DNA of 34,079 nt from Alsobacter soli (GTDB lineage Bacteria; Pseudomonadota; Alphaproteobacteria; Rhizobiales; Beijerinckiaceae). A program made the translations under genes and the position numbers. The stretch covers positions 240,002 to 274,080 of the forward strand of contig NZ_PVZS01000003.1 in assembly GCF_003004785.1 (NCBI RefSeq), given 5' to 3'. The notes under the pieces are model-generated. The model was not told the origin of the DNA and did no database searches. It saw only the letters and a list, made by a program, of their open reading frames with translations. Of the stretch, positions 1 to 34,079 are shown one piece after another; the first letter of the stretch is position 1; each line of letters begins with the position of its first letter.

Positions 1-579
1 CGCCCAGACTGGATACTCTTCCCCTCCGCGGCTGCGCCGCCGGGGAAGACGGCCGAGGCGCCGCCGACCGGGCGATTGCTGGCTGAGTTCGCGACGGTGG
101 ATCGCCTTTTGCGCGCCGTGGCCCGCGTCACGCAGCGCGGCGACGTGACGGTCGACCTGTTTTCGCCCTACCCCGTGCGGGCCTTCGCCGCCGCGATCCC
201 GGACGAACGGGTGCGGGTCGGCCCCGCGATGCTGGCGACGGGAGTCGCGGCGGCGGCGTTCGGTTACGCGGTCGAGTGGTGGAGCGCCGTCGTCGATTAT
301 CCGCTCAACCTGGGCGGCCGCCCGCCCCACAGCTGGCCGGCCTTCCTGATCGCGCCGGTCGAGGTCGGCCTCTTCGCCGCCGCCTTCGCGGGACTGGTCG
401 CGATGTTTCGGACGGGCGGCCTGCCGCGGCTCCATCATCCCGTGTTCGCCGTCCCGGCTTTCGAGCGGGCGACCCAGGACCGTTTCTTCCTCCTGGCCCA
501 GCCCGCCGGGTCGCTCCCGGAGCTGCGGCGGTCGCTCGAGGAAGCGGGAGCGATCTCGGTCACGGAGGCGCATCCGTGA
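1..579 (+). CDS. actD: ActD-like DUF3341 subunit of alternative complex III (5' end open)
   Basis: Membrane subunit of alternative complex III, the quinol:electron-acceptor oxidoreductase that replaces cytochrome bc1 in some bacteria. From base 76 the protein has the DUF3341 pattern: an N-terminal LLAEF segment, then a VDLFSPYPV motif, then two hydrophobic helices around an EWW...P.N.GGRP..SWPAF loop. The frame has no stop back to base 1, and no ATG or GTG lies between 1 and 76. The first internal start is TTG at 76, which has no convincing Shine-Dalgarno sequence. The gene may therefore begin outside the window, or be fused to an upstream ActC/NrfD-like gene. The stop overlaps the GTG of the next gene (GTGA). 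Family call is firm; the start is not. Confidence 0.8.
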   Translation, partial: RPDWILFPSAAAPPGKTAEAPPTGRLLAEFATVDRLLRAVARVTQRGDVTVDLFSPYPVRAFAAAIPDERVRVGPAMLATGVAAAAFGYAVEWWSAVVDYPLNLGGRPPHSWPAFLIAPVEVGLFAAAFAGLVAMFRTGGLPRLHHPVFAVPAFERATQDRFFLLAQPAGSLPELRRSLEEAGAISVTEAHP

Positions 580-1094
580 GGCGCCTCGGCATCCTGCTGC
601 TCCTGGCGGCGCTGCAGGCGTGCAGCGACCAGTCCATGATCGTGCAGAAGCGCTACGACACGGACGAACCCTCCAGCCTTTGGCGGGACGGCGCCTCGAG
701 TCGGACCGCGCCCGAGGGAGCCGTGCCGGTCGACGCTGCTGCGCAGGACGCCGCCCGGCAGCCACCGCCCGTTACGCCCGCCCTGCTGGCCCGCGGTCGC
801 GAGCGCTACGAGATCGCCTGCGCGCCCTGCCACGGACTGTCCGGCTACGGCGACGGCGTGATCGTCTCCCGCGGCTTCCCGGCGCCGCTGTCCTATCACG
901 AGCCGCGCCTGCGCTCGGCCGACGCCTCGCACTTCATTGACGTGATCGAGCACGGCTATGGGGTCATGTACCCCTACGCGGCTCGCGTGGCGCCGAAGGA
1001 CCGCTGGGCCATCGTGGCCTATATCCGCGCCCTGCAACTGTCGCAGGCGGCCCGCGTCGCGGACGCGCCGCAACTGCGGGAGCGGTTGCCATGA
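576..1094 (+). CDS. actE: ActE-like monohaem cytochrome c lipoprotein of alternative complex III
   Basis: Periplasmic electron-carrying subunit of alternative complex III, tethered to the membrane by lipid. The start is GTG 576, preceded by GGAGG seven bases upstream and overlapping the actD stop. The 172-residue protein opens with a lipoprotein signal peptide whose lipobox (ALQAC) places the lipidated cysteine at residue 16. It then has a proline/alanine-rich linker and one c-type cytochrome domain with haem motif CAPCH at residues 82-86. Met131, in a GVMYPY segment, is the likely sixth haem ligand. The domain ends with the usual WAIVAYIRALQ helix. The following gene starts within its stop codon. 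Confidence 0.88.
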   Translation: MRRLGILLLLAALQACSDQSMIVQKRYDTDEPSSLWRDGASSRTAPEGAVPVDAAAQDAARQPPPVTPALLARGRERYEIACAPCHGLSGYGDGVIVSRGFPAPLSYHEPRLRSADASHFIDVIEHGYGVMYPYAARVAPKDRWAIVAYIRALQLSQAARVADAPQLRERLP

Positions 1095-2098
1095 GCCGCG
1101 CGCCCGTGCTCCCCGCCGTTCTGGGCTTGGCGAGCGCCGCCGCGCTGGCCGCGTGCTTCGTCCTGGCGCCCAGGGCCGCCGCCCAGGGCTCGGCGGTGGC
1201 GGGCGCGGTCGTCCTGCTGGCGCCCTTGGGCGGGGTGGCGCTGCGAATGATCCAGCGCCTTACCGGCGGGCGTTGGGGAGCCGGCCTGGCCGCCCCGGCT
1301 GCGCGCGCGCCATGGCTCATCCTCGCCGGCGGCCTCGCGCTCGCGCTCGTCGCCCTCGACCTCGGCGGGCTGTTTCCCTGGGCCGCGGCGCCGCCGGGCG
1401 CGCCGGGGGTGGCGCGCTTCTATCTGAACGCGCCGCTTCTGCTGGCGCGAACCGGCCTGATCCTGGCCGGCTGGATCGCCATGGCTGTCCTCGCCGACCG
1501 GAATCCGTCGCGTCTGGCCGCCGCGCTCTTCCTCGTGTTCCACGCCGTCGCCGTGTCCGTGCTAGCGACGGATTGGATCGTGTCCCTGGCGCCGGGCTTC
1601 ACCAACACCTCGGCGGGCCTCACCCTCGCGACGCAGCAGGTGTTGGCGGCCCTGGGCGTCTCCGCGCTGGCGGGACCGGACGACCGCGCCTCGCCCAACA
1701 TCGCCGGCCTGATGATCGCCGCCCTGCTCGGGGTCGTGTACCTGGGCTTCATGACCTACCTGGTGTTCTGGTACGGCGACCTGCCGGCCAAGGCCGCCTG
1801 GTATGTCCGGCGCACGGAAGGCGCCTGGCAGGCGGTGATCCTGGCGGCCCTGCTGGTCGGCGCGGCCGCGCCTCTCGGCCTGCTGCTCCTGCGCTCCACC
1901 CGGCAGGGCGGACCGCTGCTGCGCGTCGCCGGCGCACTCGTGCTGATCGGATCGGCGTTGCATGTCTTCTGGCTGATGGCGCCCGACCAAGGGTTCTTTG
2001 CGGCGCTCGCGGCCGTGCTGGCGACGACGTGCGCCGTGGCGCTGGGCGTCGCGCTCCCGTCGCTCGTCCGGGCGCCCCGGAGGGCCGCCCGTGCGTGA
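1091..2098 (+). CDS. actF: ActF-like polytopic membrane subunit of alternative complex III
   Basis: Integral membrane subunit of alternative complex III, 335 residues with about nine to ten hydrophobic helices. Signs of the family are the helix carrying ATDWIVSL and GFTNTSAGL, then the YLGFMTYLVFWYGDLP segment and a WY..R..G.WQ motif near residues 236-246. It lies after ActD and ActE and before the oxidase genes, the usual act order. The ATG overlaps the actE stop (ATGA). ActF and ActC are related to different polytopic families; this one lacks the NrfD pattern, so ActF is preferred. The 3' end overlaps the next small gene by 8 bases. Confidence 0.82.
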   Translation: MSRAPVLPAVLGLASAAALAACFVLAPRAAAQGSAVAGAVVLLAPLGGVALRMIQRLTGGRWGAGLAAPAARAPWLILAGGLALALVALDLGGLFPWAAAPPGAPGVARFYLNAPLLLARTGLILAGWIAMAVLADRNPSRLAAALFLVFHAVAVSVLATDWIVSLAPGFTNTSAGLTLATQQVLAALGVSALAGPDDRASPNIAGLMIAALLGVVYLGFMTYLVFWYGDLPAKAAWYVRRTEGAWQAVILAALLVGAAAPLGLLLLRSTRQGGPLLRVAGALVLIGSALHVFWLMAPDQGFFAALAAVLATTCAVALGVALPSLVRAPRRAARA

Positions 2099-2483
2099 CC
2101 AGTCGCGCCCGGAACGGCCGGACGTGGCGGCCAAGGCCGTCACCGCCATCGCGCTCGGCTTCCTGGCCTTTGTGGCGGTCGCGCTTATCGCCCTGCTGGC
2201 CTATTACCGGCTGACCGCCGGAAGCCCCAGCCTCCCAGAGCCGAGCCGCTTCGCGGAACCTCGGTTACAGGCCGATCCCCGGGCGGACCGGCTGCGCCTT
2301 GAAGCGGCCCAGCGCGAGCGCCTGGCAGGCTACGCCTGGGTGGATCGCGACCGGGGGGTGGCGCGCGTCCCGATCACGGACGCCATGGCGATGGTGGCCG
2401 CCCGCGGCCAGGCCGCCTTCGATCCGGTCGAAGGCGCCGCCGGGACCGACGCGTCCAAGTCAGCCAAGGGGAGCGGCCCATGA
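2091..2483 (+). CDS. small single-helix membrane protein of the act-cox operon
   Basis: Protein of 130 residues with one predicted transmembrane helix at about residues 13-38. The remainder carries a distinctive stretch at 81-99 (YAWVD..RGVARVPI.DAM). The start chosen is GTG 2091, with GGAGG seven bases upstream; the longer open frame from 1998 runs through actF and has no such site. It lies between ActF and the SCO copper chaperone with overlaps on both sides. Similar WVD...G.(V/A)R.PI..AM proteins are, to my knowledge, common next to ACIII and caa3 oxidase genes, but I know of no assigned activity. A role in oxidase assembly or in bridging the two complexes is inference. Confidence 0.72.
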   Translation: MRDQSRPERPDVAAKAVTAIALGFLAFVAVALIALLAYYRLTAGSPSLPEPSRFAEPRLQADPRADRLRLEAAQRERLAGYAWVDRDRGVARVPITDAMAMVAARGQAAFDPVEGAAGTDASKSAKGSGP

Positions 2484-3280
2484 AGCGCCGGCTCGCGCCC
2501 GTGCTGCTGCTCGCGATCCTGCTGCAGCCTGGAGCCGCGCGGGCTGCGCTGACACGATCGGAGCTCGACGGCGTGCGCTCCGCCGCGGCGCCCGGCGCGG
2601 TGCTGCCGCTCGACGCCGCCTTCCGGGACGCGAGCGGCCGCCCGCTCAGGCTCCGCGACGCCCTGGGCGGCAGGCCGGCCTTGCTGATCCCGGTGGACTA
2701 CGCGTGCCGATCCCTGTGCGGGCCGGCGCTGGCGCTGGTCGGCGCGGCCGCCGACGCGATCCCGGCGCAGCGGGGGCGCGACTACCGGATCGTGGCCGTG
2801 GGCATGGACCCGGCCCAGACGCCCGAGCAGGCTCGCGCGATGGTGGCGCCCGCCCTGGGCGATCCGGGAGACGCCAGCGGAACGGTGGCCCTGGTCGGCT
2901 CGGCGGACGCTATCGGGCGGCTGTTCGCCGCCTTGGGCTACACGACTTCGTATGACGCCGGGGAGCGCCGCTACGCCCACCCGGCCGCCGCCTACGCGGT
3001 CACGGCCGAGGGACGCGTGTCGCGCGCCCTGTCCACCTTCGCGCTGGATCGGGACGGGCTGCGACTAGCGCTGATGGAAGCGGGCCAGGGCCGCATCGGC
3101 GGCTTCACCGACCGCCTCGCCCTGCTGTGCTACGGCTTCGACCCCGCGCTCGGGGCCTATACGCCGGCGATCCGGCGCATTCTGGCGGGAGCCGGCGTGC
3201 TGACCCTGATCGGCATGGCCCTGGCCATCGCCGCCCTGGCCCGGGCCGCGCGGCGCCGCGATGCGAGGGCCGCCCCATGA
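2480..3280 (+). CDS. SCO1/SenC-family copper chaperone for cytochrome oxidase
   Basis: Thioredoxin-fold protein that delivers copper to the CuA site of oxidase subunit II. The 266-residue protein has a signal peptide ending near residue 22 (AARA). The family's CxxxC copper site is present as C76-RSL-C80, and the distal copper-binding histidine is likely H167 in RYAHPAAAY. A C-terminal helix at about 239-258 followed by arginines suggests a membrane anchor at the rear, besides the signal peptide. The gene overlaps both neighbours by ATGA junctions. It sits directly before the subunit II gene whose product it would metallate. Confidence 0.88.
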   Translation: MKRRLAPVLLLAILLQPGAARAALTRSELDGVRSAAAPGAVLPLDAAFRDASGRPLRLRDALGGRPALLIPVDYACRSLCGPALALVGAAADAIPAQRGRDYRIVAVGMDPAQTPEQARAMVAPALGDPGDASGTVALVGSADAIGRLFAALGYTTSYDAGERRYAHPAAAYAVTAEGRVSRALSTFALDRDGLRLALMEAGQGRIGGFTDRLALLCYGFDPALGAYTPAIRRILAGAGVLTLIGMALAIAALARAARRRDARAAP

Positions 3281-4332
3281 GCGCCTTTTTCGTCCCCGTG
3301 TCCGCCTCCACGCAGGCGGCGACCACCGACCGGCTGTTCCTGCTGCTGCTGGTCCTGTCGGGCGTCATCCTGCTGCTGGTGTTCTCCCTGGTGGCGGTTT
3401 TCGCCGTCCGCTATCGCCGCGGGTCCTCCGCGCCGCGCGGCGCGATGCCAGCCATCCTGAGCCGCGAGTTCGAGATCGGCTGGACCGCGGCGACGCTGTT
3501 CGTGTTCCTGTTCCTGTTCTGGTGGGCGAGCTCCGCCCAGGTCGCCGCCCTGATCCCGCCGGCCGGGGCGCTGGAGATCCACGTCGTCGCCAAGCAGTGG
3601 ATGTGGAAGACGCAGCACCCTGAGGGGCCGCGCGAGATCAACGAGCTGCACGTCCCGGCCGACACGCCGGTCCGGCTGCTCATGACCTCGGAGGACGTCA
3701 TCCACTCCTTCTTCGTCCCCGCCTTCCGCATTAAGAAGGACGTCCTGCCCGGCCGCTACACCGAGACCTGGTTCCAGGCCACCAAGCCCGGCGTCTACCA
3801 CCTCCTCTGCGCGGAATATTGCGGGACGGATCATGCGCGCATGGAGGGGCGCGTGGTGGTGATGCCCGCGCAGGACTACGCGCGCTGGCTGGGCGCGCGG
3901 CCGGAGGCGGACGGGCTCGCCCGCGAGGGCGCGCGCCTGTTCGTGTCGCGCGGGTGCGCGGGCTGCCACGCGCCGGGCTCGCGCGTACGCGCGCCGCGCC
4001 TTGCGGGGCTCTTCGGCAGCACCGTGCCGCTCTCGGACGGACGCCGCGCGGTGGTCGATGAGGCCTATATCCGCGACTCCATCCTGCAGCCGGAGCGCGA
4101 CATCGCCGCCGGCTACGACCCCATCATGCCGAGCTTCAGGGGGGTGCTGGGGGATGGGGAGATCGTGGCGCTGACGGCCTACATCCGCTCGCTCGCCGCG
4201 CCGGAAGGCCGGCCCGCAGCCGAGGCGGCGGCCCCGCCCGGGCTGGCGCCGGGGCCGCCGGAGGGCCGCAGCCCGGCCATGGAGCCCGGCCGCGCGCTGG
4301 AGGGAACCCCGCCCGCTGGAGGATCGCCATGA
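3277..4332 (+). CDS. coxB: cytochrome c oxidase subunit II fused to cytochrome c
   Basis: CuA-containing electron-entry subunit of the aa3/caa3-type oxidase, 351 residues. Two helices (about 19-44 and 69-92) anchor the protein. The periplasmic cupredoxin domain has the conserved aromatic segment QWMWK (107-111) and a full CuA ligand set: H143, C178, E180, C182, H186 and M189 (pattern CAEYCGTDHARM). A C-terminal cytochrome c domain follows with haem motif CAGCH at 227-231 and a likely axial methionine in the IMPSF segment. The last 45 residues are proline/alanine-rich and probably disordered. The true start is ATG 3277, overlapping the SCO stop; the open frame reaches further upstream only by chance. 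Confidence 0.93.
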   Translation: MSAFFVPVSASTQAATTDRLFLLLLVLSGVILLLVFSLVAVFAVRYRRGSSAPRGAMPAILSREFEIGWTAATLFVFLFLFWWASSAQVAALIPPAGALEIHVVAKQWMWKTQHPEGPREINELHVPADTPVRLLMTSEDVIHSFFVPAFRIKKDVLPGRYTETWFQATKPGVYHLLCAEYCGTDHARMEGRVVVMPAQDYARWLGARPEADGLAREGARLFVSRGCAGCHAPGSRVRAPRLAGLFGSTVPLSDGRRAVVDEAYIRDSILQPERDIAAGYDPIMPSFRGVLGDGEIVALTAYIRSLAAPEGRPAAEAAAPPGLAPGPPEGRSPAMEPGRALEGTPPAGGSP

Positions 4333-6005
4333 GCGTCGCCGCCACCCCCGACGAGCGCCTGCTTGTTCCCGACCGCCCGAGCTACCTGGGCGCCGGCGCC
4401 TCGCTGCGCTCATGGTTCGGCGCGACCGACCACAAGCGCATCGCGATCCTGTACGCGGTCACCATCACGATCTTCTTCTTCCTGGGCGGCGCCGCGATCA
4501 CGCTCGTCCGCCTGGAGCTGTTCACCCCACAGGCGGACGTGGTCACGGCCGACACCTACAACCGGCTGTTCACGTTCCACGGCATCGTGATGGTCTGGTT
4601 CTTCATGGTCCCGGCCATCCCGGCCACGCTCGGCAACTTCCTCCTGCCGCTCATGATCGGCGCCCGCGACGTCGCCTTCCCGCGCCTGAACCTGTTCAGC
4701 TGGTACCTCGCCATCCTGGGCGGGGCCTTCACGGTCGCGACCCTGATCCTGGGTGGCGTCGACACGGGCTGGACCTTTTACACGCCGTTCTCGACGATGT
4801 TCTCCAACTCCCACGTCTTCGCGGCGGCGTTCGGGGTGTTCGCGGTGGGCTTCTCGTCAATCGCCACGGGGGTGAACTTCATCGCCACCGTCCACCTGCT
4901 GCGGGCGCCGGGACTCACCTGGTTCCGACTGCCGCTGTTCGTCTGGTCGCTTTACGCCACGAGCCTCGTCATGGTGCTGGCGACGCCGGTGCTCGCCGTC
5001 TCCCTGCTGCTGGTGATGGCCGAGCGCGTGCTCCACCTGCCGATCTTCGACCCGGCCCATGGCGGCGACCCGCTGCTGTTCCAGCACCTGTTCTGGTTCT
5101 ACAGCCACCCAGCCGTGTACATCATGGTGCTGCCGGCCATGGGGGTGGTCTCGGAAGTCATCACCTGCTTCGCCCGGCGGCGCGTGTTCGGCTACACATT
5201 CATGGTCTACGCGCTGGTGTCGATCGCGGGCATCGGCTTCTTCGTGTGGGGCCACCACATGTTCGTGTCCGGCATGTCGCCCTTCGCCGGACTGGTTTTC
5301 TCATTCCTGTCCTTCGTGGTGGCGGTGCCCTCGGCCATCAAGGTCTTCAACTGGACGGCGACGCTCTACCGCGGCCAGATCAGCTTCGAGGCGCCCATGC
5401 TCTATGCGCTGGGCTTCCTTGGCCTGTTCACGATGGGAGGCCTGACGGGGCTGTTCCTCGCCTCCATCCCCATCGACGTGCACGTCACGGACACGTACTT
5501 CGTGGTGGCGCATTTCCACTACATCATGGTGGGCGGCACCGTGTCGGCCTACTTCGCGGGCCTGCACTTCTGGTGGCCCAAGATCACCGGCCGGCTCTAT
5601 CCGGAAGGCTGGGCGCGCTTCGCCGCCATCCTGATGTTCTTCGGCTTCAACCTGACCTTCTTTCCCCAGTTCATCCTGGGCTACCTCGGCATGCCGCGGC
5701 GCTACCATGTGTACCCGCCCGAGTTCCAGGTCTGGAACGTGATGTCCTCGTCCGGCGCGACCGTCCTGGCGGCCGCCTACGCGCTGCCCTTCGGCTACCT
5801 GCTCTGGTCCCTGATCTGGGGACGCCGCGCCCCGAACAATCCCTGGGACGCGACGGGCCTCGAGTGGCGCACGGCCTCGCCGCCGCCGCCCCACAATTTC
5901 GACCAGCAGCCCAGGATCGACGTCGGCCCCTACGACTACCACCCCGAGGCGGTCGCTCCGGCGCCGGACCAGCGCCCCCGCCGCCGGCAGGGAGAGGACG
6001 CATGA
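4329..6005 (+). CDS. coxA: cytochrome c oxidase subunit I, A2-type
   Basis: Catalytic haem-copper subunit that reduces O2 to water and pumps protons. The 558-residue, 12-helix protein has all metal ligands: H84 and H397 for low-spin haem a, H395 for haem a3, and H260, H309 and H310 for CuB, with Y264 for the His-Tyr cross-link. The K-channel lysine is K338; N103, D114 and N121 match D-channel positions. The usual D-channel glutamate (xGHPEVY) is absent: the sequence reads YSHPAVY at 258-264, the mark of A2-type oxidases such as Rhodothermus caa3. ATG 4329 has GGAGG just upstream and overlaps the coxB stop. Confidence 0.96.
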   Translation: MSVAATPDERLLVPDRPSYLGAGASLRSWFGATDHKRIAILYAVTITIFFFLGGAAITLVRLELFTPQADVVTADTYNRLFTFHGIVMVWFFMVPAIPATLGNFLLPLMIGARDVAFPRLNLFSWYLAILGGAFTVATLILGGVDTGWTFYTPFSTMFSNSHVFAAAFGVFAVGFSSIATGVNFIATVHLLRAPGLTWFRLPLFVWSLYATSLVMVLATPVLAVSLLLVMAERVLHLPIFDPAHGGDPLLFQHLFWFYSHPAVYIMVLPAMGVVSEVITCFARRRVFGYTFMVYALVSIAGIGFFVWGHHMFVSGMSPFAGLVFSFLSFVVAVPSAIKVFNWTATLYRGQISFEAPMLYALGFLGLFTMGGLTGLFLASIPIDVHVTDTYFVVAHFHYIMVGGTVSAYFAGLHFWWPKITGRLYPEGWARFAAILMFFGFNLTFFPQFILGYLGMPRRYHVYPPEFQVWNVMSSSGATVLAAAYALPFGYLLWSLIWGRRAPNNPWDATGLEWRTASPPPPHNFDQQPRIDVGPYDYHPEAVAPAPDQRPRRRQGEDA

Positions 6006-6646
6006 GCGCGCCGGTCCAATCGCTCCTGCGCGAACCCTGGCCCGACCTGGCGAGCCAGCGGGAGGCGGCCACCTTCGGCATCTGGATCTTCCTGGCCAGC
6101 GAGCTGCTGTTCTTCGGCGGGCTGATCCTCGCCTATGCAGTGTGCCGCATCGGCCATCCCCACGCCTTCATGGCGGCCGCGCGCGAGACGGACATCGTCT
6201 ACGGCACTGCGAACACCGCCGTGCTGCTGACGAGCAGCTTCGCCATGGCGCTCGCCGCCCAGGCGTCGGAGCGGGAGGCGCGGCCCATCGTGATCCGCGC
6301 CTGCCTGGCCGCGACCGCGGCGCTCGGCTGCGCCTTCCTGGCGATCAAGGGGTTCGAGTACGCGGACGACCTACGCAAGGGGCTGTGGCCGGCCGGGGAC
6401 TTCGCCCTGCCGGAGCCCGGCGCCCGGCTGTTCTTCGCCCTGTACTGGGTCATGACCGGCGTGCACGCGTTGCACCTCACGATCGGCATCGGCCTCGTCG
6501 GCCGGCTCACGATCCGTGGGGGAGGTCCGCATCTGCGGTTGCGCGACAACCCGCAGGCGGAGGTGACGGCGCTCTACTGGCACCTCGTCGACGTGATCTG
6601 GATCATCCTCTACCCGCTCATCTACCTCCCGGGGAGGGCCGGATGA
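6002..6646 (+). CDS. coxC: cytochrome c oxidase subunit III
   Basis: Non-metal membrane subunit that supports proton uptake and stability of the oxidase. The 214-residue protein has five to six hydrophobic helices. It has the family's opening FGIWIFLASELLFFGGL, the KGFEY segment, the TGVHALHLTIG helix and the closing YWHLVDVIWIILYPLIYL helix. Start ATG 6002 overlaps the coxA stop. The subunit IV gene overlaps its own stop in the same manner, so translation is probably coupled along the operon. Confidence 0.94.
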   Translation: MSAPVQSLLREPWPDLASQREAATFGIWIFLASELLFFGGLILAYAVCRIGHPHAFMAAARETDIVYGTANTAVLLTSSFAMALAAQASEREARPIVIRACLAATAALGCAFLAIKGFEYADDLRKGLWPAGDFALPEPGARLFFALYWVMTGVHALHLTIGIGLVGRLTIRGGGPHLRLRDNPQAEVTALYWHLVDVIWIILYPLIYLPGRAG

Positions 6647-6945
6647 GCGCCGGGCCTTCCGGGGCCGAGCGCCCCCGCCCTCTCCCGCTGCTCCGCGACC
6701 TCTCGGTCTGGGCCGCCCTGATGGGGCTGCTCGCCCTGTCCTGCTGGGCGGCCTACTGGCCGCTGGGCCCGATCACCACCGCGATCGGCCTCGGCATCGC
6801 GGCGATCAAGGCCGGCTTCGTGGCGGCCTTCTTCATGAACCTGAAGCGCGGGACGCCCCTGCTCCGGCTGACCGGACTGGCCGGCTTCTTCTGGATCGCC
6901 ATCCTATTCGCCCTCACGTTGAGCGACGTGCTCACCCGTCTCTGA
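6643..6945 (+). CDS. coxD: bacterial cytochrome c oxidase subunit IV
   Basis: Small accessory membrane subunit, 100 residues with three predicted helices. The family's core is seen as a central helix followed by AAIKAGFVAAFFMNLKRG, where the lysine and the phenylalanine-methionine-leucine run are typical of prokaryotic COX4. GGGGAGG lies immediately upstream of ATG 6643, which overlaps the coxC stop. It is the last gene of the operon; about 105 bases follow before the next gene. Confidence 0.88.
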   Translation: MSAGPSGAERPRPLPLLRDLSVWAALMGLLALSCWAAYWPLGPITTAIGLGIAAIKAGFVAAFFMNLKRGTPLLRLTGLAGFFWIAILFALTLSDVLTRL

Positions 6946-6951
6946 CGTGCC

Positions 6952-6968
6952 TCCCGACCGGTTCGGGA
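6952..6968 (+). terminator. weak hairpin after the oxidase operon
   Basis: TCCCGA at 6952-6957 and TCGGGA at 6963-6968 form a perfect 6-bp stem with a 5-base loop, seven bases after the subunit IV stop. There is no T-run after it, so if it acts in termination it is not a classical intrinsic terminator. Confidence 0.25.
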
Positions 6969-7050
6969 AGAGACCGAGTCGCGGTCCGGCGCCGGAACAT
7001 GGGCGCCGACCATCCATTGGTCGCACGGGGGCTTTCAACGGAGATCGAAG

Positions 7051-7431
7051 ATGAAATCACTCGGCATTCTCGTGGCCGTCGCCGGGCTCGGCCTGGCTTC
7101 CCCGGCGCTTGCCCAATCCAGCACGAGCGGGACCTCCCCTGCCACCCCCGCCCCATCCGCCAGCGCCCAACCCGGCGCCGGCATGAGCGCCGGCCAGAAC
7201 AGCCAGGCGGCGGCCCAGAAGATCAAGCAGGACCTGCAATCCGCCGGGTTCAAGGACGTCAACGTGGTCGCGCAGTCCTTCGTGGTGCAGGCCAAGACCA
7301 AGGACGGCAATCCCGTCGTGATGACCATCGGCCCGCACGGGATGTCGGTGTTCGAGGCCATGAACAGCTCCTCGGGCAACAGCACGGACCAGACCGGCTC
7401 GATCAACCAAAACAACAGCCAGAAGCAGTAG
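7051..7431 (+). CDS. small secreted protein of unknown function
   Basis: Protein of 126 residues with a clear Sec signal peptide ending near residue 21 (SPALA-Q). A low-complexity Ser/Thr/Pro/Ala stretch follows to about residue 50. The ordered core (about 51-104) pairs a helix with the motif KIKQDLQSAGFKDVNVVAQ and a strand pair with SFVVQAKTKDGNPVVMTIGPHG. The tail is rich in Asn, Gln and Ser. GGAG at 7040-7043 precedes the ATG. The core resembles small periplasmic alpha-beta proteins that I have seen as hypotheticals in Rhizobiales, but I cannot name a function. It stands alone, not overlapping either neighbour. Confidence 0.8.
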   Translation: MKSLGILVAVAGLGLASPALAQSSTSGTSPATPAPSASAQPGAGMSAGQNSQAAAQKIKQDLQSAGFKDVNVVAQSFVVQAKTKDGNPVVMTIGPHGMSVFEAMNSSSGNSTDQTGSINQNNSQKQ

Positions 7432-7513
7432 CGCGGGTCACGCGGCCCCCTTCCCTCGTCACCGGATCACAGGAGGCGCCGCCGCCCCCGGCACGCGGCG
7501 GACGGAGACACTG

Positions 7514-8272
7514 ATGCCAATGTGGTTGCAGGCAGGCCTGTGGGGCCTCCTTGGCGGTTCCGCGCTTCTCGTCGGCGCTGCGACGGCCTGGTTCGCCAGC
7601 CTGTCGCAGCGCGTTGTGGCCGCCGTGATGGCCATCGGCTCGGGCGTGCTGATCTCGGCCGTGGCCTTCGACCTGATGGACGAGGCCTATCGCGAGGGCG
7701 GCTTCGATTCCACCTCCATCGGCTTCCTGGGCGGGGGCGCGATCTACACCGCAGCCAACATCTACATCTCGCGGCGCGGGGCCAAGCACCGCAAGCGGTC
7801 GGGGTCCAATCCGAAGGAAAGCCAGGACTCCTCGGGCGGATCAGGGCTGGCGATCGCTGTGGGCGCACTGCTCGACGGCATCCCCGAATCCGTGGTGATC
7901 GGCGTCAGCCTGCTCGCCGGCAAGGGCGTCAGCCTCGTCACGGTGGCCGCCGTGTTCCTGTCGAACGTGCCCGAGGGACTGTCGAGCGCCGCCGGCATGC
8001 GCAAGGCGGGCCGCAGCGCGGCCTATGTGTTCGGCGTGTGGGGCGCGATCGCCATCATTTCGGGACTGGCCGCGCTCGTGGGCAACGTCGCCCTCCAGGG
8101 CGCGAGCCCGGAAATCATCGCGGCGACCACCGCGGTCGCGGCCGGCGCCATCCTGGCGATGCTGGCCGACACCATGATCCCGGAGGCCTTCGAGACGGCC
8201 CATGACTATGCGGGCCTGATCACCGTCGCGGGCTTTCTCGCGGCCTTCTGCCTGTCGAAGCTGGCCGGCTGA
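7514..8272 (+). CDS. ZIP-family divalent metal transporter
   Basis: Inner-membrane transporter of 252 residues in the ZIP superfamily, whose members move Zn2+ and related divalent cations toward the cytoplasm. About seven to eight hydrophobic helices are visible. The two metal-site helices carry GALLDGIPESVVIG (about 117-130) and FLSNVPEGLSSA (about 148-159); the DGIPES and NVPEG pairs are the family's binuclear metal-site motifs. A hydrophilic loop rich in Lys/Arg/Ser at 88-109 separates the two halves. GGAG at 7504-7507 precedes ATG 7514. Which metal it carries cannot be told. Confidence 0.85.
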   Translation: MPMWLQAGLWGLLGGSALLVGAATAWFASLSQRVVAAVMAIGSGVLISAVAFDLMDEAYREGGFDSTSIGFLGGGAIYTAANIYISRRGAKHRKRSGSNPKESQDSSGGSGLAIAVGALLDGIPESVVIGVSLLAGKGVSLVTVAAVFLSNVPEGLSSAAGMRKAGRSAAYVFGVWGAIAIISGLAALVGNVALQGASPEIIAATTAVAAGAILAMLADTMIPEAFETAHDYAGLITVAGFLAAFCLSKLAG

Positions 8273-8274
8273 CG

Positions 8275-8312
8275 GCGGGCAAGGCTTTGGCGTTCCCACC
8301 GAGGCCCGCTTT
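8275..8312. terminator. inverted repeat between convergent genes
   Basis: GCGGGC at 8275-8280 is complementary to GCCCGC at 8304-8309, with a 23-base gap and TTTCC after it on the + strand. It lies between the ends of the ZIP gene (+) and the GntR gene (-), where a shared terminator would be expected. The long loop and short T-run make this tentative. Confidence 0.3.
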
Positions 8313-8328
8313 CCTCCAGGTGTCGGCC

Positions 8329-9099
8329 CTATCCGGCGACCGGCTGCATCGCCGTCTCTCCGGCGCCCTGCGGCAAGGCGGGCGGACGCACGTGGCCGGC
8401 CTGCAGCTTCTCAAGGTCACCGGCGGAATTCGCCAGCAGCAGGGCGGTCGCAGCCCGCGCGCCCTCGGCATCCCGGGCCTGGATCCGCTCCATCACGGCC
8501 CTGTGCTCGGCGAGTGCGCGCGGACGGTGATCGCCCGTGGCCGCGATCGCGAAGCTCTGGCGCAGCGAGATCTCCAGCATTTGGGCGATGGGCCAGAAGA
8601 GCTCGTTGCGGGTGGCCATGTAAATGGCCTTGTGGAAAGCGATGTCGGACTCCACGAAGGCGGCATTGTCGGCAGCCGTCTCCATGCCGGCGAGCGCGGT
8701 CGCGATGGCGGCGCAGTCCTCCGGCCCGGCCGCCTCGGCCGCGATGGCGGCGGCGGCGGGCTCGACCGCGTAGCGAAGCGCGAAAAGCTTGCGCAGGTAG
8801 TCTTCCGTGTCCGCGCAGGCGAGCCGCCAACGCAGAACATCCGGGTCCAGGTGGCTCCAGGCCTCGGGCGGGCGCACGCGCGTGCCGCTCTTGGGGCGGG
8901 ATTCAATCAGCCCCTTGCCGGCCAGGATCCTCATCGCCTCGCGCACCACCGGGCGGCTCACGTCCAGCATCTCGCAAAGGCGCATCTCGGCCGGGAGCGC
9001 CTCGCCGGGCGCGATCTCGCCCCGGATGATGCCCATCCCGATGCGGTCCGCCACCTGGCTGTGAACGTTCCGGACGAGGCCGGCCGAGTTCTTGAACAT
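8329..9099 (-). CDS. FadR-subfamily GntR transcriptional regulator
   Basis: DNA-binding regulator of 256 residues. The winged helix-turn-helix is at about residues 10-76, with the GntR pattern PGEALPAEMRLCEMLDVSR..VREAMRIL..KGLIE and the wing turn SGTRV. The C-terminal all-helical FCD ligand-binding domain (about 100-235) has D152, H156 and H199 at positions that in this family hold a metal ion. It is divergent from the TRAP transporter operon, so it most likely controls that operon, probably as a repressor released by the transported acid or a product. ATG 9099 is the first start of the frame. Confidence 0.9.
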   Translation of the reverse strand: MFKNSAGLVRNVHSQVADRIGMGIIRGEIAPGEALPAEMRLCEMLDVSRPVVREAMRILAGKGLIESRPKSGTRVRPPEAWSHLDPDVLRWRLACADTEDYLRKLFALRYAVEPAAAAIAAEAAGPEDCAAIATALAGMETAADNAAFVESDIAFHKAIYMATRNELFWPIAQMLEISLRQSFAIAATGDHRPRALAEHRAVMERIQARDAEGARAATALLLANSAGDLEKLQAGHVRPPALPQGAGETAMQPVAG

Positions 9100-9249
9100 G
9101 GGCGCCCTTGGGCCGGTCCGCTGCGCCGGGGAAGTTGGCGCACGAGGCTTGCCGGCATTGGAAATCTAGTCTTACATTAAGCGCAGATGAAGTCCAAAGG
9201 GACTCGTCAGCACGAGAGCGGGCGCCAGACCCGCCTCCGGAGGAAACAT
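9100..9249. promoter_or_regulatory. divergent regulatory region between the GntR and TRAP genes
   Basis: These 150 bases separate two divergent genes. The AT-richer core at 9161-9180 includes TAGTCTTACAT at 9167-9177, which nearly fits the TNGTNNNACNA half-palindrome described for FadR-type regulators; the last base does not match. It is the best operator candidate here. No clean -35/-10 pair was found. Confidence 0.35.
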
Positions 9250-10278
9250 ATGACCGGACATCTCACCCGCCGCTCGCTGCTGCGCGCCTCCGCCCCGCTC
9301 GCGGCCGGCCTCGTCTTCGCTCCTGCCCTGATCGGGCGCGCCGTGGCAGCGGTGACCAAGCTGAAGCTCTCGTCCTCGCAGGCGAACGACCCGAAATACG
9401 CCAACGGCCGGGTGTTCTACGACAACCTGATGAAGCATGTGAAAAGCTCCGGCCTGGGCGAGCAGCTGGACGTTTCCTTCTTCCCGGACAACCAGCTCGG
9501 CCAGGAGATCGACGTCATCAACTCGGTGAAGCTCGGCGTCATCGACATGATGGTGTCCGGCTCGTCCATCTCGGCCAACCTGGTGCCGCTCGTCGGGACC
9601 TTCGACCTCGGCTACCTCTTCTCCAGCTTCGAGCAGCAGACCAAGGCCTTCGACGCCGGCGCCGCCAAGCCGGTGGAAGCCGCGCTGCTCAAAAACGCCA
9701 ACATCCGCGTGATCGCCTGGGCCTACAACTTCGGCGCCCGCAGCGTGCTGGCCAAGAAGGCCGTGAAGACGCCCGAGGACCTCGCAGGCCTCAAGATCCG
9801 CACCCTCCCCAACCCGGTCATCACCGAATGCCTGCGCCTCATGGGCGCCGCCGCGACCCCGCTCGCCTTTGGCGAGATCTACACGGGCCTGCAGGCCGGC
9901 GTGCTGGACGGGCTGGAGCACGATCCGCCCACCATCGTGGCGAGCAAGTTCTACGAGACCGCCAAGTTCTACAGCCTCACCCAGCACAACTTCTCGCCGC
10001 TGGCGGTCTATTTCAGCGAGACCACCTTCAACCGTCTCGATCCCAAGCTGCGCGACTCCTTCCTGGACGCGGCCCAGAAGGCGGCGGCCGACACCCGCGC
10101 CCATGGCCTGGCGGTCGAGAAGGAAGCGCTCAAGGTGCTGGCCGACAAGGGCGTCACGGTGATCGACCCGGACCGCGAGGCGTTCCGCAAGAAGGTCGCC
10201 CCGCAGACGGACGCCTTCGTGAAGGCGCGCCCGGAAGCGAAGCCGATCGTCGACATCATTAAGTCCACCCAGGCCTGA
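9250..10278 (+). CDS. dctP: TRAP transporter periplasmic binding protein, DctP family
   Basis: Periplasmic solute receptor of a TRAP transporter, 342 residues. It opens with a twin-arginine signal (TRRSLLRAS at residues 6-14) and a cleavage region near AVAA. The body has the DctP hallmarks: an NQLGQE segment after FFPD, the KTPEDLAGLKIRT..NP motif with the ligand-clamping arginine, then FGEIYTGLQAGVLDGLE. The start chosen is ATG 9250 with GGAGG six bases upstream; an earlier in-frame start at 9187 would put hydrophilic residues ahead of the signal. The permease gene follows 11 bases later. Ligands of this family are usually carboxylic acids; this one is unknown. Confidence 0.92.
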   Translation: MTGHLTRRSLLRASAPLAAGLVFAPALIGRAVAAVTKLKLSSSQANDPKYANGRVFYDNLMKHVKSSGLGEQLDVSFFPDNQLGQEIDVINSVKLGVIDMMVSGSSISANLVPLVGTFDLGYLFSSFEQQTKAFDAGAAKPVEAALLKNANIRVIAWAYNFGARSVLAKKAVKTPEDLAGLKIRTLPNPVITECLRLMGAAATPLAFGEIYTGLQAGVLDGLEHDPPTIVASKFYETAKFYSLTQHNFSPLAVYFSETTFNRLDPKLRDSFLDAAQKAAADTRAHGLAVEKEALKVLADKGVTVIDPDREAFRKKVAPQTDAFVKARPEAKPIVDIIKSTQA

Positions 10279-10289
10279 GGCGGCTCGCC

Positions 10290-12140
10290 ATGGAACTCGC
10301 CGTCGCGGGCCGCGTGGCGCGGCCGGGAACCCGCTCCCTGCTCCTCGCCACCGACTGGCTCGCGGCGGCGATGCTGGCGGCCGATCTCGCCGTCGTCATC
10401 GGCTCCGTGATCGCACGGTCGCTGTTCAACGCGCCCGTCGAGTGGGCCGACGACGTCGCCCGCGGCCTCATGGTGGGGTCGAGCTTCTTCGGCGCGGCGA
10501 GCGCGCTGGCCCGCGGCGAGAACCCGGGCGTCGCATTCTTTGTCGAGAAGCTGCCAGACGGGGCCCGCCGCGTGGCGGATTCGGCCGGCGCCGTCCTGGT
10601 GACGGTGATCGCCGCCTACGCGGCCTGGAACGCGCTCAAGCTCGGATGGCTCACCACGGGCCAAACCACCGGCTCGGGCCTGCCCCTGGAATGGACCTTC
10701 TATCCCATGGGCGCGGGCGCGGCCTGCATGGCCGTGTTCGCGGGCGAGATCGTGCTGCGGCGCCCGGCCCGCGAGATCGCGTCGGGACTTGCCCTCGTCG
10801 TGGTCGCGGCCTGCGCCTACCTGGCCTGGGACGCGCTGTCGCCCGCCACGGTCCCCGAGCCGCGCACCCTGATGCTGGTCGGCTTCGTGGTGACCCTGAT
10901 GGGCGGGCTGCCGATCGGCTTCGCGCTGGCGCTGGCGGCGCTCATCTACATCTGGGTGGAAGGCAGCCTGCCGGGCGTCATCTTCGCCCAGCAGATGGCG
11001 CGCGGCATCGACAACTTCGTGCTGCTGGCGATCCCGTTCTTCATCCTGGTCGGCTACCTCATGGAGGCGAACGGCATGTCCGTGCGCCTCATCGAGCTGC
11101 TGCAGCGCCTCGTCGGGCGCATGCGCGGCGGGCTCAACGTCGTCATGGTCACCTCCATGGTGCTGTTCTCCGGCATCTCGGGGTCCAAGATGGCCGACGT
11201 CGCCGCCGTGGGCTCCGTGCTGGTGCCCGCCGCCCGGCGATCGAAGCAGAACCCCGGGCAGGCCGTGGCGCTGCTGGCCGCCTCGGCCGTGATGGCGGAG
11301 ACCATCCCGCCCTGCATCAACCTCATCATCCTCGGCTTCGTCGCCAACCTCTCCATCGGCGGCCTGTTCATGGCGGGCCTCCTGCCCGCCGGTCTGATGG
11401 CGGCGGCGCTGATCGCCGTGTCGATCCTGTTCGGGACAAAAGCCGCAGAGGCCGCAGAGGTCATCCCGGCCGGCGAGGTCGGGCGCATGTGGACGGGCGC
11501 AGTCGTGTCGCTCGGCCTCATCGCCATGATCTTCATCGGCTTCAAGAGCGGCTTCGCGACGGCCACGGAGATCTCGGCCTTCGCGGCTCTCTATGCGGTC
11601 GTGGTGGGCGCGGCGGTGTTCCGGGAGCTGTCCTTCGCGGCCGCCTGGCGCTGCTTCGTGTTCGCCGCCAACCGCTCGGGCCTTGTGCTGTTCATCGTGG
11701 CCGCGGCCCAGTCGCTCGCCTTCGTGCTGACGCTCCAGCAGGTGCCCCACATGGTCGCCGAGGCCATGGTGACGCTGTCCCATTCGACCGGCGTGTGGAT
11801 GTTCATGCTGCTCTCCATCGCGATCCTGATCGTCATGGGATCGGTGCTGGAGGGCGCGGCGGCGCTGATCATCTTCGGGCCGCTGCTGCTGCCGGTGGCG
11901 GCCCAGCTCGGCGTCGCGCCCCTGCATTTCGGCGTGGTGCTGGTGATCGCCATGGGCATCGGGCTCTTCGCCCCGCCCCTGGGGCTGGGGCTCTACGGCG
12001 CCTGCCTCATCGGCGACGTGCCGATCGAGCGCACGATCAAGCCCATCCTGGGCTACCTCGCCCTGCTGTTCGCCTGCCTGCTTCTGATCGCCTTCGTGCC
12101 GGGCGTCAGCCTGTGGCTGCCCCACGCCTTCGGGTACTGA
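10290..12140 (+). CDS. dctM: fused TRAP transporter permease (DctQ-DctM)
   Basis: Membrane part of the TRAP transporter, 616 residues. The first 190 or so residues form the small DctQ-type four-helix unit (NAPVEWADDVARGLMV motif near 48-63). From about 195 the large DctM ion-coupled permease begins, with the family segments AIPFFILVGYLMEANGMS, MVLFSGISGSKMADVAAVGS and PPLGLGLYGACL. In many bacteria Q and M are separate; here they are one protein, a known variant. It lies 11 bases after the binding protein gene and one base before the dehydrogenase, in one operon. Confidence 0.92.
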   Translation: MELAVAGRVARPGTRSLLLATDWLAAAMLAADLAVVIGSVIARSLFNAPVEWADDVARGLMVGSSFFGAASALARGENPGVAFFVEKLPDGARRVADSAGAVLVTVIAAYAAWNALKLGWLTTGQTTGSGLPLEWTFYPMGAGAACMAVFAGEIVLRRPAREIASGLALVVVAACAYLAWDALSPATVPEPRTLMLVGFVVTLMGGLPIGFALALAALIYIWVEGSLPGVIFAQQMARGIDNFVLLAIPFFILVGYLMEANGMSVRLIELLQRLVGRMRGGLNVVMVTSMVLFSGISGSKMADVAAVGSVLVPAARRSKQNPGQAVALLAASAVMAETIPPCINLIILGFVANLSIGGLFMAGLLPAGLMAAALIAVSILFGTKAAEAAEVIPAGEVGRMWTGAVVSLGLIAMIFIGFKSGFATATEISAFAALYAVVVGAAVFRELSFAAAWRCFVFAANRSGLVLFIVAAAQSLAFVLTLQQVPHMVAEAMVTLSHSTGVWMFMLLSIAILIVMGSVLEGAAALIIFGPLLLPVAAQLGVAPLHFGVVLVIAMGIGLFAPPLGLGLYGACLIGDVPIERTIKPILGYLALLFACLLLIAFVPGVSLWLPHAFGY

Positions 12141-12141
12141 G

Positions 12142-13122
12142 ATGAAGATCCTGCTCACCCACACGCCGCAGGCGCGGGCGCAATACTACGGCCCGCGCGC
12201 CCTGGCGGCGCTGCAGGCCCTGGCCGAGGTGCGCCTGCACGAGGGCGCGGACGCCCTGGACGCCGCAGGCCTGGTCCGCGCCGCGCAGGGCGTCGACCTG
12301 ATCATCGCCGACCGGCTCACCGAAGGCCGCGGCGAGATCTTCCCCGCCCTGCCGCGCCTGAAGGCGATGCTCCGCGTGGCCGTCGACATCCGCAACATCG
12401 ATGTGGAGGCGGCCAGCGCCTGCGGGGTGCTGGTGACCCGGGCCAAGCCCGGCTTCATGGCCGCCGTTTCCGAGCTGGCGCTCGGCTTCCTGGTGGACTG
12501 CGCTCGCGGCGTCTCGCGCGCCGCCGCCGACTACCACGCCGGCCGCATGCCCGAGGTGCGCATGGGCCGGCAACTCACGGGCGCGACCGCAGGGATCCTG
12601 GGCTACGGCGCCATCGCCCGCCACCTCGCCCCCATCCTGTCCGCCCTCGGCATGACCGTGCTCGTGCACGACCCCTACGCAGCCGTGGACGACGCCCGGC
12701 TCCAGCAGGTGGGCCGGGAGGAGTTGCTCCGCCGCTCGGACTTCGTGATCTGCCTGGCCGTGGCCACGGAAGAAACCGAGAACCTGTTCGACGCCGCCGC
12801 CTTCGCGCTGATGCGGCCGGACGCGTTCTTCATCAACCTCTCGCGCGGGAACTTGGTGGACGAGGCGGCGCTGGCCGCCGCCTTGCGGGAGGGCCGCCTC
12901 GCCGGCGCGGCGATGGATGTCGGCCGCGCGGCCGACCAGATGCCCTCCCCGGCCCTGGCCGCGCTCCCGAACGTGATCGCCACGCCCCACATCGGCGGCC
13001 TCGTACCGCAGGCGATCGAATCCCAGGCCTTCGACACCGTGCGGCAGGTCGAGGCCATCCTGGCCGGCTCCGTCCCCGAGGGGGCCGTGAACGCCGACCG
13101 CTGGACGCGCCGCGGCGCCTGA
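12142..13122 (+). CDS. D-isomer-specific 2-hydroxyacid dehydrogenase
   Basis: NAD(P)-dependent enzyme of 326 residues that interconverts a 2-hydroxyacid and a 2-oxoacid. The Rossmann domain lies at about 105-290 with the dinucleotide loop GYGAIA at 154-159 and the acidic D177 at the end of strand 2, favouring NAD+. Catalytic R235 (NLSRGNLVDEAAL) and H283 (TPHIGG) are present. The third catalytic residue, a Glu in DVFxxEP in most members, falls within DVGRAADQMP (259-268), where only D265 could stand in. It follows the TRAP permease by one base and may act on the imported acid. Confidence 0.88.
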   Translation: MKILLTHTPQARAQYYGPRALAALQALAEVRLHEGADALDAAGLVRAAQGVDLIIADRLTEGRGEIFPALPRLKAMLRVAVDIRNIDVEAASACGVLVTRAKPGFMAAVSELALGFLVDCARGVSRAAADYHAGRMPEVRMGRQLTGATAGILGYGAIARHLAPILSALGMTVLVHDPYAAVDDARLQQVGREELLRRSDFVICLAVATEETENLFDAAAFALMRPDAFFINLSRGNLVDEAALAAALREGRLAGAAMDVGRAADQMPSPALAALPNVIATPHIGGLVPQAIESQAFDTVRQVEAILAGSVPEGAVNADRWTRRGA

Positions 13123-13135
13123 CCCCCGAGGCCCC

Positions 13136-13972
13136 ATGACCCATCGCCCCGCACTCCAGGCCCCGCCCGGCGCCTGCGACTGCCACATCCACATCTACGA
13201 CGCCGCCTATCCGGCCGCGGCGACCACGCCCACGCCCGGCTTCGCCTGGGCGACAGCGGACGCCTACCGGGCCCTGCAGGCCCGGCTTGGCCTCACGCGG
13301 GCCGTCGTGGTCCAGCCCACCGCCTATGGCTTCGACAACCGCTGCACGGTCGCCGCCATCCAGGCGCTGGGACAGGAGACAACGCGCGGCGTCGCCGTGG
13401 TCGGGGCGGACGTGGACCATGCCGAACTGCGCCGGCTCACCGAGGCCGGGATCCGCGGCGCGCGATTCCAGATGTTGCCCGGCGGCGTCGTGCCGTGGGA
13501 CGACCTCGAGCCCGTGGCGGCCAAGATCGCCGACCACGGCTGGCACATCCAGTTGCAGATGGACGGCCGGCTCCTCCCGGAGCGCGAAGCGATGCTGCGG
13601 GGCCTGCCTTGCCCGCTGGTGATCGACCATGTCGGCAAGTTCCTGGAGCCGCCGGGACTCGACCATGCGGGCGTCGCCTGCCTCCTCCGACTGCTGGAGG
13701 CGGGAACAACCTGGCTGAAGCTCAGCGGTCCCTACGAGGTCTCGCGCGCGGGGCCGCCCGGCTACGACGACGTCGCCGCCATCGCCCGCGCCTGCGTGAA
13801 GGCGGCGCCCGAGCGCATGCTCTGGGCCAGCAACTGGCCGCATGTCTCGGTCAAGCAGCCGCCCGACGACGCGGACCTGCTGGACCTCCTAGCCGAATGG
13901 GCGCCCGCGCCGGCGATCGAGCAGATCCTCGTTCGCAATCCGGCTGCGGTTTACAGCTTCGAGGGGGCCTGA
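13136..13972 (+). CDS. amidohydrolase-superfamily lactonase-like hydrolase
   Basis: TIM-barrel hydrolase of 278 residues, resembling 2-pyrone-4,6-dicarboxylate lactonase (LigI) and galactarolactone isomerase. The metal- or substrate-site motif HIH is at 17-19 (CDCHIHIYD). Further barrel motifs are WHIQLQMDG, VIDHVGK and the late ASNWPH, where LigI has an Asp in place of the Asn. Such proteins open or isomerise lactones of sugar acids or aromatic ring-fission products. Together with the TRAP transporter and dehydrogenase this suggests a sugar-acid or dicarboxylate route. The exact reaction is not decided by sequence. Confidence 0.82.
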   Translation: MTHRPALQAPPGACDCHIHIYDAAYPAAATTPTPGFAWATADAYRALQARLGLTRAVVVQPTAYGFDNRCTVAAIQALGQETTRGVAVVGADVDHAELRRLTEAGIRGARFQMLPGGVVPWDDLEPVAAKIADHGWHIQLQMDGRLLPEREAMLRGLPCPLVIDHVGKFLEPPGLDHAGVACLLRLLEAGTTWLKLSGPYEVSRAGPPGYDDVAAIARACVKAAPERMLWASNWPHVSVKQPPDDADLLDLLAEWAPAPAIEQILVRNPAAVYSFEGA

Positions 13973-13998
13973 GTTTCGTCGACGAGAGCCCGCGCGCG

Positions 13999-14015
13999 GC
14001 CGGCAGCCCGCCGGC
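13999..14015 (+). terminator. GC-rich hairpin after the TRAP operon
   Basis: GCCGGC at 13999-14004 pairs perfectly with GCCGGC at 14010-14015 around a 5-base loop, 26 bases after the amidohydrolase stop. No T-run follows. It may help end or stabilise the operon transcript. Confidence 0.35.
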
Positions 14016-14445
14016 GAAGCGGCGCGCCGAATAGTGGGCATTTGGGGGTGATCTGGCCGCCCTAGGGGTCGGGGGCGACAAGGAACGCATAGCGTTCAAT
14101 TGGAAGCGTGGCGACCCCGGCAGAAGCGCAACAGTTAAGCCTGGTCAAAGACTTATTCATCTGACCCGCATAAGAAATGCTGCATTGAGCTGCAATGGCA
14201 TTTCGATCTCGTGACTAGCATTTTTTAGGCGGGCGAATTCGTCGACATGCGACGCGCCGCGGCAATTTCTGCTTGGTTGAGGGAGACCACTGGGAACGCG
14301 AGGTCATGACCAACACGGACCTTAACGCGCCAGAGTTCCGACTCCGCTTCGGTCGGGAGAACGCAACTGAGCGACGCGGTGGACATCGCATCTCAGATCA
14401 GCGAAGAACGCCCGCTCGCCCGAGCCGATAGTGCGCGAGGACTGG
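14016..14445. other. gene-poor spacer upstream of slyX
   Basis: No convincing gene is seen here. It is AT-richer than its surroundings, especially at 14130-14230. An imperfect stem-loop lies at 14175-14203 (AAATGCTGCA against TGCAATGGCATTT, with a 3-base bulge), and T-run TTTTTT at 14221-14226. A 41-codon open frame at 14306-14431 has GAGG only two bases before its ATG and no recognisable pattern. Another short frame ending at about 14309 (ISAWLRETTGN) may be chance. The stretch could be decayed sequence, like the aldo/keto reductase remnant further right. Confidence 0.5.
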
Positions 14446-14682
14446 ATGAATAGGGAACTCGAATTCGCCGAGAAGGACTTCGCCGCGAGGCTCGAAGATG
14501 TTGAGGTGCGTCTCGCCTACCAGGATCAGGTGATCGAGGATCTCAATAAGGTCATTGTCGAGCAATGGTCCGCCATGGACACCTTTCGTCGCCAGATCGA
14601 GCGCTTGGAGGAAAGGGTGCGGGACCTACAGGAGCGGCCCATTCCCGGCCCGCAGGAGGAGCCCCCGCCACCTCACTACTGA
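14446..14682 (+). CDS. slyX: SlyX family protein
   Basis: Small coiled-coil protein of 78 residues. The signs of SlyX are the N-terminal RLEDVEVRLAYQDQVIEDLN, a long heptad-rich helix to about residue 64, and the characteristic C-terminal end EEPPPPHY. Its biochemical role is unknown, though slyX is widespread in proteobacteria. ATG 14446 has GAGG five bases upstream; GTG 14431, in frame, would add five residues and has no better site. It stands alone between two gene-poor stretches. Confidence 0.85.
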   Translation: MNRELEFAEKDFAARLEDVEVRLAYQDQVIEDLNKVIVEQWSAMDTFRRQIERLEERVRDLQERPIPGPQEEPPPPHY

Positions 14683-14715
14683 GCGGCGGACCGCAGTCCC
14701 TCGACACCCGAGTGA

Positions 14716-14856
14716 CTCCGTGTGGCATCGGCTTTCATTGGCCCAAGCCGCCCCGAACAGGTCCACCACTGCGCCGAGGCGCTCGGTAAACTTGATTTCA
14801 GCGCGGAGCAGTTGGCGAGTATCGACGATTTACAAGACGGCGTTCGGTGGTCGTAA
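14716..14856 (+). pseudogene. 3' remnant of an aldo/keto reductase gene
   Basis: Between a TGA at 14713-14715 and a TAA at 14854-14856 an open stretch of 46 codons reads as the C-terminus of an aldo/keto reductase of the L-glyceraldehyde-3-phosphate reductase (YghZ) type. It contains ASAFIGPSRPEQV, matching the family's TSALIGASRPEQ cofactor-loop motif, then ALGKLDFSAEQLASIDD, matching ALxNLxFSxEELAxID. No start codon with a ribosome site precedes it and the roughly 280 residues that should come before are missing. This is a gene fragment, not an active gene. It was found by reading the frame directly, and the match is from memory of the family. Confidence 0.72.
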
Positions 14857-15135
14857 TGCTGGGGGAACATCACCCTGGAAAGCCGAGGGAGTCGAGCAGC
14901 AGACCGGTCCAGCTTGGTGTACAGGAGCCCTGTTCGATCACGTGCGCGCCCGAGCGCTTGCGGACCTGTCGTGGCTGGCATTCAGCGGGCCGGACCTGCG
15001 TAGGACGCCCGCCGGCGTGGGCGAGCGCCTCGCGATTTTTAGTATATAAGCCGGATTATCACACGGTCGGATGGTGTGCGCCGACGTGCTCGGGGATATG
15101 ACTGTGGCCAGCATGACCCATTTTGCAACAGCCTC
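14857..15135. other. spacer before the lipid island
   Basis: No gene is recognised. Frames here have odd amino-acid composition and no family pattern. There is an AT-rich patch, TTTTTAGTATATAAG, at 15036-15050, that could hold a -10 element, without a matching -35. CACAC at 15060-15064 and GTGTG at 15074-15078 form a 5-bp dyad 58 bases ahead of the first acyltransferase. The promoter for the rightward lipid genes should lie here, but I cannot place it. Confidence 0.4.
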
Positions 15136-15912
15136 ATGACCCAACTCCCATCGCCGTCATGGCGCGTAGTTCTGAGATCCTATGTCTTTCTCGTTCTGAT
15201 CATCCTGCTGAGCGGCGCGTTCGCCCTGCTTCTGCCGTTCATGGTCCTGCCGCGGTCGTTCGTGCGGCGCATTTTTCATGCGTATCTCAGGATCGGACTC
15301 TGGCTCATCGAAGTCGTTTGCGACGTCCGTTATGTCGTCGTGGGCCGTGAAAACATCCCCCCGGGGCCCGTGCTGTTCGCCTCGAAGCATCAATCCGCGT
15401 GGGACAGCGCTGTTCTGCCCATGCTGCTGGGCGATCCGGCCGCCTTCGTGAAACGCGAATTCCTGCTGGCGCCGATCATGGGTCTTGTCGCGTGGAGAAT
15501 GCGTCATATCCCCGTGGCTCGCGGCAAGGGCGTCGGACCTTTCGCGAAGGCCGTCGAGACAGCCCGGCAGACGCTCGCCGAGGGGCGCTCGATCCTGATC
15601 TTTCCGGAAGGCACGCGCCGATGCGCGGCGCCCTATGCCAAGCCGGACTATCACAAGGGCGTGGCCGTTTTGTTCCAGCAATTGAAGGCGCCCTGCGTAC
15701 CTGTCGCCTTGAATTCGGGCCTGGTCTGGCCGCGGCGGAGCATCCTCCGCCCGCCCGGCGTCATACGGGTCGAAATCCTGCCCCTTATCCCAGCGAGCAC
15801 CGAACGCACGGCGTTCATGGGCGTCCTGATTGATCGCATCGAGACTGCATCCAGGCGTCTGGCGGGGGTTGAGGCTTCGCGAGGCGAGGAACTCGCGGCT
15901 GCCACGTGCTGA
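15136..15912 (+). CDS. PlsC-type 1-acylglycerol-3-phosphate acyltransferase (first copy)
   Basis: Membrane-associated glycerolipid acyltransferase of 258 residues. A hydrophobic N-terminal segment (about 13-38) anchors it. The catalytic HxxxxD motif is KHQSAWD (H85, D90), and the phosphate-binding FPEGTR motif is at 156-161. ATG 15136 is preferred over the upstream start at 15076, which would add 20 hydrophilic residues before the anchor. It overlaps the second acyltransferase by the GTG start at 15906. Next to the alkyl-DHAP synthase homologue, it could acylate glycerol-3-phosphate, DHAP or an alkyl-glycerol phosphate; the sequence does not say which. Confidence 0.9.
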   Translation: MTQLPSPSWRVVLRSYVFLVLIILLSGAFALLLPFMVLPRSFVRRIFHAYLRIGLWLIEVVCDVRYVVVGRENIPPGPVLFASKHQSAWDSAVLPMLLGDPAAFVKREFLLAPIMGLVAWRMRHIPVARGKGVGPFAKAVETARQTLAEGRSILIFPEGTRRCAAPYAKPDYHKGVAVLFQQLKAPCVPVALNSGLVWPRRSILRPPGVIRVEILPLIPASTERTAFMGVLIDRIETASRRLAGVEASRGEELAAATC

Positions 15913-16778
15913 TAAGAGCGGGCGATCCTGGGCGCCGCTTTGACGCGGAGGCGCGATGTGACGCTGGGGCGGCTCAGGCAGCCAATCCGGCCAGGGAAGC
16001 GCCGAACGGGTGGCTGGAGCCGACCCTATCGCCGCACTCGCTCTATAAGGTGGGGCAGCGCCGACGCATCAGCCGCCTCCTGTTTTGGCCGGTCTACGCC
16101 GCCTTCTGGTTGGCGCTGCGCATTGTGGGCGGCTACCGCATAGAGAACCTTCGGGCGATTAGGGGCCAATTCGCAGCGCTCGCGTCGCGCTCCAGTCCCA
16201 TCCTGATCTGCGCGAACCATCTCACGTTCGTCGACTCGCTGCTCATCGTGTGGGCGCTCGCGCCGGCGCGCTTTTACGCGCGGCGCTACAATCACCTCTC
16301 CTGGAACGTGCCCGCCGACGACGTCTTTGGCCGCAGGTGGCTTTGCAGGGCCATCCTGCGCGTCACGAAATGCATCCCCATCGATCGGAACGGCTCCATG
16401 CGGCACAAGGACCGCGTGTTGCAGTTCTGCGCGCATCTGCTCGCGAAGGGTGAGACGGTGACGATCTTTCCCGAAGGGAGGCGCAGCCGGAGCGGCCGCT
16501 TCGACCCTGGCCGGCTGGCGACCGGCGTCGGCAAGGTCGTGGCCCACGCGGGTCCGTGCCGGGTCGCCTGCGTTTACATGCGCGCAGAGGGGCAGGACGG
16601 CTACTCGGACTTCCCTCGCCGCGGATCCCGCTTCCGCCTCGCCATGGAAGTGATCGAGTTCGGCGCCGTACTCCCCCGCCCTGGGGCATACCGAGCAATC
16701 ACGGCCCGCATCGGCGAGACGCTAGCTCGGCTGGAGAAGCGCCATTTCGGACAGCCTGCGGACTGGGAGGACCGATGA
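15906..16778 (+). CDS. PlsC-type acyltransferase (second copy)
   Basis: Second glycerolipid acyltransferase, 290 residues. A hydrophobic stretch lies at about 58-75. The catalytic motif is NHLTFVD (H105, D110); the phosphate-binding motif is FPEG at 188-191, followed by RRSRSG rather than TRS. The start is GTG 15906, overlapping the stop of the first copy. The N-terminal 50 residues have no counterpart in the family, so a later internal start is possible. The two copies are only distantly alike, which suggests different substrates or positions (sn-1 and sn-2). The next gene starts in its stop codon (ATGA). Confidence 0.86.
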   Translation: MLIRAGDPGRRFDAEARCDAGAAQAANPAREAPNGWLEPTLSPHSLYKVGQRRRISRLLFWPVYAAFWLALRIVGGYRIENLRAIRGQFAALASRSSPILICANHLTFVDSLLIVWALAPARFYARRYNHLSWNVPADDVFGRRWLCRAILRVTKCIPIDRNGSMRHKDRVLQFCAHLLAKGETVTIFPEGRRSRSGRFDPGRLATGVGKVVAHAGPCRVACVYMRAEGQDGYSDFPRRGSRFRLAMEVIEFGAVLPRPGAYRAITARIGETLARLEKRHFGQPADWEDR

Positions 16779-17584
16779 CTTTGCCGTCGGACATAACCGG
16801 GGCCGCGCTCGTCACGGGCGCATCTTCGGGGATCGGCCGCTCTCTCGCCTGTCAGCTCGCGAAACGGGGCTTTCCCCTGATGCTTGTGGGCCGCGACGAG
16901 GCCACTTTGCGCTCCGCGGCCCACGACTGCGCCGGCGCGGGCGTCAGGGCGGAGATCTGCGCCGTCGACCTCGCTGAGCCGGACGCCGTGAAGCGGATCG
17001 CCGCAGCCCTGGACGCGGCCGGCATGCGGGTTGAGATCCTGGTCAACAACGCCGGCTTCGCCGTGCACGGCCCCGTGGCGGCCGTGGAGGCGGATGCGGA
17101 GGAAGCCCTCGTTCAGGTGCAGATCCTCGCGACCCTGCGACTGACCCGGCTGGCGCTGCGCTCCATGCTGCCGCTGCGCAGCGGGCGCATCGTGCACGTG
17201 GCGTCCGTTTACTCGTTCATCCCCGTCCCGCACCAGGCCGTGTACGGCGCCTGCAAGGCCTTCATGTTTAGCCACGCTGCGGCCCTGCGCGAGGAGCTCA
17301 GGGGGACGGGCGTCACCGCCAGCCTGCTCGCGCCGGGCACGACCCGCACCGCCTTCCGCAGCCGCGCGGGCCTCAGCCCCAGGGCGGAGCGCGGCGGCAT
17401 GGACCCAGACCGCGTTGCGGCCGAAGCCGTCGAGGGCCTGATGGCCGGGCGCTTCCTGATCGTGCCGGGGTTGCGCAACAAGCTGCTCACGCTGGCCGCG
17501 GGCCTTGTCCCGCGCCCGTCCCGCGCCAGGGTGATGGGCGCGATTAACGCCAGGCGCGGCCTGGGCGGTCACGGCGGCGGCTGA
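16775..17584 (+). CDS. short-chain dehydrogenase/reductase
   Basis: Classical SDR of 269 residues. Seen are the nucleotide-binding TGASSGIG (14-21), NNAG (91-94), catalytic Ser144 in HVASVYS, Tyr157 and Lys161 (VYGACK). Arg40 after the second strand (LVGRDE) suggests NADPH use. ATG 16775 has GGGAGG upstream and overlaps the acyltransferase stop. In eukaryotes the acyl/alkyl-DHAP reductase of ether-lipid synthesis is an SDR, so the partner of the neighbouring alkyl-DHAP synthase homologue could be this enzyme; a 3-oxoacyl reductase role is the other plausible option. It converges on the next gene with a 16-base overlap. Confidence 0.9.
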   Translation: MTLPSDITGAALVTGASSGIGRSLACQLAKRGFPLMLVGRDEATLRSAAHDCAGAGVRAEICAVDLAEPDAVKRIAAALDAAGMRVEILVNNAGFAVHGPVAAVEADAEEALVQVQILATLRLTRLALRSMLPLRSGRIVHVASVYSFIPVPHQAVYGACKAFMFSHAAALREELRGTGVTASLLAPGTTRTAFRSRAGLSPRAERGGMDPDRVAAEAVEGLMAGRFLIVPGLRNKLLTLAAGLVPRPSRARVMGAINARRGLGGHGGG

Positions 17585-19242
17585 GCGGTCTTCCCTTCGT
17601 CCGGAATGAGCTTGCCGGGATTCATGATCCCCTTTGGGTCCAGCGCCGCCTTGAGGCCGCGCAAGGCGCGCAGGCCGGTGGAGGAGACTTCCTGCTCCAT
17701 CCAGGGACGGTGTTCCGTCCCCACGGCGTGGTGGTGGGTCAGGGCCGCGCCGCTCTGCATGAACCCGTCAGTGATGCGGCGCTTGTAGCGGTAATACTGG
17801 TCGAGCTCGCGCCCCTCGATCTGCCGGGCCGCGTAGGTGAAGTAGAGACAGGCGCCGGTATCGTAGGTGTGGGAGATATGGCAGCCCACCACGCCATGGC
17901 CGCCCTGCTCCTCCCGGAACAACTCCTCCACGGCCGCTATCGTGCGGGCGTGCACGTCGACGACCTTGTCCCAGGTGGCCGAGGTCTCCGAGACGTCGCA
18001 CATGACGCCGCGGTCCATGATGTAGTCCCGCAGGTAGGGCATGTTGTACTTGTCTTTCGACCAAGCTCCGCCCACGCTCGCCCCGAGGGGAAAGGCCCCT
18101 CGCCTCTTCATCACCCTGAGCGCCTGGACCCGAAGGCGGCGCACGTCCGCAGGCTGGCCTTCGAAGCCGATCACCATGATGCACGGCCGCGCGTAGCCGG
18201 AACGGGCCAGGTAGGCCTTCACCCCGCCCTGGAGCAGGCCGGACAGGCCTTTGGGCGGCGCCTTCATGCGGAAGGCCAACTCCGTCTCGCCCTCGTCCTG
18301 CAGCCGGATCATGCTGGGACGGATACCCGCCCGCAGGCAGTCGTGGATGGCGGCCACGCCATCACTGAAGCTGCGAAAAAGCAGCCCGCGATAATCCTTC
18401 GCCGCAGGCGCCGCGTGCACCCGCATGGTGGCTTCGACGATCACGCCGAGCACCCCCTCCGAGCCCACGACAACGCGGTTCAGGTCGGGTCCCGCCGACG
18501 AGGCAGGCACGGGACGAGTCTCGATCACGCCCATCGGGGTCGCCATCGTGACGGACACGACCATATCCTCAATCCTGCCGTAGGCGTCGGACTGCATGCC
18601 GGCGGACCGGGTCGCAAGCCAGCCGCCCAGGGTCGAGTACTCGAAGGAATCCGGGAAATGCCCCAGGGAGAGGCCGTGCTTCTGGAGTTGCTGCTCCAGC
18701 TCGGGGCCGGACGCGCCCGCCTGGATCACCGCGGTCATGGCGTAGCGGTCCACGCTCACCACCCGGTTCATCCGTCTCAGATCGAGGCAGACGATCATGC
18801 GCCGCTCCCCGAGCAGGGGATCGACGCCGCCGACGATGTTGGTCCCGCCCCCGAAGGGGATCACGCACGCCTCGTGGGCATGCGCCAGCGCCAGGATGCT
18901 CTCGACGTCCTCCCGCGAGCTCGGACGAACCACGAGGTCTGGCAGCCTGCCCAGATCTCCGCAGCGGGCGCGCCAGAGGTTCGGATAGCTCTTCCCATAT
19001 GCGTGGTGGAGGCGGTCCTCGTCCGAGCTCGAACACTCCGCATGGGGCACGGCCGCCGCGAGCGCGCCGACAAAGGCGTCGTTCATCACAGGCGAGGCAA
19101 ACCGCAGGGATGCCCGCTCCACCGGCGGCGTGGAGCGCTCCACCTCGAGTCCAAGCTTGGTCCGGGCCCAGGGCCAAAGGTTCGGCTTCTGGTCCATGGG
19201 GAACGAAACGTCATACGCGCCCCAGCCCCACCATTTCATCAT
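17569..19242 (-). CDS. alkyldihydroxyacetonephosphate synthase-like FAD enzyme
   Basis: FAD-dependent enzyme of 557 residues in the AGPS branch of the vanillyl-alcohol oxidase family. AGPS swaps the acyl chain of acyl-DHAP for a fatty alcohol and makes the glycerol ether bond. Seen are the N-terminal KWWGWG, FAD loops PFGGGTNIVGGV (129-140), DSFEYSTLGGWLATRSAG (198-215) and GSEGVLGVI (260-268). Two AGPS-specific blocks are present: HTYDTGACLYFTY (458-470) with the active-site Tyr, and the HHH run at 503-505 (LTHHHAVG). D-lactate dehydrogenase relatives lack these last motifs. ATG 19242 (a second ATG follows at 19239) has GGGAGAGAG upstream. It is read in the same direction as the fatty acyl reductase gene, 18 bases behind it. 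Confidence 0.88.
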   Translation of the reverse strand: MMKWWGWGAYDVSFPMDQKPNLWPWARTKLGLEVERSTPPVERASLRFASPVMNDAFVGALAAAVPHAECSSSDEDRLHHAYGKSYPNLWRARCGDLGRLPDLVVRPSSREDVESILALAHAHEACVIPFGGGTNIVGGVDPLLGERRMIVCLDLRRMNRVVSVDRYAMTAVIQAGASGPELEQQLQKHGLSLGHFPDSFEYSTLGGWLATRSAGMQSDAYGRIEDMVVSVTMATPMGVIETRPVPASSAGPDLNRVVVGSEGVLGVIVEATMRVHAAPAAKDYRGLLFRSFSDGVAAIHDCLRAGIRPSMIRLQDEGETELAFRMKAPPKGLSGLLQGGVKAYLARSGYARPCIMVIGFEGQPADVRRLRVQALRVMKRRGAFPLGASVGGAWSKDKYNMPYLRDYIMDRGVMCDVSETSATWDKVVDVHARTIAAVEELFREEQGGHGVVGCHISHTYDTGACLYFTYAARQIEGRELDQYYRYKRRITDGFMQSGAALTHHHAVGTEHRPWMEQEVSSTGLRALRGLKAALDPKGIMNPGKLIPDEGKTAQPPP

Positions 19243-19260
19243 GGGCGCTCTCTCCCGGTT

Positions 19261-20421
19261 TCAGGCCGCCGCGATCGCCTCCCGCCCCGGCGCGCGGTCA
19301 CCCCAGCCAGCCTGCTCGGCAAAGGCGAGAAGGCGGACGACATAGGCGCCGTCAACGGCTGGTGGGTCCCGATACGCGTCGCCCAGGGCGGCGCGGAGCC
19401 TCTCGACTCCAAACACGGGCTCGCCCGTCGTGTAGGGCTGGTAAGCCTGGAACACCGGCTCCAATCCCTTCTGGAGCCTCGCCATCACGGGTGGCATGGC
19501 CGACAGCGCAGCCGCCTTCTCGGCGTCGGTTCTGCAGACCCGAAGGCCCGTGATTCGCAGGGCGCGCTGGGCGTCTGCCCAGAGTTCGTCGACCTGGGGC
19601 GGATGGGGATGCGTGAGGTGAAAGACGCCCTCGGCTCGCACGCGAAGCAAGGCCACGATGGCGTCCGCCGCCCAGTCGAGCGGAACCAGGTTAAGCGTGG
19701 CTCCGACGTCGTGGCGCACGGCCACTGGCATGTGGACCACGCCCTCGCTTGAAACGGCGACGCTGTCCGGCAGACGAGCGCCAGCTCGGCGGCGCAACAC
19801 GGCGGCCGCGACCGCGAGCGCCTTGCAATACGTGTAGAAGGCATCGAAACCCGGCGTATAGCCGTCTTGTCCGCCGACCAGGATCGCGGGTCGATAGATG
19901 GCGAAGCGGCGGCCCGCGGCGGAGGCCGCCCACGCGCGGACCAGGCCTTCCCCGGTATGCTTCGACGTCTCGTAGGGATTGCGCCAGCGCTGGCCAACCG
20001 CGTAGTCCGTCTCCCCGAAGCGCCGCGCGTCGCCGGCCACGTAGGCGGTGGAGACGTGCAGCACCTCACGCACGCCCAGCGCGTCGGCCAGGTCCAGCAT
20101 GTTGCGGACGCCACCCACATTGCTGGCCATCGCCTGCTCGGCGTCGAGGAAATCGATGCTGGCGGCGCAGTGAAGGATGCGGCTCACGCGACCCGCAAGG
20201 CTCGCGCGCTTCGAAGCCGACAGCCCGCAGAGCGGCGCGCCGATATCCCCGCGAACGGCGCCGACCTCTGCTCCTGAAGGCAGGAGGGGTTGGAGTCTCC
20301 GCCTGGCGTGAGCCTCGTCGTCCGCGCGCACGAGGCCAATCACCGGCTCCCCCGCGTCGACAAGGCGCGGCAGCAGCTGCGATCCCAGGGTCCCGGTCGC
20401 CCCCGTCAGGAGGGTGCCCAT
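19261..20421 (-). CDS. extended SDR, fatty acyl reductase / thioester reductase type
   Basis: NAD(P)-binding reductase of 386 residues resembling the reductase domains that convert fatty acyl-CoA or carrier-bound thioesters to aldehyde or alcohol. Seen are TGATGTLG (6-13), HCAASIDF and NVGGVRNMLDLA (about 84-112), HVSTAYVAG with Ser124, and the catalytic Tyr150-x3-Lys154 (NPYETSK). Start ATG 20421 has GAGG eight bases upstream; the longer frame to GTG 20451 has none. It lies immediately upstream of the AGPS homologue, 18 bases apart, so a role in making the fatty alcohol that AGPS needs is likely. A sugar epimerase role is the main alternative. Confidence 0.83.
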   Translation of the reverse strand: MGTLLTGATGTLGSQLLPRLVDAGEPVIGLVRADDEAHARRRLQPLLPSGAEVGAVRGDIGAPLCGLSASKRASLAGRVSRILHCAASIDFLDAEQAMASNVGGVRNMLDLADALGVREVLHVSTAYVAGDARRFGETDYAVGQRWRNPYETSKHTGEGLVRAWAASAAGRRFAIYRPAILVGGQDGYTPGFDAFYTYCKALAVAAAVLRRRAGARLPDSVAVSSEGVVHMPVAVRHDVGATLNLVPLDWAADAIVALLRVRAEGVFHLTHPHPPQVDELWADAQRALRITGLRVCRTDAEKAAALSAMPPVMARLQKGLEPVFQAYQPYTTGEPVFGVERLRAALGDAYRDPPAVDGAYVVRLLAFAEQAGWGDRAPGREAIAAA

Positions 20422-20524
20422 GTTCCACGCCTCGTCGATGGGAACGCCCACGAACGCAGGCGGGAATTCGAATCGGCGGTCAGCAGCCCAAGGCGGGCGC
20501 TGGCCGCAAGCGCCACGTACTAAA

Positions 20525-20566
20525 CAACCCTAGGTTGGGCAACAACCTGAAACCTAACTCAGGTTG
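20525..20566. repeat. two adjacent inverted repeats built on CAACC/GGTTG
   Basis: CAACC-CTA-GGTTG lies at 20525-20537, and a longer perfect one, CAACCTGA with TCAGGTTG around an 8-base gap, at 20543-20566. The right arm of the second runs into the P450 stop codon (20559-20561). On the - strand they fall after the P450 gene and 104-145 bases ahead of the acyl reductase gene, and the first is followed by TTT. They may be a terminator pair for the P450 gene or operators for the reductase/AGPS genes. Confidence 0.6.
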
Positions 20567-21818
20567 GTTCGAAACGAATGTGGAGCCGCTCCGGCCAACG
20601 ATGCCCGACACGGGCCTTGTAGCGAACCGGGCCGTCGTCGATCGCGAGCCGACGGGTTCGAGTGAAGAGCGCCTGCAGCGCCGCCGCGACCTGGAGGCGC
20701 ACGAGGTTGGCGCCCAGGCAACCGTGGCGTCCCTGGCCGAAGGTCAAGGCGCCGCCCTCTGACCGATCAGGGGCGAACCTGTCAGGTTTCTCGAAGGCAA
20801 CCGGGTCGCGGTTGGCGGCCGCCAGCGCCAGAAGCACGACGCCGCCCTGGGGGATCGAACGCCCGGCTATTACCAGGTCCTCCCGCGCGATGCGGGCGAT
20901 GAACTGGCCGGGGGTATCGAAGCGAATCCCCTCCTGGGCGACGGCGCGCGCACGCTCGGGCTCCCGTTCGAGCCTGCGCTGCTCTTCTGGATGGCCGCCG
21001 AGGGCCAGCAATGTGTTCGCAATGGCGGCGTCGATGTTCTCGATCCCGTCGGCATAGATTAGCATGCAGGCGTCGAGCAGCTCGGGCTCCGATAGTATTC
21101 GACCTTCGGCCTCGGTTTGCATCAACTCAGAAATCAGGTCGTCGCCACCCGCTCGACGCCGCGCCGCCGCGTGCTGGCGCAGATAGTCGCGAAATTCCGC
21201 GAGGTCCTGGTCCACCCTCACGCGGGCGGCCTCCGAGGGCATGGGCGCGAACAGATGGAAGAAGGCGTCGCTCCAGGCATCCAGCCGAGCGGCGTCTTCG
21301 ATCGGCAGCCCCATGATCAGCGAAATCACCGCGACCGAGAGCGGGCGCCCGAATTCAGACATGACCTCCATCGACCGACGCTCGAGGCAGGGCTCCAGGA
21401 GGCTCCCGGCTAGTTGCGGAAGTTCGAGATCGAGACGACCAAGCCGGGCCCGAAGCGCTCCCGCGACGATCCGCCGAACAGCCCCATGCTCCGGCTTGTC
21501 GAGGAAGGGCAGGATGTTCGCCGCCACGTCGGCGCAGACGAACCGGTCGCGATTGCGACGGGCGATCACGGCCGTGGGCGCCGGAGCGTTGCCCAGGCGG
21601 CGGTCGCCGAACGCCGCAGCCACGTCCGCGTGTCGTGTCAGGAACCAGGCGCCCGAGCGTGTCCGATGCACGGGGTCATGGACGCGCAGCGCCGCGTAGG
21701 TCGGATACGGATTTTCGAGAAAGACGGGATCCAGGAGGTCCAGTGGCGAGCCGACCGCGGCTTGCGTCGGGCTCGGCGCATCCCCGCGAAGGGTGGACAG
21801 CAGACGTCGGAGCACCAT
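20559..21818 (-). CDS. cytochrome P450
   Basis: Soluble bacterial-type P450 of 419 residues. The haem-thiolate loop is FGQGRHGCLGA with the ligand Cys367. The K-helix ExxR is EGIR (296-299). In the I-helix the usual (A/G)GxET is ADGIENID (256-263): the acid E260 is kept but the conserved Thr is Asn261. Start ATG 21818 gives the normal length; upstream TTG 21887 would add 23 polar residues. No clear Shine-Dalgarno sequence precedes ATG 21818. It could hydroxylate or otherwise oxidise an acyl or alkyl chain made by its neighbours, but the substrate is unknown. Divergent from the ABC transporter genes. Confidence 0.9.
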   Translation of the reverse strand: MVLRRLLSTLRGDAPSPTQAAVGSPLDLLDPVFLENPYPTYAALRVHDPVHRTRSGAWFLTRHADVAAAFGDRRLGNAPAPTAVIARRNRDRFVCADVAANILPFLDKPEHGAVRRIVAGALRARLGRLDLELPQLAGSLLEPCLERRSMEVMSEFGRPLSVAVISLIMGLPIEDAARLDAWSDAFFHLFAPMPSEAARVRVDQDLAEFRDYLRQHAAARRRAGGDDLISELMQTEAEGRILSEPELLDACMLIYADGIENIDAAIANTLLALGGHPEEQRRLEREPERARAVAQEGIRFDTPGQFIARIAREDLVIAGRSIPQGGVVLLALAAANRDPVAFEKPDRFAPDRSEGGALTFGQGRHGCLGANLVRLQVAAALQALFTRTRRLAIDDGPVRYKARVGHRWPERLHIRFEPT

Positions 21819-21989
21819 GGACGCTTGGCCCTGCGATCGGAGAGGTGGAAAACTACTAGCTTTGCTTGTGACCGTTACCTCCCTCAACTAGAGCTTGTCG
21901 ACCCTTGCAAGTCACCTCGCATGCGCCGTGTCGCCACCTGATGTTCCCCAACTGTCGCGGCGCCGCGGGCCCGCTTGGAGCTTAACCTG
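21819..21989. promoter_or_regulatory. divergent promoter region between P450 and LptB-like genes
   Basis: These 171 bases separate oppositely read genes and must hold both promoters. The stretch 21851-21915 is AT-richer than the rest. CTTGCAAG at 21904-21911 is a perfect 8-base palindrome. On the - strand AGGGAGG (21879-21885) looks like a ribosome site, but no ATG or GTG follows at the right distance. No firm -35/-10 pair was placed. Confidence 0.35.
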
Positions 21990-22772
21990 ATGACCGGGCC
22001 GACGGAGTCGGAAGGATGGAGGCTGGCCGGCGCCGGCCTGGTCAAAGCCTATGGCGCGCGGGTGGTGGTGTCGGACGTTTCGATCCTGGTGCGCCCTCGG
22101 GAGATCACCGGGCTTCTGGGCCCGTCGGGATCTGGCAAGACGACGATTTTCCGCATGCTGACGGGGCTGGAGCGACCTGACCGCGGCCTTGTCTCCCTGG
22201 ACGGGCGCGACGTCTCCCGCGTCGCCCTCGATGGCCGGGCGCGCCTCGGGCTCGGCTACGTTCCGCAGGCTCCGAGCTTGTTCCCGGGTCTTACCGCCGA
22301 GGAAAACCTGAAGATCGCCGCGGAGGCGCGCCACACGGACCCAGCCCTGCGCAAGCGGGTGGTCGGGATGATGCTGGCCTGGTTCGGGATCGAGCCGACG
22401 AGGAATGTTCGGCTGGGCCTGCTGTCGGGCGGACAGCGCAAGCTCGTCGAGATCGCCTATGCGGTTTGCCCCCTGCCCCGCTACCTCCTGCTTGACGAAC
22501 CCTTCACTGGGCTCGACCCCTTGATGGTCGCCGCGCTCTCGGCCCGCATCCGCGCCATCGCGGCGTCGGGCGTGGGGGTGCTGCTGACCGACCACAAGGC
22601 GCGCGCGGCGCTCGAACTGGTGGACAGCGCCGTCGTCCTTCAGGACGGACGCGTCATCGCTGCCGGACCTCCCGCGGACGTGATCGACATGCCGCGCGTA
22701 CGATCCGCGTTTCTGGGCGACAACTTCAGCGTCGGCGAGGCCGCTCCCGCCGAAGGCGCAATGGCGGTCTAG
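21990..22772 (+). CDS. LptB-like ABC transporter ATPase
   Basis: ATP-binding subunit of 260 residues. Walker A GPSGSGKT is at 44-51, the signature is LSGGQRK, Walker B is YLLLDEP followed by FTGLDP, and the switch histidine sits in GVGVLLTDHK. The last parts match LptB of the lipopolysaccharide exporter (GIGVLITDHN; a C-terminal LG(E/D)(D/N)F end, here FLGDNFS), which is rare in other ABC ATPases. ATG 21990 has GGAG nine bases upstream. Two polytopic genes with LptF/LptG features follow, so it probably powers extraction of a lipid from the inner membrane. Whether this is the cell's LPS exporter or a second copy cannot be seen from the window. Confidence 0.88.
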   Translation: MTGPTESEGWRLAGAGLVKAYGARVVVSDVSILVRPREITGLLGPSGSGKTTIFRMLTGLERPDRGLVSLDGRDVSRVALDGRARLGLGYVPQAPSLFPGLTAEENLKIAAEARHTDPALRKRVVGMMLAWFGIEPTRNVRLGLLSGGQRKLVEIAYAVCPLPRYLLLDEPFTGLDPLMVAALSARIRAIAASGVGVLLTDHKARAALELVDSAVVLQDGRVIAAGPPADVIDMPRVRSAFLGDNFSVGEAAPAEGAMAV

Positions 22773-22779
22773 CGCGCCG

Positions 22780-23940
22780 ATGCTCTTCTCGCGGCAAGCC
22801 GTCCGGCAGATGCTGACGACCTACCTCATCGCGTTTTCCGCACTGCTGGGCGTTTTCGCCATCGAGAAGTTCGACTTCATCTTGCGCACGGCCTTGACCT
22901 ACCGGCTGGGGCCGCGCTCCTTTTTGGTGCTGTTCGGCGCCATGATGCCAACCATCATGGATGCAGTGGCACCCATCGCGGCATTGGTCGCCACCTACCT
23001 CGTCGTGCTGCAGAAACGCGAGGGGCGGGAATTTCTGATCCTTTCCGCTGCGGGTTCGGGGGGGCGGCCCCGAATCGAAATCGCCGCCGCGATGGCCTGC
23101 GTCGCCCTGTTCAGTTCCCTTGGAGTCGCCGGCTTCCTCAAGCCGCTCGCGAGCCACGTGTTCCGCAGCGAGTACGAAGCGGCGCTCGCGGGTGTCGTCG
23201 GCCGCGGGGCGGAGACGGGACAGTTTTTCGATGCCCGCGACACCGTGCTGCATGTCTGGGGCGATCCCTCTCCGGTGGGGCGCAAGATGCGCGTCTTCAG
23301 CTTCGACGGCGACCGCCTCGACCAGGTGTTCGCATCCAACTGCGCCGACATGCGCGTCGAGGGCGGTCGACTGCTGGTGGATGCCTGCGAAGCGCGCGTA
23401 TTCGCCTTCAAGAAGCCGGAAAGCGAATCGGGCGAGCCGCTCCCCATGACGCCACACTGTCGGATCTGCACGGACCCCGACGGCGGGATCGACGTCGTGC
23501 GGGTCAAGGGCGCCGGGTCGCGGAGGGAATTCGACGTCAACACGCTGTTCCCACCGGAGGTGAGCAGTCGCCAGGACGAGTTGACGCTGCCGGCACTCCT
23601 GGCGCGGCGCGATACGGTCTTTCTCTCCCGCTCCAATGGGCGGAAAGGGACGATCATCGTGCAGCAGGCGATTGTGAGCGCCCTCGGAGTCGGCCTGGCC
23701 TTTCTGGCGGCCGCCGGCACAACGGCCAGGACCCGCTTCCTCGCCTTGCCGGCCGCCATCGCCCTTCTGCTTGGCTGCCTGGTGCTCGCCGGCTCCGGCG
23801 CCTTCGCGCCTGCCGACGGATCGGCGGTTGCAGCCGCTCTCGCGACGGCGGCGCTGGCCGCCCTGTCACTCGGCGGGCTCGTGCTGTCGGCCGTTGTGAC
23901 GCGCCCCATGCTGACCGCCCCGCGCCTGGTCCGTTCATAA
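22780..23940 (+). CDS. LptF/LptG-family permease (first)
   Basis: Inner-membrane permease of 386 residues with three N-terminal helices, a periplasmic domain (about 130-290) and three C-terminal helices, the LptF/G layout. The cytoplasmic coupling helix EGREFLILSAAGSGGR (81-96) matches the family's ESEL..MRAAGIS segment that docks on LptB. The periplasmic part, which in LptF/G is a beta-jellyroll that hands lipid to LptC, carries four cysteines (C188, C203, C227, C230), the last two as HCRIC. It starts 7 bases after the ATPase stop, and its TAA overlaps the next ATG by one base. Confidence 0.85.
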   Translation: MLFSRQAVRQMLTTYLIAFSALLGVFAIEKFDFILRTALTYRLGPRSFLVLFGAMMPTIMDAVAPIAALVATYLVVLQKREGREFLILSAAGSGGRPRIEIAAAMACVALFSSLGVAGFLKPLASHVFRSEYEAALAGVVGRGAETGQFFDARDTVLHVWGDPSPVGRKMRVFSFDGDRLDQVFASNCADMRVEGGRLLVDACEARVFAFKKPESESGEPLPMTPHCRICTDPDGGIDVVRVKGAGSRREFDVNTLFPPEVSSRQDELTLPALLARRDTVFLSRSNGRKGTIIVQQAIVSALGVGLAFLAAAGTTARTRFLALPAAIALLLGCLVLAGSGAFAPADGSAVAAALATAALAALSLGGLVLSAVVTRPMLTAPRLVRS

Positions 23941-25133
23941 TGCGAGCGCCTGCACCCACGCCCCGCGCGTGGGGACGCCTGCGCCGCTTCGCGCTCGGCG
24001 TCCACACGCGGGCGATGCTGTGCCATCATCTGTGGTTCATCAGCCTGACCCTGTTCGCCATCGTCGGCTCGGTCACAGCGATCAACGTGTCGTCCGAGAT
24101 CGCCCAGGTCTGGGCTGAAGGCGCCGCCCTTGGCGCCGCGCCCAGCCGCACGGCGGCGTATATTGCCTATCGATTGCTCGACAACGGCTCGCAAGCCTTC
24201 CCGATCGCCTTTCTGCTTGGGCTGATCTGGGCGGAGGCCGCCCATGCGGCCAGCGGGCGACTGGCCATGGTGCGCACCGTAGGGATGTCCTTTGCAGGCC
24301 GGAGCGCGGCCTTGTTCATCCTCGCGGCAGCATCGGTTCCCGCCCAGTTCCTTCTCGACAACGTGGTCCGTCCATACGCTTTCATGTCGCTGAGCCGGAG
24401 TCACCTGGGCGAATATGGCTGGGCCTACGCGGCCGCGCGCAAGCCGCACGCCTCGTGGCTGGCGGTGGGCGGCCGCGTGATCCAAGCGACGCTCCAGGAT
24501 GCTCCCGATCCGAAACTCGGGCCTGCGACCGTCTATGACTTCGATGCTCAGGGCGATTTGCTGCGCGTGGCCGAGGCGGGCGTATTCGCCGTCAGCCCGG
24601 CCGAGCCGTTCCTGCTGCGGGCTCGCGGCGCTTCGGTCTGGACGATGCAACCTGACAGGGGCGAGGCTGCGTCGGCTGCCGGCGCCGAGGCGCCGGTCGG
24701 CGCGCGCGTCCATCAGGAGGACATCACGATCGCCCTCAGCCCGCGGTGGCTTCTCTATCGGGGCATCCATCCGAAATACGTTCCGTTGCCTGACCTGATC
24801 GCCCTTTCGCGGGACCGCGCGCTGCCGAACAACCCGCCGCAATATGCCGAGTGGCTGCGCATTCGCCTGAGCCAGGCGCTCACGCCCGGGCTCGCCGCGA
24901 TCGCGGTCGCTGGCCTTTTCGCTGTCGCCTACGACCTTTGGGGGCTCGCCGCTGCCGCCATGGCCGGGCTCGCCGCCAGCTATCTGGCCTATTTGGGCGC
25001 ACGCATCGCGGCGATCGCGATCGAGAGCCACTTGGGACCCGCGATCGTCGCCGCCGCGGCGCTGCCTTTGGCGCTCGCCGCGGCGGATGGATGGCTGCTC
25101 TACCGGCTCAGTCCGCGGGAGCACCACCGATGA
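23940..25133 (+). CDS. LptF/LptG-family permease (second)
   Basis: Partner permease of 397 residues. The layout is three N-terminal helices, a periplasmic domain (about 150-310) and three C-terminal helices. The coupling helix is recognisable as EAAHAASGRLAMVRTVGMS (99-117), close to the family's S.RL.AMRT.G.S. Together with the ATPase and the first permease it would form a B2FG-like complex. The N-terminal 25 residues are Arg-rich and cytoplasmic. No gene for an LptC-, LptA- or LptD-like bridge is present in the window, so the route beyond the inner membrane is unseen. A 100-base gap separates it from the carrier protein gene. Confidence 0.82.
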   Translation: MRAPAPTPRAWGRLRRFALGVHTRAMLCHHLWFISLTLFAIVGSVTAINVSSEIAQVWAEGAALGAAPSRTAAYIAYRLLDNGSQAFPIAFLLGLIWAEAAHAASGRLAMVRTVGMSFAGRSAALFILAAASVPAQFLLDNVVRPYAFMSLSRSHLGEYGWAYAAARKPHASWLAVGGRVIQATLQDAPDPKLGPATVYDFDAQGDLLRVAEAGVFAVSPAEPFLLRARGASVWTMQPDRGEAASAAGAEAPVGARVHQEDITIALSPRWLLYRGIHPKYVPLPDLIALSRDRALPNNPPQYAEWLRIRLSQALTPGLAAIAVAGLFAVAYDLWGLAAAAMAGLAASYLAYLGARIAAIAIESHLGPAIVAAAALPLALAAADGWLLYRLSPREHHR

Positions 25134-25233
25134 TTGAATTTTCGGTGGGCGCGTCTTGCTATGCGGGGAACCGCCGTCCATACCAAGCGGCCCGCCTCCG
25201 CCCCGAGGCCTCGGCCTACGACCGGAAGCCAGC

Positions 25234-25518
25234 ATGACAAGCTCCTCCACTGCCGACCGCGACGCCATCACGGCGAGCCTCTTCGACATCGTCGCGGAGG
25301 AGGCGATGGTGGACCGGTCCGCCATCCGCCCGGAGGCGCTGCTGGAAGAACTTGGCGTCAAATCCGCGGATTTCGTGATGATCCTGATGGCCGTGGAGGA
25401 GAAGTTCGGCGTGTACCTCTCGGTGGACGAGGAACTCGCCGAGGCCAAGACGGTGCGGGACCTGACCGACATCGTCGTCACCCGCATCCAGGAGCACCGC
25501 GCCAGGGCTGGCGCGTGA
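25234..25518 (+). CDS. acyl carrier protein
   Basis: Carrier of 94 residues that holds acyl chains on a phosphopantetheine arm. The four-helix ACP pattern is clear, with the modification serine S44 at the start of helix 2 in ELGVKSADFV; canonical ACPs read DSL at this point, so Asp is Lys and Leu is Ala here. MAVEEKFGVYLSVDE follows as in other ACPs. ATG 25234 is preferred over an upstream in-frame start at 25156, which would add 26 Pro/Arg-rich residues. The ketosynthase gene overlaps its stop (GTGA), suggesting that the two work together. Confidence 0.88.
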   Translation: MTSSSTADRDAITASLFDIVAEEAMVDRSAIRPEALLEELGVKSADFVMILMAVEEKFGVYLSVDEELAEAKTVRDLTDIVVTRIQEHRARAGA

Positions 25519-26720
25519 GGCGGGTCGCCGTCACCGGGGTCGGGGCGGTCTCCGCCTGCGGGCTCGGCGCCGAGGCGCTCTGGCGCGCGACTCTGGAAGG
25601 ACGAAGCGGCGTCCGCGAAGTCCTCTTCCCGGCTATGCGCCGCCAGCAGGTGACCCGCGCGGCGAAGCTGCCCGAAGGCCTACTCGCGTCGCTGATGGAG
25701 GGCTCGAAGCCGCGCTTCCAGGACCCCGTGTCCGTGCTGGCCCTCGCCGCCGCCCGCGAGGCGGTCGAGCAGGCCGGCCTCGGGCCAGATGATTTCGGCT
25801 CGCGCTGCGCGGTGGTCTGGGGCACAGGCTTCGGCGGCGCCCCGACGCTGAACGCGGGCTATCACCAGTTCATCTCCGACCCAGGCGGACGCTTCGACCC
25901 CATGACGGTGCCGAAGGTCATGGCGAACGCGCCGGCCTCCTGGATCGGCATGGCTTATGGAGCCACCGGCCCGACCTACTGCATCTCCACAGCCTGCGCC
26001 TCGGCCACGCAGGCCATCGGCCTGGGAACCCAGCTGATCCGCGGCGGCCTTGCGGACCGCTGCATCGTGGGCGGCGCCGAATCGCCGCTCGTCGACGCGC
26101 AGTTCCAGGCCTGGGAAAGCCTGCACGTCATGTCGGCGACAGAGTGCCGGCCGTTCTCGGCCGGGCGCGACGGCATGATGCTGGGCGAAGGCGCGGGCGT
26201 AGTGGTGCTGGAGTCCGCCGAAGCTGCCCGGGAGCGCGGCGCGCACCCCCTGGCGGAGGTCGCCGGCTACGGCGCGACCAGCGACGCCGCCGACCTGCTG
26301 CGCCCGGACGTGGCCGGCGCCGCTGCATGCATGCGCCAGGCGCTCGCCGACGCCGGGATCGAGCCGTCCGCGATCGGCTACGTTAACGCCCACGGCACCG
26401 GAACGGTCGCCAACGACATGACCGAAGCCGAGGCGATCCGCAGTGCGTTCGGGCCGGCCTCCGAGCGCCTCTTGGTCTCGTCCACGAAGCCGGTCCACGG
26501 CCACGCCCTTGGCGCGGCGGGTGCGCTGGAGTTCATCGTGACGCTCTTTGCGCTGCGCGAGCAGACCGCGCCGCCGACGCTCAATTTCACCGCCGCCGAT
26601 CCCCGGGTGGGCATCGAGCCTGTTCCCCACCGGCCGCGGATCTTTTCGGCCGAGGCGGCCCTGACGAACTCCTTCGCCTTCGGCGGCGTGAACGCCTCGC
26701 TGGTCCTGACGCAGGCGTGA
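25515..26720 (+). CDS. beta-ketoacyl-ACP synthase, KAS II (FabF) type
   Basis: Condensing enzyme of 401 residues that elongates an acyl chain with malonyl-ACP. The thiolase-fold active site is complete: Cys161 (STACASA), His293 (NAHGTGT), Lys325 and His330 (STKPVHGHALGAAGA). The late FGGVNASLVL motif is also present. It starts at GTG 25515 inside the ACP stop. A dedicated ACP and KS pair separate from the housekeeping fatty-acid genes usually makes a special acyl chain. No reductase partners lie adjacent except possibly the SDR at 16775. Confidence 0.93.
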   Translation: MRRVAVTGVGAVSACGLGAEALWRATLEGRSGVREVLFPAMRRQQVTRAAKLPEGLLASLMEGSKPRFQDPVSVLALAAAREAVEQAGLGPDDFGSRCAVVWGTGFGGAPTLNAGYHQFISDPGGRFDPMTVPKVMANAPASWIGMAYGATGPTYCISTACASATQAIGLGTQLIRGGLADRCIVGGAESPLVDAQFQAWESLHVMSATECRPFSAGRDGMMLGEGAGVVVLESAEAARERGAHPLAEVAGYGATSDAADLLRPDVAGAAACMRQALADAGIEPSAIGYVNAHGTGTVANDMTEAEAIRSAFGPASERLLVSSTKPVHGHALGAAGALEFIVTLFALREQTAPPTLNFTAADPRVGIEPVPHRPRIFSAEAALTNSFAFGGVNASLVLTQA

Positions 26721-27496
26721 TCATCGAAGTCCCTTATGACGCCGACGCCGCGCTGGCGCTTGCGGATCTCGCCGCTGGCCTGGCTGGGCACGGCCGCGCA
26801 GGCCGGCCCTCCCCGCTCGCGTCCGCGCTCGTCCTCGCCGGCCGCGCGACATCCTCGATGCGAAACCGCCTGGAGCGGTTTCCGGCTGGAACAGCTCTTG
26901 TCCAGGAAAGCCTTCGCCACGCGTCGCGCGGGGTCTTCGCGCACGACGGGGTCGTCGCGGCTCGCGTCGAATTCGACGACAGCGTCGCGCGCGCCCCCGT
27001 CCTGCTGGCCGCCTTCGAACAGCCATCCGCAGGCGCATCGGCCACGCTAACCGCTGGCCTGCGGCTGGCCGACGCTGCAAGCCTCGCCGGCCCTGGCCCC
27101 GATGCGCGAGCCCGCTTGGGGGGCGCGACGCGGCTGCGCACGGCCCCGCTCGCCCCGGCAGTCGTCGCCGGCTACCTGGCGGCAGTGGGGGATCCCAACC
27201 CCATTCATGCGGACAGGGATCGCGCCCGGGCGCTGGGCCTGACCGGGCCGGTGGCGCCGGGCGGGCTGATCGCGCTGCTCGCCGAAGCGGCCGCCCGCGC
27301 CCTGGACTTCCCGAGCGGGGCAACCGTCTACTCGGGCCGATTCCTGAGCCCCGCCCTCGTCGGTGAGCCGTTGGAGCTTGCCGTCGCGCCGCGCCCGAGC
27401 TCGGGCGAAGCCGCCGAGGCGCGCGTTCTGGTCATGACGCCGGGCCTGCGCCTGGTCGCCGTGCTGGATCTCAGGGCTGAGAGCGCCCGCGGCTGA
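26717..27496 (+). CDS. MaoC-like hotdog dehydratase-type protein
   Basis: Protein of 259 residues. The C-terminal half (about 135-255) is a MaoC-type hotdog domain with the hydratase motif GDPNPIH (D159, H164) and VAPGGLIALLAE helix, then FLSPALVGEPL. MaoC domains hydrate or dehydrate acyl thioesters. The first 130 residues match nothing I recognise beyond a possible degenerate second hotdog, as in two-domain dehydratases. Starts at GTG 26717 in the KS stop. It would complete the dehydration step after the ketosynthase and a ketoreductase. It converges on the next gene with a 26-base overlap. Confidence 0.78.
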   Translation: MIIEVPYDADAALALADLAAGLAGHGRAGRPSPLASALVLAGRATSSMRNRLERFPAGTALVQESLRHASRGVFAHDGVVAARVEFDDSVARAPVLLAAFEQPSAGASATLTAGLRLADAASLAGPGPDARARLGGATRLRTAPLAPAVVAGYLAAVGDPNPIHADRDRARALGLTGPVAPGGLIALLAEAAARALDFPSGATVYSGRFLSPALVGEPLELAVAPRPSSGEAAEARVLVMTPGLRLVAVLDLRAESARG

Positions 27497-27872
27497 CCCT
27501 GCGCGGCGCGACCAGGGCCGCGAGCCCGATCAGCAGCGCTCCGACAACCCAGACGCCCAGGAAGGGCCAGATCGCGGCCGCCAAGCCGTCGTGCGTCGCC
27601 CTGTGCCAAACGGCGTATCCGAATAGCACGGGTAGCCCTACGGCAATGGCGGGCACGCGGCCGAACAGCTTAAGAAAACGAACGCGGGTCCCGTTCCGCC
27701 CAAGAAAGGTGATCAGGGTCCCTGTGAACAGGGCGAAGAAGTTGAGCACCAGCGTCGCCGCGGCGGCGGCGAGCACGAAAGCCGCGCTAACCAGCCAGAT
27801 GGCCGCGAGCGGCAAGCCGCCGAGTCCCTGCGGTCGCTCGCGGCCGAAGCTGGCGTAGGCGAGATCAATCAT
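27471..27872 (-). CDS. small polytopic membrane protein of unknown function
   Basis: Protein of 133 residues with three or four hydrophobic segments (about 20-58, 73-86, 99-123), a basic loop (GRNGTRVRF) between them and a basic tail. No family is recognised. It is the last gene of a leftward trio after two glycosyltransferases; its ATG overlaps the stop of the one before (ATGA), which supports it being real. Its role may be in anchoring or moving the glycosylated product, but that is guesswork. Confidence 0.68.
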   Translation of the reverse strand: MIDLAYASFGRERPQGLGGLPLAAIWLVSAAFVLAAAAATLVLNFFALFTGTLITFLGRNGTRVRFLKLFGRVPAIAVGLPVLFGYAVWHRATHDGLAAAIWPFLGVWVVGALLIGLAALVAPRRVSRGRSQP

Positions 27873-28771
27873 CCGAGCGTCTCGAGGTCCTTGGAATTGC
27901 GGGCGTGCGGCCCCGCCCAGAATGAGTCCAGGGCCGCAAGCGCCGCGCGATCGTTGTCGCCGGAGCGGTTGAGCCCCGCGGAGAGGGCGCCGGTCCAGGC
28001 GGCCGCCGTCTCCAGCGGGATCCGCCGGGCCGGCGCGACGATCCGCGGGACGCCACGCCGCGCCAGATGGGCGGAAACCCAGATGTCGTCCACCAGGCGC
28101 ACGGCCTCTGGATAGCCGGAGAAATCGGCCACCGCGTTGTCCAGGGCTCCCGGCGGCAACAGGTAACCCCAGGTGCCGAACAGCACGTCGACGGTCGTTG
28201 GCGCGGCAACCCCGGTGGCGAACACATGCGGAAGCTCGGCCATGCTGCCAAGCCCCCTCAGCCGGACGCCCCGATAGCCGATCGCCGCATCGGGCCGACG
28301 CCGATGGGCGTCGAGAAGCGTGGCGATGAAGTCGCGCGGGTAGATCACGTCGTCATCGACCACGACCAGCGTCGCCCGAGGTTCCGCCTCAAGCACGGGT
28401 AGGAGCTTCGTCGCCGGGCCCTCGTCCGGGCAGCGCAGCACGTCGACTCCTCGCGGCAGGCCGAGTTGAGGAGGATCGGGATAGGCGACGCCATCTCGGC
28501 GGGACCTATGGGGCAGCGCCAGGATGATCCGCGAGGCGGGTTCGTCCTGGTCCAGGAGGCTACGCAGCGTCGGCGCGAGCTTCCGAGCGCGCCCCGGGAT
28601 CGTGGTGAGCGTGACCACGACGCGCTCGGGACGGCAGCCGGGCCGGCCGAAGGCTGGACGGCCGAAATGCAACCGAATAGCCCGCGCCAAAAGCCCCGGG
28701 AGCAAGGCGGGCGGCATGTATCGGAACCGCGCCAACGCCCGCTCGACCTCCCTCGTCACGCGGCCGGCCAT
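27869..28771 (-). CDS. GT-A-type glycosyltransferase (GT2-like)
   Basis: Protein of 300 residues with a single-domain GT-A pattern. There is an N-terminal VVVTLTTIPGRARKLAPTLRSLL (written here in two parts: VVVTLTTIPGR and KLAPTLRSLL), the acidic metal-binding stretch VVVDDDVIYP with DDD at 139-141, and a later VDDIWVS acidic motif. ATG 28771 has GGGGAGG just upstream; the frame stays open further upstream only because it runs through the next gene's antisense. It overlaps the neighbour's stop by 16 bases. It likely adds a sugar to a lipid or glycan. Confidence 0.82.
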   Translation of the reverse strand: MAGRVTREVERALARFRYMPPALLPGLLARAIRLHFGRPAFGRPGCRPERVVVTLTTIPGRARKLAPTLRSLLDQDEPASRIILALPHRSRRDGVAYPDPPQLGLPRGVDVLRCPDEGPATKLLPVLEAEPRATLVVVDDDVIYPRDFIATLLDAHRRRPDAAIGYRGVRLRGLGSMAELPHVFATGVAAPTTVDVLFGTWGYLLPPGALDNAVADFSGYPEAVRLVDDIWVSAHLARRGVPRIVAPARRIPLETAAAWTGALSAGLNRSGDNDRAALAALDSFWAGPHARNSKDLETLG

Positions 28772-29589
28772 GGGACCTCCCCGGCCGAGACCGACCGGAA
28801 CGCCTCGGCAGTCGGGCGCACCAGCGCGCGAGGAAACGGGTTCACCCATCGATCCCGCTCGATCCAGAGCCGGCGGAACGATCTCTGACGCCGATCCTTC
28901 CACGTCCCGAAAGCGCGGTGCCGCGCGTGCATGTTGGTGTTCAGCGGCCACAGATTGGGATAATGGAGCGGGGCAGTCAGGGCGATCGGGCTCGCCAAGG
29001 CCACGTCCCACTCCCTTTCGAAGAACAGGCGGGTCAGCATGCGCGGGCCGGTCGCGTCCTCGACCTCCGCCCTGCTCCGCACGGCGGCCGACAAGGCCAG
29101 CGCCCGCGCCAGGGCCTCCCGAAAGAAGCTGTGCCCGGGCGCCGCCGCGAATACGCAGTTGGCCACCTGAAAGGGCGCGGCGTAGCCCAGTTCCCGGGCG
29201 CGCGCCTTCGTCAACCAGGCCTCGATCGCCAGGACACAGGATCGCCCGCTTAGCAATCTCTCGACCGGCCGCAAACACTCCATGTCGATATCCGCGTAGA
29301 CGCCGCCGTCCCGCACCATGACGGCGTAGCGGAACGCGTCTGCGCGCATCACCGGGAAAGGCATGGCGTCATACGTGGCGAGCCCGTCCGGCGCCACCTC
29401 GGCCACCACGTCGCGGCTGGCCTCGTCGTCGTAGAGCGAGACGACGAAATCTGGATTGTTCTCGATCCAACCACGCCTCAGCCGCGCTGCCGCGGGCGGC
29501 AATTCCTTCGTGCGCCAGGTCTGGGACAACAGCTTTGGAATCGCGGCGCCGGTCGAGGAGGAGATACTAGCCCGGCTTGAACTCCCCAT
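28756..29589 (-). CDS. OCH1-like (DXD) glycosyltransferase
   Basis: Glycosyltransferase of 277 residues with the sugar-binding DXD region seen in OCH1 and capsule or LPS glycosyltransferases. Near the start is IPKLLSQTWRTKELP, then MRADAFRYAVMVRDGGVYADIDME (81-104), where D100 and D102 form the DXD. This family uses a nucleotide sugar and often mannose or galactose. The C-terminal half has many aromatic and Arg residues, without a recognised domain. It is the first gene of the leftward trio, starting 45 bases from the divergent CDP-alcohol transferase gene. Its ribosome site is weak. Confidence 0.82.
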   Translation of the reverse strand: MGSSSRASISSSTGAAIPKLLSQTWRTKELPPAAARLRRGWIENNPDFVVSLYDDEASRDVVAEVAPDGLATYDAMPFPVMRADAFRYAVMVRDGGVYADIDMECLRPVERLLSGRSCVLAIEAWLTKARARELGYAAPFQVANCVFAAAPGHSFFREALARALALSAAVRSRAEVEDATGPRMLTRLFFEREWDVALASPIALTAPLHYPNLWPLNTNMHARHRAFGTWKDRRQRSFRRLWIERDRWVNPFPRALVRPTAEAFRSVSAGEVPWPAA

Positions 29590-29634
29590 GGTAGCAAAGC
29601 GCCTTGTTACAACCTTTGGTCAAGCGATAGGCGA

Positions 29635-30405
29635 ATGCTGGTTTGGATTCAACGCTTCTTCCAGATGGATGACGCGACCTTCCGGTTCGCAGGCTGGTAT
29701 CTTGGCGTGGGCCTGCCGCTGCTGGCGCTCGGCCTGGCGATGTCGAAGCCGCGCCACGGCGGCGCGGCGCTGCGCGCCGCCACGGACCAGCCCTCCGGCG
29801 TGGTCCGGCTGGGGCTCGCGATCGGGCGCGGCGTCGTGCGCGGCGTGGCGAGGCTCCCTGTCACTCCCAACCAGATCACCGTGATCGGGCTCATCCTGAC
29901 GGCGCTGCTCTGTGCGCTGTTGGTCGTGTCGAAAAACAGCTTCTGGTTCGGCTCGGGCCTGATCGCCGCGCTCCTTTTCGACACCCTGGACGGGCTGGTC
30001 GCCCGCGCTCAGGGCGCGTCGACCCGATTTGGCGGGTATCTCGACGCCGTCGTGGACCGTTATCAGGAAGCGGCGATCTACCTCACGGTGGGGTGGGTCC
30101 TGGATCAATGGCCCGTGGCCTTCCTGATCATCACCGGGTCGATGCTGACCAGCTACAACAAGGCCCGAGTGGCTCTCGAGGCCCCGACCGCCAATAAGGA
30201 TTGGCCGGATCTGCTCGAGAAGCCCATACGACTGTTCATCCTGTGCGTGGGCCTGATTGGGGCCCCGATCATGGCGTGGTTCCTGCCCTTCGCGCTGTGG
30301 ATGCTCGCCGCTCTCACCCACTTCACGGCGCTCCAGCGTTTCACCCGGGCCGCGTTTCTGCTTCGGCAAAGGGACGTGGCCGACAGAGTCGGCATGGTCC
30401 CGTGA
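29635..30405 (+). CDS. CDP-alcohol phosphatidyltransferase family enzyme
   Basis: Membrane enzyme of 256 residues that joins an alcohol to CDP-diacylglycerol (or a CDP-diether lipid) with release of CMP. The family signature is exact: D116-x2-D119-G-x2-A-R-x8-G133-x3-D137-x3-D141. Helices flank it on both sides; residues 1-75 form an N-terminal extension with one helix (about 20-37). The SYNKARVALEA segment (about 173-183) recalls inositol-phosphate-transferring members such as archaetidylinositol phosphate synthase, although glycerol-phosphate is equally possible. Its stop overlaps the GTG of a PgpA-type gene, which fits a two-step scheme: transfer of a phosphorylated alcohol, then dephosphorylation. 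Confidence 0.9.
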   Translation: MLVWIQRFFQMDDATFRFAGWYLGVGLPLLALGLAMSKPRHGGAALRAATDQPSGVVRLGLAIGRGVVRGVARLPVTPNQITVIGLILTALLCALLVVSKNSFWFGSGLIAALLFDTLDGLVARAQGASTRFGGYLDAVVDRYQEAAIYLTVGWVLDQWPVAFLIITGSMLTSYNKARVALEAPTANKDWPDLLEKPIRLFILCVGLIGAPIMAWFLPFALWMLAALTHFTALQRFTRAAFLLRQRDVADRVGMVP

Positions 30406-30896
30406 AGGGCGCCGCAGGCCGACGCCCCGGTGTTGCGGAAGTCTTCACGGACTGGCGCTTCCTCGTATCCACGACCGGGGGCGTCGGGCTCGCGCCTTGG
30501 GCGCCCGGAACGGCGGGTTCGGTCGCCGGCATCGCGCTGTTCGCGGCACTGCACCCTCTCCCGCCCGTTTTGCGCGGGTCCGCTTACCTGCTTCTGATCG
30601 CGCTTGCGTCGGTGGCGGCGTCCGGCATGGGAAAGGCGCTCGGGGCGCCGGATCATCAGTCCATCGTCATGGACGAGACCTTGGGCATGAGCCTTGCCCT
30701 GGAGGCGGCTCCGGGCTCCTGGCAAGGGTTCGGCGCCGCGTTCCTGCTCTTTCGCGCGTTGGACATGGCGAAGCCCTGGCCCGTCTACCTTGCGGACAGG
30801 CGTGAAGGTGGATTTTTCGTCATCCTAGACGACCTCCTGGCCGCCGGGTGGACGGCAGCCTGCATCCTGGCGGCGAGATGGGCAGGCGCGCTGTGA
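30402..30896 (+). CDS. PgpA-family phosphatidylglycerophosphatase
   Basis: Lipid phosphatase of 164 residues. PgpA removes the terminal phosphate from phosphatidylglycerophosphate, and relatives may act on other lipid head-group phosphates. Seen are the motif GLAPWAPGTAGS (29-40), the SIVMDE metal-binding segment (87-92) and the FRALDMAKPWP and ILDDLLAAG blocks (140s). Start GTG 30402 overlaps the CDP-alcohol transferase stop (GTGA). Compared with typical PgpA it has the same length and motif order. Its pairing with the transferase points to a head group such as phosphatidyl-glycerol or -inositol. Confidence 0.9.
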   Translation: MKGAAGRRPGVAEVFTDWRFLVSTTGGVGLAPWAPGTAGSVAGIALFAALHPLPPVLRGSAYLLLIALASVAASGMGKALGAPDHQSIVMDETLGMSLALEAAPGSWQGFGAAFLLFRALDMAKPWPVYLADRREGGFFVILDDLLAAGWTAACILAARWAGAL

Positions 30897-31618
30897 ACGC
30901 CTGGACCGCCGAACCGCTCGAAGTGTTTCTCACGGTCGACCTCGAGCCTGACTGCCCTCCCTATCTCTGGACTTGGCGCGGGGTCACGGAAGGCATGCCG
31001 CGCCTGCTGGACCTTTTCGCGCGGGCGGGTATCCCCGTGACGTTCTTCACGACCGGACAAACGGCGGCCCTTTATCCAGCCTGCATCGCGCGGCTCGTCG
31101 CCGATGGGCACGAACTCGCCTGCCACGGCTATTCCCACCGGTCCTTCCGCACCATGGGCTGGCGCGAAGCGCAGGAAGAGATCGCGAGCACGAACGACAT
31201 CCTGCGCCGCTTCGCCTCGGTCACGTCGTTTCGGGCGCCTTATCTCGCCTTCCCCGAGGACTTTCTGGAGTTGTTGGTCGGCCAAGGCTTCACGGTCGAC
31301 GCCTCGCGGGCGCTGTACAAGCCGATGGAGCCGCCGGCCACATGCGCCGGCGCGCCCGCCCGCCTCAGCGCCTCCGTCACCTCCAGCGTCCTGCGCCTGC
31401 CCGCCCCCGTGCGAGACCGATGGCTCGGCCGGCTGCGGAGCCCGGTGACCCTGTTCGTCCACCCCTGGGAATTCGTGGACCTGACCCGCTCGCCCATCCG
31501 CCTCGACTGCCGGTTTCGGACCGGCGAGCCGGCCCTCGCCTGCCTTGGCGCCGTGATCAACCTGTTCAAGACGCGCGGAGCGGCGTTCAAGCTCGTCCGC
31601 GAATTCGCGGGCCAGTGA
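30893..31618 (+). CDS. NodB-type polysaccharide deacetylase
   Basis: Carbohydrate esterase of 241 residues with a NodB fold that removes N-acetyl groups from sugars. Metal-site motifs are D16 in TVDLEPD and the HxxxH (H78, H82; CHGYSH). The R114-AP motif (SFRAPYLAF) and an FVHPWEF histidine near the end also match the family. It starts at GTG 30893 within the PgpA stop; ATG 30878 in frame is also possible. With no signal peptide visible it probably acts inside the cell, for example on an acetylated sugar of a lipid precursor. It converges with the next gene with a 32-base overlap. Confidence 0.88.
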   Translation: MNAWTAEPLEVFLTVDLEPDCPPYLWTWRGVTEGMPRLLDLFARAGIPVTFFTTGQTAALYPACIARLVADGHELACHGYSHRSFRTMGWREAQEEIASTNDILRRFASVTSFRAPYLAFPEDFLELLVGQGFTVDASRALYKPMEPPATCAGAPARLSASVTSSVLRLPAPVRDRWLGRLRSPVTLFVHPWEFVDLTRSPIRLDCRFRTGEPALACLGAVINLFKTRGAAFKLVREFAGQ

Positions 31619-32735
31619 GGGCCGCCCGATAAAGCCGCTCATGGTCGGCGGCCACGGCCGCCCAGTCATACCGGCCCAGTCCGGGCCTGGGTCCGGCAAG
31701 CCTCGACAGGGCGGCCCGGTCGGTCGCCAGCTGGATGATCGCCTCTGCGCAGGCCTCGTCGGAATCGCACAGGACGCCGTCCTGGTCGGTGATGAAATCC
31801 TCCAGCCCCGTGCCGCGGCGGCCAACCACCGGCAGTCCCGCGGCCCTCGCCTCCAGCGCAGCGATTCCGAACGCCTCCTTGGTGGACGGCAGGAGAAAGA
31901 GGTTTGAACGCTCGTAGAGCTCGCGGAGGGCCTGGGGGGGCCGCCAGCCGCGCAGGCGCAACTGCGCCGACAGGCTAGACGATTGGGCCGCCCGGGCCAT
32001 GCGGCCGGCGTAGCGCCCCTCCCCCGCAACGACGAGCTCCAGCGTGACGCCCCGGCCCGCAAGGGCCTCACCGGCCCGGCGCAGCACGTTAAGGAGGGCC
32101 ATGGGCCGCTTGGTGCGCGCGAGCCGCATGGCCGTGACAACGCGAAAAACGGGGCCTGCGCCGGTGTGGGGCCTTGCCCCCGACCAAAACGCGTGGTCAT
32201 GGCCGTTCGGCATGACCAGCACGGGCCGGCCCGGCGCGATGCGCTGCACCTGCCCGGCGATGACGGCGCTGACGGCGCCGAGCGTCACGCCCTGAGCCGT
32301 CCAGCCGGTCGCCTTGTCGAGGAGGCCAAGCCAGAAGGGGACGACGCCCAAACTGGAGTGAAAGGTGAGCAGAACGGGCAGCCCCAGGCGGCGAGCGGCG
32401 ATCAGCCCGGCGAGGCACACGGGCGCGACCACGCTCGGATGGGCATGGACCAGGTTGAAATCGCCCTCGGCGAGCGCGCCCTGGATGGTGGCGACGAGCC
32501 GCGGCGACCAGGCGATCTGGGCGCCGGGCAACAGTGGCGTCGGAAGCCGGATCACGGGCACGCCGTCGTAAATGGCGTCGCCAGGCAGGCTGGTGATGAC
32601 CGTGGCCTCAACGCCCCGACCGATCAGGGCGCGAGCCAGGCCGGCGAGCTGCGTTTCGATGCCGCCCCGGCGCGGCGCGAACCAGTCCGACAGGAGCGCG
32701 ACCCGGAGGGGGCGCTCGCCAGATCGGGCTCCCAT
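31587..32735 (-). CDS. GT4-family glycosyltransferase
   Basis: GT-B-fold glycosyltransferase of 382 residues. The N-terminal domain has DWFAPRRGGIE, with the Gly-rich loop, then LVHAHPSV. The C-terminal nucleotide-sugar domain has MPNGHD and LLPSTKEAFGIAALEARAAGLPVV, the E(x7)E motif of this family. Start ATG 32735 lies just before the conserved RVALLSDWF; GTG 32747, or the full open frame to 32864, are alternatives because no Shine-Dalgarno sequence is seen. It is likely to add a hexose to a lipid or glycan. Confidence 0.86.
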   Translation of the reverse strand: MGARSGERPLRVALLSDWFAPRRGGIETQLAGLARALIGRGVEATVITSLPGDAIYDGVPVIRLPTPLLPGAQIAWSPRLVATIQGALAEGDFNLVHAHPSVVAPVCLAGLIAARRLGLPVLLTFHSSLGVVPFWLGLLDKATGWTAQGVTLGAVSAVIAGQVQRIAPGRPVLVMPNGHDHAFWSGARPHTGAGPVFRVVTAMRLARTKRPMALLNVLRRAGEALAGRGVTLELVVAGEGRYAGRMARAAQSSSLSAQLRLRGWRPPQALRELYERSNLFLLPSTKEAFGIAALEARAAGLPVVGRRGTGLEDFITDQDGVLCDSDEACAEAIIQLATDRAALSRLAGPRPGLGRYDWAAVAADHERLYRAALTGPRIRGRA

Positions 32736-32883
32736 TGGCTGGATCACGGTGGCGTTGGCTCCCGGAGCGTGGCGCCAAGCACGACCACTGCGGCGCTCGG
32801 CGCGATCGAGACCCCATAGCCGGTTGACGCCTACACGTCTCGCGCGAAAAGTCGCGACGCGCACGTCTTGAGAGTCTGTGTTT
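32736..32883. promoter_or_regulatory. divergent promoter region between two GT4 genes
   Basis: About 150 bases separate the divergent genes. TTGACG at 32824-32829 resembles a -35 box toward the right-hand gene, but no good -10 follows at 17 bases. CGCG-AAAAGT-CGCG (32843-32856) is a short dyad. Nothing firmer can be said. Confidence 0.25.
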
Positions 32884-34079
32884 GTGTCCTCCCATATCGC
32901 CTTGAGCTCTCCGCCGGTCCCCCAGCGCCGCAGCCGGCTGGCCTTCGTGTCTCCCCTGCCGCCGCAGCGCAGCGGCGTGGCGGCCTACGCGGCCGAGCTG
33001 ATCCCGGCCTTGGCGGCGCACTACGATCTCGACCTCGTGTGCGAGGACGCGACGGCCCGCGAGGCGTGGTCGCACACGGGGCACAAGGTTCTGGATCCCG
33101 CCGCCTTCTCGTCCCGCTCGGCCTCCTACGACCGGATCCTTTACCAGCTCGGGAATTCCAACGCGCACCGCTGGATGTTCCCGCTGCTTCAAGACCACCC
33201 GGGCGTGGTCACGCTGCACGACGTTTTCCTGTCCGGCGTTCTCTCCGACATGGACACGTCGTCCTTCCGGGAAGGCGCCTGGTTCGAAGCGCTTTACCGC
33301 GACCACGGATGGGGACCGGCGGCGGACCGTTATCTCCACCGCGACCCCTTTGCAGTGATCCAGCGTTATCCCTGCTGCGGCGCCGCCCTGTTCGATTCGG
33401 TCGGAGCGATCGTGCATTCCCGCGAGGCGCTGGAGCGGATCCGGCGCTGGTACGGCGGCTGGGCAGATACGGTTTCGCTGATTCCGCACCTGCGGGCGCC
33501 GTATCCCCCATGCGGCAGGGGAGGCCCAGCTGCAGGAGGAGGGATCGACCTCGGTTTCGCTCCGGACGACTTCGTGGTGTGCAGCTTCGGCGGACTCGGC
33601 CCTTCCAAGCTGAACCACCGGCTTCTCGCCGCCTTCGCGGCCTCGGCCTCGAGTGGCGACCCGCGCTGCCGGCTCGCCTTCGTCGGTGGCGAGCTGTCGA
33701 GCGACTACGCCCAGGAGTTGCAACGTCAAATTGAGGCGCTCGGCCTCGGTGAGCGCGTGCGCCTCACTGGCTGGGTCGAGCCCGACACCTACAACTCTTA
33801 CCTGCGCCGGGCGGACCTCGCCGTACAACTCCGCGCCCACTCCCGCGGCGAGAGCTCCGGCGCGGCGCTGGATTGTTTGAACCATGGCGCGCCCGTGCTC
33901 GTGAACGCGCACGGGTCCATGGGCGAGCTGCCCGCGGACGCGGTCTGGCGCCTGCCCGACGCGTTCACGGACGCGCAGCTCGCGGGCGCGCTGGAGCGCC
34001 TGCGCGCGGACGCCGGCCTGCGGGCGCGGCTCGCGGAGGCGGGGCGCAGGCGCATCCGCGCGGAGCACGCCCCGGCGGC
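32884..34079 (+). CDS. GT4-family glycosyltransferase, cut by window end
   Basis: GT-B glycosyltransferase of at least 398 residues; the frame is still open at the last base. The opening SRLAFVSPLPPQRSGVAAYAAEL is the family's start (here shown as SRLAFVSPLPP and SGVAAYAAEL), followed by LHDVFLSGV, IPHLRAP, VVCSFGGLGPSKLN and RLTGWVEPDTYNSYLR. The donor-site motif is RGESSGAALDCLNHGAPVLV. The start is GTG 32884, nine bases after GAGAG; GTG 32878 is also in frame, and TGA 32869 limits it upstream. No stop falls in this frame. The C-terminal part is outside the window. Confidence 0.86.
   Translation, partial: MSSHIALSSPPVPQRRSRLAFVSPLPPQRSGVAAYAAELIPALAAHYDLDLVCEDATAREAWSHTGHKVLDPAAFSSRSASYDRILYQLGNSNAHRWMFPLLQDHPGVVTLHDVFLSGVLSDMDTSSFREGAWFEALYRDHGWGPAADRYLHRDPFAVIQRYPCCGAALFDSVGAIVHSREALERIRRWYGGWADTVSLIPHLRAPYPPCGRGGPAAGGGIDLGFAPDDFVVCSFGGLGPSKLNHRLLAAFAASASSGDPRCRLAFVGGELSSDYAQELQRQIEALGLGERVRLTGWVEPDTYNSYLRRADLAVQLRAHSRGESSGAALDCLNHGAPVLVNAHGSMGELPADAVWRLPDAFTDAQLAGALERLRADAGLRARLAEAGRRRIRAEHAPA

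Follow-up and report, generated by a model that had tools for sequence, protein, structure and literature searches.

We propose that a locus in the alphaproteobacterium Alsobacter soli specifies an ether-lipid pathway of the animal type, a reading of the sequence to which we give a probability of roughly three in four. The window, the whole 34,079-nucleotide stretch that was analyzed, carries on the plus strand two PlsC-type acyltransferase genes (PlsC1, 15136–15912, Pfam Acyltransferase 8.9e-20, motifs KHQSAWD and FPEGT; PlsC2, 15906–16778, 2.7e-17, motifs NHLTFVD and FPEGR) and the gene of a classical SDR, a candidate alkyl-DHAP reductase (16775–17584, ATG at 16775; Pfam adh_short 1.1e-41 for the longer frame; TGASSGIG, NAG and YGACK). 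On the minus strand are the genes of an alkylglycerone-phosphate synthase (AGPS, 17569–19242) and, upstream of it across a gap of 18 bases, of an NAD_binding_4 thioester/fatty-acyl reductase (19261–20451; Pfam 9.9e-34), in which position 20421, the end given in the earlier note, is an internal ATG at residue 11 and a possible alternative start. PlsC1 and PlsC2 overlap by 7 bases and PlsC2 and the SDR by 4, while the SDR and AGPS genes converge with a 16-base overlap, which points to two convergent units rather than a single operon. All five proteins encoded in 15136–20451 exceed the gathering score of a Pfam family, and the genes and coordinates that the earlier note gave for this set are confirmed.

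Homology along the length of the FAD enzyme, above that of other FAD_binding_4 enzymes, supports its identification as AGPS, with a predicted acyl-to-alkyl exchange activity. A phmmer search aligned residues 38–546 with Dictyostelium AGPS at 430 bits (8.7e-128), and the guinea-pig enzyme scored 297 bits (3.2e-87), compared with 106 bits (2e-29) for the best D-lactate dehydrogenase. Both the HTYDTGACLYFTY block and the histidine triplet HHH 503–505 are found in the protein, and in the alignment R313, R405 and Y467 correspond to Dictyostelium R352, R447 and Y508, described as important on the basis of mutagenesis (PMC3509576; the chain index is the published number minus 3 at all three residues).

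The phylogenetic comparison with D-lactate dehydrogenase-type enzymes suggested in the earlier note gave the same answer. The window AGPS pairs at 100/99 with the closest AGPS found (locus L066, 58% identity) and lies in an 18-row clade containing both eukaryotic AGPS sequences with a support of 99/98. A 74-row tree agrees, grouping it with eukaryotic AGPS at 98 and separating from the AGPS rows at 100 an outgroup made up of a D-lactate dehydrogenase-like protein of the same genome (3.8e-156) and a GlcD-like protein (8.4e-154). At L066 the AGPS gene adjoins a gene for a NAD_binding_4-Sterile-PlsC-SDR fusion, that is, a fatty acyl reductase (FAR) joined to PlsC and SDR portions.

The same kinds of partner genes recur beside AGPS in other bacteria. 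Among 102 AGPS-like loci (two Gln-type loci occur twice), those with Asp at window position 198, as in the window protein, have an SDR, PlsC or FAR gene within 3.5 kb in 44 of 48 cases (FAR in 22), whereas none of the 43 Gln-type loci (41 distinct) does. Within 3.5 kb of the 29 bacterial clade members of the 74-row tree we found an SDR at 18, a PlsC at 21, a FAR at 8 and any partner at 25; the 40 AGPS-like members outside the clade have an SDR at 3 and a PlsC or FAR at none. Counted by sequence length, 170 kb near AGPS at these 29 loci hold 18 SDR, 24 PlsC and 8 FAR genes, as against 1, 2 and 0 in 174 kb of background beyond 5 kb. The four clade loci with no partner are L040, which a contig edge bounds on one side and which is the one alphaproteobacterial sequence besides the window's to be placed in the clade, L082, on a contig of 3.1 kb, L091 and L092. 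AGPS with SDR and PlsC also occurs in actinobacteria, Verrucomicrobia, Caldithrix, KSB1 and an Elusimicrobia-labelled MAG, and a FAR lies near AGPS in many actinobacteria, the Elusimicrobia-labelled MAG and two Gemmatimonadetes loci. This recurrence in other phyla, together with the long alignment to Dictyostelium AGPS, argues that the gene set is not a product of chance; the enzyme families, the AGPS catalytic residues and the recurring link of this type of AGPS to SDR, PlsC and FAR genes are all seen in the sequence. The ether-lipid gene set is not peculiar to Alsobacter soli, several other bacterial groups having the ether part; its combination with export genes was found at no other locus examined. 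In this sample, Asp versus Gln at position 198 provides a simple sequence test for bacterial AGPS-like genes with a likely role in ether-lipid synthesis. A survey scoring Agps on E-value and an identity of at least 30%, a procedure described in PMC11868695, should not distinguish the two types and would include both.

The window SDR, with its catalytic motifs, falls in a 31-row clade (support 95) whose other members are 28 AGPS-adjacent and 2 non-adjacent SDRs, and is 44% identical to the SDR portion of the L066 fusion; 9 of the 37 AGPS-adjacent SDRs, including the truncated L066 row, lie outside that clade, and the recurrent link shows association, not substrate. SDR and PlsC are promiscuous families, which counts against firm assignment, and neither PlsC reaches the NCBIfam AGP_acyltrn cut-off.

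Homology, active-site residues, phylogeny, neighborhood and the fusion protein all favor the previously proposed reading as AGPS, alkyl-DHAP reductase and acyltransferases. In this pathway one PlsC would acylate DHAP (the GNPAT role), AGPS would exchange the acyl chain of acyl-DHAP for a fatty alcohol, the SDR would reduce alkyl-DHAP to 1-alkyl-glycerol-3-phosphate, and the second PlsC would acylate sn-2 to yield 1-alkyl-2-acyl-glycerol-3-phosphate, with the alcohol provided by the NAD_binding_4 reductase from acyl-CoA, or from acyl-ACP of the ACP, ketosynthase (KS) and MaoC genes farther along the window. The presence of two PlsC proteins suggests that the pathway could begin at DHAP, one step before the start envisaged in the earlier note. 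We infer the substrates, step order, activity and division of steps between the two PlsC proteins.

Beyond the reductase gene lie a cytochrome P450 gene on the minus strand (20559–21887; Pfam p450 8.2e-21, haem-Cys motif FGQGRHGCLG) and, on the plus strand, genes for an LptB-like ABC ATPase (21975–22772; ABC_tran), two LptF/LptG-family permeases (22780–23940, Pfam LptF_LptG 1.6e-11; 23940–25133, 4.4e-15), an acyl carrier protein (25234–25518; PP-binding 4.8e-8, GVKSADF with the Ser present), a FabF-like ketosynthase (25515–26720; Cys-His-His motifs, NCBIfam fabF 372 bits for the longer frame 25134–26720, cut-off 494) and a MaoC-like dehydratase (26717–27496; Pfam MaoC 3.7e-7). Both permeases are above the LptF_LptG gathering score and the best NCBIfam match of the ATPase is LptB (LPS_export_lptB); equivalog cut-offs are not reached (LptB 224 of 240 bits, LptF 50 of 230, LptG 52.5 of 240). 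The genome's other LptF/G pair, on contig C56 and followed by LptD, scores 241 and 202 bits with the LptF_LptG model, versus 44 and 56 bits for the window pair. The genome thus has two LptF/G pairs, of which the divergent one lies in the window next to the LptB-like ATPase gene and has a predicted export role. The LptG-like permease 2 has no other match in 39 relatives (1e-10), 25 AGPS-bearing genomes (1e-8) or 397 other genomes of the phylum (1e-12).

Three minus-strand genes follow, for a small hydrophobic protein without a Pfam family (27471–27872), a possible GT2-like glycosyltransferase (27869–28771; Glyco_tranf_2_3 0.0012, below cut-off) and a DXD-type glycosyltransferase (28756–29589; Gly_transf_sug 4.8e-13). 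On the plus strand are genes for a CDP-alcohol phosphotransferase resembling phosphatidylinositol-phosphate (PIP) synthase (29635–30405; best PDB match PIP synthase 6h53, 1.1e-15), a PgpA-family lipid phosphatase (30402–30896; PgpA 1.2e-34 for the longer frame) and a NodB-type polysaccharide deacetylase (30878–31618, ATG at 30878; Polysacc_deac_1 8.8e-19 for the longer frame), with a GT4 glycosyltransferase gene on the minus strand (31587–32864; Glycos_transf_1 5.4e-23). The PIP synthase-like protein has the CDP-alcohol signature and R94, S132, K135, R155 and R195, described as inositol-phosphate-binding residues in M. tuberculosis numbering (PMC6506517, PMC4634129). Of 18 checked sites 17 are identical, the exception being R152, replaced by Lys, and the protein scores 111 bits with the NCBIfam model of archaetidylinositol-phosphate synthase (cut-off 180), 98 with PIP synthase (cut-off 170) and 33 with pgsA. 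The GTG start of the PgpA-family gene, the only PgpA match in the genome, overlaps the stop of the PIP synthase-like gene, and the MIPS gene is located elsewhere in the genome.

Alcohol supply by the reductase is the least certain step of the pathway, because only the N-terminal FAR domain is above threshold; of 10 AGPS-linked FARs that were scanned, 9 have a match to the C-terminal Sterile model as well. The earlier description as fatty acyl reductase-like stands for the N-terminal part, with its NAD_binding_4 domain, nucleotide motif GATGTLG and YxxxK as YETSK; the Sterile domain has no Pfam match at 0.001, FAR-like similarity there being weak (8.3 bits versus 5.2 in shuffles, 0 of 1000 as high), and the structure model is of low confidence mostly from residue 137 onward. 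The best PDB match is MxaA (3.5e-18), the best matches include carrier-protein reductase domains such as that of a peptide synthetase, and NCBIfam Thioester-redct gives 119 bits, below its cut-off of 213. These matches speak for a different arrangement, in which the PlsC-PlsC-SDR and AGPS genes form a compact ether-lipid set next to an unrelated cluster of lipid or polyketide-like type (P450, LptBFG, ACP, KS, MaoC, glycosyltransferases, PIP synthase), and the reductase belongs to the latter, where it would free an acyl chain from ACP in the form of an aldehyde or alcohol. Also in its favor, LptF, LptG and MaoC homologues were found at no other AGPS locus within the flanks covered. Two such separate systems are quite conceivable, but the 18-base spacing of reductase and AGPS on the same strand and the FARs near AGPS at other Asp-type loci argue against them.

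It is improbable that the SDR and PlsC proteins make ordinary ester phospholipids by way of acyl-DHAP while the AGPS homologue performs another flavin-dependent exchange or oxidation. The partnerless Gln-type loci do indicate that family membership alone leaves function unfixed; the window protein, however, retains the mutagenised residues and belongs to the partner-associated Asp-type clade containing eukaryotic AGPS. The genes look acquired, since just 2 of 39 other relatives have an AGPS at an E-value of 1e-50 or below (29–33% identity) and none of the 39 has the LptG-like gene at 1e-10, but a silent, decaying or mis-assembled island is very hard to reconcile with open frames, overlapping starts and stops, and catalytic motifs kept in AGPS, KS, P450, SDR and PIP synthase.

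Returning to the animal-type pathway, its proposed product could at lower odds be carried further: after activation of the phosphatidate, the 29635–30405 enzyme would attach inositol phosphate to it, the PgpA-family enzyme would remove a phosphate, and the lipid would be glycosylated before the second LptB/F/G set exports it. The ether genes are tied to the export and inositol genes by proximity and shared rarity: LptF-, LptG-, PgpA- and MaoC-like genes were found at no other AGPS locus examined, although just 1 of the 48 Asp-type loci has a flank of at least 10.5 kb, and the flanks are otherwise too short to reveal a gene as distant as that of PIP synthase. That 15136–31618 specifies one surface lipid, a 1-alkyl-2-acyl phosphatidylinositol bearing a de-N-acetylated sugar and exported by its own Lpt-like machine, appears unlikely to us. 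GPI anchors and glycoinositolphospholipids of eukaryotes contain ether-linked phosphatidylinositol, and such a lipid would be a bacterial counterpart of their lipid part, a GPI-like lipid built by separate enzyme families, for whose export a duplicate of the LPS transporter would have been adapted to an ether glycophospholipid. If the ether locus does include the inositol and Lpt-like genes, it would be an accessible example of an LPS-type exporter turned to another lipid.

Among known systems, the LptB2FG LPS exporter resembles the window in its ATPase and LptF/LptG-family permeases, here one ATPase and a tandem but divergent second pair. Bacteroides thetaiotaomicron BT_1523/BT_1525/BT_1526 comprise a PIP synthase-type enzyme, a PgpA-family phosphatase and MIPS, as in Alsobacter soli, where MIPS is distant and the phosphatase gene has a further overlap, with that of a deacetylase; the description of that cluster mentions no ether-lipid genes or Lpt-like exporter (PMC9246714). 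ElbD of the Myxococcus elb operon, needed for alkyl ether lipids, shares FAR-like, ACP and acyltransferase domains with the window (PMC9131029). It had been named earlier as the myxobacterial AGPS homologue, which is wrong: ElbD is described as a FAR-acyl-CoA synthetase-ACP-acyltransferase protein with no AGPS domain, and it is MXAN_1676 that is the myxobacterial AGPS, its operon also containing a FAR/GNPAT-like fusion (PMC9131029, PMC9426513). No acyl-CoA synthetase domain was found in the window proteins scanned (15136–34077), which lack the ElbD make-up. The MXAN_1676-1675-1674 operon of M. xanthus, as described, likewise places AGPS beside FAR-like and GNPAT-like functions, but these are fused there and separate in the window, its third gene is of epimerase/dehydratase type rather than a classical SDR, and the window adds a second PlsC, a P450, an Lpt-like exporter and inositol-lipid genes; disruption of MXAN_1676 is reported to cause only a minor ether-lipid loss (PMC9131029), a sign that the main ether-lipid route can lie outside an AGPS operon. 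The likeness to the mammalian and Dictyostelium peroxisomal pathway (FAR1, GNPAT, AGPS, alkyl-DHAP reductase, AGPAT) would place an animal-type route in an alphaproteobacterium. The window genes are bacterial and clustered, PlsC-type proteins would fill the GNPAT and AGPAT roles, and the reductase is without a clear Sterile domain; the AGPS is homologous over nearly its full length with conserved catalytic residues, and the window offers one candidate for each remaining step.

The window carries what we read as an ether-lipid locus with a probability of about 0.77, a figure that is a judgement rather than a calculation, as are the likelihoods worded below for inositol phosphate, head group and export. 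All five ether-lipid genes claimed by the earlier note proved intact and correctly placed when their frames were checked: two PlsC genes (PlsC1, 15136-15912; PlsC2, 15906-16778) and an SDR gene (16775-17584) form a plus-strand unit (15136-17584) with overlapping ends, and the AGPS (17569-19242) and NAD_binding_4 reductase (19261-20451) genes form, together with a P450 gene, a minus-strand run from 21887 down to 17569 that converges on this unit with a 16-base overlap of the two 3' ends. Genes for LptB-, LptF- and LptG-like proteins (the last at 23940-25133) start at 21975 on the plus strand, and 100 bases after the LptG-like gene come an ACP, a FabF-like ketosynthase and a MaoC dehydratase, likewise on the plus strand, to 27496. 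Between the MaoC gene and 29635 lies a minus-strand block that encodes a clear glycosyltransferase and a second, possible one; CDP-alcohol phosphotransferase, PgpA-family phosphatase and NodB-type deacetylase genes (29635-31618) with overlapping ends follow, and GT4-type glycosyltransferases run from there to the contig end (34079).

Neither a tRNA nor a match above the Rfam gathering score marks an island edge. A SlyX-family gene (14446-14682) directly before the cluster, in a stretch of lower G+C (0.61 for 14001-15000), is a possible boundary; TRAP transporter and hydroxyacid dehydrogenase genes (9000-13900), matching a Methylobacterium currus plasmid with 76% identity over 79%, are apparently unrelated to the lipid genes. 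The usual ACP phosphopantetheine motif is DSL, and the ACP of the window (25234-25518) reads GVKSADF where most ACPs have Asp before the phosphopantetheine serine.

Judged by its sequence, the FAD enzyme is an AGPS, as the earlier note had called it. With phmmer it matched Dictyostelium AGPS at 8.7e-128 and guinea-pig AGPS at 3.2e-87, against 2e-29 for the top D-lactate dehydrogenase. Residues R352, Y508 and R447 of Dictyostelium AGPS, reported as catalytically important in the available text of PMC3509576, correspond to R313, Y467 and R405 of the window protein, which also retains the histidine triplet. In a bootstrapped tree of 37 rows, a subset chosen by hand, the window protein pairs at 100/99 with that of L066, a locus from a MAG labelled Elusimicrobia, inside an 18-row clade holding both eukaryotic AGPS (99/98). 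The corresponding AGPS clade in a quick tree of 74 of the 110 collected rows (leaving aside L045 and L119, empty rows, rows shorter than 400 residues, and the loci numbered L096 and higher except for 19 named ones) has 32 rows at support 98, and the two outgroup rows, a D-lactate dehydrogenase-like protein of the window's own genome (3.8e-156 against a solved one) and a GlcD-like protein, split off at 100, with a program warning of long branches for guinea-pig AGPS and the outgroup rows. The phylogeny proposed earlier as a check thus groups the enzyme with eukaryotic AGPS, apart from the D-lactate dehydrogenase-like and GlcD-like rows, and a glycolate or D-lactate dehydrogenase assignment was rejected on both trees and the phmmer scores.

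Bacterial AGPS-like genes come in two kinds that differ at position 198 of the window protein (GHFPDS). Asp occupies this site in all of the 29 clade rows as well as in the Dictyostelium, guinea-pig and window enzymes; the 40 rows outside the AGPS clade comprise 31 with Gln, one with Glu and eight unread. An AGPS match at 1e-50 occurred in 46 of 385 genomes of the class sample, the window's own genome counted; 18 of the other 45 were taken with flanks and 17 placed in the 74-row tree, where only one (L040, genome G373) lies inside the clade with eukaryotic AGPS. Across all 102 loci with an AGPS match (10 unreadable by the motif pattern, one Glu), at least one partner gene lies within 3.5 kb of AGPS at 44 of 48 Asp-type loci (SDR at 36, PlsC at 38, FAR at 22, all three at 18), many of them from related actinobacteria and hence non-independent events, and at none of 43 Gln-type loci (41 distinct, the contigs of L043/L111 and L045/L119 being present twice), with flanks of at least 3.5 kb on both sides at 30 and 34 of these loci, respectively. 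These proportions are those of this sample, for which the contig search pattern demanded D or Q at site 198 and, out of more than 586 matches, the top 80 were used; the partner profiles were seeded with proteins of the window and extended over these loci, so that divergent partners could escape them. An SDR lies near AGPS at three of the ten unread loci, and the Glu locus has no partner. At the 29 clade loci, SDR, PlsC and FAR genes number 18, 24 and 8 in 170 kb near AGPS and 1, 2 and 0 in 174 kb at distances above 5 kb. Gene order varies among groups: it is SDR-PlsC-AGPS in actinobacteria and convergent in L066 and the window, and Verrucomicrobia, Caldithrix and KSB1 have PlsC-AGPS-SDR, at times plus another PlsC. 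The association was therefore probably retained or rebuilt more than once.

The AGPS of L066, 58% identical to that of the window, is the closest relative found. Convergent with it, L066:8703-11702 (minus strand) encodes a 999-residue protein with the domain order NAD_binding_4, Sterile, Acyltransferase, adh_short, which places FAR, acyltransferase and SDR in a single chain beside this AGPS; its SDR part is 44% identical to the window SDR. The fusion is a ready-made one-chain candidate for ether-lipid synthesis. In an SDR tree the window SDR falls in a 31-row clade (support 95) with 28 AGPS-adjacent and two non-adjacent SDRs. Nine of the 37 AGPS-adjacent SDRs lie outside it, including the L066 row, which is partial (27% filled) and whose position was not used, and six (L067, L069, L070, L072, L073, L089) form their own clade of Verrucomicrobia/Caldithrix/KSB1 type, distinct from the type shared by actinobacteria and the window; this step may have drawn on two SDR lineages.

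The weak point is the reductase, a protein of 396 residues that matches NAD_binding_4 at 9.9e-34 and has the MxaA reductase domain as its nearest solved relative. Nine of ten FAR-type proteins scanned near AGPS match Sterile at the 1e-5 limit, three of them above the gathering score, and the L066 fusion matches it above that score too; the window reductase shows only a weak similarity in this region (8.3 bits, where the highest of 1000 shuffles reached 5.2), and its structure model (mean pLDDT 55.7) is confident in the N-terminal part alone. It may yield an alcohol or an aldehyde, from an acyl-CoA or an acyl-ACP; acyl-ACP is an attractive candidate substrate because an ACP is encoded in the neighboring unit. 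Of the ten AGPS-adjacent FAR-type proteins scanned, eight, from actinobacteria (L064, L080, L094, L097, L103, L114, L131, L141), have a C-terminal HAD hydrolase-like domain, and Myxococcus elbB is likewise described as HAD-type in the available text of PMC9131029.

The CDP-alcohol phosphotransferase (29635-30405, plus strand) is, by sequence comparison, of the inositol-phosphate type, and it more likely than not uses inositol phosphate. Its top PDB match is the M. tuberculosis enzyme (1.1e-15), and its NCBIfam scores are 111 bits for archaetidylinositol-phosphate synthase and 98 for PIP synthase, both below cut-off, and 33 for pgsA. Residues linked to inositol-phosphate binding in the accessible portions of PMC6506517 and PMC4634129 (R94, S132, K135, R155, R195) are all present, with pairwise alignment and phmmer concordant over the SYNKAR segment, and the full set is absent from the genome's four other family members. 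Five Thermoleophilia loci (L106, L116, L117, L129, L144) with a CDP-alcohol phosphotransferase near AGPS were rejected as a second AGPS-PIP synthase link: R94 is kept, the S132, K135, R155, R195 set occurs in none of the five by pairwise alignment, and the three of these loci placed in the 74-row tree all lie outside the AGPS clade. The genome has one myo-inositol-phosphate synthase match, on another contig (G000:C2:183147-184229; L159:9148-10230), adjoining a nucleotidyltransferase gene and frames that resemble glycosyltransferases by eye; because of these neighbors, the inositol phosphate it would make may go into a different glycan. The PgpA-family gene overlapping the PIP synthase-like gene is the sole such match in the genome. 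A Bacteroides PgpA-family protein most probably dephosphorylates PIP, according to the available text of PMC9246714; as the only one in the genome, the window PgpA might instead be the housekeeping phosphatidylglycerophosphatase, and this makes a dedicated inositol-lipid reading less secure. That the ether core receives an inositol head group is, in our judgement, rather doubtful.

Export of the ether lipid by the Lpt-like genes is possible, with the odds leaning slightly against it. The window LptF/G pair is far diverged; the genome's other pair lies on contig C56 with LptD after it. The LptG-like protein, whose structure model is uninformative (mean pLDDT 42.4), had no other match at 1e-10 among 39 other relatives, at 1e-8 among 25 genomes with an AGPS (without a positive control) or at 1e-12 among 397 other genomes of the phylum, sets that may overlap. 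Matches in the 39 relatives number four for the PIP synthase-like protein, all weak (30-32%), and two for AGPS (G009, 29%; G032, 33%). AGPS, exporter and PIP synthase thus each appear alien to the family, a pattern that hints at joint acquisition without proving it. LptF-, LptG-, PgpA- and MaoC-like genes were found at none of the other AGPS loci examined. In the window, 10.4 kb separate AGPS from the PIP synthase gene; only one of 48 Asp-type loci has a flank of that length, so the gene's absence at the other AGPS loci means little.

In a check bearing on plasmalogen formation, PF10520 (CarF/PEDS1) had no match in the genome, and control genomes gave none either. No title or abstract opening among the open-licence PMC matches listed names an alphaproteobacterial AGPS set or an AGPS with an Lpt-like exporter, a weak sign of novelty. 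The earlier note had taken ElbD for an AGPS homologue, which the available text of PMC9131029 does not bear out, and ElbD was rejected as a precedent for the window AGPS. Judging from the portions of the sources available, the bacterial precedents found are the MXAN_1676-1674 operon of M. xanthus and the elb operon (PMC9131029), elbD-type clusters of sponge symbionts (PMC9426513), a remark on AGPS near another reductase type (PMC11948995) and a survey of Agps and ElbD homologues (PMC11868695).
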